Assembly: GCF_003885105.1 (NCBI RefSeq)
Contig: NZ_QWZQ01000014.1
Span: 1 to 64,000, forward strand
Origin: Lactiplantibacillus garii
GTDB taxonomy: Bacteria; Bacillota; Bacilli; Lactobacillales; Lactobacillaceae
Direction of reading: 5' to 3'
DNA: 64,000 nt
Part shown: positions 1 to 64,000 of the stretch, in pieces
Position numbering within the stretch: the stretch's first letter is position 1
Layout: each line of letters begins with the position of its first letter
Program-made: the position numbers and the translations under genes
Notes under the pieces: generated by a model
What the model saw: the letters and a program-made list of their open reading frames with translations, nothing else
What the model was told of the DNA's origin: nothing
Databases searched by the model: none

Positions 1-51
1 TCAGTTTATGGTTACGGACTCGAAGTCCAAGGGGCTATGTGTGATCTTTAG
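1..51 (+). CDS. Possible 3' end of a CDS cut by the window edge
   Basis: Frame 1 is open from the first base to a TAG at 49-51 and would encode 16 residues ending AMCDL. It lies before a strong hairpin at 79-111 that could end its transcript. Too little is visible to name a family, and frame 2 is also open here for a similar distance, so this may be chance. Confidence 0.2.
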   Translation, partial: SVYGYGLEVQGAMCDL

Positions 52-74
52 CTCCACATATTCCACTGTAATTC

Positions 75-111
75 AAAAAGCTCTGTAAAACCGTTTTGGT
101 TTTACAGAGCT
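75..111 (-). terminator. Terminator hairpin for the DUF1054 gene
   Basis: A perfect 14-bp inverted repeat (arms 79-92 and 98-111, 5-nt loop). The A-tract at 75-79 becomes a U-tract on the minus strand, so it suits the gene at 173-787. It could also stop rightward transcription. Confidence 0.75.
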
Positions 112-130
112 AATCTTAGTATGTTTTGTG

Positions 131-172
131 TCTCCGCACAATTATTGCCGAAACGTGCGCCAAAAGTCGCCC
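131..172. repeat. Dispersed intergenic repeat, copy 1 (tail part)
   Basis: The segment with the core GAAACGTGCG (150-159) and the preceding ATTATTG recurs at about 9118-9136 and 48837-48855. In the other two copies it follows a GAGGCTGTGAC hairpin; here it follows a different hairpin. The function is unknown. Confidence 0.5.
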
Positions 173-787
173 CTACGCTTCCATAGCCATCATCATGGCA
201 CCGTAGAGCGGCATTAACGTTGTAAACGTTTCTAAGATGTAGGCCTCTAAAGCGGCCGGCTGATCAAAAAGCGGATCCGCTTTGAATAAACTGCGCCCCA
301 CGACTAATTCCGTGTGTTTGTACTGGTTAAACTTTTGAACGGTCGCCGCCACGTTCTCTTGATTAAGGGGAGAAGTCGTTGGGGCTCCGTGATTAGCCGT
401 TAGGACGTAATCAGCCGGAAGGGCTTCTAATAACGTGGCCAGTTCGACTGCCGTTAGTTTTCCCTGCACGCTGGGTTTACATTCATCTAGAATATCAAAA
501 TACATGAATAACCGGTCCGGCCAAAATCCCAATTCAAAATGCGGCCACGCTTTATAACTACGCTTATTTTGACTAAACGCGATCCAGGTATCCACCGGTG
601 GATTTTTAAACCGCCGCTGGTGCTTCGCAACGTGACCGTAAAACGGTTGTCCGTTTTGGGGTTGCAAGGTCGCAATAATTTTGGGGGCTAACGCCTCAAA
701 CTTTGGATCAAGTACCGTCTTGATCAGGTGCATCCGCCCCGCCAGCGTGGGGTCGTCAAAAGTCGCAAAATCACTTCTTACAAACAT
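173..787 (-). CDS. DUF1054 (UPF0637, YktB-like) protein
   Basis: A 204-residue soluble protein matching the YktB/UPF0637 family in length and motifs. The conserved block around residues 54-85 (KHQRRFKN, DTWIAFS, KRSYKAWPHFELG) is the family hallmark. No signal peptide or membrane segment is seen. The biochemical role of this family is not established. A GAGGG Shine-Dalgarno lies 8 nt before the ATG. The gene is monocistronic, divergent from the YueI-like gene at 940 and closed by the hairpin at 75-111. Confidence 0.85.
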   Translation of the reverse strand: MFVRSDFATFDDPTLAGRMHLIKTVLDPKFEALAPKIIATLQPQNGQPFYGHVAKHQRRFKNPPVDTWIAFSQNKRSYKAWPHFELGFWPDRLFMYFDILDECKPSVQGKLTAVELATLLEALPADYVLTANHGAPTTSPLNQENVAATVQKFNQYKHTELVVGRSLFKADPLFDQPAALEAYILETFTTLMPLYGAMMMAMEA

Positions 788-939
788 CTGCTCATCCCTC
801 GTTTCATAGTTAGCTTAACAGTACCCCACTTAGAGCCAAACTGCAAAGCCGTTTTGAACCACCCTTTTACGGTTCTCCATCGCTATTCACCGGGGAACAT
901 GCTACAATGAATGAATAATCAAAGAAAGGATGTTAGACA

Positions 940-1398
940 ATGGCTGATAAAGAACAAGCACCGGTTGATCGCATTCAGACCGCCATGCACGGGACGCCAA
1001 AGTTGCATCCCGACGAACAACGCAAGTACCTGGGAACTTTCCGTGAACGCGTAGACGTGGCGGTTACGGTCTACCAATTAAAACGGGCCCACTACGTTGA
1101 TGAAATGAGTCAGGCCTTTGCGGCGCACCCGGATTACCAGCTCTATATCAACGGTAACCTGGATCAGGATTTCATCGGGCCGTACATTAAGGCGGCTAGC
1201 CAGGCCAGCGTTCAGTTCACCATCAAAACGGACGACATTTACGGGACCGCCGATGACAACTACGCGCTGGTCTTTACCGCTAATACCGCCATTAACCAGG
1301 ACGTGATCGACGTTCAAAAGCGGTACCAGCCGGAACCCTGTGACGCCAGGCCGGCCAAGTCCCACGGTCTGTTGGGCAAATTAAAACGACTATTCTAA
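940..1398 (+). CDS. YueI-like DUF1694 protein
   Basis: A 152-residue protein resembling the DUF1694/YueI family, recognised from the N-terminal pattern (HGTPKLHPDEQRKYLGTFRE) and a central NYALVFTA strand near residues 107-114. The function of the family is unknown. The C-terminus is basic (LLGKLKRLF). An AAAGAAAGG Shine-Dalgarno precedes the ATG. A TACAAT at 903-908 may be its -10 element. It is transcribed alone and followed by a strong terminator at 1421-1472. Confidence 0.8.
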   Translation: MADKEQAPVDRIQTAMHGTPKLHPDEQRKYLGTFRERVDVAVTVYQLKRAHYVDEMSQAFAAHPDYQLYINGNLDQDFIGPYIKAASQASVQFTIKTDDIYGTADDNYALVFTANTAINQDVIDVQKRYQPEPCDARPAKSHGLLGKLKRLF

Positions 1399-1420
1399 TA
1401 CGCAGAAACTGCTAGCAATC

Positions 1421-1472
1421 CAAGCTAAGATTCTCAGACAAAGCTTCTGAGTAGTCTTAGCTTGTTTTTTTT
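1421..1472 (+). terminator. Rho-independent terminator of the YueI-like gene
   Basis: A two-part hairpin: 10-bp outer stem 1421-1430/1455-1464 and inner stem CTCAGA/TCTGAG, followed by eight T residues. Confidence 0.85.
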
Positions 1473-1525
1473 ACCGGTCCCAGAACGTGTTCGACTGATT
1501 AAAACTACTTCTCGGAGAAATCAAA

Positions 1526-2536
1526 ATGTTTATTAACGTTGCTTCAAAAGCACAACCCCTATTTAAGGCGTATCCCCAAGTAGCTGATAGCGCCGTCGCT
1601 AAACAACTCACACAGGCCAACCCGTTATTTTCGTGGCACGCCAATTATTTAACGGTCAACCGTAAAAAGACCGTCATTATGACTCATGATGCCAGCACGC
1701 TGACCATCGTCTTAACGGACGTGAACGCGAAAAACCGGCACCAGCTCGCGGACCGTTTCTGGGTACAACTGCAACTCCTCTGGCAACAAAATGAACTACC
1801 AGCCGCCGCTTTCACCGCCTACCGTCAAGTGGCCGGTGACTGGCAAATCAATAAGACCATTAATCGTAGCTTGCTCGGCTATACCACGGAATACACTAGT
1901 GATTTAAAGTGGTGGTTAACCAACGGCTTCCCCCAGTTTAATCCGGATGCCTACGTGCAGCAATTATCCCAGATCCAGCGGAAAGACGCCGAAGGGCAGC
2001 CCGTTACGGCCCGTGACCTTCCCACCCAGTTGGCCGTGACCAACTTAAAATGGCACGCCACGGCCCCCACCAATACCACCGCTTTAAAAGCAATTTGGAA
2101 ACAATTAGCAACGCTTGACCAGCAAACCACCGGCTTACTGGATGAAGGTGATACGCAAAAACTAGATGATCACGTTGAGCAAATCCAACGGACAAATCAG
2201 CAACCCATTAATTGGTTTATTAAAGCAATTCAAACCGATTACAGTGCCAAAACCATCACGAACTACCGCAAAGCATTAGAATTTTATTTAAACGAGTACC
2301 TTGCATACCACCTCACCACCCTCCGTAGTCCCGATGCCACGAACGTTGGCGAATTGTTCTTGCACGGTGTAAGCGAGACTGAACTGAAACGGACGCGCCG
2401 CAGCACCGCTCGCTTGTATCAGTTCTTACAACAAAACGGCCTCATTAGTGCCGCGGACCTCCGAACCGCTAAACAGGATTTAAAGGGCAGCGTCGACTCC
2501 GTCCTGGCCGGTTTTGACTTCTACGACCCTTTTTAA
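1526..2536 (+). CDS. DUF6933-like protein with an uncharacterised C-terminal half
   Basis: A 336-residue soluble protein. The first about 150 residues resemble the DUF6933 pattern: FINV start, FSWHANYLTVNRKKT near residue 35, and a later NRSLLGYTTEY motif. The remaining about 180 residues (KTITNYRKALEFYLNEYL, a helical region) were not recognised and may be a separate domain. A CGGAGAAA Shine-Dalgarno lies upstream of the ATG. The gene stands alone between terminators at 1421-1472 and 2600-2645. No function can be assigned; confidence is in the gene, less in the domain name. Confidence 0.7.
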   Translation: MFINVASKAQPLFKAYPQVADSAVAKQLTQANPLFSWHANYLTVNRKKTVIMTHDASTLTIVLTDVNAKNRHQLADRFWVQLQLLWQQNELPAAAFTAYRQVAGDWQINKTINRSLLGYTTEYTSDLKWWLTNGFPQFNPDAYVQQLSQIQRKDAEGQPVTARDLPTQLAVTNLKWHATAPTNTTALKAIWKQLATLDQQTTGLLDEGDTQKLDDHVEQIQRTNQQPINWFIKAIQTDYSAKTITNYRKALEFYLNEYLAYHLTTLRSPDATNVGELFLHGVSETELKRTRRSTARLYQFLQQNGLISAADLRTAKQDLKGSVDSVLAGFDFYDPF

Positions 2537-2599
2537 GTCTTGACCAGCCGCGCAAACTTTTGATGTGAATGAGCTAGGATCCATACATTCCACCTACTT

Positions 2600-2645
2600 A
2601 AAGAACCGTCACTATTCCAAAAACTAGGAATAGTGACGGTTCTTT
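2600..2645. terminator. Bidirectional terminator between convergent genes
   Basis: A perfect 19-bp inverted repeat (2600-2618/2627-2645) with an 8-nt loop, between the end of the DUF6933-like gene and the end of gshAB. U-runs are short on both sides. Confidence 0.75.
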
Positions 2646-2681
2646 AACGTTCTGGTTTATGACTGCGTTTTTAGCCGGTTT

Positions 2682-4940
2682 CTACGATTGACTGCTCTTA
2701 AACAGTTCGTCCAACAACCGGCCCGCTACTGGCTGACTGTCACCAAACATTGGAAAGACGTGCGGGTACAAAAACGGTGCGGCGTGAATCCCTAAGTACA
2801 CCGCCATCTCGGGGTGTTCGGGCGTCAGCTCCGCGTACAAGTTCGGAATCATCACGTCCACGCCGGCCACGTTTAGTTGTAAGTCGGCGACTAACTGTTC
2901 AACCGCGTGCACGTAGGATGCGTGCATATCGTCCGTCGCGTCAAGAACGTCGGCACCGTTTCCGAAGGTGGCGTCTTCCCGTAACAAAAGCTGTGTTCCC
3001 CGTCCAACCACTGAATCTAAGTCCAAGTGATACGATTCCAAACGGTACCGTTCGACCGTACCCAGTTTAACTTCCGATTGTGGGAACGTGAACGCACTCC
3101 CCCGTAATGGCCGGGCGTTCTTATTGTCTAACAACGTTTGCACCGTTGAACGACCATCCCCGACCACGTTAGCTGGAATCCGTTCCACCACGGCTTGGAC
3201 CTTGCCACCAATGACCAAAAAGCGGTAACTGGACGCGACGATCAACTCTTCGGCCATGACCGACTTAGTTTGTTCAAAGAGTTGGCGTACGACCTGTTCA
3301 AATAGTTGCCGCCGTGGCATGATTCTGAAAGCAACGACCTTACGCGACTGGTCAGTGGCTTTTAAAACGATCCCACCTTCCGCCACGAAGCGGTCATAAT
3401 CATCGATCAACTGGTTGGCCGACCGGTACGTCTGGGACGCCGGTACTTGTACCCCGTGTTCCGCCATGACCTGTTTGGCGGCGACTTTGTGTTTCAAAAC
3501 GGTCGTTAACGCCTGCGGATTTAGGTCAGTCCCGCTGCCATTGACCACCAGTTGGGCCTGATTTCGGTGCGTCAAGCGTAATATGTTGGCCCGGGCATCC
3601 ACCACGTTAACTTGAATTCCCCGCGCTAGGGCCTGTTGGGCCAATAACTGGCTGGACAAATCTAGGTTAGTAAATCCAGGCAGCTCAAACGGCCGCTGGG
3701 TGGCCGCCACCTGAAACCGTTGTGCACGCTGGTTCGCCCACGCCAACGGCTCTTTTTGGCTGGCTACCTGGGCACTCGGGGTCTGCTTAGGATCACGGAC
3801 CCGTTTCTTAAGGTAGTCCAGTAGCACGCCGTCACTGTTGGGCAATCCGTACTTAGTCACAAAGTGGTGTAACGCATCGAGAACCTGAATTGCAGGTACC
3901 GCCTGGGCACTCGCAGTCGTCGGATTCTCCCCGGTGACCTGGGCCGCTAATTGGTCGGCCTGCGCACTAACTTGGGCGACCATGGCAGTCGGTAACGCTG
4001 GCATCATCACAAAGTAACTGGCTAATAACCGTAAAAATTCAACCGCGTTTTGATCGACACCCACCGCGCTAGTTGGGTCAAGGTCCAACCCGCGAAATTC
4101 CAAGTAGTAGACTCCTTGACGGGCCAACGTCGTTAACTGGCCGGTACTCCGGAACCGCACCGGACCATCAAAGTCACTGATCGACAATAAGTCCTTTTTA
4201 CGGACGTCCGCTTGCAATTTTGCCACGTAACGGTCAATCGACGTATAGTCGCCCTTGACCTGGCTGTAGCGCCCCGCAAAGTTGTGAACGCTACTGCGTT
4301 GTCGTTTGGCCTTGTCGTCGGTCACGTTCAAAGTCGGGGTGGCACCAAACAGGTACTGGATCAACCAGTTCATCCGAACAAATCCCTGGGCGACCTTTAA
4401 ATAAACCGCGTTGCGAAAATCGACGTAGCTATCAAAGTGCTGGTGGAACGCTTCGGTGTACAACCGGGTAAACAACTGCTCATTAAAGCTCAAATTCACG
4501 TGCGTTCCGGTAGTCATCAACTTGTGAACATCATACTTGTTAGCGAGCGCTTGTTGCCGTTTAAAGCCCACCGCGTCCGTTTCAGCCAGCGGAATATCCG
4601 TTAACTTTTCTGGTAACACCGGGTTACTGGATAACGGCCACAAGTAGTCGCCCGCTGCCAGGGCCCGCCGCGCGGTCGTATTTAACCCGGTTAAGTACGC
4701 CATTAACGCGTTAACATCGGCGGTCGCCGGCGTCGTTAATTTTAATCGCGTTTGTGCAAAATCATTGTGAATTTGATGATTTTCAGACGGGGTCCCCAAC
4801 GCTTGGGGGTACGGTTGCGTCGACAGGTGCCCGCTACCGTCGACCCGCTGCATGGTGACTTCCAAGCCTAAATTCGAATGGCTCACGAGCGGAACCAAGT
4901 GATACTCGGTAATTGCTTTACCAATGGCGTCTAATTCCAT
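2682..4940 (-). CDS. gshAB: Bifunctional glutamate-cysteine ligase / glutathione synthetase
   Basis: Makes glutathione from Glu, Cys and Gly with one two-domain enzyme (GshAB/GshF type). The N-terminal about 480 residues look like gamma-glutamylcysteine ligase (SHSNLGLEVTMQ near the start, SSNPVLP, THVNLSFNE). The C-terminal about 270 residues form an ATP-grasp domain (ILRLTHRNQAQL, GGIVLKATDQS, VVGDGRSTVQ, VAGVDVM). The longest frame starts at 4958, but an AGGA motif lies 9 nt before the ATG at 4940, so 752 residues is preferred and fits the family. It diverges from rarA. It probably serves redox and stress protection; the cysteine source is not visible here. Confidence 0.9.
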   Translation of the reverse strand: MELDAIGKAITEYHLVPLVSHSNLGLEVTMQRVDGSGHLSTQPYPQALGTPSENHQIHNDFAQTRLKLTTPATADVNALMAYLTGLNTTARRALAAGDYLWPLSSNPVLPEKLTDIPLAETDAVGFKRQQALANKYDVHKLMTTGTHVNLSFNEQLFTRLYTEAFHQHFDSYVDFRNAVYLKVAQGFVRMNWLIQYLFGATPTLNVTDDKAKRQRSSVHNFAGRYSQVKGDYTSIDRYVAKLQADVRKKDLLSISDFDGPVRFRSTGQLTTLARQGVYYLEFRGLDLDPTSAVGVDQNAVEFLRLLASYFVMMPALPTAMVAQVSAQADQLAAQVTGENPTTASAQAVPAIQVLDALHHFVTKYGLPNSDGVLLDYLKKRVRDPKQTPSAQVASQKEPLAWANQRAQRFQVAATQRPFELPGFTNLDLSSQLLAQQALARGIQVNVVDARANILRLTHRNQAQLVVNGSGTDLNPQALTTVLKHKVAAKQVMAEHGVQVPASQTYRSANQLIDDYDRFVAEGGIVLKATDQSRKVVAFRIMPRRQLFEQVVRQLFEQTKSVMAEELIVASSYRFLVIGGKVQAVVERIPANVVGDGRSTVQTLLDNKNARPLRGSAFTFPQSEVKLGTVERYRLESYHLDLDSVVGRGTQLLLREDATFGNGADVLDATDDMHASYVHAVEQLVADLQLNVAGVDVMIPNLYAELTPEHPEMAVYLGIHAAPFLYPHVFPMFGDSQPVAGRLLDELFKSSQS

Positions 4941-5018
4941 TTGGATCAATCCTATCATTTTTATTTTATGATTACTGTCACGGGCCTGAACCGATTGTTC
5001 GGTGTCCTCTTTCCTAAA

Positions 5019-5027
5019 TGCTATAAT
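5019..5027 (+). promoter_or_regulatory. Extended -10 promoter of rarA
   Basis: TGCTATAAT reads as an extended -10 (TG at 5019-5020, TATAAT at 5022-5027). No good -35 sits at 17 bp, which is usual for extended -10 promoters. It lies 35 bp before the chosen rarA start. Confidence 0.6.
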
Positions 5028-5061
5028 AATTAGGACTAGTTTTGCAAGGGAGGATTTTTGG

Positions 5062-6342
5062 ATGCAACAGCCATTAGCTTATCGGATGCGACCGAAAACC
5101 ATCGAAGACGTCGTTGGTCAGCAGCAACTCGTCGGTCCCGGTAAGATCATTGCACGCATGGTCACGGCCAAACGCCTGTCCTCAATGATCTTATACGGTC
5201 CCCCGGGTACTGGTAAAACCAGCATTGCCAGCGCAATCGCTGGTTCGACCAAGTACGCCTTTCGGATGCTCAACGCCGCCACCGATAGTAAAAAACAATT
5301 ACAAATCGTGGCCGAAGAGGCTAAAATGAGCGGTACGGTCATCTTATTACTGGATGAAATCCACCGTTTAGATAAAACCAAACAGGACTTTTTACTGCCC
5401 CACTTAGAGAGTGGGCGCATTATCTTGATCGGGGCAACGACCGAGAACCCCTACATTAGTATTAACCCGGCGATTCGCAGTCGGACGCAAATTTTTCAGG
5501 TGTTCCCGCTAACGGCTGATGATATTCAAAAAGCCGTTGAGCGGGCGTTAACGGATAAGACCAACGGACTCGGCAACTACCACGTGGACCTCGCCGATGC
5601 CGCCATGCACCACCTGTGTACTGCAACTAACGGGGACCTGCGTAGCGCGCTCAATGGTTTGGAATTAGCCGTGCTCTCCTCAACTCCGGATGCCGACGGG
5701 ACAATCAAGATCACGCAACCCGTTATCGAAGAATGTTTGCAAAAAAAGGCCTTGTCCGCTGATAAGGACGGTGACGCCCACTACGACGTTATCTCCGCGT
5801 TTCAAAAGTCCATTCGGGGTTCCGACGTCAACGCCGCCCTCCATTACTTGGCCCGCTTAGTCGAAGCTGGGGACCTGAAGAGCATCATGCGGCGCTTAAT
5901 GGTCATTGCTTACGAAGACGTCGGTATGGCCAATCCCCCCGCCTGTACCCACACGGTAATGGCCGTTCAAGCAGCTGATCAGTTAGGCTTCCCGGAAGCG
6001 CGCATTCCATTAGCCGACGCGGTCATTGAATTGGCCCTTTCGCCGAAGTCTAATTCAGGAATCAGTGCCATTGACGCGGCGTTAGCGACCGTTGAGAACG
6101 GTCATTACGGCGACATTCCGGCCGACTTGAAGGACGCCCACTACAAGGGTGCGGCAAAGCTCGGTCACGGAGTCGGCTACGACTTTCCGCACGACCACCC
6201 TGGTGACTGGGTGGCCCAACAGTATTTACCGGACGCCATTAAAGACGCGGAGTATTACCAACCCAAGGCCAACGGGCGCTACGAAGCGGCCCTTGGTGAA
6301 CAGTACCGCAAATTACTCAAAGCTAACGCCCGAAACCGCTAA
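5062..6342 (+). CDS. rarA: Replication-associated recombination AAA+ ATPase RarA/MgsA
   Basis: A clamp-loader-like AAA+ ATPase acting at stalled replication forks. With the start at 5062 it is 426 residues: Walker A GPPGTGKT at 46-53, Walker B LLLDEIHR near 96-102, sensor-1 GATTEN shortly after, and the RarA C-terminal helical domain (GDLRSALNGLE, YEDVGMANP). The start at 5062 follows AAGGGAGGA with ideal spacing. The longer frame starting at 5002 would lie upstream of the promoter -10, so it is rejected. A 6S RNA gene follows directly, an arrangement known in Firmicutes. Confidence 0.93.
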   Translation: MQQPLAYRMRPKTIEDVVGQQQLVGPGKIIARMVTAKRLSSMILYGPPGTGKTSIASAIAGSTKYAFRMLNAATDSKKQLQIVAEEAKMSGTVILLLDEIHRLDKTKQDFLLPHLESGRIILIGATTENPYISINPAIRSRTQIFQVFPLTADDIQKAVERALTDKTNGLGNYHVDLADAAMHHLCTATNGDLRSALNGLELAVLSSTPDADGTIKITQPVIEECLQKKALSADKDGDAHYDVISAFQKSIRGSDVNAALHYLARLVEAGDLKSIMRRLMVIAYEDVGMANPPACTHTVMAVQAADQLGFPEARIPLADAVIELALSPKSNSGISAIDAALATVENGHYGDIPADLKDAHYKGAAKLGHGVGYDFPHDHPGDWVAQQYLPDAIKDAEYYQPKANGRYEAALGEQYRKLLKANARNR

Positions 6343-6365
6343 CAAGTCGGCGCCTACGCGAATTA

Positions 6366-6394
6366 TTGCAACTTTTATTTTTGTATGCTAGACT
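6366..6394 (+). promoter_or_regulatory. Possible promoter of the 6S RNA gene
   Basis: TTGCAA (6366-6371) and TAGACT (6389-6394) are separated by 17 bp and lie just before the predicted RNA 5' end near 6400. Confidence 0.45.
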
Positions 6395-6399
6395 ATAAG

Positions 6400-6590
6400 T
6401 CGAAATTACTAAGGTGTGCGCATTGCCCTAAACAAAGTGTTGCCGAACAAGTAATTTAACTTTGGGAAGAGTGTTAGCTAATTATCATAACATGCCTTAT
6501 CCTTTGGTAGTTAGAGGATTAGTCAGCTCATCCCACCTGCGTTGAAGCGGGTCAATACTGAAGGGCGGTTAACGGCACTACTAGTTTTTC
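6400..6590 (+). ncRNA. ssrS: 6S RNA (RNA polymerase regulator)
   Basis: A 385-bp intergenic region after rarA holds no credible ORF but has complementary ends. AAATTACTAAGGTGTGC (6403-6419) pairs with GGCACTACTAGTTTTT (6574-6589), and ATTGCCC (6422-6428) pairs with GGGCGGTT (6563-6570), leaving a large internal bubble. This long interrupted rod of about 190 nt is the 6S RNA architecture, and a 6S gene beside rarA is known in Firmicutes. The RNA would bind housekeeping RNA polymerase in stationary phase. Exact ends are estimated. An alternative is another structured small RNA. Confidence 0.65.
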
Positions 6591-6638
6591 CGGAAGTTTA
6601 CTTCCGTAGGTCAGGACTCCGGTTCTGGCCGTTTTTTT
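6591..6638 (+). terminator. Terminator downstream of the 6S RNA
   Basis: A small hairpin CGGAAG-TTTA-CTTCCG (6591-6606) is followed by a stronger one (6609-6617/6622-6630, two G-T pairs) and eight T residues (6632-6639). Confidence 0.8.
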
Positions 6639-6742
6639 TAGCTTTTAGCGCGCCCTACTTTTCAGAAAATCAAGCCGTAATGGTTAGCGCAACGTTCCAA
6701 TTGCCAACACGCTACGGCCCTTAAAACTTGGAGGTTTTTTAT

Positions 6743-7027
6743 TTGATTACCCTATTACTAGTGGTCTACACCCTAATCGCTGCGTGGATCGGCTACTACC
6801 TATTCAGTCACCAATCCCGGCCATTTTTAACGTTTGATCCCACTAAAACTCCCACTGTTAAACACATTGCCCGCTATGGCGGCGGCCTCATGCTACTAGT
6901 CGCCGTTGGTAGTGCCGTTACCATTTTTATTCAGAGTACGGTTTGGATTGCCATCGTACTGGCCAGTGGTTGTTTGATCATGATGGCGATCGGTCTGCTT
7001 TTAGTTAGTTTTATGCAATTCCAGTAG
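6743..7027 (+). CDS. Small three-helix membrane protein, function unknown
   Basis: 94 residues from the TTG at 6743, with about three hydrophobic segments (near residues 2-22, 46-65 and 67-90). The TTG at 6728 is part of the GGAGG Shine-Dalgarno (6730-6734), which sits 8 nt before the TTG at 6743, so the shorter form is preferred. It lies 66 bp upstream of the universal stress protein gene. I do not recognise the family; similar small proteins are common in lactobacilli. Confidence 0.65.
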   Translation: MITLLLVVYTLIAAWIGYYLFSHQSRPFLTFDPTKTPTVKHIARYGGGLMLLVAVGSAVTIFIQSTVWIAIVLASGCLIMMAIGLLLVSFMQFQ

Positions 7028-7093
7028 AAAACGCTTTTTATTTGTTACGAAAACCTTTACAATATAGGTATAAAGTATTGAGGGGTGAGAATC

Positions 7094-7576
7094 ATGTTAC
7101 AACAATACCAACACATCTTAGTTCCCGTTGACGGTTCTTATGAAGCGGAATTAGCATTCAAAAAAGCGGTCGCCGTGGCCAAACGTAACGGGCCTAAAGC
7201 GTCCGTGCACATGGTGCATGTCGTGGATACCCGGGCATTCCAAAACATCTCGAGCTTTGACACCACGATGGTTGAACAAGTGACGGATACCGCCCAAAAG
7301 ACTCTGGATAAATACGTTGCCGAAGCCAAGGCGGACGGCTTAGAAAACGTCGACTATTCAATTGAATACGGCGCACCTAAGACCATCATTGCCCGCGACG
7401 TTCCTAAGGATTTGGGCATTGATTTGATTATGATCGGGGCCACCGGTTTAAACGCCGTGGAACGGTTACTGATCGGGTCCGTGACTGAATACGTGACCCG
7501 AATGGCCGTATGCGACGTACTGGTTGTTCGGACCGACTTGGAAAACAAACCCGCACCTAAACCTAAGAAAAAATAA
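7094..7576 (+). CDS. Universal stress protein UspA family
   Basis: A 160-residue cytoplasmic Usp domain. The N-terminal strand reads YQHILVPVDGS, and the ATP-binding signature G-2X-G-9X-G-S/T is visible as GATG...IGSVT near residues 119-135. It probably binds ATP and helps stress survival. A basic, Pro/Lys-rich tail (KPAPKPKKK) extends the usual domain. The ATG at 7094 lies 5 nt after AGGGGTGA; the in-frame GTG at 7085 is inside that Shine-Dalgarno and is rejected. A strong terminator follows. Confidence 0.9.
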   Translation: MLQQYQHILVPVDGSYEAELAFKKAVAVAKRNGPKASVHMVHVVDTRAFQNISSFDTTMVEQVTDTAQKTLDKYVAEAKADGLENVDYSIEYGAPKTIIARDVPKDLGIDLIMIGATGLNAVERLLIGSVTEYVTRMAVCDVLVVRTDLENKPAPKPKKK

Positions 7577-7586
7577 TGATTGATGC

Positions 7587-7630
7587 AAATAAGCCACCCG
7601 TGATTTTAAAAAATCACGGGTGGCTTATTT
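7587..7630 (+). terminator. Terminator of the Usp gene
   Basis: A 21-bp inverted repeat (7587-7607/7610-7630) with a GC-rich middle (GCCACCCGTGA) and T-rich 3' end. Confidence 0.8.
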
Positions 7631-7697
7631 TGGTTACGGCACACGGCATAAAAGATTTCAACTAAATTTATCCCACCTAATTCAAGCTACGGACAAT

Positions 7698-7735
7698 ACT
7701 TACCTTTTAGTGGGTATCGTACTTTAAAGTGGGTA
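7698..7735. promoter_or_regulatory. Possible operator in front of the MFS gene
   Basis: AGTGGGTA occurs twice 19 bp apart (7709-7716 and 7728-7735). The first copy is part of the imperfect palindrome TACTTAC-N6-GTGGGTA; the second follows the palindrome ACTTTAAAGT (7721-7730). The sites abut the -35. Such ACTT...AAGT palindromes recall HxlR/MarR-type operators; the regulator is not in this window. Confidence 0.4.
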
Positions 7736-7736
7736 C

Positions 7737-7764
7737 TTGTTGATCAGTAACTTGCTAGTATAAT
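7737..7764 (+). promoter_or_regulatory. Promoter of the MFS gene
   Basis: TTGTTG (7737-7742), 16-bp spacer, TATAAT (7759-7764). Confidence 0.65.
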
Positions 7765-7809
7765 CATCAATTGTCATACAATTACAAAACAACTCAAGGA
7801 GGGTTCATG

Positions 7810-9015
7810 ATGACGAAAAAGATTAATCCCGGCTGGACGTTATTAGCGTTAGCCATTAGCGCCTTTGCAATTGGTTCCACCGAATTTATTAGTGTCGGCT
7901 TAATGCCACTACTCGTTAGCAGCTTCCATATTGATTTAGCCCAAGCTGGGCTGACAGTTTCAGTTTATGCACTGGGAATCATGTTCGGTGCACCCGTCAT
8001 GACCCTTTTAACGGGACGCATGAACCGGCACCGGCTCATGCTAATTATTATGAGCTTATTTATCACGGGTAACCTGTTGGCCGCCTTCGCGCCAACATTT
8101 GGCATTTTACTAACGGGACGGATTATCGCCGCCCTCGCCCACGGAATTTTCATGACCATTGCTTCCGTCATTGCGGCGGACGTGGTTGCACCCGCAAAAC
8201 GGGCGTCGGCCATTGCGGTCATGTTTACCGGTTTGACCGTCGCAACCGTTACCGGAGTTCCGCTGGGGACCATGATTGGCCAGCTTGGTGGCTGGCGCTG
8301 GTCCTTTATTTTCATTAGTTTAATCGGCGTCGTTAGCTTAATCACTGATTTCTGGTTGATCCCCCGGCAGTTACCACTACCATCTAAGGCAACCGTACGC
8401 GGAATGATTCGAATCTTGACCAATCCAAAGTTAGTTGTTGCCCTCTTAGTCACGGCCTTGGGTTACGGTGGCACGTTCGTTGTTTACACCTACTTATCCC
8501 CACTTTTGGAACAACAAATGGGCTGGTCCGCGAATGCCGTGGTTGTCATTCTCGTCATTTACGGTTTAATGGTTGCTTTTGGTAATACGATGGGTGGGCG
8601 TTTTGCCAACGCTCAGCCACTACCAGCACTTTTTAAAATGTTTATCGGCCTGTTCGTGACACTGCTGATTTTAACGCTAACGGGGGCCAGCCACTGGTTA
8701 GGCTTATTGACGGTACTCGTCATGGGGATCTTTGCCTTCATGAACGTCCCCGGACTACAACTCTACATCGTTCAGTTAGCAGAAAATGAGACGCCTAACG
8801 ATATTACAATGGCTTCAGCCCTAAATATCTCCGCCTTTAACGTTGGGATCGCACTCGGGTCGGGCATTGGTGGTCAAGTTACCAGCCAGTTTGGCCTAGG
8901 TTGGACACCACTGTTCGGCGCTTTGATGGTTGCCATTAGTTTATTAGGGCTGCTCGGTTTACTGCGCTTGGCACGTCTAGTGAAGCCGGTTATCCGCCAT
9001 AACCGTGAAAACTAA
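7810..9015 (+). CDS. MFS efflux permease, DHA1 (AraJ/YtbD-like)
   Basis: 401 residues with about 12 membrane helices. The start (WTLLALAISAFAIGSTEFISVGLMPLL) and the GRMNRHRLM loop between helices 2 and 3 are typical of drug:H+ antiporter family 1 (AraJ/YtbD group). It likely exports a drug or metabolite; the substrate cannot be read. AAGGAGGG (7797-7804) favours the ATG at 7810 over the adjacent ATG at 7807. It is monocistronic with its own promoter, a possible upstream operator pair and a terminator at 9075-9107, suggesting induction by its substrate. Confidence 0.88.
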   Translation: MTKKINPGWTLLALAISAFAIGSTEFISVGLMPLLVSSFHIDLAQAGLTVSVYALGIMFGAPVMTLLTGRMNRHRLMLIIMSLFITGNLLAAFAPTFGILLTGRIIAALAHGIFMTIASVIAADVVAPAKRASAIAVMFTGLTVATVTGVPLGTMIGQLGGWRWSFIFISLIGVVSLITDFWLIPRQLPLPSKATVRGMIRILTNPKLVVALLVTALGYGGTFVVYTYLSPLLEQQMGWSANAVVVILVIYGLMVAFGNTMGGRFANAQPLPALFKMFIGLFVTLLILTLTGASHWLGLLTVLVMGIFAFMNVPGLQLYIVQLAENETPNDITMASALNISAFNVGIALGSGIGGQVTSQFGLGWTPLFGALMVAISLLGLLGLLRLARLVKPVIRHNREN

Positions 9016-9074
9016 GCCCTACGGCTACAATCAAGTATAACGGTGCTTAGTTAGTAGCCGGTGAGCAATTTAAA

Positions 9075-9107
9075 GAGGCTGTGACAAAAGTCACAGCCTC
9101 TGTTTTA
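9075..9107. terminator. Terminator hairpin inside dispersed repeat copy 2
   Basis: A perfect 11-bp stem GAGGCTGTGAC/GTCACAGCCTC (9075-9085/9090-9100) with an AAAA loop, then TGTTTTA. It ends the MFS gene. The identical stem recurs at 48794-48819. Confidence 0.8.
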
Positions 9108-9137
9108 TCTCCGAACGATTATTGTTGAAACGTGCGG
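9075..9137. repeat. Dispersed intergenic repeat, copy 2
   Basis: The hairpin GAGGCTGTGAC-AAAA-GTCACAGCCTC is followed by TGTTTTATC-CCGA and then ATTATTGTTGAAACGTGCG. The whole block is shared with 48794-48856, and its right part with 131-160. Confidence 0.65.
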
Positions 9138-9154
9138 GGCCACAACTTAGCGCC

Positions 9155-10354
9155 TTATTTAGTCAAAAGCGTTTGGTAGAGTGCCGCGCCTAACTGGTTC
9201 ATCGCGGTGACTTGCGACGCTTCCTTACCATCTTGAGACAATACGACCGCGATGAAGGCCCCCCGCGAATTTTTGATAATGGCCGCATCGTTTTGGACCC
9301 CGTACGCGTTATATTCACCAGTTTTATTATAAACTACCGCGTCACTCGGCAGATTCTTCGGTAACTTAGCATGGTTCGCATTATTTTTCAACACGCTTAA
9401 CATTTGAGTATCGGCCCGCTCGGAAACCAACCGGTGATTGTAAAGCCGCTGCAAAACTTTCGCCACGTCCTTGACCGACGTATAATTGTCCTTTCCGGAT
9501 TTTAACGCGGCCGTGTCCATTAAATGGCGTTCTAGCTTGGTATCCGTCAACCTTAATGATTTAATTTCCGCGTTAACGTTTCCCATACCACCGACCGCGG
9601 CAATCATGATATTGGCGGCGGTATTATCACTTTCATCAATCATCCGTTTCGTTATTTCACGGTAAGTCAGCTTGCTTCCGTTGGGAAGGTTTTGGAGTGT
9701 CCCGGTCCCCCCAACCTTATCACTGCTTTGTAAACTATAACTATCATCGAGGCTCAATTCCTGATCCGTTGCCCGTTGATACACCGTGACCAAGATAAAT
9801 AGCTTAATGAGGCTAGCCGCCCGCTGCGATTGATTGTTATTGACGACTTGCCCACTTCCCGTCACGGGTAAAACGGCCACCGACGTTGTGCCCCCCATCC
9901 CGGTCAAGGCTTTATCAACGTCACGTTGAACGGCCGTCGTTGGAAAGACCGTCTTCGTGTGTGTTGACGCCGTTTTGGTACTTGCCGAACTAGCTTGGTC
10001 CGCGTTCTGGTGATTTCGTTTAACTACCGACGAAGACGTCTTCGCGCTGTGTCCCTGTTCCGACTGACCATTTTGAAAATAAATAAAACCGCCAATTGCC
10101 AAAATCAAGATCAGGGCGCCAATGATAAACCACCACGGTCCCCGCTTGCGCTGTTTCCCGGTCCCAGTTGTATACCGCTGCCCGGATGGTTGGGACTGCG
10201 AACGACTAATTTGCGGTTGTTCACCCGCCTCAGCACGGGGCGGCGTTGTTTTCTGACCGGCTGCGTTGGCCCGGGTTCGGGTCATGGGTTGTCCACAGTT
10301 TTTACAAAAAGCCGCGTCCGGTGAATTTTTAGTGCCACAGAATTTACAATACAA
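9155..10354 (-). CDS. Zinc-ribbon membrane protein with class A beta-lactamase-like serine hydrolase domain
   Basis: 399 residues in three parts. A zinc ribbon (CKFC at 3-6, CKNC at 17-20) is followed by a polar linker and one membrane helix at about 73-92. After a Ser/Thr-rich spacer comes a serine hydrolase fold with S181-x-x-K (SLIK), SDN at 242-244 and KTG at 344-346. These are the class A beta-lactamase/penicillin-binding motifs, so the outer domain should act on peptidoglycan or beta-lactams. The ribbon would face the cytoplasm. GGGGGAAGAG precedes the ATG. The gene is monocistronic. Whether it hydrolyses beta-lactams cannot be told. Confidence 0.85.
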   Translation of the reverse strand: MYCKFCGTKNSPDAAFCKNCGQPMTRTRANAAGQKTTPPRAEAGEQPQISRSQSQPSGQRYTTGTGKQRKRGPWWFIIGALILILAIGGFIYFQNGQSEQGHSAKTSSSVVKRNHQNADQASSASTKTASTHTKTVFPTTAVQRDVDKALTGMGGTTSVAVLPVTGSGQVVNNNQSQRAASLIKLFILVTVYQRATDQELSLDDSYSLQSSDKVGGTGTLQNLPNGSKLTYREITKRMIDESDNTAANIMIAAVGGMGNVNAEIKSLRLTDTKLERHLMDTAALKSGKDNYTSVKDVAKVLQRLYNHRLVSERADTQMLSVLKNNANHAKLPKNLPSDAVVYNKTGEYNAYGVQNDAAIIKNSRGAFIAVVLSQDGKEASQVTAMNQLGAALYQTLLTK

Positions 10355-10469
10355 GTCTCTTCCCCCTACATTTTTTCAACATCGCACATCACTAACTTTT
10401 AAAAGTATAGTCTTACGCGAATCCTTCACGCAAGTGTTAACCCGTTTTAAACACCAGTATCACGGTAAA

Positions 10470-10508
10470 CAAAAAGCATAAATTACTCATTTTTTGAGTA
10501 ATTTATGC
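10470..10508 (-). terminator. Terminator of the Rgg-like gene
   Basis: A 14-bp stem (10476-10489/10495-10508) with GCATAAATTACTC as its core; the A-tract 10471-10475 is the U-tract on the minus strand. The same 13-bp stem is reused at 44501-44536. Confidence 0.8.
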
Positions 10509-10546
10509 CCGTTAAAGTTTGATTACATGCTCGTGGCTTTTAACCG

Positions 10547-11443
10547 CTAAGCTTCATTAGCCACTTTCAATGGTGCAATGTGGTATTCAGCCATTTCTTT
10601 GATAATCTTTTGGGTCAACGGTTCGTTGTGCGTGACTAAACTTAACGCGTAGGCCACGTAATAATGGTCGTGCGCGGACTGCACGTTATTCAACACAACT
10701 TCGTTAGCTGCCTTTTGGGCGTAAAGTCGGTCTAACAGGTACAGCGACTGACTATCTTGGGCCTTTTTCAGGGCTAAATCGATCAACTCCAAGGCTTCCT
10801 CAGGGAAGTTGATCTTAGCGTATAACTGGGCGGCCGACGCGTAAATTAAGATCTCATTTTGCAAATAATCGTCGTCACCGATTGGCATCGCCTGGGCGTC
10901 CATCGTGTGTAACGTTGCGACCGCTTGTTTAACAAAAATCTCCGCTTTATCGTAGGACTGCTTACGTTCGTACGCCAACCCGGTCCCCAAAGTTGCCAAA
11001 ATGGCAAACATGTCGTGACTAGACTTCACAAATTGATTTAGTAGCATGCCAAAGTTAAAGATGGCTTCGTCGGCATTGTCGTTTAAGACGAGTTGTAAAT
11101 AACCTTCGTAGTAGTAGTACTGTTTCTTATCACTATTACTCCGTAATTGCTTTGGCCGAATCTTCTTAAAGACTTCCTGCGCCTCTTCCAATTTAGTATG
11201 GCGAATCAATAAATCAATTTTTTTGAAAGTCCGATATAACTGGTCATCATTTTCAATAATCACTTCGGACAAACGAATTCCTAATCGATTACAAATTTTC
11301 ATCATAATTTTCATGCTAGGAATTTTGCTCTTCTTCTCGATCAAACTAATCGTGGCTTGGGTACAAATGCCCTCGGCTAATTCCTTTTGGGACATACCCT
11401 TACGCTTTCTAAACTGACGAACCTTTTCTCCCAATATTCTCAT
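10547..11443 (-). CDS. Rgg/PlcR-like HTH regulator with TPR region
   Basis: 298 residues: an XRE-type helix-turn-helix at about 5-60 (SQKELAEGICTQATISLIEKKSKIPS) followed by about 230 mostly helical residues with TPR-like features (EAIFNFGMLLNQF, GLAYERKQSYDKAEIFVKQA, LYAKINFPEEALELIDLALKKA). This matches the RRNPP/Rgg group, often controlled by short peptides. No credible peptide gene is seen next to it. GAGGGG precedes the ATG. It is transcribed alone, is AT-rich compared with its neighbours, and has a 448-bp upstream region full of palindromes, consistent with autoregulation. Confidence 0.82.
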   Translation of the reverse strand: MRILGEKVRQFRKRKGMSQKELAEGICTQATISLIEKKSKIPSMKIMMKICNRLGIRLSEVIIENDDQLYRTFKKIDLLIRHTKLEEAQEVFKKIRPKQLRSNSDKKQYYYYEGYLQLVLNDNADEAIFNFGMLLNQFVKSSHDMFAILATLGTGLAYERKQSYDKAEIFVKQAVATLHTMDAQAMPIGDDDYLQNEILIYASAAQLYAKINFPEEALELIDLALKKAQDSQSLYLLDRLYAQKAANEVVLNNVQSAHDHYYVAYALSLVTHNEPLTQKIIKEMAEYHIAPLKVANEA

Positions 11444-11891
11444 TATAAACCCCTCTTTTATATTGCCTAAACACTAACTCTATTTCATCACCATCTTACC
11501 CGACCCCACTCGCAAGTAAGACGTGGCTATGCACCTAACCGATCCTTAAGGAACACGTCAAAATGGTTGGACACCATTCAATTGGGCCATACCAATTACA
11601 CATATAATTATATTCAGATAATACATTATACGCAAGAAATAAGAGTAATTCTTATTTAATATTAAGTTATATCACGCTTTATAACCGGGGTCATTTATTA
11701 ATTATCATGCCTAGCCGTTCGTTAACCAACCTAAATTAAAGCTAGTTAATTGACATTTAGATGCAAATAAAGTTGGAAAAGACGGGTTAAAATAGCCTTT
11801 ATGCGCGTCAAGGGTTCCTCAGATAAAATTCAGATACGCCCCATTGAACACCTTAATAATTAAGCCAAGCTCTCACGTAATCCACATTTTT
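11444..11891. other. AT-rich intergenic region with clustered palindromes
   Basis: No gene seen. Three inverted repeats lie side by side: TCCTTAAGGA (11543-11552), AATGGT-N5-ACCATT (11562-11578) and AATTGG-N6-CCAATT (11580-11597). A fourth, AAATAAG-N7-CTTATTT, lies at 11637-11657. They lie upstream of the Rgg-like gene and could be its operators. A TTGACA at 11750-11755 has no matching -10. Confidence 0.5.
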
Positions 11892-13421
11892 TTATAACCA
11901 TCCCACTAACCAATTCAAAAACTGATAAAAATAGTAATGCTGCGGGCCGTTCTGTAATTTTCGCAGCTGTCCGGGGCGGTTCGTAATCAGGCCGTCGGCA
12001 CCCATTGCACTCAGCCGTTGCATGGCTACATCGCGGTCAACGGTCCAAAAATAACTACGCTGACCATCCCGGTGCACCGCGTTGACCTGTTCCCGGGTCG
12101 CCGTTAAGGCTTGTAACGAGTAAAAATCAGCTACACTGTGGCTAAAGTTGGTTAAATAAAACGGGGTGATCCACCCGAGACGGACGTGCGCGTTACGTTG
12201 GCGTAACCTGACGATGACCTGATAATCTAACGAATGAACGGCGCCATGGTCGGCCAGCAACCGTTGGCCGTACGCGTCCGCAAACGGCCCCATCAGCTGA
12301 CCAGCTCCTCTTTGCGCTTTGACTTCCACCAATAGCGGCTGGTGGAGTTGCTCGGCAATTTTCAGGTACTGCCGAAAAGAGCTTAACCGGCCGACTTGGC
12401 CGTGCTCGGATAACGTAATCCCGTCCAATTGTTTCAACCGGTACCGTTTGACGGGCCCCGGACGATCAGCAAGTTGTTTCAGGGTCGGATCGTGCATCAC
12501 AACCCAGTGTTGGTCGGCAGTTGGTTGAATATCCATTTCAACTAAGTTCGGCTGAGTCCGTTTAACCGTCCTTTTGAGGGCGCTGGTGGTGTTTTGCACC
12601 CCGTCTTGACCATTGACCCCCCGGTGGGCAATAACCGCGGGTAGCGGTGCCGTCGTCGGTCGTAACCACCAACCACCGTATGCCAGACCCGCCACGGCTA
12701 AACTGGCCACCGCCCAGCGTGGCAAACGGTCCTTTGATAACCGCAAGTGGCGGTGCCATTCGTGCCATAATCCCCACCAAACCAACAGTTGTAGTGCCGT
12801 GCAACTAACGACGGCTACACCGTACGCAGCACGCAGCGCCGCCGTTTCCACGCCCCAGACGAGGCCCGCGCTTAAACCGCCTAAAATTATCCAACCTAGC
12901 AGCCACGGCAAATAGCTTAACAGTTCTTTAGTAACCGGCCACCAGGGTGTCCGCCACCCGGTTCGCCAGTAATTTCGCCAAGTTGTCGGCCGTTGAAATT
13001 GACGGCGCAAACTGGGTAACCACTTAAATGACCAGAGCCACAGGACACCCCATAACGGACCCACGACCGGTAACCAGTCGTAACGACTGTTAAAAATAAC
13101 GTTTTGAAAACTGGCCGGCAGCCGTAGACTTACCTGGAGAGTCGCTAACAGCCCGCCCCACCCCAGCGGTAACCACAGTAAACTAGTCAGACCAACTAGA
13201 AGCCAAACCAGCCCGCGTTGCCGCCATGACCAGGAAACTGAACCACTAGCCTCAGCGAGAACGGGCACCCACCCGCTAAGCACGAGCAGTCCAATACCAC
13301 TGACCCAGCCACCAATCGTTAATCCCAGTACCTTGACACCCAGGCAGCCGAGTAGTCCCACCAACCACCAAATCACTAGTTGATGGCGTGACCACCACCG
13401 TCCCTTTCTGAATTCAAACAA
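11892..13421 (-). CDS. Membrane-anchored glycerophosphodiester phosphodiesterase
   Basis: About 509 residues. The N-terminal half (to residue about 255) is very Trp/Leu-rich with several membrane helices, as in the GPDPase membrane domain family. The C-terminal GDPD domain has the HR...ExD...HD pattern (HRG at 266-268, EMD at 295-297, HD at 310-311) and LLVEVKA plus ADGLITNRP further on. It should hydrolyse glycerophosphodiesters, perhaps from lipids or teichoic acids. Starting at the ORF ATG (13481) would place 20 codons inside the ddl terminator. The TTG at 13421, after TAGGAGGGGG, is the better start. Confidence 0.87.
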   Translation of the reverse strand: MFEFRKGRWWSRHQLVIWWLVGLLGCLGVKVLGLTIGGWVSGIGLLVLSGWVPVLAEASGSVSWSWRQRGLVWLLVGLTSLLWLPLGWGGLLATLQVSLRLPASFQNVIFNSRYDWLPVVGPLWGVLWLWSFKWLPSLRRQFQRPTTWRNYWRTGWRTPWWPVTKELLSYLPWLLGWIILGGLSAGLVWGVETAALRAAYGVAVVSCTALQLLVWWGLWHEWHRHLRLSKDRLPRWAVASLAVAGLAYGGWWLRPTTAPLPAVIAHRGVNGQDGVQNTTSALKRTVKRTQPNLVEMDIQPTADQHWVVMHDPTLKQLADRPGPVKRYRLKQLDGITLSEHGQVGRLSSFRQYLKIAEQLHQPLLVEVKAQRGAGQLMGPFADAYGQRLLADHGAVHSLDYQVIVRLRQRNAHVRLGWITPFYLTNFSHSVADFYSLQALTATREQVNAVHRDGQRSYFWTVDRDVAMQRLSAMGADGLITNRPGQLRKLQNGPQHYYFYQFLNWLVGWL

Positions 13422-13436
13422 GCGACCCCCTCCTAT

Positions 13437-13481
13437 CAAAAAATGGTGGCCGTGATGAATAAACTTCATCCCGGCCACCAT
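13437..13481 (-). terminator. Terminator of ddl
   Basis: A 17-bp stem with two mismatches (13443-13459/13465-13481) with ATGGTGGCCG/CGGCCACCAT at its base; six A residues at 13438-13443 give the minus-strand U-tract. Confidence 0.85.
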
Positions 13482-13495
13482 AACTTATGAGCTAA

Positions 13496-14608
13496 TTATT
13501 CAGCGTCTAACGCCACGAAATCGTAGTGGATTTCAGACTGACGTTTAAATTCGTCAAAACCTAATTGAATCAACTGGTCGATTAGGTCGGTATAGCTAAT
13601 ACCCGAAACTTCCCAGAGTTTAGGATAAAGACTGATGTTGGTGAAACCTGGTAACGTGTTGATTTCGCCCAAGTACGGTTCGCCATCTTCAGAAACTAAG
13701 AAGTCGACCCGGGCCATTCCCTTTAATCCGAGTGCTTTGAACGCGCCCAGTGACATTTCCTGAATCCGCTTCGTTAAGTCGACTGGCAAATCAACCGGCA
13801 GTTCAAAGGTCACACCACTGGCGTCCACGAACTTATTATTGTAGTCGTAGAACGTGTCGCTCTTCGGCACGTCGATTGCGCCTAGTTTTGATGCCTTGGG
13901 ATTTTCATTACCCAGGATTGAACATTCCACTTCACGCGGGTTATCGATTGACTCCTCAACTAAGATCTTATAATCATACTTGAAGGCGTCGGCTAACCCG
14001 TCTAAATATTCCCGTTCGTTTTCAGCTTTATGAATTCCCACCGACGAACCCTGGTTAGCGGGCTTGATGAAGAGGTGCTGCCCCACTTTTTCGCTCAAAT
14101 AGTCGTACGTCATTTGTTCCCGGTTTTCCGGTGTCACCACAACGTACTTGGTGTTTTGAATGTGGTGGTGCGTTAAAATCTGTTTCGTAATGTCCTTATC
14201 AAAACTGGCAGCAGACGCTAACACGCCACTCCCAACGTAGGGTTTTTTCAATAATTTAAAGAGTCCTTGCAGCGTCCCGTCTTCCCCTAAGTTTCCGTGA
14301 ACCACTGGGTAAAAGATATCAATGTCTTTAGCTAATGCCAAATTCTTGATGGGCGCCAATGGATCACTCATATCCAATTTTGGCAGTTCGGTTGCCACAA
14401 CGTCATCTTCGGCTTCACCGTTAAAGACCCGGCGAGTTGCCGCGTCACTCAAGACAATGCCGTCCTTGGTCAACAAGAAGAGGTCAATGTCGTACTTCGT
14501 TTTGTCCATGGCATCGTAAATGTTATGCGCTGAACGCTTTGAAACGTCGTGTTCCGAAGAGTTCCCGCCAAATAACAAGCCAACGTGGATCTTTTTTTGT
14601 GTCTCCAT
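13496..14608 (-). CDS. ddl: D-alanine-D-alanine ligase family, D-Ala-D-Lac type
   Basis: An ATP-grasp ligase making the D-Ala-D-X end of peptidoglycan precursors. Visible motifs are LLFGGNSSEHDVS at the start, HGNLGEDGTLQG, IKPANQGSSVG, ARVDFLV and GEINTLPGFT. In the omega-loop motif FYDYNNKF the last residue is Phe (260 from this start) where D-Ala-D-Ala ligases have Tyr. That change is known from Leuconostoc and vancomycin-resistant lactobacilli and predicts D-Ala-D-Lac synthesis. The ATG at 14608 is preferred because the ATG at 14620 directly abuts its only Shine-Dalgarno. 370 residues. Its terminator precedes the GDPD gene. Confidence 0.93.
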   Translation of the reverse strand: METQKKIHVGLLFGGNSSEHDVSKRSAHNIYDAMDKTKYDIDLFLLTKDGIVLSDAATRRVFNGEAEDDVVATELPKLDMSDPLAPIKNLALAKDIDIFYPVVHGNLGEDGTLQGLFKLLKKPYVGSGVLASAASFDKDITKQILTHHHIQNTKYVVVTPENREQMTYDYLSEKVGQHLFIKPANQGSSVGIHKAENEREYLDGLADAFKYDYKILVEESIDNPREVECSILGNENPKASKLGAIDVPKSDTFYDYNNKFVDASGVTFELPVDLPVDLTKRIQEMSLGAFKALGLKGMARVDFLVSEDGEPYLGEINTLPGFTNISLYPKLWEVSGISYTDLIDQLIQLGFDEFKRQSEIHYDFVALDAE

Positions 14609-14712
14609 AATTTTGTTCATCCTATCAAGGTTTATTTCATACTACGGCTTAATCAATTCTACAATAAGTCACGCCAATTGAAAACATTTTTGCAATCAAT
14701 AATTCGGAGTTG

Positions 14713-15741
14713 CTAGGCGTTAAATGGGGCCGTCAAAACGACCTTGCCCAGCATCTGCCCCGATTCCACTAGCTGGTGCGCTGTCTTGAGGTTCGTCGCG
14801 TTGATTCCTTCAATGACCCGTTTGGTTGTTGGCTTTATGAACCCCTGGTTAGCCAACGCCGCGACCCGGGCTAAAATCATCCCCTGCGTCGCCATGGCCG
14901 GCAGCTGATAATTGGCCTTCGTAAACATGAATTCCCAAGCAAAGTTTAAACTCTTCGCCTTTAACAAGTCCATCGGTAACGGTTGTTGGTTCGTCACCAC
15001 CGCTACGATCGTTCCCAACGGTTTCACGAGCGGCGTGACCAGTGGTAAGTACAGATCAGTCGAGTGAAAAATAATGGCGTGATCAACTCCCGAGTATCCG
15101 GCCGCTTGTAACTGCTGGTCAAGGTCCGCGTGGTAGTCCAACACGACGTCCGCTCCTAGTTGCTTGACCCAGTCGATCGTAGCCGGTTTACCAGCGGTCG
15201 TAATAACCGTTAAACCCGCCCATTTAGCTAACTGAATCGCAATTGAACCGACCCCGCCAGCACCGTTAATGATCAACACGGTCTGACCCAAGTTGGCTTG
15301 CCGGTCGGCTTTTAGCGGCAACTTTTCAAACAGCGCTTCCCACGCGGTCAAGGCCGTTAGCGGAACTCCCGCCGACTGCGCGGCGGACCACTTCTGAGGT
15401 GCCAGCGCAACTAAGCGTTCGTCAACCAGCTGGTATTCGGCGTCACTACCAGGCCGGTTAACCGCCCCCGCGTAGTACACCACGTCGTCCACCATGACCG
15501 ACGTCACCTGGTCGCCAACGGCCAATACCTTGCCCACCGCATCAAAGCCTAAAACTCGCGGTGTATCCGTTTCAGCCTGAACTTGCCGCTGCTTGGTATC
15601 AATCGGGTTAACGGACGTTGCCGCCACCGCCACCAAAACGTCACGTCCGGTTGGCTGTGCGACCGCGATGGTAACATCCTGTAAACTTGCTGGATCACTG
15701 ATCGGCAACCCTTGATATAAACCGACTGCTTTTGCTTGCAT
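14713..15741 (-). CDS. Zinc-independent quinone-oxidoreductase-like (MDR family) dehydrogenase
   Basis: 342 residues of the medium-chain dehydrogenase/reductase superfamily. There is a GroES-like N-terminal domain (SVNPIDTKQRQ, LGFDAVGKVLAVG), then a Rossmann fold with INGAGGVGSIAIQLAKWAG near residue 160. Catalytic zinc Cys/His ligands are not evident, so it fits the quinone reductase/ZADH group using NAD(P)H. The substrate is unknown. It follows the DUF2785 gene by 21 bp on the same strand, so the two are probably co-transcribed. Confidence 0.85.
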   Translation of the reverse strand: MQAKAVGLYQGLPISDPASLQDVTIAVAQPTGRDVLVAVAATSVNPIDTKQRQVQAETDTPRVLGFDAVGKVLAVGDQVTSVMVDDVVYYAGAVNRPGSDAEYQLVDERLVALAPQKWSAAQSAGVPLTALTAWEALFEKLPLKADRQANLGQTVLIINGAGGVGSIAIQLAKWAGLTVITTAGKPATIDWVKQLGADVVLDYHADLDQQLQAAGYSGVDHAIIFHSTDLYLPLVTPLVKPLGTIVAVVTNQQPLPMDLLKAKSLNFAWEFMFTKANYQLPAMATQGMILARVAALANQGFIKPTTKRVIEGINATNLKTAHQLVESGQMLGKVVLTAPFNA

Positions 15742-15762
15742 CCCCGTTACTTCCTTCCAAAA

Positions 15763-16734
15763 CTAACCTAAAAATTCTAACTCATCATCTAAATAATCCA
15801 CCACAGCGGTTGGAAAATCATCGTGCAGCGCCATCGCCTCGAGTAGCCGGTTACGGTTAAAAACGCGTGTCCACGCCGCTTCGGTACTCGGTGCCGTTTG
15901 CATGACCATCGCCCGGTGCCAACCCTTTAAGGCCATCAACATATAATCACTGTAAAGTTCATCCTTGTTCGTGATCAAAGCGAGGTAGGTCGACAACCGT
16001 TCCGGTTCACCAAAAATCAGTGGCGTACTCAACCGTTGGTACCGGCTCAGCATGGCAGCCAACATTAATAACTTATCCGCCCGGGCTAACTGGGCTTCAT
16101 CGGCCAGTTCGTCCAACAAGTTGCCAATGTGGGTGTAGGCGTGTGCCCAGCCGTGGTCGCCCACAAATCCGCGCGTGTCGGCTTCCAATAACAAATACAC
16201 CGTGAACTGGCTGACCAGCTGTTGTAACCGGGCACTGGTCATAAACGTAATTCCGGCATGGTCGGCGTACAACAGGACCGAGAGTAATAAAATCGCGAAC
16301 GAGCGCTGAAAAACCGCGTCGTTTGCTGGCTCATCAATGTGTGCAAATAACACGTCATCCTGAACGAGCCGATCAAAAATAGCCCCTAACTGATCAGCGG
16401 TCAACAATTGTTGCTGCAACGCTTCGTTCAGTAAGTAATAGCACCCCCGGTCCCGAATAGCCGGGTTAAGCGAACCAACGTGACTCAGTAACTGTTCCAA
16501 CTGCTGGTCGGTGATCTCAGTTAACGTTCCCGCATCCAAACCATTACGCAACTCTTGAACTAAATCGAGAATATCGTCCTCGGGCGTATTGACCGTGGTT
16601 GCCGGGGTCGGTGTCACTTGGTCGATCACCGCCCCCATCCGTTGCGGCAAAGACTGGTAAAGCTTACCAGCCCGTAATTCCTGTCTAATTTTTAATACCG
16701 AAGCTTTCACTTGCGCTAATTTTTCTGCTTGCAT
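15763..16734 (-). CDS. DUF2785 protein
   Basis: 323 residues, helical and soluble. The family-like centre is FQRSFAILLLSVLLYAD followed by GDHGWAHAYTHIGNLLDEL, typical of DUF2785. The function is unknown. GAGGA lies 4 nt before the ATG at 16734; the upstream ATG at 16755 has no Shine-Dalgarno. It is first of a two-gene unit with the oxidoreductase gene. Confidence 0.78.
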   Translation of the reverse strand: MQAEKLAQVKASVLKIRQELRAGKLYQSLPQRMGAVIDQVTPTPATTVNTPEDDILDLVQELRNGLDAGTLTEITDQQLEQLLSHVGSLNPAIRDRGCYYLLNEALQQQLLTADQLGAIFDRLVQDDVLFAHIDEPANDAVFQRSFAILLLSVLLYADHAGITFMTSARLQQLVSQFTVYLLLEADTRGFVGDHGWAHAYTHIGNLLDELADEAQLARADKLLMLAAMLSRYQRLSTPLIFGEPERLSTYLALITNKDELYSDYMLMALKGWHRAMVMQTAPSTEAAWTRVFNRNRLLEAMALHDDFPTAVVDYLDDELEFLG

Positions 16735-16812
16735 AATGTCCTCATTATCTCCCATTTAACTATTATTTTATCATGCCACGGAACCCCTGCCCACGCAGGA
16801 CGCCTTTTTATG

Positions 16813-16848
16813 TAAAAAAGACCGCAAGTCGTACGGCTTTACGGTCTA
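16813..16848 (-). terminator. Terminator of the hydroxyacid dehydrogenase gene
   Basis: AGACCG/CGGTCT outer stem (16819-16847) with an inner AAGC-CGTACG-CTT-like palindrome; six A residues at 16814-16819 form the minus-strand U-tract. Confidence 0.8.
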
Positions 16849-16862
16849 ATATTTATCGTTAA

Positions 16863-17792
16863 CTATTTACTAGGTGCCGGTTGCGGTAAGACATCAACCT
16901 TGGATTTAATGAATTGCGCCGAAGCGGCTAACTGTTCACGTTCATCCGCAGTCAAGTCTAAGTGAATCAACGCTTCGATCCCGTTTTTCCCGATGACTGC
17001 TGGCATTCCCACGTAAGTTCCAAACGCTGGGTCATACGCGGAGACCGGGCACGTAAGCTGCGCATCAGCACTAACCGCCTCAGCTAACCGTACACCACAA
17101 GTCGCAATCGCAAAGTTAGTATAGTGCTTTCCCGCCATCACGGCAAAGGCTCCTTGACGTGCATCCTCTTCGAGCGCCTTTAAATCTAAGTCCTTAAAGT
17201 CGTGAATGGATTGACCGTTCACGCTGACCGTGGACCACGCCACGAACTGGGAATTTCCGTGTTCACCGTACACGTATCCGGCCACGTTTTTCCCGTTAGT
17301 CCCCACCGCTTGACCAACGTACTTTTGCATCCGGGCCGTATCCAAGAACGTCCCGGTTCCAAAGACCCGGTTACGTGGGAAACCGGTCATCCGTTGGAGG
17401 TAGTCGGTCATCACGTCGCACGGATTCATGATGTCGATCAGGATCCCCTTGAAACCGGAGGCGACGATCTTAGGAGCAATGTCGCGCACAATGGCTTGAT
17501 TCGAGTCGTACTCGCCAAAACGACCCTTAGAACTAGTCATATCGATTGCCTTAATGTTTCCGGAAGCTACGATTAAGACTTCCGCGTCGGCTAGGGCTGA
17601 ATAATCGTTCAAAATAATCTTGGTCGTCGAACTTAAACGGGCCGAAGCATCGTCTAAGTCAAGCTTTTGAGCAGTCGCCAGAGCTTCATTTTTGTCGATT
17701 AACACCAATTCATCAACGGTTCCTTGTTGGACCAACGTGTACGCAACGGTCGCGCCCACTTGTCCTAACCCGATCACACCATATTTACGCAT
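16863..17792 (-). CDS. L-2-hydroxyacid dehydrogenase (L-HicDH / L-LDH family)
   Basis: 309 residues with an N-terminal NAD Rossmann motif GLGQVGATVA, DIMNPCDV, GTGTFLDTARM and the catalytic His in GEHGNSQFVAWS. The substrate loop reads SGNIKAIDMTSSKGRFGE, lacking the usual LDH Gln-Lys-Pro-Gly-Glu arrangement and resembling L-2-hydroxyisocaproate dehydrogenase of Weissella confusa. It probably reduces branched 2-oxoacids, though lactate activity is possible. It has its own promoter and terminator. Confidence 0.85.
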   Translation of the reverse strand: MRKYGVIGLGQVGATVAYTLVQQGTVDELVLIDKNEALATAQKLDLDDASARLSSTTKIILNDYSALADAEVLIVASGNIKAIDMTSSKGRFGEYDSNQAIVRDIAPKIVASGFKGILIDIMNPCDVMTDYLQRMTGFPRNRVFGTGTFLDTARMQKYVGQAVGTNGKNVAGYVYGEHGNSQFVAWSTVSVNGQSIHDFKDLDLKALEEDARQGAFAVMAGKHYTNFAIATCGVRLAEAVSADAQLTCPVSAYDPAFGTYVGMPAVIGKNGIEALIHLDLTADEREQLAASAQFIKSKVDVLPQPAPSK

Positions 17793-17829
17793 TGTGCAAA
17801 CTCCATTCTATCGTTTATTTTACCCAATT

Positions 17830-17858
17830 AGCGTACCTTGTAAGGTGCTCAAAGTCAA
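17830..17858 (-). promoter_or_regulatory. Promoter of the hydroxyacid dehydrogenase gene
   Basis: On the minus strand TTGACT (17853-17858), 17 bp, TACGCT (17830-17835). The spacer contains the palindrome CCTTGTAAGG (17837-17846), a possible operator. Confidence 0.5.
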
Positions 17859-17904
17859 GCGGGGCGCGGTCTCATGCGATTTTAATCAAAATGATATTAT
17901 TAAA

Positions 17905-18963
17905 TTAATTCCACGATTTATGCATGATTTTACGTAGTACGTGATCAACCGCTAGGTCAAACCCCCAACCCAAAATAACCGTGCTGCTAATCACTACCAG
18001 AAAATAAGTTAATGGATCGTTCACTAAAACCGTTCGTTGCCCCACAGCCATTGGAATTCGCTGCAACATGTAAATCGAAAAGAGTGCCGGGCCACCCAAG
18101 TAAGCCAGTAGCCGATTTTGAAAGCGCACTTTCATTGCTAACAACACAAACAGGACAACGAACGCCACGGCGGCAATTTGATAAAAAACGTAATGGATCG
18201 TCCCGGCACTTAAATAACAACCAAAGTACGTCGTCACAAACAGGATCAACATAGCTCCAAACACGCCCAAGTAGTGCTGCCAACTTTGATTGATAAAGGA
18301 ATAAATCGTTGCCTGTTTTTCAGAATAGTAGAGTCCCGCAACGTAACATAAAATCGTTTCGTAATAAAAATCAGGTAACTTGCCACTTGCTAAAGCAATG
18401 TAAACTAGACACCCAACCAGCACCCCACCAATTGCAGCCACGTGCCGATTCTTAAACAGTTTAAACATGGTATAAGTGAGGATGTACATCAGTAGAATGG
18501 CAAAAACGTACCAGCCACTGTTCCCCACCGTTGCAAGCCCAAAATAAGCCAGTATGACCCGTTGAAGGGAATGGTGCCATCCCAGTAGTCGCCCTAAAAG
18601 TAAAAAGATGGTAACCGCGACAATGAACTTGATCCAAACAAATAAAATTCGCTTGACCGGAAAGGTGTTAATGTACCCTGGTCCACGTTTTTTTAGCTGT
18701 TCCATAATGCCAAATCCGGAAAAGAATAAAAAGGTGGTGACGATTAACTCCCCCTTACACGCCATCCACAGGTTCGTTAACGCTGCGTACTGCGTATCAA
18801 ACGGCACGTAGGTCATAAAATGGCTAAATACAACTAATAAAATAAACAGACCGTTGATTGTTTTAGTGACAGAATGGTTTAAATAAACTGACTGTCCCCG
18901 GTTGACGTCCGGTTTTAGACTAATTAAAAAAATAATAATGATTACAAGTAGCGCAATATCCAC
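17905..18963 (-). CDS. Membrane acyltransferase (acyltransferase 3 family)
   Basis: 352 residues with about ten membrane helices. It has the acyltransferase-3 pattern: FSH in helix 2 region (VVFSHFMTY), FFSGFGIMEQ, then GNSGWYVFAILLMYI. These enzymes transfer acyl groups to cell-surface sugars; the acceptor is not deducible. The sequence is more AT-rich than most neighbours and may be an accessory gene. It is transcribed toward the dehydrogenase gene but 112 bp apart, with a promoter for the latter between. Confidence 0.8.
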   Translation of the reverse strand: MDIALLVIIIIFLISLKPDVNRGQSVYLNHSVTKTINGLFILLVVFSHFMTYVPFDTQYAALTNLWMACKGELIVTTFLFFSGFGIMEQLKKRGPGYINTFPVKRILFVWIKFIVAVTIFLLLGRLLGWHHSLQRVILAYFGLATVGNSGWYVFAILLMYILTYTMFKLFKNRHVAAIGGVLVGCLVYIALASGKLPDFYYETILCYVAGLYYSEKQATIYSFINQSWQHYLGVFGAMLILFVTTYFGCYLSAGTIHYVFYQIAAVAFVVLFVLLAMKVRFQNRLLAYLGGPALFSIYMLQRIPMAVGQRTVLVNDPLTYFLVVISSTVILGWGFDLAVDHVLRKIMHKSWN

Positions 18964-19084
18964 AAAGTCGTCCCCCTGATGATTACCACTAAAAATTAAT
19001 TAACATACCAAACAACGATTATACGCTTTTTCAGCACGCAATTTATCCTCAAACCGGGACTTAACGCCACTATGTACTCACCAA

Positions 19085-19117
19085 TACAAAAAAACTCGCC
19101 CTGACAGGACGAGTTTT
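19085..19117 (-). terminator. Terminator of the met transport operon
   Basis: AAAACTCG-CCT/AGG-CGAGTTTT stem (19091-19117, one mismatch) with an A-tract at 19088-19094 giving minus-strand U residues. Confidence 0.85.
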
Positions 19118-19127
19118 AAATCATCAG

Positions 19128-19958
19128 CTAATTGCTTGAAACGGGCATGATGGCACCCTTGTACTTATTCTTGATCCATTGTTGCGTGCTCTTAGACGTC
19201 AAAGCCTTCATTAACTTTTTAATTGCGGGCTTATTTTGGTCGCCCTTACGAACCGCTACGATGTTAGCGTACGGTGAATCGGACTTTTCAAGGTCAATGG
19301 AATCTTTGGTTGGGTTCAATCCAGCTTGAACGGCGTAGTTAGCGTTGATCACCACCGCGTCACCCTCGTTATTCTTGTAGAATTGAGGCATCAGCTTCGG
19401 TTCGTACGAGTGTTTGAAGACCAGGTGTTTCTTGTTAGTTTTGATATCGTTAAAGGTTGCGGACGTTATATCGGTCCCCTTCTTTAAGGTAATTAAACCA
19501 GCATCCTTAAAGAACGTCAAAACCCGACCGTAATCGGCAACGTTGGTGCTGACTAGGACGGTTGCCCCGTCCTTTAAATTCTTGATATTTTTAACCTTCT
19601 TGGAGTAAATCCCAATTGGTTCCAAGTGGACCGCACCGGCCGAAACGATGGTCCCGTTATTTTCCTTATTCCAGTTCTTTAAGAATGGCATGTGTTGGAA
19701 GTAGTTGGCATCTAATTCCTTTGAAGCTAACGCCTTGTTCGGTAATACGTAGTCTTGGAAAACTTTAATTTTTAAGTTAACGCCTTCCTTTTTCAACTGG
19801 GGTTGCACGTGTTTTAAAATTTCGGCGTGCGGTACGGCGGAAGCCCCCACCGTGATCGTCGTGGTCTTGCTGGAAGATGATGATGACTTACCACAACCCA
19901 CTAGTAAAAAGGCGGTGGCTGCAACTGCTAATAACCCTAAAATTCCCTTTTTTTTCAT
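19128..19958 (-). CDS. metQ: Methionine ABC transporter substrate-binding lipoprotein
   Basis: 276 residues of the NlpA/MetQ family. The N-terminal lipoprotein signal has lipobox LVGC (Cys22), then a Ser-rich linker. Family motifs are TVGASAVPHAEIL, NKALASKELDANYFQHMPFL and LEPIGIYS. It captures methionine (or a related amino acid) outside the membrane for MetN/MetI. It is the last gene of metN-metI-metQ, controlled by the T-box leader at 21733-22046. Confidence 0.92.
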   Translation of the reverse strand: MKKKGILGLLAVAATAFLLVGCGKSSSSSSKTTTITVGASAVPHAEILKHVQPQLKKEGVNLKIKVFQDYVLPNKALASKELDANYFQHMPFLKNWNKENNGTIVSAGAVHLEPIGIYSKKVKNIKNLKDGATVLVSTNVADYGRVLTFFKDAGLITLKKGTDITSATFNDIKTNKKHLVFKHSYEPKLMPQFYKNNEGDAVVINANYAVQAGLNPTKDSIDLEKSDSPYANIVAVRKGDQNKPAIKKLMKALTSKSTQQWIKNKYKGAIMPVSSN

Positions 19959-19998
19959 CTCAAAATGCCTCCTAAAATTTTGTAACCAAATTGATCAA

Positions 19999-20688
19999 CT
20001 AAGCCCGCTTGTCGATGTGCCGCACGGCTAAGTCCCCGATAAATTGGAAAATGAACACAATAATGACAATGATGACCGTCGCAACCAAGGTCACGGCGTT
20101 GTTATTGGATTGAAATCCGTCTTGATACGCCAAGTTACCCAAGCCCCCGGCACCAATGGCCCCGGCCATCGCCGTATAACCAATTAAACTGATGGTCGTT
20201 ACCGTGATTCCGGAAACCAGCGCCGGCATGCTTTCGGGTAACAATACTTTCCGAACAATTTGCCAACGGGTGGCCCCCATTGACTCGGCCGCTTCAATTA
20301 CCCCGTGATCAAGTTCGTGAAAGGCCAACTCAACCATGCGGGCGTAAAACGGTGCGGCGGAAATAATCAACGATGGTAACGCCGCGCGGGGACCAATAAT
20401 CGTCCCAACTAAGTTTTTCGTAATCGGCAGTAATAGCACAATCAAAATAATAAACGGAATCGACCGGAAAACGTTCACGAACAACGAGACGATCCAATTG
20501 AGAACCTTCGCCAAAACGTTTTGACTATCGGTCGTTTCAAATAATAATAGTCCCAAGGCAATTCCTAAAATTGCCACGACCACCATCGAAACTAGGGTTA
20601 ACCAAATGGTCTCCCAAGTTGACGTCGCCATGTTGCCCCAGTCGACGTTTGAAAATTGAAAATAAGAACCAATTCCTTGATCATTCAC
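19999..20688 (-). CDS. metI: Methionine ABC transporter permease
   Basis: 229 residues, five or six membrane helices. The EAA-loop sequence [30 protein letters not shown] is the site that contacts the ATPase, and [18 protein letters not shown] is typical of MetI. A GTG start with GGAGG upstream. It overlaps the end of metN by 8 bp, indicating translational coupling. Confidence 0.92.
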
Positions 20689-21712
20689 GGTTAAGCACCT
20701 CCGCTTCTACGCGCATTTTCTTTAAATAGCCGAGGGCCCCGCTAATCTGGTCCTGATCACCCGTTAACTGGATGTACAACGACCCGATGGCCCCTTCTTG
20801 GGTTTGGTGAATCCCACCCTCAATAATGTTTAGATCCAGTGGATACTGCTTTAACATTTCCGAAACAATCGGTAATTTAGCTTGATCCCCGTGGAACGTT
20901 AACTGAACAATGGTCCCGTTCGGATACTTCTCCAACAATTGGTCAACTACCACGGTCGTGTCATTTAGTGACGGCGTGACTTCTTCATTCACAAACCGCT
21001 TAGTCACCGCCTGCTTAGGCCGCTTAAAGACTTCGAGTACGGGACCCTGTTCAACGATTTTACCGGCTTCCATCACGGCCACGTGGTCGGCAATTTTCCG
21101 AATCACGTGCATTTCGTGCGTGATCAACACAATCGTTAAGTGGAGTTTTTCATTAATTGATAACAATAAGTCTAAAACCTCGTCGGTCGTCTGCGGATCC
21201 AGCGCACTAGTGGCTTCATCGGACAGCAGGATCTGGGGATCGTTAGCTAACGCCCGTGCAATACCGACCCGTTGTTTTTGCCCCCCGGATAGTTCCGACG
21301 GGTAGGCCGTTTCCCGGCCGGCTAACCCGACCAAGTCGGCTAGGTGTTCCGCTTTCTTCTTTGCATCCGCCTTGCTTTGGCCGGCAATCTCTAACGGAAA
21401 CATGATGTTTTCCAAGACCGTTCGTGACCATAACAAGTTAAAATGTTGAAAAATCATGCCGATTTTATGCCGCTGTTCACGTAACGGCGCACCGCTTAAC
21501 GCGGAAATTTCAACCCCGTCAATGTTGACCGAACCACTAGTGGGCGTTTCCAGGCCGTTGAGCATTCGAACCAGGGTACTCTTACCAGCCCCTGAATAAC
21601 CGACGATACCGTAAATATGACCATCTTCAATCTTTAAGTTAACGTCTTGAACCGCGTGAACGGCTCCCTGTTTAGCATTAAAGGTTTTAGTCACATCTTT
21701 AAATTCAATCAA
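20681..21712 (-). CDS. metN: Methionine ABC transporter ATP-binding protein
   Basis: 343 residues. The ATPase domain has Walker [10 protein letters not shown], the signature [15 protein letters not shown], Walker [13 protein letters not shown], and H-loop LITHEM. The C-terminal about 80 residues form a NIL domain ([18 protein letters not shown]), which in MetN binds methionine and inhibits uptake. TTG start at 21712, 7 nt after AAGGAGG. First gene of the operon, directly after the T-box terminator. Confidence 0.93.
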
Positions 21713-21732
21713 TTCAATTCCTCCTTACACAT

Positions 21733-22046
21733 CAAAAAAGCTTCCCGTCCTGCGGATAATTACTAACATAATCATCAACAGGACGAGAAGCTTCGGTCTC
21801 GCGGTACCACCCATTTTTACAACTAACTCACGTTAACTGCCTTAAGAGTTCTAACAAACTCCGCACGGTAATGGGTGCGATCCAAAGCTGGCTCACTAGT
21901 GCTCACCAACTTTCATTACTTCAAGACCATCTTCAGCTTTGCGACCAATTCCCTTCCACCAAACGGGAACTCTCTAAGTGGTCAACGCCACGTACTCATC
22001 TTTTCAAAATGATAATTTTTTTAATCAATCGTTAATGTTACTCAAT
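21733..22046 (-). ncRNA. T-box leader riboswitch of metNIQ
   Basis: The minus strand carries the T-box sequence GGGTGGTACCGCG (21800-21812), an upstream stem I region with AGTA and AGAGAG motifs, and a terminator (21738-21752/21779-21793 followed by a U-tract). Uncharged tRNA should pair with the T-box and prevent termination. The operon content points to tRNA-Met; an ATG triplet lies in the 3' side of stem I, but I cannot fix the specifier with certainty. The 5' end follows from the promoter at 22053-22082. Confidence 0.88.
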
Positions 22047-22052
22047 GTACTG

Positions 22053-22082
22053 AGTATACCCGACCAACATTCTGCTTGTCAA
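22053..22082 (-). promoter_or_regulatory. Promoter of the metNIQ T-box transcript
   Basis: On the minus strand TTGACA (22077-22082), 18 bp, TATACT (22053-22058). The inverted repeat ACTCA-N6-TGAGT (22040-22055) spans the start point. Confidence 0.8.
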
Positions 22083-22092
22083 GGGGTGGCGA

Positions 22093-22401
22093 TTAGTCCA
22101 CGTCGATCAACCAGGCAACCCCGTCTTCCAAGCTGTTTAAAGCGTCAAAGTTGTCCTTTAACGCGGGGTTCACGGCCACTACCGTCCCACTAATGGGTGC
22201 GTTAAACTCTGAGACGGCCTTGGTCGCTTCAACACTTAGGAAAGCCGATTTTTGACTAATTTTGTCACCCACGGCGGGTAACTCGGCGTACTTAATTTCA
22301 CCTAACGCATCGTGAGCCGCTTTCGTTAAACCTAACCGGGTCTGCCCGTTAACGTCCTTAGTCCAAAAATAATTTGCATCTTCACTCATATCCAACACCA
22401 T
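22093..22401 (-). CDS. gcvH: GcvH-like lipoyl carrier protein
   Basis: 102 residues of the glycine cleavage H protein family. The lipoylated Lys is K61 in VEATKAVSEF; SGTVVAVNPAL is the second hallmark. It is slightly shorter than typical H proteins (about 125). No gcvT or gcvP is present here, so it may act in lipoate relay rather than glycine cleavage. AGGAAAG precedes the ATG at 22401; a second ATG at 22389 is less well placed. It follows rodA by 22 bp on the same strand. Confidence 0.85.
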   Translation of the reverse strand: MVLDMSEDANYFWTKDVNGQTRLGLTKAAHDALGEIKYAELPAVGDKISQKSAFLSVEATKAVSEFNAPISGTVVAVNPALKDNFDALNSLEDGVAWLIDVD

Positions 22402-22423
22402 GCTTTCCTAGAAATATTTTAAC

Positions 22424-23629
22424 CTATTCAAACCGGTCATTCCGGCTGAACATGTACGACTTGTAATGGTACCGCATCGACATCATTAAGCCGATTCCGG
22501 CCATGTTCGCAATCAACGCCGACCCCCCTTGACTAATAAACGGCAAGGGAATCCCGGTCATTGGTAACAGTCCAATACTCATCCCAATGTTTTCAAACAC
22601 GTGGAACAAGATCATCATGATGACCCCGGTTGAAATGTACGCGTAAAACTCATTCTTAGTATCAAACGTAACCCGGATCATTTGGTAAATCAACAAGAAA
22701 TACAACAAAATAACGATAGCGGAACCGACGAAGCCGAAGTTTTCACCAATTACGGAGAAAATCATATCGGATTCCCGTACCGGTACGGTCACGTGCGAGA
22801 CGTTAAACCCCCGGCCGGTAATTTGCCCGGAGCCAATCGCCTTCATACTTTGCCAAACTTGGTACGCGTTGTTGGACGTATCCGTTGACGGATTTAACCA
22901 AGTATCAATTCGTGCGAATTGGTACTGCTTAAATCCAATGGCTTCCAAAATATGCCGACCACTATTAGAAATCACCAGGTATAACGCCGTCCCGGCGACC
23001 GCAAAGACAATCGCGAAGGTGGGCGCCAGTAACCGCCAAGAAATTCCTGAAACTAAGATCACGCCACCTAAGATGGCAAAGAACACCAGCATCGTCCCGA
23101 AGTCGTTTTGGAGCTTCAGTAGAACGGCCACCGGTACCATGTACGCCACTAACTTTCCGATTAACTGCCAATCACCGGCCCGGGTATGGGTCGGGTGCTC
23201 GGTATTGTGCATCGTCACGACCCGCCCCATCATTAAAATGAACGCCGGTTTCATGACTTCGGAAGGTTGGAAGGTCAGCGAACCGACCGCAAACCAACTC
23301 TTGGCACCAGTACTCTGATACATCGACTTACTATACAACACCAACACGGCTGCTAGCAGGAAAATCCCGAACCAGTAAGCAATCGGGGCGACCCGCCAGA
23401 GCTGTTCTGAATCAAACTGCATGATGATGACGGCCAACGCCGTCCCGATGACGAACCACATCACCTGTGAAATAACTTGTTTCGTCACGTTCACAGAACT
23501 TGAGTCATGCACGGCGGCAACGTAGATCGAGGCCAACCCGATCAGGCCCAGCATCATCACTGAAAATATGATACCCCAGTCAATTCTTGATTCTTCTTCT
23601 TGACCGCGGAGTCTTGATTGTTCTGCCAC
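22424..23629 (-). CDS. rodA: SEDS peptidoglycan polymerase RodA
   Basis: 401 residues, about ten membrane helices. SEDS features: QPSEVMKPAFIL, VPVRESDMIFSVIGEN with the conserved Asp, and GIPLPFISQGGSAL near the end. It polymerises glycan strands during elongation with a class B penicillin-binding protein. The neighbours mbl and yidD support RodA rather than FtsW. It has its own promoter in the gap after the DUF2969 gene. Confidence 0.9.
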   Translation of the reverse strand: MAEQSRLRGQEEESRIDWGIIFSVMMLGLIGLASIYVAAVHDSSSVNVTKQVISQVMWFVIGTALAVIIMQFDSEQLWRVAPIAYWFGIFLLAAVLVLYSKSMYQSTGAKSWFAVGSLTFQPSEVMKPAFILMMGRVVTMHNTEHPTHTRAGDWQLIGKLVAYMVPVAVLLKLQNDFGTMLVFFAILGGVILVSGISWRLLAPTFAIVFAVAGTALYLVISNSGRHILEAIGFKQYQFARIDTWLNPSTDTSNNAYQVWQSMKAIGSGQITGRGFNVSHVTVPVRESDMIFSVIGENFGFVGSAIVILLYFLLIYQMIRVTFDTKNEFYAYISTGVIMMILFHVFENIGMSIGLLPMTGIPLPFISQGGSALIANMAGIGLMMSMRYHYKSYMFSRNDRFE

Positions 23630-23668
23630 AAATAACGCTCCTTATTTTAAAAACCTAAGATAAGCTTA

Positions 23669-23696
23669 ATTATACAACAACCTGGCCCCGAGTAAA
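23669..23696 (-). promoter_or_regulatory. Promoter of rodA overlapping a hairpin
   Basis: On the minus strand TTTACT (23691-23696), 16 bp, TATAAT (23669-23674). The hairpin AACCTGG/CCAGGTT (23679-23685/23702-23708) at the end of the DUF2969 gene overlaps the -35 and spacer. Confidence 0.6.
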
Positions 23697-23724
23697 CGGA
23701 ACCAGGTTGAAGGTTTACTAAAAA

Positions 23725-23952
23725 TTAGCCTTTGTGTAAATGGTAGGCTGACAAAACTTCTTGTAAGCTTTCGTCAAACGATTTACTGTGGGCAAACGGT
23801 TGGCTATCGCTCGCCATTTCGGCCTCGTAACGGTCTCCATTTTGAATCACTTGACCAATGATTTGTTTGCCAATTAACACTTCCGTTACGGTTTGGTCGT
23901 TGACCTTGGTTTCGTTTAAACTGACGGAAATGGCTTTATCTTTTTTTGACAC
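23725..23952 (-). CDS. DUF2969 protein
   Basis: A 75-residue soluble protein with the DUF2969 look ([33 protein letters not shown]). The family occurs in Lactobacillales in this same place between yidD and rodA. The function is unknown. Its start lies inside the end of yidD (17-bp overlap), implying coupled translation. Confidence 0.8.
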
Positions 23953-24208
23953 TTGTACGGTCCTCCCTAAATAGCGGGTTGCGGCGCAACGTAAATTTAT
24001 CCGGTACCGGGTCCAGGCCCCCCTTAATAAAGGGGTGACAACGTAGGATCCGGGCCAGCCCCATTAGCGTCCCCTTAAACCAGCCAAACTTCTCCACCGC
24101 ACCAATGGCGTAATTTGAACAAGTTGGTTGGTAGCGACAACGCGCCGGGGTAAACGCAGAAAAGGCCCGCTGATAAAAGCGGATTCCTTTAATTAATAGC
24201 CGTTTCAT
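23936..24208 (-). CDS. yidD: Membrane protein insertion efficiency factor YidD
   Basis: About 90 residues: [34 protein letters not shown] is the YidD signature, with Cys residues in CRYQPTC and a later RCHPF. A small basic peripheral membrane protein that aids YidC insertion. The ATG at 24208 is chosen; the upstream GTG at 24214 overlaps the mbl stop codon and has no better Shine-Dalgarno. Confidence 0.92.
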
Positions 24209-24213
24209 GGGCA

Positions 24214-25215
24214 CTATTTCTTGTTTTTAGCCGTTTTCTGCATGTGTTCGAGTAAAATCCCGGCACCTTGAGCAACGTTGTTCAGCGGGTGTTCAGCAAC
24301 CGTTACCGGTACCTTCAGGTTTTCACTGATCAACTGGTCTAAGCCGCTTAACAACGCGCCCCCACCAGTTAACGTGATTCCCCGGTCAATAATGTCCGCC
24401 GCAATTTCTGGTGGCAGAGTTTCCATGACGTGGTGCGCGGTGCTGACAATTTGCATCAACGTTTCGTGAATGGCTTCTTCAACCTGGTTCGAATCGATAT
24501 CGATCGAACGCGGCATCCCGGTCACCGTATCCCGGCCCCGAACTTGCATAACCTTATCGTCTTCATCGTCTTGTTTAAAGACCTGAGCAATTTGAATTTT
24601 AACTTGTTCGGCACTCCGTTCACCAATCAACAGGTGGTGGTTATCCTTGACGTAGTTGACGATGTCTTGATTCATCCGGTCCCCAGCCATCCGTAGTGAG
24701 CTGCTGGCAACGATGTCCCCTAATGATAAGACCGCAATGTCACTAGTCCCACCACCGATATCGATCACCATGTTTCCACGGGGTTGGAAAATGTCCATGC
24801 CGGCACCAATCGCCGCGACTTTTGGTTCCACTTCCAAATAGACCTTACTACCACCAGATTTTTCAGCGGCTTGTAAAATCGCCTTACGTTCAATTTCAGT
24901 TGTATTCGTTGGGGTACAGATCATGATGCTAGGACGTGACATGATTCCCCGAACGTTTAATTTTTTAATAAAGTACGACAGCATTTCTTCGGTGACGTCA
25001 AAATCCGAGATCACCCCGTCTTTTAACGGTCGAATCGCCCGAATATTACTAGGGGTCTTCCCCACCATTTGATAGGCTTCGGACCCTACCGCTAAGACTT
25101 GATTCGTGTTGGTATCAATGGCAACCACGGACGGTTCGTTTAACACGATGCCCTTACCCGATACGTAAATCAAAACATTGGCAGTACCCAAGTCAATACC
25201 AATATCTAAAGCCAT
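24214..25215 (-). CDS. mbl: Rod-shape actin homologue MreB/Mbl
   Basis: A 333-residue actin-like ATPase forming membrane filaments that guide lateral wall synthesis. Phosphate-1 motif [14 protein letters not shown] at the start, phosphate-2 [15 protein letters not shown], and adenosine motif [20 protein letters not shown] lies before the ATG at 25215; the seven-codon longer frame is rejected. The neighbours (murA upstream; yidD and rodA downstream) suggest the Mbl paralogue, but MreB cannot be excluded from sequence alone. Confidence 0.9.
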
Positions 25216-25253
25216 GTTTTTGCTCCTCTCAAACATCCAATATACAACTTGTC

Positions 25254-25262
25254 ATTATACCA
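25254..25262 (-). promoter_or_regulatory. Extended -10 promoter of mbl
   Basis: TGGTATAAT on the minus strand (TATAAT at 25254-25259). No clear -35. Confidence 0.55.
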
Positions 25263-25289
25263 TACTCAATAGTTGATGCGAAACACGGG

Positions 25290-25844
25290 CTAATCATCAC
25301 GCCGTTTCGACCATTCATCGACCGTTAACGAGTAGACCGCTTCGTCACGGTACTTGCCGTTGACCAGAATGTGTTCTGGTAAAACTGCATCCTGGTGATA
25401 CTGGCGCCGTTCAGCAACCGCACGACTCGCCTGATTAGCCACGTCGGCATTCAGTTGAACTTTGTGCAGGTCTAACTCCGTAAAGGCAATTTCTTCCAAC
25501 CGTTCGAGGGATTTAGTCATCACACCGTGACCAGTGAAGGCACGCCCGAGCCAGTAGCCAATTTCACCGTGGTGACTGACCGCGTCGATATTATGAATAT
25601 CGATCATCCCAGCTACCTCACCGTCCACAACAATCGTTGCAATAAAGACGTCACCGTGGGCCTGCTTCGTTAACATCCCCTCAATGAAGTGACGTTCGTC
25701 TTGAACCGTTGCGGTGGCGTCCACCCACGGCATCCACGGTTTCAAGTGTTTACGGTTTTGGTCCACCAAATCAAATAATGGTTCGGCGTCGGCAACCTCC
25801 GTTGGTTTTAAAGAAATGTGTTTATCAATGATGTTAATGAACAT
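25290..25844 (-). CDS. GNAT acetyltransferase (RimJ/RimL-like)
   Basis: 184 residues from the ATG at 25844, which follows CAGGAGGAA. RimJ/RimL-type features: HLKPWMPWVDA near residue 35, IGYWLGRAFTGHGVMTKSLERL (acetyl-CoA loop region) and VANQASRAVAERR. It probably acetylates a protein N-terminus or small amine; the substrate is unknown. The first 16 codons of the longer frame precede the Shine-Dalgarno and are excluded. It lies between murA and mbl on the same strand. Confidence 0.83.
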   Translation of the reverse strand: MFINIIDKHISLKPTEVADAEPLFDLVDQNRKHLKPWMPWVDATATVQDERHFIEGMLTKQAHGDVFIATIVVDGEVAGMIDIHNIDAVSHHGEIGYWLGRAFTGHGVMTKSLERLEEIAFTELDLHKVQLNADVANQASRAVAERRQYHQDAVLPEHILVNGKYRDEAVYSLTVDEWSKRRDD

Positions 25845-25987
25845 GTGGTTCCTCCTGAATAAATTAGCTAAGGGATTATATATGATTGGCAATGATAATC
25901 ACCAAAAATGAATTGTTGGTATCGCGGTGGGTGGGTTGTGGGAAACGGATGGGGTGCTAGTTCACCCGGAACCTCACACGCTCCACC

Positions 25988-26030
25988 AAAAAACCTCCAA
26001 AATCGAGTTTATCGCATTTTGAAGGTTTTG
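25988..26030 (-). terminator. Terminator of murA
   Basis: A 14-bp stem with one mismatch (25990-26003/26016-26029), A-rich left arm giving U residues on the minus strand. Confidence 0.8.
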
Positions 26031-26049
26031 TAAGCATTTATTATCTTTT

Positions 26050-27366
26050 TTATTCCGCCGCTTCGTTGGCAAAGTCTGGATTTAAGGCGTAAACCGTCTC
26101 ATCCGGTACGTTGATTCGTTTGATCTCCGCTCCCAACTTCTCCAACTTGCCGTGGAAATTGAAGTAACCCCGGTCGAGGTACTTCAAATTCGTAACTTCC
26201 GTGTAACCGTGAGCAACCAGACCGGCAATCACTAAGGCCGCCGCTGCCCGTAAATCACTCGCGGCAACTTGGGCACCGTTGAAATTAGTTGGGCCGTACA
26301 AAATCACTGACCGGCCTTCAATCTTAAAGTCGGCATTCATTCGGCGTAATTCTTCCAAGTGCATAAAACGGTTCTCAAAGACCGTTTCCGTTAATAAGCT
26401 CGTCCCCTGTGCACATAATTGTAAAATGGTCATCTGGGGCTGCATATCAGTTGGAAAACCCGGGTGGGGCATCGTCTTAACCGAAGTAGGCTTCAAGTGT
26501 TCCGGTCCAATGACCCGAATTCCATCGGCTTCTTCGATGACCTGCACGCCCATTTCCCGCATTTTAGAGATCAACGGCTTGTTGTGTTCCGCAATAGCGT
26601 CCTTTACTAAAACGTTACCGTGCGTCACGGCCGCCGCGACCATGAACGTCCCGGCTTCGATGCGGTCTTGAACCACGCTATGGTCACAACCGTGCATCGT
26701 TTTGACTCCTTCGATGCGTAACGTTTCCGTTCCGGCACCGGAGATTTTAGCGCCCATTTGATTTAAAATGTTGGCCAAGTCCACAATTTCGGGCTCACGC
26801 GCAACGTTTTCCATGGTCGTCACCCCATCGGCCAACGTGGCCGCCATCATAATGTTTTGCGTTGCACCAACACTTGGAAAGTCCAGGTAAATTTGGGCAC
26901 CGTGCAAGTGATCCGCCCGGGCTTCAACGTAGCCGTCGTGGCGTTCAATTTCGGCACCTAACGCACTTAAACCTTTCAAGTGGAGGTCAATTGGCCGTGA
27001 CCCAATGGCACAACCACCGGGCATCGCAACCTTTGCGTGCCCTAACCGCGCCAATAAGGGCCCCATCACAACAATTGACGCACGCATTTTTGAAACGTAC
27101 TGGAACGGGGCTTCCGCCGAAAGTTCCTGACTCGCATCAATATCGATGGTTTTATTAATTTCATCAAAATCAACTTTAGCATTTAAAAACCGTAAGACGT
27201 TATTCATTGTGAACACGTCTGATAAAACTGGTACATTTGATAAGTGCGTTTGCCCACTGCTGGCAAGTAACCCCGCAGCCAAGATGGGTAACACCGCGTT
27301 TTTAGCGCCTTCAATACGAACATTTCCCGTCAAACGTTGACCGCCATGAACAACAATTTCCTCCAT
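26050..27366 (-). CDS. murA: UDP-GlcNAc 1-carboxyvinyltransferase MurA
   Basis: 438 residues; first committed step of peptidoglycan synthesis (phosphoenolpyruvate transfer to UDP-GlcNAc). Motifs are [13 protein letters not shown] at the start, the active-site loop [17 protein letters not shown] with catalytic Cys119 (the fosfomycin target), and [13 protein letters not shown] at the C-terminus. Intact and full length. GGAGGG precedes the ATG, with TATAAT at 27390-27395 as a likely -10. It lies between the atp operon and mbl, a usual lactic acid bacterial order. Confidence 0.95.
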
Positions 27367-28126
27367 GGATAACCCTCCATCATCAAGCGATTATAAACAA
27401 ACAAGTTCCGTGAGATTTCGGATTGCGTAAAAAAATAGGTTAAAAGCCAACCTAATTGAATCGTTACTAAATCAAGTTACGATCATGGGACGGGCACCGT
27501 GCACCGGCACCTCGATGAGCAATCCAAATTTTAAAATCAACAACCGGGCTAAAACGTTAAGGTGACTGTTTTTTTAGTATTACCAGACGCTTTAGTTCCA
27601 CCGGTTCCTAATCATCATAACATAGAACCCTTCTGAATAAATATTACATTTTACAATTTTGTTACAATTCCATCACAATTCCTAATTACTTATGATTGGT
27701 TAACTAATTAGATATCTAAGCACTTTTATTCATTCATTTTTTACTCATTTCGAGGGCAAATCTTTGCATACGATTCACAACTGTTGAGGCCTAAACAACC
27801 GGTCTAGACGGCACAAGTTACCTCTCATTACCCAGATTTAAACGCATCATTATTGGGGACCGTACTGCATATTATTCCAATGCCAAATGAAAATATTCGC
27901 TGGTGATTACATTAGCGGGCCATTATTATTACAAACAGATGGCGTCAGTGTAACAAGCGGGGCCACCCTTCCCAGCCAAATCCAAGGCCTGTTCAAACCC
28001 GACTAACGCCCGAAGTACCATGCAAAAATCACACTTTACCCATCTTAATTGCTGAAGCGTGCTCAGCTAAACTGGGTTTGGGGTTAGCGTCACGCCCAAC
28101 CCGTTTGGGCGTCCCACTTTTAACCG
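27367..28126. other. Long gene-poor region between murA and the atp operon
   Basis: About 760 bp without a convincing gene. It holds the murA -10 (27390-27395), a weak hairpin TAGGTT/AACCTA (27436-27454) with a minus-strand U-run, a GC-rich GGTGC repeat near 27490-27515, an AT-rich stretch at 27620-27760, a 39-codon ORF at 27887-28006, and the stem ACGCCCAA/TTGGGCGT near 28091-28112. Confidence 0.5.
27887..28006 (+). pseudogene. Short ORF, possible gene remnant
   Basis: 39 codons: begins MKIFAGDYISGPLLL and ends GLFKPD. The residue pattern looks protein-like, and its coding direction is opposite to both neighbours. No Shine-Dalgarno precedes the ATG. It may be the leftover N-terminus of a deleted gene or a chance ORF. 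Confidence 0.2.
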
Positions 28127-28160
28127 CAAAAAAAGCACCCGCCATCTTGACGGGTGCTTT
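28127..28160 (-). terminator. Terminator of the atp operon
   Basis: AAAGCACCCG/CGGGTGCTTT stem (28132-28141/28151-28160) with seven A residues (28128-28134) as the minus-strand U-tract. Confidence 0.9.
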
Positions 28161-28173
28161 ACAGGATTTACTT

Positions 28174-28602
28174 TTAACGATGCGCGACGTGTAATCGGTT
28201 CATCGCCCGCCGCAATGCGACTTGGGCCCGCGCTAACTCAGCATCATCGTGCTTTTGTTGCGCTTCTTGAATCCGACTTTCCGCCCGCTTCCGCGCATTT
28301 TCAGCCCGGGCAACGTCAATGTCATTTTGACGTTCAGCACTGTCGGCCACAATGGTGGCAACGTTATCGCTGAACTCAACGAAACCACCGTTAACGGCAA
28401 TTTCATCGTCTTCCTGATCACTTTCGAGTTGCTTGATCCGAACTTCATCGATTGCTAGCGAAGCAATCACAGGAATGTGGTTTGGTAAAATCCCGAGTTC
28501 ACCGTTAATCGTTCGAACGATCAACATTGGTGTTTTATTCTCATAGACCTGACCGTCTGGAGTTACGATGCTAACGGTTAATGATTTTGCATTGTCAGCC
28601 AT
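28174..28602 (-). CDS. atpC: ATP synthase epsilon subunit
   Basis: 142 residues. The N-terminal beta-barrel (VSIVTPDGQVYE, GELGILPNHIPVIASL, AVNGGFVEFSDN) and C-terminal helical hairpin (ARAENARKRAESRIQEA) are complete. It links the c-ring to the central stalk and inhibits idle hydrolysis. Last gene of the operon, 11 bp after atpD. Confidence 0.95.
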   Translation of the reverse strand: MADNAKSLTVSIVTPDGQVYENKTPMLIVRTINGELGILPNHIPVIASLAIDEVRIKQLESDQEDDEIAVNGGFVEFSDNVATIVADSAERQNDIDVARAENARKRAESRIQEAQQKHDDAELARAQVALRRAMNRLHVAHR

Positions 28603-28613
28603 TGAAACCCCTC

Positions 28614-30023
<1,410 letters not shown>

Positions 30024-30036
30024 TTAATTCCTCCCA

Positions 30037-30981
30037 CTATTCTTGCGCAACCAAACCACCAGTGATTTCAGTAATTTCAGTGGTAATAGCAGCTTGACGC
30101 GCACGGTTATATTTCAGATTTAAACGATCGATTAAATCGCCAGCGTTATCTGATGCGGCCTTCATCGCCGTTGACGATGAAGCGTGTTCGGCAGTCTTGG
30201 CATCCAAGATTGCACCATAAACCAAACTTTCAGCGTATTGTGGCAGTACGGCCGACAAAATTGCTTCTTCGGATGGTTCCATTTCATATTCGGGACCAAC
30301 GTCGACCCGACTGTCCTTGGCTTTACGGTTATCCTTTTCGCTTTGTGCAAAGGTTTCTTCGGAAATTGGCAACATTTTAACTGCCCGGAATCCAGAAGAA
30401 AGCCGGTTGATAAAGTGGTTATAGAACACGTAAAGTTCGTCAAAGACTTCGTTATGGTACATCGAGGTGACTGTCTTAACGATTTCACGAACTTCTTTAA
30501 AAGTTGGTACGTCGGAAACGCCGCGGTATTCATACGCCACGTTTAAACCATTCTTCTTATAAAAGTCCGCGCCAGTACCACCAACCGCCAAAACAACGGC
30601 GTTATCAGCGTTCAAGTCGTGGTCGCGCATAAAATCGTTCGTCTGTCGTAAGACGTTACTATTATAGCTGCCCACGAGCCCCCGGTCGGAGGTGATCACT
30701 AATAAACCAGTCTTTTTAACGGGACGTTGTGCCAATAATTCGCTCACCGAGATGGTGTTGGAATTACTATTAGGCACACCGGCACTGGATGACATCAGAT
30801 GAGCTTTGGCTAGATGTGACACAATGCTCTCAACCTTGGAAGCATAGACCTGATACGTCGTCGTGTGTTTTTGAATCTGGTTCAACTTGGCCGTTGAAAC
30901 CATTTGCATTGCGGACGTAATTTGGTGGGTCTTCTTAGTTGAGTCAATGCGGCGCTTAACATCCATTAATGATTCTGCCAT
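30037..30981 (-). CDS. atpG: ATP synthase gamma subunit
   Basis: 314 residues. Conserved N-terminal [19 protein letters not shown] and C-terminal [20 protein letters not shown], which form the rotating coiled-coil shaft. Full length and in the standard position between atpA and atpD. An insertion around residues 205-230 ([19 protein letters not shown]) is charged. Confidence 0.95.
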
Positions 30982-31011
30982 GCACTACTCACCATCCTTT
31001 TCAGCCATTAA

Positions 31012-33089
<2,078 letters not shown>

Positions 33090-33100
<11 letters not shown>

Positions 33101-33605
33101 GCTTTCCCAACCCTTCAATATACGAATTAATTAATGCCTGTTGGCCTTCCGGATCTAACTGCTTCTTAATGATTTTTGAAGCAATTTCAACCGAAATGTC
33201 AGCAACGTCGGATTGGACGTTTTTCAAGGCATCTTGACGCTCCTGTTCAATATCCTTACGTGCGTTTTGTTTGTATTGCGTTGCTTCGTTTTGCGCGTCA
33301 GCAACGATGGTTGCCCGTTGCTTTTCACCACTCTGCTTTGCGTCAGCAACAATGTCACTGGCTTCGCTTCGTGAGTGTGATAAGGCTTCGCGCCGTTGAT
33401 CAGCTAAGTCGCTGGCTTCTTGCCGGGACTTTTGCGCTGAATCAATGTCGTTGGCAATCTTATCAGCCCGTTCGCCCATCATCTTGCTGACGGGGTTCCA
33501 GGCAACTTTAGCAATCAACGCCATTAAAACGATAAAACTAATTGCAACAAACAACATATCGCCAAGGTATAAACCGGATGCACCGATAATTAAATGCGAG
33601 AGCAT
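33090..33605 (-). CDS. atpF: ATP synthase b subunit
   Basis: 171 residues: one N-terminal membrane helix (about 12-32, LGDMLFVAISFIVLMALIAKVAW) and a long charged helix (ARKDIEQERQDALKNVQSDVADISVEIASKII). Peripheral stalk dimer. AAGGAGG precedes the ATG. Confidence 0.95.
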
Positions 33606-33658
33606 CTAATGACACCTCCTTCTTTCATTTTCATTAAAATGAACTCGTTGACCAATGA

Positions 33659-34629
<971 letters not shown>

Positions 34630-34755
34630 TGAATATCACCTCTTTCCTTTAATTTCAGGTGCCACGATAACCTTAACCTGTAACCAACACAACGTCAATT
34701 TTATCGGAATCTGAAATGGTAGACTAGGGTCGCCCCTAATCAAAATACAATGGTA

Positions 34756-34784
34756 ATAATACCACCACCGTCTAAAAATTTCAA
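34756..34784 (-). promoter_or_regulatory. Promoter of the atp operon
   Basis: On the minus strand TTGAAA (34779-34784), 17 bp, TATTAT (34756-34761). This gives a leader of about 120 nt before atpB. Confidence 0.75.
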
Positions 34785-34810
34785 AATAATTTCATGTTTT
34801 GATCATCACG

Positions 34811-34860
34811 TAAAAATCCCACGATATCAAGCTTTCAATCAACTTTCACACCGTGAGATT
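34811..34860 (-). terminator. Terminator of the uracil permease gene
   Basis: AATCCCACG (34815-34823) pairs with CGTGAGATT (34852-34860), one G-T pair, with an A-run at 34812-34816 giving U residues on the minus strand. Confidence 0.65.
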
Positions 34861-34907
34861 TTCATAAAGTCCCTCAAATTTTCAATTCTTACAACTAGTG
34901 GTTGCGC

Positions 34908-36188
34908 TTACTCTTCGTTGGCCGCGTTCTTCGGCAAGATCAGGTTCATTAGAATTCCTAACACGGTTGCGACCGCCAGACCACTAAACTGGAAAGTATT
35001 GATCTGCAAATAGGCATTCCCAATCCCAATAACCAGCACGGCCGACGCGATCATCAAATTCCGCTTCTTATTGAAATCAATCTGATTATCAATCAGGATC
35101 CGCATCCCGCTCGAGGCAATCACCCCGAACAGTAAGAAACTGACGCCCCCGATAACTGGTGACGGAATACTTTCAATTAGCGCGGACAACTTGCCCACAA
35201 AACTGAAAACAATTGCGAAAAACGCCGCCCCGGCCAACACGTAAATACTGTGGACTTTCGTAATCGCCATCACACCAATGTTTTCACCGTATGACGTCAC
35301 GGGCGGGCCCCCAACGAAACCGGCAATGATTGAAGCGGTCCCGTCACCAGCCAAGGTGTGGTTTAAACCGGGATCCTTGAAAAAGTTGCGTTTAGTTAGT
35401 TTGTTTAACACCATGATGTGTCCCATGTGTTCCGACATGGTGACAAACGCAATCGGGGCCATACTAATTATTGCGCCCCAATACACACCGGGGTGGTACG
35501 TGACAAACGGGATCTGAAATTTTGGCAATGCAAACCACGGTGCGGCTAACACCGGCGCAAAGTCAACGATGCCCGCAACGACCGCTAGTAAGTAACCACA
35601 GACGATCCCAAGTAAGATGGGAACCAAACTCATGAACCCCTTTAAAAACATGTTAAAGGCAATCGTCAACAACATCGTCCCCATGGCAACTAAGAAGAAA
35701 CGAATATCGTAAGTGTTGCCGTTCATCGTGGCATCCTTAGCGGCGGTGCCGGCTAACGACAAACCAATCACCATCACGATTGGTCCCACGACGATTGGCG
35801 GAAGGGCCTTGTCGATCCACTCCGAACCAATCGCGGTGACCAACAGACTCACTAACAAGTACACGCAACCAACGGCAACGGTCCCCTGTGCAATGGCCGG
35901 ATACCCCTGAGTTTTCATTAGTGACTGCATGACTACTACGAACGAAAAGCTGGAGCCCATGTACGCTGGAATCTTGTGGCGGGTAATCAGAATATACATT
36001 AACGTTCCGACCCCGGAACTAAATAACGCAATCCCCGGATTTAACCCGACTAAAATTGGGACTAACACGGTGGACCCAAACATGGAGAACAGGTGTTGGA
36101 TCGATAGACCTAACCAACTGCCGAACTTTGGCCGGTCATGAATGTCTAAGACCGCTTCGTCATTATGAAACGCCGTTTTCTTTGTCAT
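34908..36188 (-). CDS. uraA: Uracil permease (NCS2 family)
   Basis: 426 residues with about 14 membrane segments. NCS2 features: IQHLFSMFGSTVLVP, VTMSEHMGHIMVLNK (helix 8 Glu that binds the base) and GDGTASIIAGFVGGPPVTSYGENIGV. It imports uracil with protons, feeding Upp encoded just upstream. It is regulated by a PyrR-type attenuator in its leader. CGAAGGGG precedes the ATG. Confidence 0.93.
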   Translation of the reverse strand: MTKKTAFHNDEAVLDIHDRPKFGSWLGLSIQHLFSMFGSTVLVPILVGLNPGIALFSSGVGTLMYILITRHKIPAYMGSSFSFVVVMQSLMKTQGYPAIAQGTVAVGCVYLLVSLLVTAIGSEWIDKALPPIVVGPIVMVIGLSLAGTAAKDATMNGNTYDIRFFLVAMGTMLLTIAFNMFLKGFMSLVPILLGIVCGYLLAVVAGIVDFAPVLAAPWFALPKFQIPFVTYHPGVYWGAIISMAPIAFVTMSEHMGHIMVLNKLTKRNFFKDPGLNHTLAGDGTASIIAGFVGGPPVTSYGENIGVMAITKVHSIYVLAGAAFFAIVFSFVGKLSALIESIPSPVIGGVSFLLFGVIASSGMRILIDNQIDFNKKRNLMIASAVLVIGIGNAYLQINTFQFSGLAVATVLGILMNLILPKNAANEE

Positions 36189-36215
36189 AACGCACCCCTT
36201 CGTTTAAATAATTGC

Positions 36216-36345
36216 AAAGAAAAAACAGCCCACCACTCAAAGTGGCCGGGCTGTCAGAAAATTCATGCGGACCCAGTAAGGGTTGCACGTCCGTCATCCT
36301 TTTCAGCCTCTCTGAGCTAATTTAAAGGAACTGTTCAATTAAAAT
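36216..36345 (-). promoter_or_regulatory. PyrR-dependent attenuator leader of uraA
   Basis: The minus strand has the PyrR-binding-loop sequence CAGAGAGGCTGAAAAGGATG (36296-36315) followed by a terminator: stem ACAGCCC/GGGCTGT (36225-36231/36248-36254) with inner CCACT/AGTGG and a U-tract. PyrR with UMP should favour termination, lowering uracil uptake when pyrimidines are plentiful. pyrR itself is not in the window. Confidence 0.88.
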
Positions 36346-36346
36346 T

Positions 36347-36375
36347 AGTTTACTCGTGAACCTCCAGATTGTCAA
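36347..36375 (-). promoter_or_regulatory. Promoter of uraA
   Basis: On the minus strand TTGACA (36370-36375), 17 bp, TAAACT (36347-36352). Confidence 0.78.
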
Positions 36376-36533
36376 CTCACTGTTCAAACAAGTTGACATT
36401 ACGATTTTTGACAATCCATTTCACATTGTACAAGCACGGTAATCAACTGCTCACCGTGTAGCGTCATTAACCGCGCGCAACCTAATCACTTCCATTATAT
36501 ATAGAAATAAAGACGTCAGCGTTTCGAACACAA

Positions 36534-36566
36534 CAAAAAAGCGCCGGACAAAGATCGTCCGGGCGC
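36534..36566 (-). terminator. Terminator of upp
   Basis: GCGCCGGAC/GTCCGGGCGC stem (36541-36549/36557-36566, one bulge) with six A residues (36535-36540) as minus-strand U-tract. Confidence 0.88.
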
Positions 36567-36583
36567 ATTTTCTAAAAGCTGAT

Positions 36584-37213
36584 TTACTTCGTACCAAATA
36601 AGCGGTCACCGGCATCGCCCAAACCTGGGACAATGTAACCATCCTCATTTAGATGATCATCTAACGCGGCCGTGTAAATATCAATATCTGGGTGAGCTTC
36701 TTGGAGGGCTTTAACCCCTTCGGGAGCAGCAACTAAGCACATAAACTTAATATTGCTAGCGCCCCGCTTCTTCAACATATCCATGGCCATGATGGCTGAA
36801 CCACCGGTGGCTAACATCGGATCAACAACGAAAAGCTGCCGTTGCGAAATATCACTTGGCAATTTAACAAAATATTCGACGGGCTTCAGTGTTTTTTCGT
36901 CGCGGTACATGCCGACGTGCCCAACTTTAGCAGCCGGGATCATGTTTAAGACCCCGTCAACCATCCCTAAGCCGGCCCGTAAAATTGGCACGATGGCCAC
37001 TTTTTTACCAGCTAAGGTCTTTTGGGTGGTTTTGGTAATTGGCGTTTCAATTTCAATATCCTTCAGTGGCATGTCCCGTGAGACTTCGTAAGCCATTAAA
37101 GTTGAAATTTCATTGACCATTTCCCGGAAAACCTTTGTTCCGCACTGTTTTTCCCGAATAATCGTTAACTTATGTTGAATGAGCGGATGATTCAAAACCT
37201 CAAACTTACCCAT
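36584..37213 (-). CDS. upp: Uracil phosphoribosyltransferase
   Basis: 209 residues. Converts uracil and PRPP to UMP. The PRPP loop is [16 protein letters not shown]; the N-terminus [16 protein letters not shown] and C-terminal uracil loop [18 protein letters not shown] are typical. The ATG at 37213 is chosen by family alignment (Shine-Dalgarno AAGGAG about 13 nt upstream); the GTG at 37225 is too close to it. It works with UraA. Confidence 0.94.
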
Positions 37214-37293
37214 GTTGCTACGCACACTCCTTAGTGATTTCTTTCTATTGTAGCTAATTTAGAGAGAAAAAACCAGACCCCAGTATAAATTCC

Positions 37294-38532
37294 TTAATCT
37301 ACATCGATGGGGTGCTTAGCTGTCAGGGCCATTGCCTGTTCCTTGACCGCGTCCAAGTTAGCTTGGTCTTGCGGCGCTTTTAGGACTTGCAGAATCAATT
37401 CAGCCACTTTAGCGGCGTCCGTTTCGTCAAAGCCCCGGGTCGTAATAGCTGGCGTACCCAGTCGAATACCGGACGTCTTGAAGGCGCCAAGGGTTTCGTT
37501 AGGAATGGCTTCCTTGTTTACGGTAATGTAAACCGTATCTAAGAGGTCTTGGACCTGACGACCATTTAACCCGGACTTCGTGACGTCTAACGTCATCAAA
37601 TGATTATCGGTACCACCGGAAATGACCCGTACTAAGTCGGAGTCGTTAAAGACCTTGGCCATCGCTTTGGCGTTATCGATAATGCGTTGTGCATACACTT
37701 TAAAATCGGGTTGTAAATCTTCGCCCAACGCAATCGCCTTTCCCGCAATCACGTGGTCTAACGGGCCACCCTGGTTACCAGGGAACACGGCGGAGTTGAT
37801 CTTCTTAGCGTACTTTTCTTTAGCTAAGATCATCCCACCACGCGGGCCGCGTAACGTTTTGTGCGTGGTCGTCGTAACGACGTCGGCGTAAGGAATTGGG
37901 CTTGGATGTAACCCCGCCGCCACTAAGCCAGCGATGTGGGCCATATCAACCATTAACATGGCGCCGACCTCGTCCGCGATTTCACGGAACTTCGCAAAGT
38001 CGATGATGCGACTGTAGGCGGAAGCCCCAGCCACGATCAATTTAGGTTTAAATTCTTTGGCTTGTGCCAAGATATCATCGTAATTTAATTCTTCAGTTTC
38101 GGGATCCAAACCGTAGTCGTTAAAATCATAGAGTTTCCCCGAGAAGTTGACACTTGAACCGTGGGTCAAATGACCACCGGCATCGAGCGACATCCCCATT
38201 ACCCGGTCACCCGGTTGAATCAACGCCATGTAAGCAGCGGCGTTAGCTTGGGAGCCCGAGTGGGGCTGAACGTTGGCGTATTCGGCACCAAATAATTTTT
38301 TGGCCCGTTCAATAGCTAACGTTTCAACTTGGTCAATAAACTGGTTACCACCATAAAACCGGTGGCCCGGATAACCTTCGGAGTACTTGTTGGTGAGAAC
38401 ACTACCCTGAGCAGCCCGAACGCCCTTTGAGACGATGTTTTCGGATGCGATCAACTCAATGTTGTGTTGCTGACGAGCTTGTTCCTTACTAATAGCAGTC
38501 CATACTTCTGGATCTTGTTCTTGGTAATTCAT
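37294..38532 (-). CDS. glyA: Serine hydroxymethyltransferase
   Basis: 412 residues. PLP enzyme interconverting serine and glycine with tetrahydrofolate. Motifs: [30 protein letters not shown] lysine in [14 protein letters not shown], and [15 protein letters not shown]. The ATG at 38532 follows TGGAGGAG with good spacing; the 22-codon longer frame overlaps ywlC and is rejected. Confidence 0.95.
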
Positions 38533-38590
38533 GAATAATTCTCCTCCATTTCGCAAGTGACAACTTTCGGGTTTTCCCGACTTGCAATCA

Positions 38591-39610
38591 TTATACACTA
38601 AAATGGGTTTGGCCGGCAGATTTATTTAAGCGGTTCATATATGCAGCACCCAAACCATTGTTATCAAAGGCTTGGCAAAGAATATCCTTAATGTTAGTTT
38701 CCGTATCAAAGTGTCGCAGGCCCGCAAACAGCTCCTGAGTTGCCGATTGAATATCGGTCCCCAGCGAAAATTGTTCGCAATTAGTGGGTAATGGATTGTT
38801 TGTTAAAATAGCGTTCGTTGCCATGACCCCCATCGGAACCTTTTGCTGCGCGGCCCACTTTAACGCCGCCGGCCAATCTTCCGTACGATCAACAATGTAA
38901 ACCTGGGCATCCGGCGCGTAGTGCTTATACTTCATCCCGGGTGCCTTGGGAACTTCCTTAGCCCCGACATGATGTTGTTCAGTTTCGACCGGCATTCCAA
39001 TCACCCGTTCAATGGCTTCCGCCGTTATTGCACCGGGGCGCAAAATTGCCGGCGTGGTCGTTGACAAGTCTAGCACGGTAGATTCAACCCCCACCTTGGT
39101 CGCCCCGTCGTCTAAAATACCGGCAATCTTACCGTCTAAATCGTGCAAAACGTGTTGGGCCGTCGTCGGACTAGGTTTGCCCGACGTATTAGCGGACGGC
39201 CCCACGATCGGCGTGTGGGCCTCCCGAATAAGGTTAAGGGTAGCGGCGTTGTCCGGATTACGAAAAGCGGCGGTGTTTAACCCCCCCGTCACCTCCGGAG
39301 CTAAGGCACCGGGTTTCAATTTAAAAATCATGGTTAACGGTCCCGGCCAAAACGCTTTGACCAATTTCTTCGCCGCTTCCGGTAACGGCTGGGCAAAGCG
39401 CTCGACCGTGGCTAGATCCGCCACGTGGACGATCAACGGGTTGTCACTGGGACGCCCCTTTGCCAAATAGACCTGCTTCACGGCCGTTACGTTGGTCGCG
39501 TCCGCGCCCAACCCGTAAACGGTCTCGGTGGGAAACGCCACGAGCTGTCCGGCGGCAATTAGTTGGGCTGCCGCCCCCACTTCACTGGGTTTAAATACTT
39601 TTGTTTCCAT
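38591..39610 (-). CDS. ywlC: L-threonylcarbamoyladenylate synthase (Sua5/YwlC)
   Basis: 339 residues: a YrdC domain ([40 protein letters not shown]) and a C-terminal Sua5 domain after about residue 230. It makes the TC-AMP intermediate for tRNA t6A37. It belongs to the tdk-prfA-prmC-ywlC-glyA cluster, 14 bp after prmC. Confidence 0.93.
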
Positions 39611-39624
39611 AGTAGATGCCTTCC

Positions 39625-40479
39625 TTACTCATGATTGATGACCCGCAACATCCGGTCGTGGCCCGCCATGTCCTGGCGCACCGTCACTTCGGCGTGCGGC
39701 ATCGCTTTTCGAAATAATTGTTGTAACGCTGAACCTTGGTGGTACCCGAATTCAAGGTAGAGCCGACCACTCGGGGTCAAATGACTGGCGACGGTCGCCG
39801 CCAGTTGTTCATACAGGGCCAGTCCGTCGTGAGCCGCAAACAGGGCTCCCCGCGGTTCGTAGTTTAACACGCTGGCGTCCATCACGCTCTCTTCAGCGTG
39901 CGCAATGTACGGGGGATTGCTCACGATGATGTCAAACGGCGTGGCCGGAACGGCTTTTAACAGGTCGCTTTCGTAAAAATCAACCGCCAACCCTAAATGC
40001 GCGGCGTTCGTTCGGGCCACCGTTAACGCCGCTGCTGAAACGTCGCTCGCACTGACTTGCCAGTGGCGCTGCTCATGCTTTAAAGCCAATGCAATGGCCC
40101 CCGACCCGGTTCCCACGTCCAGTACGGTGATTGTCTGAGCATCCTGATAATCGGTTAAAATCCAGTCGACCAGTTCTTCGGTCTCGACTCTGGGAATCAA
40201 TACGGCCGGGTTGACCGTTAAGTCCAGGCCATAAAACGGTGCACGTCCCAGCACGTACTGCGCGGGTTCCCCAGCCACGACCCGTTTAACGGCCGCCCGG
40301 TAAGCTTGATATAAATCACTAGGCATGGGGTCTCTGTAATGAATTAACAATTGCGTTTGATTCAAACGTGTCAGCCCAAGCAATAAAAAGCGGGCGCTGT
40401 CGGTCGGCAATTGCGCCGTTTTTAGACAAAAAGAAGCCCACTGCTGGGCTTCAAAGTAAGTTGGGAACGAATTAGTCAT
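39625..40479 (-). CDS. prmC: Release factor glutamine methyltransferase
   Basis: 284 residues. Methylates the GGQ Gln of release factors with S-adenosylmethionine. The Rossmann motif [13 protein letters not shown] and catalytic NPPY (VSNPPYI) are present, and the N-terminal helical domain is intact. It overlaps prfA by 8 bp, coupling it to its substrate protein. Confidence 0.94.
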
Positions 40480-41554
40480 TGGCTAATTGCTCCATCTTCT
40501 TGGTTTGATCCGCTAAGACCAACGCGTCGATGATCTCATCCAATTCACCGTTCATCACCCGGTCAAGCTTGTTCAACGTTAAACCGATTCGGTGATCCGT
40601 CACCCGGTTTTGCGGGAAGTTGTAAGTCCGAATCCGTTCGGAACGGTCCCCACTCCCAACGGCGGATTTCCGTTCGGCGTCGTACTGATTTTGTTCCCGG
40701 GACTGGTAATAATCGTAAACCCGCGCCCGTAAGATCTCCATCGCCTTGGCCCGGTTTTGTTGTTGAGACCGTTGATCTTGCATTGAAACGACGATTCCCG
40801 TTGGCAAGTGAGTCATCCGGACGGCGGACGACGTCTTGTTAATGTGTTGACCACCGGCACCGGAAGAGCGGAACACGTCGGTGCGGATATCCTTTTGGTC
40901 GAGTTTAATATCAACGTCCTTAGCTTCGGGCATCACCCCAACGGTCGCCGTAGACGTGTGGACCCGTCCCGCCGATTCGGTCACAGGGACCCGTTGAACC
41001 CGGTGGGCGCCACTCTCATACTTCAACTTAGAGTAAACTTTGTTACCGGAAATAATTAGGACGATTTCCTTGAAACCGCCAACCTCGGTTTCATTACGGT
41101 CCGCTACTTCAACGTTCCAACCCTGACGTTCAGCGTACTTGGAATACATGTTGAATAAATCAGCGGCGAACAAACTAGCTTCGTCCCCACCGGCGGCCCC
41201 GTGAATTTCCATGATGATGTTCTTATCATCGTTGGGGTCCTGCGGCAACATTAAGAGCGTAATTTCGTGCTCGAGTTGTTCCTTTTCGGCGTTTAAGTTC
41301 TTTAAATCGTCCTTGACCATCGAGCTCATATCGTCATCAAGTTTTTCCCGTAACAGTTCGTCGTTTTCTTCAATTTGGCTTTGAACCTCCTTGTAACGGT
41401 TATACTTTTCAACCGTTTCCCGGATGTTCCCCATTTCTTTTGACAACTTCATGAACCGTTGAGAATCCGCAATAACCTCGGGATCACTCAATAATTCACC
41501 CAGTTCTTCGTAACGGTCCGCGACCGCTTGTAGCTTATCAAAAAACTTATCCAT
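40472..41554 (-). CDS. prfA: Peptide chain release factor 1
   Basis: 360 residues. GGQ motif in [16 protein letters not shown], stop-codon tripeptide PVT in [14 protein letters not shown]. Reads UAA/UAG. Full length; GAGGAA precedes the ATG. Confidence 0.96.
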
Positions 41555-41569
41555 AACTTCGTTAATTCC

Positions 41570-42157
41570 TCACTTTGTTAATTTCGGCGGGTAAAAGTAG
41601 TGCCGGCGACAAACCGGGTAGTACGCCTCGTTGCCCCCGATTTGAACTTGTTCACCCTCATAAACGGGTTGCCCATCGTGAAACCGTAAATTCATAATGG
41701 CTTTTTTGCGGCAGAACCAGCAAATGGTTTTCATTTCTTCAATCTTATCCGCATACAATAGTAGGTACTTACTACCTTCAAATAGTTCGTTGCGAAAATC
41801 GTTCTTTAAACCAAACGTCATTACCGGGATCTTTAAGTCGTCGACAATGTGCGCCAATTCCAAAACGTGGTGTTTTTTTAAGAACTGCGCCTCGTCGATC
41901 AAGACGCAGGCAGCGTCTAAATTGGTCTTTTTTACAACGTCTAAAACGTTGGTGTCGTCAAAAACCGGAATGGCTTCCCGCTTTAACCCGATGCGGCTGG
42001 CAACGTAACCAACCCCGTCACGGTTATCTAAGCCACTCGTCATAATAATGACCGACTTACTCTGTTCTTCATAGTTGTGGGCCACTTTTAAAATTTCAAT
42101 GGTCTTCCCACTATTCATCGCGCCATATCGAAAAAATAACTGTGCCAAGCGACTCAT
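41570..42157 (-). CDS. tdk: Thymidine kinase
   Basis: 195 residues. P-loop GAMNSGKT, Walker B LIDEAQF, and a zinc site from CWFC and a later CRRH. Phosphorylates thymidine from salvage. First gene of the tdk-prfA-prmC-ywlC-glyA-upp series, with AAAGGGGA before the ATG and a promoter at 42184-42212. Confidence 0.94.
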
Positions 42158-42183
42158 TCCCCTTTTTTACACATTTCTAGTCA

Positions 42184-42212
42184 ATTATAGCGGATTTGAC
42201 GTTGAATTTCAG
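42184..42212 (-). promoter_or_regulatory. Promoter of the tdk-prfA cluster
   Basis: On the minus strand CTGAAA (42207-42212), 17 bp, TATAAT (42184-42189). Confidence 0.65.
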
Positions 42213-42360
42213 CCCTGAGCAGTGAAAAGCTATTAACGAATTCATAAGTTGGACTTAAACGGCGGGATAATCACTTTTCTTTTAAGGGCGTTCAGTATAA
42301 AATACTTGAGAGTAGGACCTTCGTCCGCAAGTTAACATTCACTACGCATGGTGGACAACC

Positions 42361-42390
42361 ATCCGTAAATTAATTAATAGGGGTACGGAT
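42361..42390 (+). promoter_or_regulatory. Inverted repeat enclosing the murT Shine-Dalgarno
   Basis: ATCCGTA (42361-42367) and TACGGAT (42384-42390) are perfect complements; the loop contains AGGGG (42379-42383). If formed, the hairpin places the site in a loop and shortens the 12-nt gap to the ATG. Confidence 0.4.
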
Positions 42391-42395
42391 AACTT

Positions 42396-43742
42396 ATGTC
42401 AATTAATAGTACATTAGCCACTTGGACTGGCAAATCCGCGTACTGGTTTTTACACACCTTTCGTGGCGGTGGGAGTTCCCTGCCCGGCAAGCTGGCTTTA
42501 AAGCTAGACCCAACCATTTTAAAACACCTTGCAAAAAACTACGACGTCATCGTCATCACTGGGACTAACGGTAAAACACTTACGACCGCACTGACGGTCA
42601 AAGTTTTACGTGAACAGTACCCTGACATTCTGACTAACCCCAGCGGTTCCAACATGAAACAGGGAATCGTGACCACCTTTTTAACGGCTCCCAAGGCGCA
42701 CCACAAACCATTGGCCGTTTTAGAAGTCGATGAAGCTAACGTGATCATGGTTACGAAGTACATCACGCCTAAAGCGTTCGTCTTCACGAATATTTTCCGG
42801 GATCAAATGGACCGTTACGGTGAAATCTACACCACTTATCAAAAGATCTTGGACGGTGTGGCGCTGGCACCCGAAGCAACCATTATTGCCAACGGCGACT
42901 TACCACTCTTTCATTCTAAACAATTACCCAACCCAATCTTATATTACGGGTTTGACTACCAGGCCGATCACGATCAACAAGCGCCGGCCAACACCGACGG
43001 ACTACTGTGCCCCAACTGCCAGCATATTCTGCGCTATCACAGTCGGACTTACAGCAACATGGGTAAGTACTACTGCCCGAACTGCGGCTTTGAGCGGCCC
43101 CAACTGACTTGGAAACTAAACGCGCTGACCGCTATGTCACCGACTAGTTCCGATTTTGAAGTCAACGGTCAAGCGATGCACCTAAACATTGGCGGCCAGT
43201 ACAACATTTATAACGCGTTGGCCGCCTTTGCCGTGGGGCGGTTCATGGACGTGCCGGCAAAACAGATCGCCCACGCACTCAGTGAAAATGACGAACAGGT
43301 CTTTGGTCGTCAAGAAATTTTCCACGTGGGTGACAAGGACGTGACCTTGATTTTAGTTAAAAACCCGGTTGGTTTAAACCAGGTCATCCAAATGATTGGC
43401 ACCGATGACCGGCCGTTCTCCTTCGCGGCGTTACTGAACGCTAACTACGCCGACGGGATCGATACCAGTTGGATTTGGGACGGTGACTTCGAAAAGCTGC
43501 CGCAAATGAACGTTCCGGCCTTCATTAGTGGCGGCGAACGTTACCGTGACATCACCTTCCGTTTGAAGGTGGCCGGGGTTCAACCCGACGACTTAACGAT
43601 CATCCCCGACTTAACGGAAATGACCGCTGCTATTCAAAAATTACCAACTAAACAAGTATACGTGGTCGCCACCTACACGGCCATGTTGCAACTACGCAAA
43701 CAACTCGCTAGCCAGGGCATTATTGATGGGGGGATGGCATAA
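42396..43742 (+). CDS. murT: Lipid II isoglutaminyl synthase, MurT subunit
   Basis: 448 residues, Mur-ligase-like. ATP site TGTNGKTLTTAL near residues 53-64, NMKQGIVTT, then a zinc ribbon with two CPNC pairs (about residues 207-232), and the C-terminal DUF1727 domain. With GatD it amidates D-Glu of lipid II to D-isoglutamine, needed for cross-linking and lysozyme resistance. The stop codon is one base before the gatD ATG. Confidence 0.94.
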   Translation: MSINSTLATWTGKSAYWFLHTFRGGGSSLPGKLALKLDPTILKHLAKNYDVIVITGTNGKTLTTALTVKVLREQYPDILTNPSGSNMKQGIVTTFLTAPKAHHKPLAVLEVDEANVIMVTKYITPKAFVFTNIFRDQMDRYGEIYTTYQKILDGVALAPEATIIANGDLPLFHSKQLPNPILYYGFDYQADHDQQAPANTDGLLCPNCQHILRYHSRTYSNMGKYYCPNCGFERPQLTWKLNALTAMSPTSSDFEVNGQAMHLNIGGQYNIYNALAAFAVGRFMDVPAKQIAHALSENDEQVFGRQEIFHVGDKDVTLILVKNPVGLNQVIQMIGTDDRPFSFAALLNANYADGIDTSWIWDGDFEKLPQMNVPAFISGGERYRDITFRLKVAGVQPDDLTIIPDLTEMTAAIQKLPTKQVYVVATYTAMLQLRKQLASQGIIDGGMA

Positions 43743-43743
43743 T

Positions 43744-44466
43744 ATGACTTACACTTTACACGCCGCCCATTTATACGGCGACTTAATGAATACCTACGGT
43801 GACATCGGGAACATCTTAGCCATGGGTTACTATGCCAAGGCCGTCGACGCAAAAATTGACGTCGACCTAGTCAGCTTAGGCGATACCTTTGACCCGAACA
43901 AGTACGACTTCGTCCTCTTTGGTGGCGGTCAAGATTATGAACAAACCATTGTTTCTAAGGATATTCAGGCTAAAAAGGCCGCGTTAACCGACTACATTGA
44001 AGATGGCGGTCCGATGCTTGCCATCTGTGGGGGTTATCAAATGATTGGTCACTACTACATCGGTGCCCAGGGTGAAAAGATCCCCGGCATTGGTGCGCTC
44101 GACCACTACACCCTCAGTCAGGATAATAACCGTTTCATTGGTAACATTACCATTAAAAACGATGAAACCAATCAAACCTACTACGGCTTTGAAAACCATA
44201 ACGGAACGACCTTCCTCGGTAAGGGTGAACGGCCACTCGGTAAGGTCTTACAGGGTCACGGCAACAATGGCAAGGACGGTACCGAGGGCGTCATCTACAA
44301 AAACACCTTTGGCTCATATTTCCACGGCCCAATCCTCGCGCGCAACGAAGCTTTGGCCAAGCGGATTCTCAAGCTGGCCCTAAAACGGAAGTACCCGGAT
44401 GCCGACTTTAGCGCCCTCGATCAATTAAACGAAGATTTAACTAAGAACGTCGTTATCAAGCCATAA
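43744..44466 (+). CDS. gatD: Lipid II isoglutaminyl synthase, glutamine amidotransferase GatD
   Basis: 241 residues, class I glutamine amidotransferase (CobB/CobQ-like). The nucleophile Cys lies in LAICGGYQMIGHYY (about residue 95), and the later HGPILARNEALAK holds the catalytic His. Supplies ammonia to MurT. The ATG at 43744 is chosen; the longer frame starting at 43723 lies inside murT. Confidence 0.94.
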   Translation: MTYTLHAAHLYGDLMNTYGDIGNILAMGYYAKAVDAKIDVDLVSLGDTFDPNKYDFVLFGGGQDYEQTIVSKDIQAKKAALTDYIEDGGPMLAICGGYQMIGHYYIGAQGEKIPGIGALDHYTLSQDNNRFIGNITIKNDETNQTYYGFENHNGTTFLGKGERPLGKVLQGHGNNGKDGTEGVIYKNTFGSYFHGPILARNEALAKRILKLALKRKYPDADFSALDQLNEDLTKNVVIKP

Positions 44467-44500
44467 TCATCAAAACAAGCGTACGCTAAACTTTCAAAAA

Positions 44501-44541
44501 GCATAAATTACTCCAACCAAACTGAGTAATTTATGCTTTTT
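44501..44541 (+). terminator. Terminator of murT-gatD
   Basis: Stem GCATAAATTACTC/GAGTAATTTATGC (44501-44513/44524-44536) followed by TTTTT. The stem is identical to that at 10476-10508. Confidence 0.88.
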
Positions 44542-44713
44542 ATGTTTCGTGGCAAGGTTGCCGAAGCGGGTGCTAACAACTGATTTGTTCCGCGCTAGTT
44601 TTTCGGCCGCCGATGGAAGCCCTATCATTAGTTAACCCCTCAAAGTTATAATAATTATTTATAGACTTAAAGGAAGCGTTTTCTACTAACCTGATGTTAT
44701 CAGTTGATTAGTC

Positions 44714-44757
44714 AAAAAAAGATCGATGTGCTAAACTGCGCCCATCAATCTTTTTTA
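44714..44757 (-). terminator. Terminator of manA
   Basis: AAAAAAGAT-c-GATG (44715-44728) pairs with CATC-a-ATCTTTTTT (44743-44756). The A/T ends allow use in either direction. The gap 44542-44713 shows no gene. Confidence 0.75.
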
Positions 44758-44778
44758 TCGTGTTAGGGGTTTAACTAA

Positions 44779-45744
44779 TTAGGCTTTTTCACCAGGTTCA
44801 GAAGCAATAATTTGCAGATTGCCCTTCAAAGTCCACTGCTTAACGTCAAACGGTAAAATAAAGTGCACGCCCTTTTTTAGCGGGTAATCGTGACCGTCCA
44901 CGCTGATACTCCCCTGACCGTTCAAAACGGATACCAGGGTATACGGCGCCGTTCCACGGTTAAAGGTGGCCTGACCATCCGTTAAACGCCATTGCCAAAC
45001 GCCAAAGAATGGTGATTGCACGTACTTAGTAACGGTCGCATCGCCCACCTGGGTCGTCGTAATGTCCAGGTCGGGATCGTGGTGCGGCACGTTGGTGGTG
45101 TCAATTGACTGTTGAAGGTGTAGTTCACGTTTCTGACCAGTTGTTTTATCGACCCGGTCCCAATCGTAAAGGCGGTAAGTCGTGTCGGAACTTTGCTGCG
45201 TTTCTAGTACCATGATGCCCTTACCAACCGCGTGAATGGTCCCGGACGGAACGTACAGGAAGTCGCCGGGTTTAACCGGTACCCGGCGCAATAACTTATC
45301 CCACTCACCGTTATTGATCCATTCGGCCAACTGTTCACGAGTCTTAGCATGGTGTCCGTAAATCATGGTCGCACCCGGTTCCGCGGCAATCACGTACCAG
45401 CACTCAGTCTTTCCGAGTTCGTGCTCGTGTTCTGCGGCGTAAGCGTCATCGGGGTGCACTTGAACCGACAAGTCTTCACTTGCATCCAGAATCTTGGTTA
45501 ACAATGGAAAGACATCGCCCTTGGCGTTACCAAAGACGTCGCGGTGCTGTTCCCAAACCTTGTCAAGGGTCATGCCGGCATACGGGCCGTTTTCAACGGT
45601 CGCCGGGCCGTGCGGATGGGCTGAGATGGCCCAGCATTCCCCGGTATGGTCACTGGGAATTTCATAACCAAAGTCGGTACGCAGCTTTGTCCCACCCCAA
45701 ATTTTTTCGTGGAAAACGGGTTTTAAAAAATACGGTTCACTCAT
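44779..45744 (-). CDS. manA: Mannose-6-phosphate isomerase, class I
   Basis: 321 residues. Cupin zinc enzyme interconverting mannose-6-P and fructose-6-P. VFHEKIWGGTKL at the start, metal-binding VQVHPDD, and KTECWYVI with the later SGTIHAVGKG. The ATG at 45744 is chosen: the TTG opening the longer frame is part of the TTGGAG Shine-Dalgarno. Monocistronic. Confidence 0.93.
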   Translation of the reverse strand: MSEPYFLKPVFHEKIWGGTKLRTDFGYEIPSDHTGECWAISAHPHGPATVENGPYAGMTLDKVWEQHRDVFGNAKGDVFPLLTKILDASEDLSVQVHPDDAYAAEHEHELGKTECWYVIAAEPGATMIYGHHAKTREQLAEWINNGEWDKLLRRVPVKPGDFLYVPSGTIHAVGKGIMVLETQQSSDTTYRLYDWDRVDKTTGQKRELHLQQSIDTTNVPHHDPDLDITTTQVGDATVTKYVQSPFFGVWQWRLTDGQATFNRGTAPYTLVSVLNGQGSISVDGHDYPLKKGVHFILPFDVKQWTLKGNLQIIASEPGEKA

Positions 45745-45839
45745 AAATTCAACACACTCCAATGTTTAATTTGTTAGTTTAATTTTAGCATACATGAAAG
45801 CGGTTGTGAAATGATGACTATACTTTTATATCGAATTGT

Positions 45840-46865
45840 CTATTCTTTATTTAAATTTTCGATATCCGCTAACCAGGCTGCGATCAACCGCCGCCGGGCC
45901 GGTAAAAAGTTACCGTTGCGGACCGTCGGGTGAACCCGGTTAGAAAGAAAAATCAGCCCAGTTTGATGTGCCCGGTCCAACATGAATAACGTCCCCGTGT
46001 AACCGGTATGAAAAATGATTGGTTGCTGGTGTTCCAACGGCCGCCAAAGGTTCCAACCAAAGCTCCGTCGCAACTGGTGGTTAGGCGTCCAGTCTTGATA
46101 CAGTCGTTCAATAGTCGTTTGGGGTAATACCGTGGGAACGTCCAACTGACCGAGCATTAGCTTAGCAAAGCGAGTCAGGTCTTCAACACTTGCAAACAGG
46201 CCGGCCGAGCCACAGTGCCGGCCAAGTACTTGGCCCTTCGGATCGTGAACGACGCCACGCAATAGCCCCTGCGTGCTGGAATACACCGTTGGTACCGTCT
46301 GGTCCGCTAACGGCGTAAAAGTGGCGTCTGGCAACTTCAGGGGCCGTAATACCCGTGTTGTTATCGCGTCCTGAACGGCTTGTCCGGTCAGTTTTTCAAT
46401 AATCATCCCGGTCAAAATTAAACCGAGGTCGGTGTAGACCACCCGGTGATTGAGGTTGGCATAACTAATTGGCAGCGCCTGGATTGCCGTCAATAATTGG
46501 GCGGCCGGCAGCGCGTTGCGATTCGGAATGTAGCCGCTCAACCCGCTAGTATGGGTCATTAAATTTAAAACGGTCACTTCCTGGGGACCAAACGCTGGCA
46601 AATAGTCGTGGACCGGCCGACTAACGTCCAATTTCCCACTTTGCATCAACTGTAATGCGACCGTAGTGGTTCCCACGACCTTAGTAACTGAGGCGAGGTC
46701 GTACAATGCGTGGGGCCATAATTCCAGTTTTTGCGGCTCAATGGCAGCTAACCCCACCTGTCTTTGTAAAACGTCAGAACCATTGATCAAACCGTAGCTC
46801 GCGCCCGGAATTACCCCCTGATCCACCATCCGCTGAATTTCTGCTTGCGTTTCTTCAAATACCAT
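45840..46865 (-). CDS. Serine hydrolase, class C beta-lactamase-like
   Basis: 341 residues. Nucleophile motif S59-V-T-K62, second motif Y144-T-D, and HTG (FHTGYTG) near the C-terminus. No signal peptide is seen, so it may be cytoplasmic or non-classically placed. Members include esterases, D-aminopeptidases and wall-related enzymes; the substrate is unknown. It stands between manA and a small membrane protein gene on the same strand. Confidence 0.85.
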   Translation of the reverse strand: MVFEETQAEIQRMVDQGVIPGASYGLINGSDVLQRQVGLAAIEPQKLELWPHALYDLASVTKVVGTTTVALQLMQSGKLDVSRPVHDYLPAFGPQEVTVLNLMTHTSGLSGYIPNRNALPAAQLLTAIQALPISYANLNHRVVYTDLGLILTGMIIEKLTGQAVQDAITTRVLRPLKLPDATFTPLADQTVPTVYSSTQGLLRGVVHDPKGQVLGRHCGSAGLFASVEDLTRFAKLMLGQLDVPTVLPQTTIERLYQDWTPNHQLRRSFGWNLWRPLEHQQPIIFHTGYTGTLFMLDRAHQTGLIFLSNRVHPTVRNGNFLPARRRLIAAWLADIENLNKE

Positions 46866-46947
46866 TTAACTTACCCGTTTCTTCTAAAGATTCATTACAT
46901 TAAGTGTAGGCTAACTCGCTGACAACCACTAGTCACTTTACTAAAAC

Positions 46948-47133
46948 TTACCGATTTTGTTCATTTAAGATTCGGGGTAAGACCACGCTCCAGTATGCCA
47001 CAAAACCGATTACGACGAGCACCCCCGCCAGTCGGCGATTAAGTAGTTGTAATTGCCAGGCCACCATCGCCAGTACGATCACCACGGCACTGCCCCATTC
47101 AACGTACTTACCGTACCGATACAAGAATGCCAT
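46948..47133 (-). CDS. Small two-helix membrane protein
   Basis: 61 residues with two hydrophobic segments (about 13-30 and 36-53) and short charged ends. A perfect AAGGAGGTG Shine-Dalgarno precedes the ATG, which supports real translation. The family was not recognised. It lies between ilvE and the serine hydrolase, all minus strand. Confidence 0.7.
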   Translation of the reverse strand: MAFLYRYGKYVEWGSAVVIVLAMVAWQLQLLNRRLAGVLVVIGFVAYWSVVLPRILNEQNR

Positions 47134-47167
47134 GGAAACACCTCCTTACCTGTCACCTCAATTTTAA

Positions 47168-47212
47168 AACAAAGCGACGGTCAATACCGGTAAACGGTAC
47201 TAATCGTCGCTT
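47168..47212 (-). terminator. Terminator of ilvE
   Basis: AAGCGACG (47172-47179) pairs with CGTCGCTT (47205-47212), with an inner TACCG/CGGTA stem; followed on the minus strand by TGTTTTAAAAT. Confidence 0.75.
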
Positions 47213-47223
47213 AACTGTTTAAA

Positions 47224-48252
47224 CTAGTCTAAATCAACTTTTTGAATCCAACCTTCAGGAGCTTCACGGTCACCAAATTGGATCCCGGTCAATTCGTCGT
47301 ACAACTTCTTAGTAACCGGCCCAACTTCCGTTTCACTATAGAAGACGTGTAACTTCCCGTTATGTTCCAAACCACCAATTGGTGAAATAACGGCGGCGGT
47401 CCCACAGGCGCCGGCTTCGGCAAAACGGTCTAAGTCGTCGATGTAAACGTCACCCTGTTCGGTCTTCATGCCGAATTTATGTTCCGCTAAGTACAGTAGT
47501 GAGTACTTCGTCACGGAAGGCAAAATGGAAGGTGACTTTGGCGTGACAAAAGTACCGTCCTTGGTAATTCCGAAGAAGTTTGCAGACCCCACTTCTTCGA
47601 TCTTTTTATGCTCGACGGGATCCAAGTAAACACAGTCGGAAAAGCCGTGGGCGTGTGCTTCTTGACCTGGGAAGAGGCTGGCGGCGTAGTTCCCACCAAC
47701 TTTATAGGCCCCGGTCCCTTTATGGGCAGCCCGGTCATAGTTGGAAGTCGTAAAGTTCGTTGGTGTCATACCACCCTTGAAGTAGCTACCAACCGGCATT
47801 GCAAAGACGGTAAAGATGTATTCCTTTGCGGGATGGACACCAATGTTACCCCCGACCCCAATCATCAACGGCCGTAAGTACAACGTTGCGCCGGTGCCGT
47901 ACGGTGGGACGTAATCTTGGTTCGCTTTGACCACTTGCTTAACCGCGTCAACGAACATGTCCGTTGGGACTTGGGGCATTAATAACCGTTCACAACTAGT
48001 TTGCATCCGGGCAGCGTTACGGTCTGGCCGGAATAACTGGACACTGCCGTCCTTAGTCCGGTACGCCTTTAAGCCTTCAAAGTCTTGTTGACCATAATGT
48101 AAAGCGGTCGAACCTTCGCTAATATGTAAAGTTGCATCACCAGTAAGTTCTTTCTTGTACCATTCACCATCTTTATAATACGCGCGGTAACGGTATGGAA
48201 GGTTACGGTATTCAAACCCTAAGTTGTTCCAATCCAATTGTACATCTGCCAT
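47224..48252 (-). CDS. ilvE: Branched-chain amino acid aminotransferase
   Basis: 342 residues, fold-type IV PLP enzyme. The PLP lysine is in GTGAYKVGGNYA; YLRPLMIGVG and EVGSANFFGI are class motifs. It interconverts Leu/Ile/Val with their 2-oxoacids, whose reduction could use the L-2-hydroxyacid dehydrogenase at 16863. The ATG at 48252 is chosen (AAAGGAAG 9 nt upstream). Promoter at 48312-48340. Confidence 0.94.
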   Translation of the reverse strand: MADVQLDWNNLGFEYRNLPYRYRAYYKDGEWYKKELTGDATLHISEGSTALHYGQQDFEGLKAYRTKDGSVQLFRPDRNAARMQTSCERLLMPQVPTDMFVDAVKQVVKANQDYVPPYGTGATLYLRPLMIGVGGNIGVHPAKEYIFTVFAMPVGSYFKGGMTPTNFTTSNYDRAAHKGTGAYKVGGNYAASLFPGQEAHAHGFSDCVYLDPVEHKKIEEVGSANFFGITKDGTFVTPKSPSILPSVTKYSLLYLAEHKFGMKTEQGDVYIDDLDRFAEAGACGTAAVISPIGGLEHNGKLHVFYSETEVGPVTKKLYDELTGIQFGDREAPEGWIQKVDLD

Positions 48253-48283
48253 GTGATTCAACTTCCTTTATATGTAATTTACT

Positions 48284-48299
48284 CAAATTGATTAATTTG
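48284..48299. promoter_or_regulatory. Palindrome in the ilvE leader, possible operator
   Basis: CAAATT-GATT-AATTTG is a perfect inverted repeat just after the predicted ilvE start point. CAAATT occurs twice more, 10 bp apart, at 48354-48359 and 48364-48369, between the ilvE promoter and the divergent promoter. Confidence 0.4.
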
Positions 48300-48311
48300 A
48301 ATTTAATTAAA

Positions 48312-48340
48312 AGATTAATGGTTTATTAGAGTTTTGTCAA
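48312..48340 (-). promoter_or_regulatory. Promoter of ilvE
   Basis: On the minus strand TTGACA (48335-48340), 17 bp, TAATCT (48312-48317). Confidence 0.7.
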
Positions 48341-48379
48341 GGGTACCGGAAAACAAATTCAATCAAATTGGCGCTGATT

Positions 48380-48388
48380 TGTTATAAT
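48380..48388 (+). promoter_or_regulatory. Extended -10 promoter of the gene at 48420
   Basis: TG at 48380-48381 and TATAAT at 48383-48388. The ATG at 48387 overlaps this hexamer and therefore cannot be the start codon. Confidence 0.65.
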
Positions 48389-48419
48389 GGAATTAAATTC
48401 AACAAAGGACTGGTTCGTC

Positions 48420-48749
48420 GTGGCAAGTAATTCAGATTCAATTTATAACGTCATGTTCTACATCGCTCACCACCCGGCAGAAATCACCTTTACGACCCCG
48501 GAGTACACCAACGTGGTCCGCATGGGCATTCCCGACCGGATCAAAGTCGCCAACCCCGAGATCTATTTTCCCGACAACAAACTACTCGTCAACCGTTTCC
48601 AAGACGATTTTGTGGCTAAAAACGGTAACTTACTGGACTTTTTCTTCGACTACACCGAAAAAAAAGTACCCAACTACCACGAAGTTTGGGTCTCAACGGC
48701 CCACTTGCCTGAAAAACAGGCCTACTTCTTAGAACTATCATTTGAATAA
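48420..48749 (+). CDS. Conserved-looking hypothetical protein
   Basis: 109 residues from the GTG at 48420, 9 nt after AAAGGAC. Acidic, soluble, rich in aromatic residues (FYIAHHPAEITFTTPEY, LLDFFFDYTEKK). No motif recognised. It diverges from ilvE and has its own extended -10 promoter and terminator. The in-frame ATG at 48387 is rejected because it overlaps the -10. Confidence 0.65.
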   Translation: MASNSDSIYNVMFYIAHHPAEITFTTPEYTNVVRMGIPDRIKVANPEIYFPDNKLLVNRFQDDFVAKNGNLLDFFFDYTEKKVPNYHEVWVSTAHLPEKQAYFLELSFE

Positions 48750-48754
48750 GCCCG

Positions 48755-48789
48755 TACCGGCCACCCACTGCGGGTAGCCGGTATTTTTT
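48755..48789 (+). terminator. Terminator of the gene at 48420
   Basis: TACCGGC-c-ACCC (48755-48766) pairs with GGGT-a-GCCGGTA (48772-48783), then TTTTTTATT. Confidence 0.85.
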
Positions 48790-48793
48790 ATTA

Positions 48794-48892
48794 GAGGCTG
48801 TGACAAAAGTCACAGCCTCTGTTTTATCACCGAAGAATTATTGTCGAAACGTGCGCCAAAAGCCAGTGGGCTCCGCTTAACCAACTTTTGGC
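48794..48892. repeat. Dispersed intergenic repeat, copy 3
   Basis: GAGGCTGTGAC-AAAA-GTCACAGCCTC (48794-48819), then TGTTTTATCACCGAAGAATT and GTCGAAACGTGCG, then GCCAAAAG (48855-48862) pairing with CTTTTGGC (48885-48892). It matches copy 2 at 9075-9137. The CCAAAAG extension also matches copy 1 at about 160-166. Confidence 0.65.
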
Positions 48893-48940
48893 ACACTCTG
48901 ATTTTTTATTAATCATTACGCAGGGCGCCTCCTAGTCAAC

Positions 48941-48972
48941 ATAAAAGGACGTCCACCGCAAAGTGAACGTCC
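48941..48972 (-). terminator. Terminator of the ABC exporter/lipoprotein operon
   Basis: GGACGTCCAC/GTGAACGTCC stem (48947-48956/48963-48972, one mismatch) with AAAA on the left giving minus-strand U residues. Confidence 0.8.
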
Positions 48973-48981
48973 CTAGTTAGG

Positions 48982-49953
48982 TTATTTATTCATAAAAATG
49001 TAGAGGTTAGTCGTCGAAACACCAATCGTGAACCGCACACCCTTCGAATGAATCGGGTCAATGGTGGTCGTACTACTATTATTACTCTTAGTTTCTTTTT
49101 GGAACTTCTTCATCACCGTTTTAGCGTTAGCCCCCGTAGTGGTGGTCAATAACGCAAACGCCGTTCCAAAGTTCTTTTGACGGGTCTTATTTTTAAACGC
49201 CTTAGTTGGCACGATCATCGCCGCACCTAGCACGTCACCCTTTTGCACGTTCAACCGGATTTTATAATCCTTAGTTGAAACGACGTTAGTCAGGCCGTCG
49301 CTCGGCGTCTTAGTCGGTAATAAATCGTCTTTAACCTTCGCCTTAGCCGTCTTCATGGCTGCAGCGACCTGCTTTTGACTAGTTTGCAGACTGGCCGCTT
49401 CGGTCTTTAACTTTGCGGCAGCGGTCTGTTGCGCCTGCAGCGTTTGGGCACCGGTTGCGGCAGCCGTCCCACCGGCTTTGATTTGTGCCTGGGCCTGTTT
49501 AACCTTCGCTTGAATCTGGGCCTGTTTCTTCTTCAACGCGGCCCCTTGCTGCTGTAACTCCTTTGCGTCCGCTTGGTCTGCCTTACTTAGCTTTGAGCCA
49601 ATCAGAGCGTTATTATACGTCGTGGCCATCTTTTGATAACCAACTAACCGTTTGCTTCCCTGAACGTGAACCGTTTTCGACAAACTCCCGGACTTGATTT
49701 TGACCGTTTGGCGGGTCGTCTTCGTTGGGACTTGAATCACAAACGTGTGGTTCTTAACGGCCGCGTGCTTCGTCTTAGCCCCATCAACTTGGTAGCTGAC
49801 CCGACTAGTCTTGGCACTACCCTTGACGGCGGCAACTAAGCCGTTTTGTTTATACGTCGTTTTGGTCGTGGATAAAGTCGTCTGTCCACAGCCTGCTAAC
49901 ACTAAGCCAAGCAGACCGGCACCGGCGACCACCATTGCTGTTTTCCGAAACAA
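48982..49953 (-). CDS. Lipoprotein with coiled-coil centre
   Basis: 323 residues. Lipoprotein signal with LAGC (Cys22), a Thr/Lys-rich beta-type region to about residue 110, a Gln/Lys/Ala-rich coiled coil at about 120-210, and a C-terminal folded part (DYKIRLNVQKGDVLGAAMIV). The family was not recognised. It follows the ABC exporter genes by 14 bp, so it is probably co-expressed and may act in the same export or envelope process. Confidence 0.75.
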   Translation of the reverse strand: MFRKTAMVVAGAGLLGLVLAGCGQTTLSTTKTTYKQNGLVAAVKGSAKTSRVSYQVDGAKTKHAAVKNHTFVIQVPTKTTRQTVKIKSGSLSKTVHVQGSKRLVGYQKMATTYNNALIGSKLSKADQADAKELQQQGAALKKKQAQIQAKVKQAQAQIKAGGTAAATGAQTLQAQQTAAAKLKTEAASLQTSQKQVAAAMKTAKAKVKDDLLPTKTPSDGLTNVVSTKDYKIRLNVQKGDVLGAAMIVPTKAFKNKTRQKNFGTAFALLTTTTGANAKTVMKKFQKETKSNNSSTTTIDPIHSKGVRFTIGVSTTNLYIFMNK

Positions 49954-49967
49954 ATGACACCCCTCCT

Positions 49968-51857
49968 TTAGTCAATATCGATATTGCCAGTAAACTGACT
50001 GTTATATAGATCAGCGTAGAACCCGTTTTGAGCCATCAACTGGGCGTGGGTCCCGGTTTCAACGACGGAACCGTGATTCATGACGATAATGTTATCGGCA
50101 CCCTGAATCGTTGATAAACGGTGTGCAACGACGAAGCTGGTCCGATTTTTCAATAACCGTTCCATCGCGTGTTGAATGTGCACTTCGGTCCGGGTATCAA
50201 CTGAACTCGTGGCTTCATCTAAAATCAGAATTTCTGGATCAGCCACAAAGGCCCGGGCAATCGTTAAGAGTTGCCGTTGCCCCTGTGAAATGTTAGAAGC
50301 TTCTTCGTTTAAGATGGTATCGTATCCGTCCGGTAACTTACGAACAAAGCCGTCCACGTGGGCCGCCTTCGCCGCTGCTAAAATTTCTTCCTTAGTCGCG
50401 TCTTCACGACCGTATTTCAAGTTATCGTAAATCGTCCCGGTAAAGAGCCAGGTATCCTGCAACACCATCGCAAAGTGGGAGCGCAAATCTTCGCGCTTCA
50501 GGTCCCGAGTATCGGTACCGTTCAAGCGGATAGACCCACCCTTGATATCGTAAAAGCGTTCCAACAAGTTAATAATGGTCGTTTTACCGGCCCCGGTCGG
50601 CCCAACAATCGCGACCTGCTGACCACGCTTAACGTTCAAGTTGTAATCCTTCATCAACAGGGCGTCGTCGGTGTACCCGAATTGGACGTGTTCCAAGCTG
50701 ATCAAATTATCACTATCCGTCTCAGCCGGTAAGTTCGACTTGGTCTGCTTCATTTCTTCTTCGTCCAAAACTTCGAAGACCCGTTCAGCAGAAGCAACCG
50801 TTGATTGAATAGTGTTCAGCAAGTTAGCCATTTGTGAAATTGGTTGGGAGAACTGTTGCGTATACTGTAAGAACGCCTGAATGTTCCCGAGAGAAACGTG
50901 GCCGTTCGCCACGTCGATTCCCCCAATAATAGCTACGAACACGTAACCAATGTTGTTTAAAAACATCATTAACGGCATGATAATCCCGGAAATAAACTGG
51001 GCTTTCCACGCGGATTGATAATAATTGTTATTTTGTTCTTCAAAATCGTCAATGGCATCCTGTTCCTTATTGAAACTCTTGATAACCACGTGACCAGCAT
51101 AGTTTTCTTCAACCTGGTTATTCAATAACCCCAGGGACTTTTGCTGGGTTCCAAAGAACTTTTGCGACTTCGGTGCAATTACACCAACGACGACGACGCT
51201 AAGTGGGATCGTAACCAGGGCGATCAGCGTTAGTTTCCAACTGATCGTCAGCATCATCCAAATCGTTCCGACGAAAGTAACGATACTGGTCACGGCCTGC
51301 GTTAAGTTTTGCTGCAGCGTGTTAGCGATGTTATCCATATCGTTGACGGCCCGACTCATAATGTCCCCGTTAGAATGGGTATCGTAGTATGAGATCGGTA
51401 CTTTTTGCATCTTACCCTTAAACGAACGCCGTAACTTGTAAACCGTCCGTTGTGAGATTCGGGTCATAATGAACTGTTGAATGAAGTTAAACAGCGCGGA
51501 CGCCACGTACATTAACAGCACAATTAAAATAATTTGGCCAATTTTTTCAAAATTAATTGGGTAACCATTCTGACTAATCCCCGCTTTTTGTTGCGCCACA
51601 CCCTTCATAATACCTTTATAAATTTCGGTGGTGGCTTTCCCTAAGATCTTCGGCGTTTGAATTTGAAAAATGACCGAAACAATCGCAAAAATCATGACGA
51701 TGGCCAGACCAACCCAACGATCCGACATGTACCGCATTAAGCGGATGGCCGTTTTCCAAAAGCTTTTCGGCTTTTCGACGACGCCTTGTGAACCGGGTCC
51801 GTGCCGTGGGCCACTAGGACGGGGCGTATCAGCAGCATTTGATTTTTTCTCGCTCAT
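49968..51857 (-). CDS. ABC exporter half, canonical ATPase site (YfiC/LmrD-like)
   Basis: 629 residues: a Pro/Gly-rich N-terminal tail, six membrane helices, and an ATPase domain with Walker A GPTGAGKT, signature NISQGQRQ, and Walker B LILDEATSSVD carrying the catalytic Glu. It forms a heterodimer with the product of the next gene upstream, as in LmrCD or TM287/288-type multidrug or lipid exporters. Its ATG overlaps the partner stop codon by one base (TAATG), indicating coupled synthesis. Confidence 0.88.
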   Translation of the reverse strand: MSEKKSNAADTPRPSGPRHGPGSQGVVEKPKSFWKTAIRLMRYMSDRWVGLAIVMIFAIVSVIFQIQTPKILGKATTEIYKGIMKGVAQQKAGISQNGYPINFEKIGQIILIVLLMYVASALFNFIQQFIMTRISQRTVYKLRRSFKGKMQKVPISYYDTHSNGDIMSRAVNDMDNIANTLQQNLTQAVTSIVTFVGTIWMMLTISWKLTLIALVTIPLSVVVVGVIAPKSQKFFGTQQKSLGLLNNQVEENYAGHVVIKSFNKEQDAIDDFEEQNNNYYQSAWKAQFISGIIMPLMMFLNNIGYVFVAIIGGIDVANGHVSLGNIQAFLQYTQQFSQPISQMANLLNTIQSTVASAERVFEVLDEEEMKQTKSNLPAETDSDNLISLEHVQFGYTDDALLMKDYNLNVKRGQQVAIVGPTGAGKTTIINLLERFYDIKGGSIRLNGTDTRDLKREDLRSHFAMVLQDTWLFTGTIYDNLKYGREDATKEEILAAAKAAHVDGFVRKLPDGYDTILNEEASNISQGQRQLLTIARAFVADPEILILDEATSSVDTRTEVHIQHAMERLLKNRTSFVVAHRLSTIQGADNIIVMNHGSVVETGTHAQLMAQNGFYADLYNSQFTGNIDID

Positions 51858-53587
51858 TAAAGTTGATCCTCCTCTCGTAATTGTGATTTCATAATTTCTT
51901 GATAAACTTCGTTATTCGCTTTCAATTCAGCGTGGGTCCCCTTACCGACTAACTTGCCGTTATCCAAAACTAGGATCAAGTCGGCATCGGCCACCGTGGC
52001 AATCCGTTGGGCCACGATCACCACGACGCCTTGTTGGATCATTTTATCCTGACGAAGTTCCGCCCGGAGTTCGGCATCGGTCTTAAAGTCCAACGCGGAA
52101 AATGAATCGTCAAAAACGTAAGCGGACGCGTGCTTAACTAGGGCCCGGGCAATCGCTAACCGTTGCCGTTGACCACCGGAAAAGTTACCCCCACCTTGTT
52201 CAACGTGGGCGTCTAGGCCCCCCTCTTCCTTAACAAAATCGGTTGAGCGGGCAATTTCCAAAGCGTGCCAAATTTCATCATCGGTTGCCTTTTCGTTCCC
52301 AAACTGCATGTTTTCCCGAATCGTCCCGGTAAACAGCGTGGCCGTTTGTGGCACGAAGGACACGGCCCGGTGTAGGTCGGCTAACTTCAACTTGCGAACG
52401 TCAACACCGTCCAGCTTAACGGCACCCTTTTCGATGTCGTAAAACCGTGGAATCAGGTTGACCAAGGTCGTCTTACCAGAACCGGTCCCACCAATGATGG
52501 CGACCGTTTGACCAGAATGGGCCTGAAAGTCAATGTCGGTCAAAGCTAACTGCTCCGCGCTCTGGTACCGATAATCAACGTGATCAAACGTCAAGCTGTG
52601 TTCAGTCGTTACTGGCAACGTTTCCGAATTGTCCGGGTTCGTGATTTTGGTTTTAATATCCAAAACTTCTTGAATCCGGGAAGCGGAAGCCGCGGCCCGG
52701 GGAATGAACGCAAAAACCATTGCAAGCATCATGAAGCTCATCAATACTTGCATGGCGTACGTCATGAAGGCAATCATGTTCCCGACCTGCATCGTTTGAC
52801 TGCTGATCAGCTGCCCACCAAACCAAACGATGGCCACGTTGGTCCCACTCATAATTAAAGTCATGACCGGGTAAGCTAACGCGACGATCGTGTTAACCTT
52901 GATCGCGTTATTCGTGTAGTCTTGGTTGGCGTCTTCAAAACGGTCCTGTTCAAACTTATCCTGCCGAAAAGCACGAATGACCCGTACCCCCGTCAATCCC
53001 TCACGAAAAACCAAGTTAATGCGGTCAGTCTTCGTTTGCATCGCCCGGAATAGCGGAATCGCAAATCCCATGATTAAGCCGATGAAAATTAACAAGACCG
53101 GAATCGAAACGACGAAAATCCAGGTTAACTCGTGACTCTTGGTGTACGCCAGAAAACTAGCCCCAATCAACATAATTGGTGCCATGATCATCATTCGCAG
53201 AGCCATCATGGCCACGTTTTGGATCTGCACCACGTCGTTGGTCGTCCGGGTAATCAATGAAGACGTTTCAACTTCATCAAATTCATCGTTTGAAAAGTTG
53301 AGGACCTTCTTATAAATATCCGAACGTAAATTTTTCCCTAACTGTTGTGACGACCGCGCCGCCAAAAACACGTTCCCAAAGGCGGCCACGACGGATAACA
53401 GGGAGAAGCCGATCATTTCAAAACCGACTTTCCAAATATAACTAATGTCACCCTTGGCGACCCCGTTATTCACAATATTCGACGTCAAACTGGGCAAATT
53501 CAAATTTGCAATTACTTGAACGATCATGAACAAAATCGCACCAATAACCGCGCCGTATGAAATTCGACCCTTTGCTATTTTAAGCAT
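51857..53587 (-). CDS. ABC exporter half, degenerate ATPase site (YfiB/LmrC-like)
   Basis: 576 residues: six membrane helices then ATPase domain with Walker A GGTGSGKTTL and signature NFSGGQRQR. Walker B is followed by Asp instead of Glu (AYVFDDSFSALD), the mark of the degenerate site in heterodimeric exporters. GGGG Shine-Dalgarno precedes the ATG at 53587. First gene of the operon with a strong promoter at 53635-53663. The substrate is unknown. Confidence 0.88.
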   Translation of the reverse strand: MLKIAKGRISYGAVIGAILFMIVQVIANLNLPSLTSNIVNNGVAKGDISYIWKVGFEMIGFSLLSVVAAFGNVFLAARSSQQLGKNLRSDIYKKVLNFSNDEFDEVETSSLITRTTNDVVQIQNVAMMALRMMIMAPIMLIGASFLAYTKSHELTWIFVVSIPVLLIFIGLIMGFAIPLFRAMQTKTDRINLVFREGLTGVRVIRAFRQDKFEQDRFEDANQDYTNNAIKVNTIVALAYPVMTLIMSGTNVAIVWFGGQLISSQTMQVGNMIAFMTYAMQVLMSFMMLAMVFAFIPRAAASASRIQEVLDIKTKITNPDNSETLPVTTEHSLTFDHVDYRYQSAEQLALTDIDFQAHSGQTVAIIGGTGSGKTTLVNLIPRFYDIEKGAVKLDGVDVRKLKLADLHRAVSFVPQTATLFTGTIRENMQFGNEKATDDEIWHALEIARSTDFVKEEGGLDAHVEQGGGNFSGGQRQRLAIARALVKHASAYVFDDSFSALDFKTDAELRAELRQDKMIQQGVVVIVAQRIATVADADLILVLDNGKLVGKGTHAELKANNEVYQEIMKSQLREEDQL

Positions 53588-53606
53588 TTACACGCTCCCC
53601 TTCATT

Positions 53607-53652
53607 CATTATCAAAATAATAATGCAGTATCTTAATCTAACGAAAAATCGT
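53607..53652. promoter_or_regulatory. Two palindromes at the ABC exporter promoter
   Basis: CATTAT-N7-ATAATG (53607-53625) lies just after the predicted start point, and ACGA-AAAA-TCGT (53641-53652) fills the promoter spacer. Both could be repressor sites. Confidence 0.4.
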
Positions 53653-53663
53653 TTCTTTGTCAA
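53635..53663 (-). promoter_or_regulatory. Promoter of the ABC exporter operon
   Basis: On the minus strand TTGACA (53658-53663), 17 bp, TAGATT (53635-53640). Confidence 0.75.
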
Positions 53664-53787
53664 CTATCTTTACAAGTCTCACGGAAACTATTGTAACTCA
53701 CTCGTTCCACTTTGACACTCAAAAAGTTTTAAGATTTTATAACGTCCTTAATAGTTAGTTAACAATGTTACTGACTAAAATTCAAGC

Positions 53788-53833
53788 AAAGCCAAACGCG
53801 GTTGGGCCCAGGGCCACAACCGCGTTTGGCTTT
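53788..53833 (-). terminator. Terminator of the DUF1093 gene
   Basis: A 17-bp perfect stem (53788-53804/53817-53833) with AAAGCC/GGCTTT ends and a GC-rich loop. Confidence 0.75.
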
Positions 53834-53838
53834 AAGAT

Positions 53839-54231
53839 TTAACTGTTGCTAAGGTCTTGACGAACGTGACTTGGAACGGTGTGACCCGCAACCGCCTCCC
53901 AAGTGTTGACGTTTTGACCCTTCGTTTTAATTTTGAGGTAATGGGCCAATTTTAACCGGTGGTCGGCCGTAAACGTTAAAGTCCGCCGCGCCCCCCGCAT
54001 ATCCACGGTGTTCATCTTATAGGTAAAAACGTCTTCGCCCATCTGGCCCTTCGTATGGCTAACGGCTTGATTAGTCATCCCGTAGACAGTCGTTTCCTTC
54101 ACCAACGGATTGACGTTATCAATCGCCATGGCAAGTTCGTCTCCCCGATTCTTAGTGAAGTTTCCCGAGAATAACAACGCCGCCGCACCAATTAATACCA
54201 CCACTAAAAGTCCCGTTAATCCTTTTTTCAC
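53839..54231 (-). CDS. YxeA-like DUF1093 exported protein
   Basis: 130 residues with an N-terminal hydrophobic segment (about 5-22) acting as signal or anchor, then a small domain with YGMTNQAV, GEDVFTYKM and RTLTFTADHRLKLAHYLKIKTK, typical of DUF1093/YxeA. Function unknown; family members are small secreted or anchored proteins. It stands alone with its own terminator. Confidence 0.78.
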   Translation of the reverse strand: MKKGLTGLLVVVLIGAAALLFSGNFTKNRGDELAMAIDNVNPLVKETTVYGMTNQAVSHTKGQMGEDVFTYKMNTVDMRGARRTLTFTADHRLKLAHYLKIKTKGQNVNTWEAVAGHTVPSHVRQDLSNS

Positions 54232-54425
54232 GTTTAACGCCCCCTGTAAATTTTTATTACAAAATTTATCTTAGCTAAGCGTTAACCAACCGTCTAGACC
54301 ACTCAACGGATTCTTAAACTCCTTGGTAAATCCCTAAACAATCCTACCTTTTCTTAAACTTTTGATGAGCACGCTAAATTAAAAAAATGCTATTTTTTAT
54401 AAAAATTGCTGTTTATCGGCGCTAA

Positions 54426-54441
54426 ATCCATTAGTATGGAT
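54426..54441. promoter_or_regulatory. Perfect inverted repeat upstream of the deacetylase gene
   Basis: ATCCAT-TAGT-ATGGAT, 27 bp before the start codon. Could be an operator or leader hairpin. Confidence 0.35.
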
Positions 54442-54467
54442 ACAAGTGCAAAATAAGGGGGATTATG

Positions 54468-55316
54468 ATGCAACTTCGACAAACTAGCTTGCTAGGTACA
54501 ATCATACTAGCAGGGATTTTATTAGGGGGCTGTGGCGCTCATTCTAAGGCCGCTCATCGTTCAAACAGTTCAACTATCCAAGCCGCAGCTAAAAGCACCC
54601 AGGCAAGCGCTAAGAGCCAACAGCGGACTAACCAGTACGCTAACTGGCGGCGGGTAAAAAAAGTAAAACTACCTATATTAATGTATCACAGCATTTCTAC
54701 CGGTAATTCGTTGCGGGTCCCGGCCAAAGAATTTCGGGCACAAATGGCCTATTTAAAACAGCACCATTACGACACGTTAACCACTAATCAAGCGGTGTAC
54801 GCGCTCAAACACAACCGGGTGCCCCAAAAGAAAATCGTTTGGATCACCCTAGACGACAGCTACAAGGACAACATGACACGGGCCTGGCCAATTTTAAAGA
54901 ATAACGGTCAGCACGCGACCATTAACTTCATTACCGGTTTCGCAAATAAGCCAAATCACCTCAGTTTAACCGATGCTCAAAAAATGAAGGCCTCCGGTAA
55001 CGTCGACTTTCAGAGCCACACGGTTCGCCACTTGGACTTAAACGACTTAACTTACCAAGTTCAATTAACGGAATTGACCAGTTCTAAGAAGTGGCTTGAT
55101 AAAAACTTACACCAACGGACCCGGGTCATCTGTTACCCGGCCGGACGCGCGGATGGCGAAACCATCAAGGCCGATAAAGCGGCTGGTTACACCTGCGCCC
55201 TATCGACAGCGGCGGGCATCGCAACCAGTAGCCAAAATCCGTATAACTTAACTCGCCAGCGGGTCGTCCCCGGGATGACTACCAGCGCGTTCGCAGCACT
55301 ACTTCAAACTAATTAA
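54468..55316 (+). CDS. Polysaccharide deacetylase lipoprotein
   Basis: About 282 residues. Lipoprotein signal with LGGC (Cys22), Ser/Ala/Gln-rich spacer, then a NodB domain: ILMYHSI, metal and catalytic ITLDDSYKDN, FQSHTVRHLDL and CYPAGR. It should remove acetyl groups from peptidoglycan or another surface glycan. AAGGGGGA suggests the ATG at 54468 over the adjacent ATG at 54465. Followed by a bidirectional terminator. Confidence 0.87.
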   Translation: MQLRQTSLLGTIILAGILLGGCGAHSKAAHRSNSSTIQAAAKSTQASAKSQQRTNQYANWRRVKKVKLPILMYHSISTGNSLRVPAKEFRAQMAYLKQHHYDTLTTNQAVYALKHNRVPQKKIVWITLDDSYKDNMTRAWPILKNNGQHATINFITGFANKPNHLSLTDAQKMKASGNVDFQSHTVRHLDLNDLTYQVQLTELTSSKKWLDKNLHQRTRVICYPAGRADGETIKADKAAGYTCALSTAAGIATSSQNPYNLTRQRVVPGMTTSAFAALLQTN

Positions 55317-55321
55317 TCACA

Positions 55322-55374
55322 AAAGTACCACGCATTAGTCCATCCGACTCGTTCGGGCTAACGCGTGGTACTTT
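55322..55374. terminator. Bidirectional terminator
   Basis: AAAGTACCACGC (55322-55333) pairs with GCGTGGTACTTT (55363-55374), with inner ATTAG/CTAA pairing, between convergent genes. Confidence 0.85.
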
Positions 55375-55378
55375 ATTA

Positions 55379-55627
55379 TTATTGGTGATAATAACCTAGA
55401 ATCCCAACAATCAAAACAATGCTCAGTACGAACAGGCCAATTCCGGCCGCCAACCGTTTATTAGCGGACGTGCCCCGTCGATTTTGACCAATCAAAGTTA
55501 CGACCAAGTAAAGACTAATGATACTCATCATTACGACGTACAACCACCGCAAAGTATAGCTCAATACGGCTAAAACCAGGTAACCCAAAAGAAACCAATT
55601 ACGTTTTAAAAATGTGATTACACGCAA
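55379..55627 (-). CDS. Small three-helix membrane protein
   Basis: 82 residues from the TTG at 55627, placed 7 nt after AAGGGGG. About three hydrophobic segments (near 11-26, 30-46, 62-79) with a basic loop NRRGTSANKRLAA. The GTG at 55648 lies before the Shine-Dalgarno and is rejected. Family unknown. Confidence 0.6.
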   Translation of the reverse strand: MRVITFLKRNWFLLGYLVLAVLSYTLRWLYVVMMSIISLYLVVTLIGQNRRGTSANKRLAAGIGLFVLSIVLIVGILGYYHQ

Positions 55628-55701
55628 CCCGTTACCCCCTTCGTTCACTAAAAATAGCCACCCGTACGACTAACGACGGATGACTTTTTTAGAAAACATG
55701 C

Positions 55702-56826
55702 CTAGAACTTGTTAGTTGTTTTCAAAATTTCCGAACCCCGATTAACTAATAAGTAACCAGCGCCCTTTTTATCAAATTGTAAGCCTTCAAATTCACGTTT
55801 ACCGGATAATTTAACCGCCTTAACGTCCTTAGCTTTCAATTTACCTAACTTGCTAACGGGGACTGAAGAAATACTGGAGTTAGATACAAAGTATAGGCGA
55901 TTATTTTTAGCGTTATACGCAATTGATTGTGATTTCCATCCCGGATTATGCCGCAAGCCCTGCATGATCAAATGGAACTTCACCGATTTTTTATTAATTT
56001 TACCCTTATAAATTTTGAGGGTATTCTTAGGCGCCCAACCGCCGTTGGAATAGGTGTAGAAGTAGGCGTTCCCCTTTTTATCAAAGGTCAAGTTTTCCCC
56101 CATTGCCACGGTCGACTTCAACGTGAAATTGATCCGTTTGTTGGGCTTCAGCGTCTTTGTGCTGACCCGTTGTACGTTTGCGTGCACGGCCGCAGCTCCA
56201 ACAAACCAGAGTTCCCCCGTCTTCGGGTTTTGCGCCAACGACTGCCCGTGACCCGCGTTAAAGGTTGGACCAACCTTAACGTACTTCAAAATTTGGCGGT
56301 CAGTGGCAGTTAACTGGTTCACACTCTTGTCGTAAGTCGCGCGCCGCAGGGCCGTCATGTTGGTCGTTGAAATGTTAAACTTGCTTCGCAGTTTACCCAG
56401 ATTATACTTTACGATGCGGCCAGTTTGCGTCCCCTTGTTAAGCATGACTAGGGTGTAGAGCGTTTTACCACTTTTGGACAATACTTCACTTTGCGGATTG
56501 CCCCAGTCACCGGAAGTCGCGTACGTGACGGGAAGGTAGACGTTAGTCTTAAACTTCAGCGTCTTAACGGTCCCGGCCGTCCGTTTAATCGTTCCCGGCT
56601 TAGTCTGGTAGAGGCCTCCCCGGTTATAGTTCGGCGCTGCCTGGTATGCATACGCCTTTTGATAATAATTTTTATTCTTGACCGTCTTATACTTTTTAAC
56701 GTTATAGTTTGCTAAGGCGTTGCCCTTTTGATTGTAAGTCGCCGCAGAAGCTGCGGTGACAACGCCCCCTAGTCCCAATACGGTCGTCAACGCGACGGCA
56801 CTGAGTTGTCGTTGCCATTTTTTCAT
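55702..56826 (-). CDS. Secreted protein with propeller-like repeats
   Basis: 374 residues. Signal peptide with basic start, hydrophobic core and likely cleavage after ASA near residue 29. The mature part is Lys/Tyr/Asn-rich, then shows recurring units resembling beta-propeller blades: GQSLAQNPKTGELWFVG, ENLTFDKKGNAYFYT, SQSIAYNAKNNRLYFVS, EGLQFDKKGAGYLLV. No anchor motif, so it is probably released or bound by charge. TTGGAGG precedes the ATG at 56826. Function unknown. Confidence 0.75.
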   Translation of the reverse strand: MKKWQRQLSAVALTTVLGLGGVVTAASAATYNQKGNALANYNVKKYKTVKNKNYYQKAYAYQAAPNYNRGGLYQTKPGTIKRTAGTVKTLKFKTNVYLPVTYATSGDWGNPQSEVLSKSGKTLYTLVMLNKGTQTGRIVKYNLGKLRSKFNISTTNMTALRRATYDKSVNQLTATDRQILKYVKVGPTFNAGHGQSLAQNPKTGELWFVGAAAVHANVQRVSTKTLKPNKRINFTLKSTVAMGENLTFDKKGNAYFYTYSNGGWAPKNTLKIYKGKINKKSVKFHLIMQGLRHNPGWKSQSIAYNAKNNRLYFVSNSSISSVPVSKLGKLKAKDVKAVKLSGKREFEGLQFDKKGAGYLLVNRGSEILKTTNKF

Positions 56827-57000
56827 GATACAGTCCTCCAAATAGTATTAAATTATTCATCTATAAATATAGCACTATTTCTAATCAATAAGTGGTGTTA
56901 ACCATGTAATGATTATTTATTAATGACCAGCGTTAAGAACCAACGTAACACTCAGCGCATTAATCACCGTCATCCTTTAAACCTTCAACTAAAATTTCAA

Positions 57001-57042
57001 TAAAAAAAGAGCTAAAACGTTGATAAATCAACGTTTTAGCTC
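57001..57042 (-). terminator. Terminator downstream of tRNA-Glu
   Basis: A 16-bp perfect stem (57009-57024/57027-57042), loop AA, and seven A residues (57002-57008) as minus-strand U-tract. Confidence 0.88.
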
Positions 57043-57071
57043 CGCATCGTTTCCCAGAAAAACTGGGGCTA

Positions 57072-57144
57072 TCACCCGCATGGGGATCGAACCCATAATT
57101 CCGCCTTGAGAGGGCGACGTCTTAACCAATTTGACCAGCGGGCA
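57072..57144 (-). tRNA. tRNA-Glu (anticodon CTC)
   Basis: 73 nt, no encoded CCA. D-arm GTC/GAC, anticodon arm TCGCC-CTCTCAA-GGCGG with anticodon CTC, variable loop of four, T-arm ATGGG-TTCGATC-CCCAT, discriminator A. The body matches Firmicutes tRNA-Glu. The acceptor begins with U1-G72 and G2-U71 wobble pairs rather than G-C pairs, which is unusual. Confidence 0.88.
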
Positions 57145-57188
57145 CAAATTCAATTACCATCTTACCGAAACCTAGGTAACTTGTCAAT

Positions 57189-57398
57189 CTAATCTTGGTG
57201 CCGTAAACGTAAAATTGTCACAATGACTAACCCAATGAATAATAATAAGCAATAACCCACACTACACCAAAACACAAAGGTCAGCAACGTTGGTAGTAAG
57301 AAAGTCCGCATTACGGCCAGACCAACCGCGGTAACTGCCCAAACAATCAATTGTTGGCGCAGGTGATTAAACAGTCGGGTCAACTCGCTAACTGACAC
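57189..57398 (-). CDS. Small membrane protein
   Basis: 69 residues from the GTG at 57398, 8 nt after AAGGAGG. Two hydrophobic segments (about 17-37 and 39-62) and a basic end (LRLRHQD). The 23-codon longer frame precedes the Shine-Dalgarno and is excluded. It lies 44 bp upstream of tRNA-Glu on the same strand and may be co-transcribed. Family unknown. Confidence 0.6.
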   Translation of the reverse strand: MSVSELTRLFNHLRQQLIVWAVTAVGLAVMRTFLLPTLLTFVFWCSVGYCLLLFIGLVIVTILRLRHQD

Positions 57399-57541
57399 GC
57401 CGACCACCTCCTTAACCTTAGTTTGCCGAAACTTCCGGTAGAATTCAACCCACCAGAAAAAATTCACTTTTCATGCATAAAAAAACTACCAAGAAGTCTT
57501 GACAGTATTCCCTCAAAAAGTTACTATTAAATAGTTGTTAT

Positions 57542-57614
57542 TGGGTATTCGCCAAATTGGTAAGGCAGCGGACTCTGAATCCGTAATTTACTGGTTCGAG
57601 CCCAGTATACCCAA
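57542..57614 (+). tRNA. tRNA-Gln (anticodon CTG)
   Basis: 73 nt. Acceptor TGGGTAT/ATACCCA, D-arm GCC/GGC, anticodon arm GCGGA-CTCTGAA-TCCGT with anticodon CTG, T-arm ACTGG-TTCGAGC-CCAGT, discriminator A, no encoded CCA. Reads CAG only. Confidence 0.92.
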
Positions 57615-57632
57615 TGAGTATCATTCCGATGA

Positions 57633-57669
57633 ACGTCAAGTTTGGTTTTTAACCAACTTGGCGTTTTTT
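57633..57669 (+). terminator. Terminator of tRNA-Gln
   Basis: ACGTCAAGTTTGGTT (57633-57647) pairs with AACCAACTTGGCGT (57651-57664), small mismatches, then six T residues. Confidence 0.8.
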
Positions 57670-57739
57670 GATGGCCACAACGTTTTTTCAATTAATTAAT
57701 TATTCACTGACAATCCCACGTGGAACCAATCGTGCTAGT

Positions 57740-57830
57740 ATTAATGACGATATAAATATTATTTGTATCGTCATTAATTAACTTATATTATGGCAGACTA
57801 GAACTGGGACCCATCCCAGTTCTTTTTTTG
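57740..57830 (+). ncRNA. Candidate small RNA ending at an orphan terminator
   Basis: A 13-bp inverted repeat (57740-57752/57766-57778) is followed by a textbook terminator AGAACTGGGA-CCCA-TCCCAGTTCT (57800-57823) plus seven T. No ORF and no other gene lies between this and the tRNA-Gln terminator. TGCTAGTAT (57733-57741) could be an extended -10. The transcript is inferred, not shown. Confidence 0.4.
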
Positions 57831-58132
57831 TACGTTCGCCTCCCGTTTCAATCTACGTGGTAAGTTCACATTTTAATTGAACAGGTCGAAATAAATGGCC
57901 TTTATTGGTGTTCATTGGAGGGGTTATTTACCACTAATTAACGGTCACAGCCTATAATACGATTGAGCTTCGGCGACGTATTCAACCTAAAAATTCACCG
58001 AATTTGTGCAAATCAGTTTACCACTTGCACGGAGGGTTTATAATGGAAGTGTAGCGGAACACTCCGTTAAGTCAATTGTTCAGTGTAAAATTAGCTTAGT
58101 ATTGAACGTCGTTACGAAGGAGATAATGTTTT
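57831..58132 (+). promoter_or_regulatory. Long leader with tandem promoters for the small gene pair
   Basis: Two TATAAT boxes occur at 57953-57958 and 58040-58045. Each has TTTACCACT upstream (57927 and 58018); only the second has good spacing (16 bp). After the second, GGAAGTGT and ACACTCC can form a hairpin at about 58046-58066. AAGGAG (58118-58123) serves the TTG at 58133. No other gene is seen in this stretch. Confidence 0.5.
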
Positions 58133-58360
58133 TTGGTATATAAAGATGTTTTTGGGATTGATCACGACGATTGCCACATCGTCCAAACGCGTCACGAATT
58201 CAACCGTATTTTCATCATTGAAAACGCCGTTGGTTCGCGCTTTACTTGCATCAAAAAGGACGCACCACTTGAAAAGAAAATGTCCGGTCATTGGAAGTAC
58301 GCCAAGGCCAGTGATGCACCTAAGAATTACGCGGTACCGTATAAGGCCCAAAAGGACTAA
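58133..58360 (+). CDS. Hypothetical small basic protein
   Basis: 75 residues from a TTG 9 nt after AAGGAG. Soluble; begins MVYKDVFGIDHDDCHIVQ and has a Lys/Ala-rich tail. Two Cys (positions 14 and 39). No family recognised. An ATG at 58126 in another frame stops after five codons. It is 24 bp before the next gene and probably co-transcribed with it. Confidence 0.6.
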   Translation: MVYKDVFGIDHDDCHIVQTRHEFNRIFIIENAVGSRFTCIKKDAPLEKKMSGHWKYAKASDAPKNYAVPYKAQKD

Positions 58361-58384
58361 TTAACTGGCGAAAAGAGGATTCAG

Positions 58385-58657
58385 ATGCGACTATACAAAC
58401 CGTTAACCAAACCCGATGGACGGGTTCACAGCACCGGCGAGCGTCACACCAATCCCTACTACGGTAAACGTGGTGCCGACTGGGTCAAAGACACCAACGC
58501 GTCCCTGTATAACGCGCAGCACGAACACTCGCAAGCGCGTTTACACTTGGAGCACCGCGTCAGTCAAATCACCCGTAACGTTATTTTCACGGTGCTGGCC
58601 ATCCTCGGTATGATCGTTGGTGGCTTCATCATTTATTCAATCGCACTCAGTCTCTAG
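58385..58657 (+). CDS. Hypothetical C-tail-anchored small membrane protein
   Basis: 90 residues: a charged, His/Asn/Tyr-rich N-terminal 63 residues and one C-terminal membrane helix (about 66-88). AAGAGGA precedes the ATG. No family recognised. It is second gene of a two-gene unit ending at the terminator 58666-58702. Confidence 0.65.
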   Translation: MRLYKPLTKPDGRVHSTGERHTNPYYGKRGADWVKDTNASLYNAQHEHSQARLHLEHRVSQITRNVIFTVLAILGMIVGGFIIYSIALSL

Positions 58658-58665
58658 GACCACAA

Positions 58666-58702
58666 AAAAATCCTCACACATCCCAAATGTGTGAGGATTT
58701 TT
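58666..58702. terminator. Bidirectional terminator
   Basis: A 16-bp perfect stem (58666-58681 against 58687-58702) with A- and T-runs on its ends, between convergent genes. Confidence 0.9.
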
Positions 58703-58703
58703 A

Positions 58704-59177
58704 TTAACCCTTAATTTCTTTGGTATCAACGAGTACCTTGCTGACCATCCGTAATTCATCCGTTAATTCGGACGTCCGAATCCGGCCAAACTCGTCTAAG
58801 AACTTGCCAAGGCGTTCTTCGTTTACCTTTTCAATTAACCTTGCTACTGACTCACCCTTCGGAGTTAGGGTCAAGTACCGGTAACGTCGATCGTACGGAT
58901 CGATATTCAACACAATCAAGTCATTGTTAATTAAGTAGGTCAGTTTTCTTGAAATGGCGGACGAAGAAACGTGCCGATCAGCGGCTAGCTCCTTCACCGT
59001 AATTCGATGTTCGTTACTATGATCCAAGTAATAGAGAATCAGGAATTGTTCAAACGAAATGTCGGCGTCGGCCACCATCGTTTGAATAATTTCCCTTAAG
59101 TGGCTTTCCAGCCACGACATTCCGACTAGAACCTTTTCAAACAGTTCCGCATCATCATACTTTGCCTTTTTTTCCAT
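58704..59177 (-). CDS. MarR family transcriptional regulator
   Basis: 157 residues with a MarR winged helix: ISFEQFLILYYLDHS, VKELAADRHVSSSAISRKLTYLINNDLIV (recognition helix) and the wing DPYDRRYRYLTLTPKG. The ATG at 59177 is chosen for GAAGA spacing, but the in-frame ATG at 59207 is possible. It lies downstream of the coiled-coil gene on the same strand and may control that operon or an efflux gene. Confidence 0.87.
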   Translation of the reverse strand: MEKKAKYDDAELFEKVLVGMSWLESHLREIIQTMVADADISFEQFLILYYLDHSNEHRITVKELAADRHVSSSAISRKLTYLINNDLIVLNIDPYDRRYRYLTLTPKGESVARLIEKVNEERLGKFLDEFGRIRTSELTDELRMVSKVLVDTKEIKG

Positions 59178-59249
59178 GGTATCAGTCTTCAATTCTTCCA
59201 ACCCCATTTGAGCGTCGTGTTCAGGCGGAGATTATTCACGACTCCGCGA

Positions 59250-61223
59250 CTAAGCACGGTCACTAACTGTTGGCATGATCGTAATTTCAAGGTCACGCGT
59301 CATCTTCTTCTCAATAGCATCTTGAACGTCATGGTCCGTCACAACTAAGCTTGACAACTTACTCTTCCCGTCAATGATGTCCTTAACGTGTTGGTTATCT
59401 AAATCGTTAGCCGACACGATTGGTAAAACGTGGAAGTGTTCGTTGGTTGCTTTTAAGCATTGGTCAAACAGCGGCGTGTTCACGCCCATTACCAAGACAC
59501 TGTCTTGTTTTTGCAAAACGGATGATAACCACCAAGTTAATAATTGCGCTTCGGAATGGAAAACGTTCGTAATGGCTTCATCTTTATTGACTAACTGAAT
59601 TGATAATTCGTGGTTGCTTCCGTACTGTTTGATCATTGCGATGGAACGGTCTGGCCGGTAGAAGTTCTCCAAGGTCACTTGTGAATTATTAGTCCGGTCA
59701 AGGTACTGGGTAACGGACAGAAAACCAGCCGCGTCGTACACGTCACGCCGCGTTGCAATCGAGCCGTTAAAGTACGTGATGTACCAAATAGCCCCACTCT
59801 TGCGGTACTTCAAATCCATAATCAGGTTACCGCCATCGTCGGCGATTGACGTGATCTGCTGATCAGAGTTGCGCTTATACTGCCATGCCGGGTTATCTGG
59901 TAATTCGGGCTTAGACTTCGCAACTTCACCGGGAACCTTCGCTTGAAGCGCATAGTACATATTAAATAGGCCGGTGTTCTTTTCAACTAAGCCGTGGTTC
60001 TGATAGCTCTTCCAGATATCCGGTAAACTATCGTTATAGTTGATCGTCACAACGTTAGCGTCACCCTTAACTTCGTTCTTCAAGAGACCCATGATCATGG
60101 ACATTGAAGTCTTTTCATCTTCTGATAAGGATTGAATTAGATCGTTACTGAAGAGGAAGTATTTTGCTGATTGGTCAAACTCAACTGGTGAGACCAAGTG
60201 GGTCGTGCCGTAATCCGATTTTAACTTCGCGTCAATGCTTTCAATCTTTTGTTGTAAGCCCTTAACAGAAGCTTCATTTTGATCATAATCGTGTTGCAAC
60301 CGGTTGATCTTCTGATTGATCAAGTTCAACTGACGTGACTGTTCATCCTGCGCATTCTTAGTCTTCCGGTCATAAGCAACCAGGGCATCTTGAGCGGTAT
60401 GTAAAGACTTTTCCGCGGTTGTAATGGCGTGTTCCTTGCTTGAACGATCACGGGTTTCGGACTGCTCACGTTTTTGAAGTTTCACCAGTTCACTGTTGAT
60501 TGCATCACTCTTTGAATACAGGTCTTGGGCTTGTTTTTCTTGGTCCTTCATCAAGACAAATAACTTCTTCAAGTCTTGCTCGCCTTGAATGGCCTTCCGC
60601 ATATTAGCTTCGTTTTGCCGTAAATCGGCTAATGAACGTTCGGACTGACTGATCTTTTGTTGTAACGAATTTAAAGTCTGGTCACTCTTGGTCAATGAAC
60701 GCTTGGCGTCATCGTACTGCTTCTGAGCAGCGTTGATCTTCGCGACCATGTCCTTACGCTCGTCACCGTTATCCATCACCACTTTATCTTGCTTTTGCAA
60801 GGTAACCTTAGCATCGGCTAACTGTTGACCTAAGTTCTTTTGTTCCCCAACCAACGTTTCGTAGCGTTGCTTTTCGTGCTTACGATCCTGAACCAGTTGA
60901 ACTTTAAGTTCCCCTCGTAAAACTTGGTACTGTTTGTTCAAATCGGACATTTCCCGTTCGATCATTGAACTAGTCTTCGCGGACTTTTGTCCGGCACGCC
61001 GTTGGTTAACCCGGTTTTGCCCTTTGATTGGTGTGACATTGGAAGCAGCCGCACTACTCCCTGCTGGCGAAGCACCCGCGGCGTTGCGGTCGTTAGCCGC
61101 GTTGCCAGGTGTAGCTTTTGGTTTGGGCTTCTGAGCAGCGACAGTTGAGGTCGCCGTTGCGCGCTCAGAATGACTCGCAAAATCCTCATTCTTATCTTTG
61201 CGCTTTAAACTGAACATCTTCAT
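59250..61223 (-). CDS. Large coiled-coil cytoplasmic protein with a glycosyltransferase-like C-terminal region
   Basis: 657 residues, no signal or membrane segment. Residues 1-87 are a disordered basic/Ala/Pro-rich tail; 88-335 form a long coiled coil rich in Gln/Lys/Glu. 345-435 is a folded linker. 440-657 shows YFNGSIATRRDVYDAAGFLS and NFYRPDRSIAMIKQYG, reminiscent of the N-terminal half of Gtf/Asp1 proteins of accessory Sec glycosylation systems. No donor-binding half is present, so it may be a non-catalytic partner. TGGAGGAG precedes the ATG at 61223. It follows the LPXTG adhesin gene on the same strand. Confidence 0.7.
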   Translation of the reverse strand: MKMFSLKRKDKNEDFASHSERATATSTVAAQKPKPKATPGNAANDRNAAGASPAGSSAAASNVTPIKGQNRVNQRRAGQKSAKTSSMIEREMSDLNKQYQVLRGELKVQLVQDRKHEKQRYETLVGEQKNLGQQLADAKVTLQKQDKVVMDNGDERKDMVAKINAAQKQYDDAKRSLTKSDQTLNSLQQKISQSERSLADLRQNEANMRKAIQGEQDLKKLFVLMKDQEKQAQDLYSKSDAINSELVKLQKREQSETRDRSSKEHAITTAEKSLHTAQDALVAYDRKTKNAQDEQSRQLNLINQKINRLQHDYDQNEASVKGLQQKIESIDAKLKSDYGTTHLVSPVEFDQSAKYFLFSNDLIQSLSEDEKTSMSMIMGLLKNEVKGDANVVTINYNDSLPDIWKSYQNHGLVEKNTGLFNMYYALQAKVPGEVAKSKPELPDNPAWQYKRNSDQQITSIADDGGNLIMDLKYRKSGAIWYITYFNGSIATRRDVYDAAGFLSVTQYLDRTNNSQVTLENFYRPDRSIAMIKQYGSNHELSIQLVNKDEAITNVFHSEAQLLTWWLSSVLQKQDSVLVMGVNTPLFDQCLKATNEHFHVLPIVSANDLDNQHVKDIIDGKSKLSSLVVTDHDVQDAIEKKMTRDLEITIMPTVSDRA

Positions 61224-61264
61224 AATGCAACTCCTCCATAAACTTGATTGTTTGCTCAAAGAGT

Positions 61265-61290
61265 AGAAAGGTCGCGTGAACGACCTTTCT
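61265..61290 (-). terminator. Hairpin between the adhesin and coiled-coil genes
   Basis: A perfect 10-bp stem AGAAAGGTCG/CGACCTTTCT with a 6-nt loop. The minus-strand sequence after it (ACTCTTTG) is a poor U-tract, so it may only partly terminate or protect the upstream mRNA. Confidence 0.5.
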
Positions 61291-61325
61291 ATCCGTTCAG
61301 CAAATAATCAAGCTTCTATTAATTA

Positions 61326-64000
61326 TTATGCTTCATGCTTACGACGTGAGACACCGAAGTACAATGCTGAACCCATTAACATGGTTCCAAGACCCAAGAC
61401 AGCTAATGCCGTCCCGTTCTCGTCTTCGTCAGTTTGTGGCAAAGCCTTTGCATCGGAAGTTGTGGTCTTCGTCTTAGTCGTTTCAACCGGCTTCAAGGCA
61501 GCGGCAGCTGGGATTACCCCGGCAGTTCCGTTCGTCTGGTCACCATCGTAAACGGTAACGGTCTTGATTTCAGTAGCTGGGGCCGTCGTTGGTTGTGCAA
61601 CGGTGGTTGTTTGACCCTCGTCGCCTTCAGCAGGCGCAGTAGTCGCTGCTGTTGTTGGTGCCGTTGTAGGAGCCGTTGTTGGTGCAGTCGTTGGCGCCGT
61701 TGTCGGTGCAACTGTAGGAGCCGTTGTTGGTGCGGTCGTTGGTGCTACGGTTGGCGCCGTTGTCGGTGCAGTTGTAGGAGCCGTCGTTGGTGCGGTCGTC
61801 GGTTGTGCAACCTTTGCGTAAGTCAACGTTACGGTTGAGTCGGCATTGCCAATAGTTCCCTTAGCATTGTCGGACTTGAGCGTGTAACCCTCAATATCCT
61901 TTGTCGCGTCATAAGCCGTCCCGGTTTCACCGGTAAACGTCTTGTCAGCCGCAATGGAATTGCCAGCTTCGTCAACGTACTTCGCCGTTACCGTGTATTG
62001 GGCCGCTGGGTTCTTTGCGTAAACGATCGTTACGGTTGAATCTGCGTCACCGATCTTACCAGTTACGTCGCCAGACTTGTAAGTGTAGCCATCAATGGCG
62101 TTCGTGGCATCGTAAGCCGTCCCGGTTTCACCGGTAAACGTCTTGTCAGCCGCAATGGAATTGCCAGCTTCGTCAACGTACTTCGCCGTTACCGTATATT
62201 GTGCGGCTGGGTTCTTTGCGTAAACGATCGTTACAATTGAATCTGCGTCGCCAATCTTGCCAGTTACGTCGCCGGACTTGTAAGTGTAGCCGTCAATGGC
62301 GTTTGTGGCATCGTAAGCCGTCCCGGTTTCACCGGTAAACGTCTTGTCAGCCGCAATGGTGTTGCCAGCTTCGTCAACGTACTTCGCCGTTACCGTGTAT
62401 TGGGCCGCTGGGTTCTTTGCGTAAACGATCGTTACGGTTGAATCTGCGTCGCCAATCTTACCAGTTACGTCGCCAGACTTGTAAGTGTAGCCGTCAATGG
62501 CGTTCGTTGCGTCGTAAGCCGTCCCGGTTTCACCGGTAAACGTCTTGTCAGCCGCAATGGTGTTGCCAGCTTCGTCAACGTACTTCGCCGTTACCGTGTA
62601 TTGTGCGGCTGGGTTCTTCGTGTAAGTTAACGTTACGGTCGAATCAGCATCACCGATTTGACCGGCAACCGCACCATCAGCTTTACTGAAGGTGTAACCA
62701 TCAATGGCGTTCGTTGCGTCATAGGCCGTCCCGGTTTCGCCAGTAAACGTCTTGTCAGCCGCAATGGAATTGCCGTCTTCATCAACGTACTTCGCCGTTA
62801 CCGTGTATTGAGCTGCTGGATTCTTCGTGTAGATGAAGTTAACCACGTTAATCCCATTAGCTAACGTAGCAGCGTTAACGTCACCCGTTTGCAATTCTGC
62901 TTTGGCGTCAGCATTACCAATCGTATAGCCAGCATAGGTATAGCCTTCAACTTCAGGATGGGCAACGGTGTAAGTCCCACCAGCTTGTGTGAAGGTACCG
63001 TCAGCCCCCTGCATGTAAGTGTTGTCTTCAGCAACAGTGTTACCATCAGTGTCTTGATACTTAACTGTTACCGCCGTATTTTCAACATAGAATAATTTAA
63101 TTGAAGCACCATCAGCTGCAAGCTCACCGGACAGCTCAGCACTACTATTGTAGTAAGTATAGCCATCTAATACTGCCGGAGTAATTGTATAAGTACCACC
63201 GACGTCTCCGGCCTTTGTAACACCCGCACCACTAATTGCCTGAACATCAGGTGCTGTCTGGCCATCGAATTTTGAAACAATATAATAGGTGACATCTACG
63301 TTGGCTTGTTGAACTTCAGTTGACGTATTCTTTGTCTCGTAGTTCCAACCCGCTGTTTCTGTTGACGTATCACCGTTTGCATTTGGTACTTCGGCAAATT
63401 GTAAACTGCCAGAAGGCGCATCAGTGAGCGCGTCATATTCAAAGTTAAAGGTGATTGATTTGGCAGTAGCACCGATCTTGTCATAGTTGATACCACTAAA
63501 GGCCGTTTGGTCCGCTTCACTCAGAGTGTTCGCTTTTCCACCATCAATTTGGTAAGAAAGTAATTTCCACGTTCCACGCGCATCGTTTGAGTTAACTGGT
63601 TTAACGGTAAATTGACCGTTACCATTATTCCAATCTACTTTAGGGTTCTTAGTCAACGTAATGTCAACGTCATACGTCTTACCCGCTTCAGGGTTGCTAA
63701 TCTGCGTGTTATTAACGGTTTGACCAGTTTGACCAGTTTGGTTAGTTTTATTAACCGTACCAGTATTCTTCACAGTGGTCGTACCGTCACTAGCAGCAAC
63801 CGACGTTACGTCAACTTGTGCATCTTCAGAAACTGAAACGTTTGCTTGTGATTCCGGTGTCGTAACTATAGGAGTTGTTTGGCTCACCTTAGTAGTAGTT
63901 TCTGGTGCAATTGAAGCCGATTCAGCTACTGGAGCTGAGTAGGCTGCTGGAGTTGCAGCACTTACCCCTTCGTTACTAGTAGTATCTTGTAAACCAGCGG
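61326..64000 (-). CDS. LPXTG-anchored surface protein with MucBP repeats (5' end outside window)
   Basis: 890 residues are visible; the frame stays open to the window edge, so the start is outside. In order: a Thr/Ala-rich N-terminal stretch, a non-repetitive adhesin-like domain, two divergent MucBP-like units, and five MucBP repeats of about 67 residues (AAQYTVTAKYVDE...DSTVTIVYAK). Then come a (P-T-T-A) linker and the sorting signal LPQTD, hydrophobic segment and RRKHEA tail. Sortase should anchor it to the wall; MucBP repeats suggest mucus binding. The internal GTG at 63887 is not a real start. Confidence 0.9.
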   Translation of the reverse strand, partial: AGLQDTTSNEGVSAATPAAYSAPVAESASIAPETTTKVSQTTPIVTTPESQANVSVSEDAQVDVTSVAASDGTTTVKNTGTVNKTNQTGQTGQTVNNTQISNPEAGKTYDVDITLTKNPKVDWNNGNGQFTVKPVNSNDARGTWKLLSYQIDGGKANTLSEADQTAFSGINYDKIGATAKSITFNFEYDALTDAPSGSLQFAEVPNANGDTSTETAGWNYETKNTSTEVQQANVDVTYYIVSKFDGQTAPDVQAISGAGVTKAGDVGGTYTITPAVLDGYTYYNSSAELSGELAADGASIKLFYVENTAVTVKYQDTDGNTVAEDNTYMQGADGTFTQAGGTYTVAHPEVEGYTYAGYTIGNADAKAELQTGDVNAATLANGINVVNFIYTKNPAAQYTVTAKYVDEDGNSIAADKTFTGETGTAYDATNAIDGYTFSKADGAVAGQIGDADSTVTLTYTKNPAAQYTVTAKYVDEAGNTIAADKTFTGETGTAYDATNAIDGYTYKSGDVTGKIGDADSTVTIVYAKNPAAQYTVTAKYVDEAGNTIAADKTFTGETGTAYDATNAIDGYTYKSGDVTGKIGDADSIVTIVYAKNPAAQYTVTAKYVDEAGNSIAADKTFTGETGTAYDATNAIDGYTYKSGDVTGKIGDADSTVTIVYAKNPAAQYTVTAKYVDEAGNSIAADKTFTGETGTAYDATKDIEGYTLKSDNAKGTIGNADSTVTLTYAKVAQPTTAPTTAPTTAPTTAPTVAPTTAPTTAPTVAPTTAPTTAPTTAPTTAPTTAATTAPAEGDEGQTTTVAQPTTAPATEIKTVTVYDGDQTNGTAGVIPAAAALKPVETTKTKTTTSDAKALPQTDEDENGTALAVLGLGTMLMGSALYFGVSRRKHEA
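61636..61806. repeat. Pro-Thr-Thr-Ala linker repeat
   Basis: Short 12-bp units (GGAGCCGTTGTT-like) encode a run of P-T-T-A/P-T-V-A repeats, the wall-spanning, probably O-glycosylatable stalk of the adhesin. Confidence 0.8.
61810..62820. repeat. Five tandem MucBP repeat units
   Basis: Unit boundaries at about 61811, 62011, 62212, 62413 and 62614, period 201 bp (207 for the last). The middle three are nearly identical at the DNA level; the outer two are more divergent. Confidence 0.9.

Follow-up and report, generated by a model that had tools for sequence, protein, structure and literature searches.

The locus studied here raises the question of what is done by a protein that joins a long coiled coil to part of a glycosyltransferase (Gtf) and is encoded directly after an LPXTG adhesin. 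We refer to this protein as P0001 and to its family as half-Gtfs; the window is the whole 64,000-nt stretch of Lactiplantibacillus garii DNA that was analysed (Table 1). The preliminary description of the window had proposed a scaffold or partner in adhesin glycosylation. This guess at the function is still the best one, and our results sharpen it to what would be a GtfB-like partner, lacking the donor half, of a dedicated SdgA-like Gtf. Our confidence in this partner model is moderate, since we infer every functional step of it.

Table 1. Features of the adhesin and half-Gtf locus, in positions of the window
Feature	Position	Strand	Basis or remark
Half-Gtf gene P0001, 657 aa	59250..61223	minus	ORF and profile homology; ATG at 61223, stop ends at 59250
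Coiled-coil segment, residues 83-340 of P0001	60204..60977	minus	heptad score, no proline
C-terminal half of P0001, residues 345-657: N-terminal GT-B part with extended beta-sheet (DUF1975/EBD) insert	59253..60191	minus	profile comparisons
RRDVYDAAGFLS motif, P0001 residues 492-503, within the EBD	59715..59750	minus	
Trp-Trp, W564 W565 of P0001	59529..59534	minus	alignment
KxYKxGKxW/MucBP/LPXTG adhesin with Thr-rich stalk	61326..63998	minus	start at contig position 64346, beyond the window
TTAP-rich adhesin stalk, about residues 845-907 of 1006	61626..61814	minus	
Stem-loop, 10-bp stem, between adhesin stop and half-Gtf start	61265..61290	minus	by eye
MarR-family regulator, third gene in the conserved order adhesin, half-Gtf, MarR	58704..59207	minus	

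The reading frame of P0001 is real, with GGAGGAG 7 nt 5' of the ATG. Residues 1-82 are basic and of low complexity and start with MKMFSLKRKDK; a similar hydrophobic-F-basic motif occurs within the first 60 residues of 25 of the 42 family ORFs. The segment that follows had a heptad score of 0.453, compared with 0.267±0.032 for shuffled sequences (5.8 sd higher), and contains no proline. This bears out the long coiled coil, joined to a C-terminal region with the RRDVYDAAGFLS motif, of the preliminary description. Membership in the SMC/Rad50 proteins was rejected: the match reached 31.5 bits (cut-off: 567.35) and was confined to the coiled-coil region, and such weak matches are typical of coiled coils. 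No relatives of P0001 were found in a plasmid collection at E<=1e-3.

The C-terminal half was compared with known glycosyltransferases by profile. In hhalign, a profile of the family C-termini (n=41) and one of nine full Gtfs matched across 294 columns at a probability of 99.0 (E 7.8e-18). In a PDB search with the same 41-member profile the matches were SdgB (E 2.8e-11; 7ec entries, which we take to be SdgB, in agreement with the NCBIfam and literature results), Gap1 (6oyc; 3.4e-6), TarM (1.5e-5) and Asp1 (5vae; 0.0024). The half-Gtf profile matched GtfB (hhalign 91.4, E 9e-7) and GtfA (91.3, E 9.5e-7) of accessory Sec (aSec) systems less well, and judged by these comparisons the family is nearer to SdgA-like Gtfs than to either of them. 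The suggested likeness to the Gtf and Asp1 proteins of accessory Sec systems therefore holds for a Gtf-type half, but the nearest relatives are SdgA-like. As a single query, P0001 reached SdgB only with E 0.18 and had no Pfam match at E<=1; at E<=0.1, GtfA_EBD (PF22145) was found in 13 of the 42 family ORFs, P0001 itself not being among them. An AlphaFold model of the C-terminal half, from an alignment of four close relatives, had a pLDDT of 47, and in a Foldseek PDB search with it GtfA, GtfA/B, Gap1 and Asp1 filled ranks 1-10. In view of the poor model, we do not lean much on these ranks. By its profile matches, P0001 belongs to the GtfA/SdgA/TarM-type fold family, of which it has the N-terminal GT-B part with the DUF1975/EBD insert.

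The homology spans residues 1-311 of the 525 of the full Gtfs and ends at the C-terminus of P0001 itself, before the donor domain; the sugar-donor half is missing, as had been claimed. In the alignment to full Gtfs, P0001 has no C-terminal donor (UDP-sugar) domain with E-x7-E, the glutamates of which (416 and 424) are invariant in nine of nine full Gtfs and catalytic in these enzymes. Residues kept in half-Gtfs and full Gtfs alike include N421, Q427, P442, G500 and F555 (P0001 numbering), and conservation of the Gtf-invariant S14, E17, R23, D209, H247 and T283 is lost in half-Gtfs. W564-W565 is invariant in all 41 half-Gtfs, with Phe at each place in seven of nine full Gtfs. Given that donor domain and E-x7-E are both absent, P0001 is predicted to be non-catalytic. 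In SdgB, the DUF1975 insert sits inside the acceptor-binding domain, dimerises the enzyme and docks the acceptor repeat, according to the available part of its description (PMC8561734). Since the matched region includes this insert, P0001 would retain the acceptor and docking half of a Gtf.

The adhesin gene lies 5' of the half-Gtf gene on the same strand, 102 bp apart, and the MarR gene follows 42 bp 3' of the half-Gtf. The LPXTG/MucBP adhesin with a Thr-rich stalk is thus found directly before P0001, as first described. Its anchor is LPQTD, and seven MucBP stretches were counted in the part within the window and six on scanning the full protein. We propose that the TTAP-rich stalk would serve as acceptor. 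The stem-loop between the two genes was not flagged by a terminator scan; it is possibly an attenuator, with half-Gtf expression perhaps below that of the adhesin. Upstream of the adhesin (L002:5900-7172), no inverted repeats comparable with the switch reported for msa were detected at the settings used. The same scan upstream of the adhesins of relatives gave one palindrome in L005 and six inverted-repeat pairs in L038 (G258), two of which, within positions 3849-4532, have imperfect 18-nt arms and spacings of 147 and 155 nt. The window also contains a polysaccharide deacetylase gene (54465-55316), and similar genes lie near the locus of several relatives.

Our survey covered 21 genomes, every one retrieved for the genus. 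A P0001 ortholog was present in 12 of them, in 11 at 74-100% identity and in G038 at 42% over the C-terminal part. An ortholog of the MarR gene (83-100%) occurred in the same 12 genomes and in none of the nine others at E<=1e-20. A MucBP/LPXTG adhesin was encoded directly upstream of the half-Gtf in 12/12; the contig of G273 holds merely the C-terminal end of it, and the KxYKxGKxW signal was seen in the other 11 adhesins of this ortholog clade. When the N-terminal part of the adhesin was searched in 15 genomes, extended matches were obtained in seven of the eight that carry P0001 (not in G273), and the rest gave matches in the repeat region or none. The S+T content of the adhesins peaks at 0.37 to 0.70 per 60 residues. 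Their stalks are rich in Thr, in many cases as TTAP, and a second Ser/Thr-rich stretch follows the signal peptide in the plantarum group, G287 and G303. In the seven of 12 genomes in which the contig is long enough, an ABC-transporter gene lies upstream of the adhesin, followed by a full Gtf about 7 kb from the half-Gtf and mostly then by a MacB-like ABC transporter.

This full Gtf is specific to the locus: it was detected in exactly the 12 genomes with a P0001 ortholog, and the nine others lack it. In a search of 15 genomes its identity was 60-100% in eight, the next best match in any genome being 37%; in the remaining six genomes it scored 794-822 bits in four and at most 576 in the other two. 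Its best NCBIfam matches were SdgA and SdgB (258 and 250 bits), far under the curated cut-off of 800. The preliminary description had noted no full Gtf nearby. We likewise saw none among the window's ORFs at 50000-64000, but the specific Gtf does accompany the gene in the window's own genome (G000), on another contig (G000:C103:88041-89600), 2 kb from the contig end with an ABC transporter alone after it; all full-length Gtf matches of this genome lie on contigs other than that of P0001. An adhesin, a Gtf and a MarR gene, one of each, thus accompany the half-Gtf, although linkage and shared ancestry inflate such co-occurrence within the genus. The adhesin upstream in 12/12 and the specific Gtf in the same 12 make the suggested link to adhesin glycosylation likely.

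Most other Gtfs in the genus genomes form tandem pairs. Every genome of the genus that carries a half-Gtf of any kind also had an unpaired full Gtf (15/15), and no genome lacking half-Gtfs did (0/6; full-length matches counted in 15 genomes from one search and in six from another with different queries; partial ones, namely the G258 fragment beside 1266287 and the G303 C27 fragments, left out). The numbers of unpaired Gtfs and half-Gtfs were equal in 17 of 21 genomes; G243, G258 and G304 have extra Gtfs and G301 has one too few. The association had a permutation value of 1e-5, which overstates independence as the genomes are related. An extra unpaired Gtf with no half-Gtf nearby lies about 4 kb from an S/T-rich protein (S+T 0.38-0.41) in L139 (G304; 5908-7425) and L140 (G243; 7159-8667).

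Is the locus part of an accessory Sec system? The contig of P0001 continues beyond the window, with the start of the adhesin, and ends at 65172; SecA2 and GtfB were searched genome-wide and neither was found. TIGR03714 detected one SecA in the window's genome, at 901.9 bits (SecA2 cut-off: 930), and no second one, and no GtfB matched there at E<=1e-20. In all 15 genomes of the genus that were tested, TIGR03714 gave one SecA, in no case above the SecA2 cut-off, and judged by SecA in these genomes P0001 lacks the SecA2-locus setting of GtfB. Among 33 genomes tested, only G290, G185 and G021 have a SecA above this cut-off. P0001 itself gave no match to the GtfB model (TIGR02919) at E<=1. These results agree with the earlier suggestion of an arrangement separate from accessory Sec. 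GtfB was found above cut-off in 33 of 301 genomes of the bacterial family, two of which (G035, G069) also have a half-Gtf. We do not claim a mutual exclusion of the two: two shared genomes compare with about 8-9 expected, and the Fisher value was 0.009 by genome but 0.23 by genus.

We give a probability of about one half to the reading that P0001, without catalysing transfer itself, resembles GtfB in role: as partner or scaffold it would bring the adhesin to its docking place on the dedicated Gtf in the cytosol, independently of accessory Sec. P0001 would be a pseudo-glycosyltransferase that kept the SdgA-like acceptor half with its oligomerising and docking EBD, lost the donor half and gained a coiled coil. 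It would act in the cytosol with the unpaired full Gtf that is encoded upstream of the adhesin in relatives. Its EBD might pair with that of the Gtf and hold the adhesin encoded next to it by the Ser/Thr-rich stretches, with the coiled coil perhaps multimerising the complex. The adhesin would be glycosylated first and then exported via the ordinary Sec route. If true, this suggests a way in which lactobacilli that have neither SecA2 nor GtfB recognise S/T-rich KxYKxGKxW adhesins and glycosylate them. P0001 would also be a naturally split GT with the acceptor and docking half alone, useful for asking what that half contributes.

Asp1 and Gap1 have a GT-like fold with a related insert, as P0001 does, and are non-catalytic. 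One alternative is an export chaperone like Asp1, whose dead GT fold would bind the S/T-rich adhesin, keep it unfolded and pass it to SecA with glycosylation unaffected. Both proteins are among the better kin of the family in the PDB search, they hold Foldseek ranks 3-10 (with the poor model), and with one SecA found in its genome the adhesin must exit without SecA2. However, Asp1 is a full-length protein with both Rossmann halves and works with Asp2, Asp3 and SecA2, and none of the 15 genus genomes has a SecA above the SecA2 cut-off. The Asp1 models (TIGR03713/PF16993) did not match P0001 and reached merely one (NCBIfam) and two (Pfam) of 42 family members at E<=0.1. Moreover, a chaperone of this kind leaves the accompanying specific Gtf unexplained, and we consider it unlikely.

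The partner model was also compared with more distant half-Gtfs. A branch with 20-22% identity to P0001 is found in G149, G172, G193, G211 and, in two copies, G301; these half-Gtfs are encoded divergently from the gene of a large KxYKxGKxW S/T-rich protein. One contig of G301 has the genes of a half-Gtf, of an adhesin of 2573 aa and of an unpaired Gtf in direct succession (ORFs of at least 100 aa), and the second copy has an adhesin and no Gtf in the stretch read. In the other four genomes the half-Gtf and the unpaired Gtf are on separate contigs; the Gtf closely follows the LPXTG end of a contig-cut repeat-rich protein, and these genes would make up the same trio of half-Gtf, adhesin and Gtf. 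In another genus (g25), positions 3080-19998 of L050 (G118:C28) encode a Gtf, a half-Gtf, a 3225-aa KxYKxGKxW/LPXTG adhesin, a second half-Gtf and the end of an LPXTG protein.

In a profile search, 71 of 301 sampled genomes of the bacterial family had a half-Gtf at 100 bits or more. A 395-genome sample of the order, the family make-up of which was not broken down, gave 12 positives, all from the window's family; one of them (G045) is a weak match in a full-length frame. A tree was built from 41 half-Gtfs, leaving out L004, L037, L038 and L040 (same loci or close relatives of kept rows) and L064 (partial alignment). Neighbours were labelled by hand: L065 and L074, with a surface protein three genes and 2.6-2.8 kb away, counted as adhesin-linked, and the borderline L072 (S/T-rich protein two genes off) and L066 (KxYKxGKxW-like protein about 3 kb off, missed by the pattern) as other. 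Sixteen of the 41 rows were adhesin-linked and 25, including the two borderline ones, were labelled as having no surface-protein neighbour. Adhesin linkage required four changes, be they gains or losses, of which at least three were forced by starred branches, compared with 12.8 after shuffling, a weak test because near-copies cluster; long branches were flagged. The window copy, its orthologs and L050 formed one set (90/82, unstarred).

Many half-Gtfs without a surface-protein neighbour lie near ackA or a gene of the AI-2E-transporter family (identified by Pfam at one locus and by clustering elsewhere), or near genes that presumably encode a phosphoglycerate mutase or a serine dehydratase. 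In L048, L062, L067, L070, L071 and L054, the AI-2E-transporter-family gene (Pfam in L062; clustering or sequence start elsewhere) is followed by a shorter half-Gtf of 447-539 aa, and the gene after that we take to be that of a phosphoglycerate mutase. Separately, a divergent Gtf-like gene in L142 (G248:C1; 3181-8653) sits beside a longer half-Gtf and a short half-Gtf-like gene of 337 aa; L066 (G290) resembles it. At least six wider-family genomes (G003, G008, G012, G043, G047, G105) gave no KxYKxGKxW match. The expected conservation of the gene with such an adhesin was thus seen in the ortholog clade (12/12), but not in distant members, so that adhesin specificity does not extend to the entire half-Gtf family.

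Outside the genus, the pairing of half-Gtfs with unpaired Gtfs is loose. At E<=1e-80, a cut-off that divergent Gtfs could escape, G003, G128, G260, G134 and G069 have a half-Gtf and no full Gtf, and G123 and G290 have a half-Gtf with paired Gtfs only. Half-Gtfs outnumber unpaired Gtfs in G050, G021, G118 and G092; a lone Gtf without half-Gtf occurs in G009, G233 and G285; and G008, G155, G248 and G185 have one of each. On account of these non-adhesin contexts and the loose pairing, the family seems to have an older or broader role, and partnership with adhesins to be one use made of it.

A second alternative builds on this breadth: half-Gtfs might be general envelope or cytoskeletal scaffolds with no tie to adhesins. 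The GT half would then serve for protein-protein contacts, and the copies beside adhesins would be duplicates recruited there or bystanders, the adhesin locus being gained and lost as a block. The many branches near ackA or near AI-2E-transporter-family and phosphoglycerate-mutase-like genes fit this alternative, as do the genomes with a half-Gtf and no full Gtf, and the coiled coil and the start-proximal hydrophobic-basic motif suggest assembly or membrane contact. Yet adhesin linkage recurs in well-separated branches of the tree (one gain with losses would also be possible), and within the genus half-Gtfs follow unpaired Gtfs. On balance we regard this scaffold role as improbable. A role of P0001 as partner of a wall teichoic acid Gtf (TarM/TagE-like), with the adhesin a mere neighbour, is less probable still: it could draw on the match of the family profile to TarM and on the low scores of the Gtf against the SdgA and SdgB models, in a comparison without TarM or TagE profiles, but SdgA and SdgB are still the best NCBIfam matches of that Gtf and the trios seen include S/T-rich surface proteins.

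We favour the partner model because of the homology to the N-terminal half of Gtfs, the exact co-occurrence in 12 genomes, and the recurrence of the trio in the distant branch and L050. It is weakened by the 25 of 41 tree rows without surface-protein neighbour, by the loose pairing outside the genus and by Msa of Lactiplantibacillus plantarum WCFS1, which apparently has no half-Gtf beside it. As a tentative and rather doubtful extension, Lactobacillaceae might possess a distinct, SecA2-independent mode of adhesin glycosylation. The subunit with the role of GtfB would be a half-enzyme lacking the donor part, and its coiled coil would polymerise it into a multivalent platform from which one dedicated Gtf is supplied with long Ser/Thr-rich stalks; elsewhere, the same family would scaffold other glycosylation or envelope processes.

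In a full-text search of open-licence PMC papers we found no published description of a coiled-coil half-Gtf. The nearest known proteins by profile, the adhesin O-GlcNAc transferases SdgA and SdgB of staphylococci, share the N-terminal half with the DUF1975 insert and are described, in the part of the source available, as modifying the repeat stalk of an adhesin (PMC8561734). Both are complete enzymes that have a donor domain but lack a coiled coil, whereas one partner of the proposed pair has no donor half. GtfA and GtfB, a catalytic Gtf and a GT-like partner for an S/T-rich adhesin, resemble that pair; GtfB is described, in the available part of the report, as a chaperone that interacts with the acceptor (PMC6973325). 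In contrast to P0001, GtfB has about 440 aa, matches its 438-position model end to end in most matches and belongs to SecA2/SecY2 loci, and its profile likeness to the P0001 family is weaker.

In the same genus, general O-glycosylation in L. plantarum WCFS1 depends on two DUF1975 proteins, Gtf1 and Gtf2, which are required together, and deletion of four other putative GTs left lectin recognition unchanged, as far as the accessible part of the report goes (PMC5796085). Each of these two has a GT domain, whereas the P0001 system would combine one full Gtf and one half. The msa-marR operon of this strain resembles our locus in that a MucBP adhesin is followed by a MarR gene, which we suppose to be the equivalent of that in the window. 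The available text gives the two genes as 11 bp apart and co-expressed and Msa as working there (PMC8493755); from this gap, a half-Gtf is apparently missing between them. A lectin domain is reported for Msa in the part of the source at hand (PMC5112522), in contrast to the 10 adhesins that we scanned (G172 and G273 outside the scan), in which none was found. For the SpcB cluster of L. rhamnosus, the accessible part of the description reports two GtfA-family genes, mentions no half-Gtf and has no annotated alternative Sec; like the P0001 system, it brings together a KxYKxGKxW adhesin, GtfA-family genes and a single SecA (PMC3584209).
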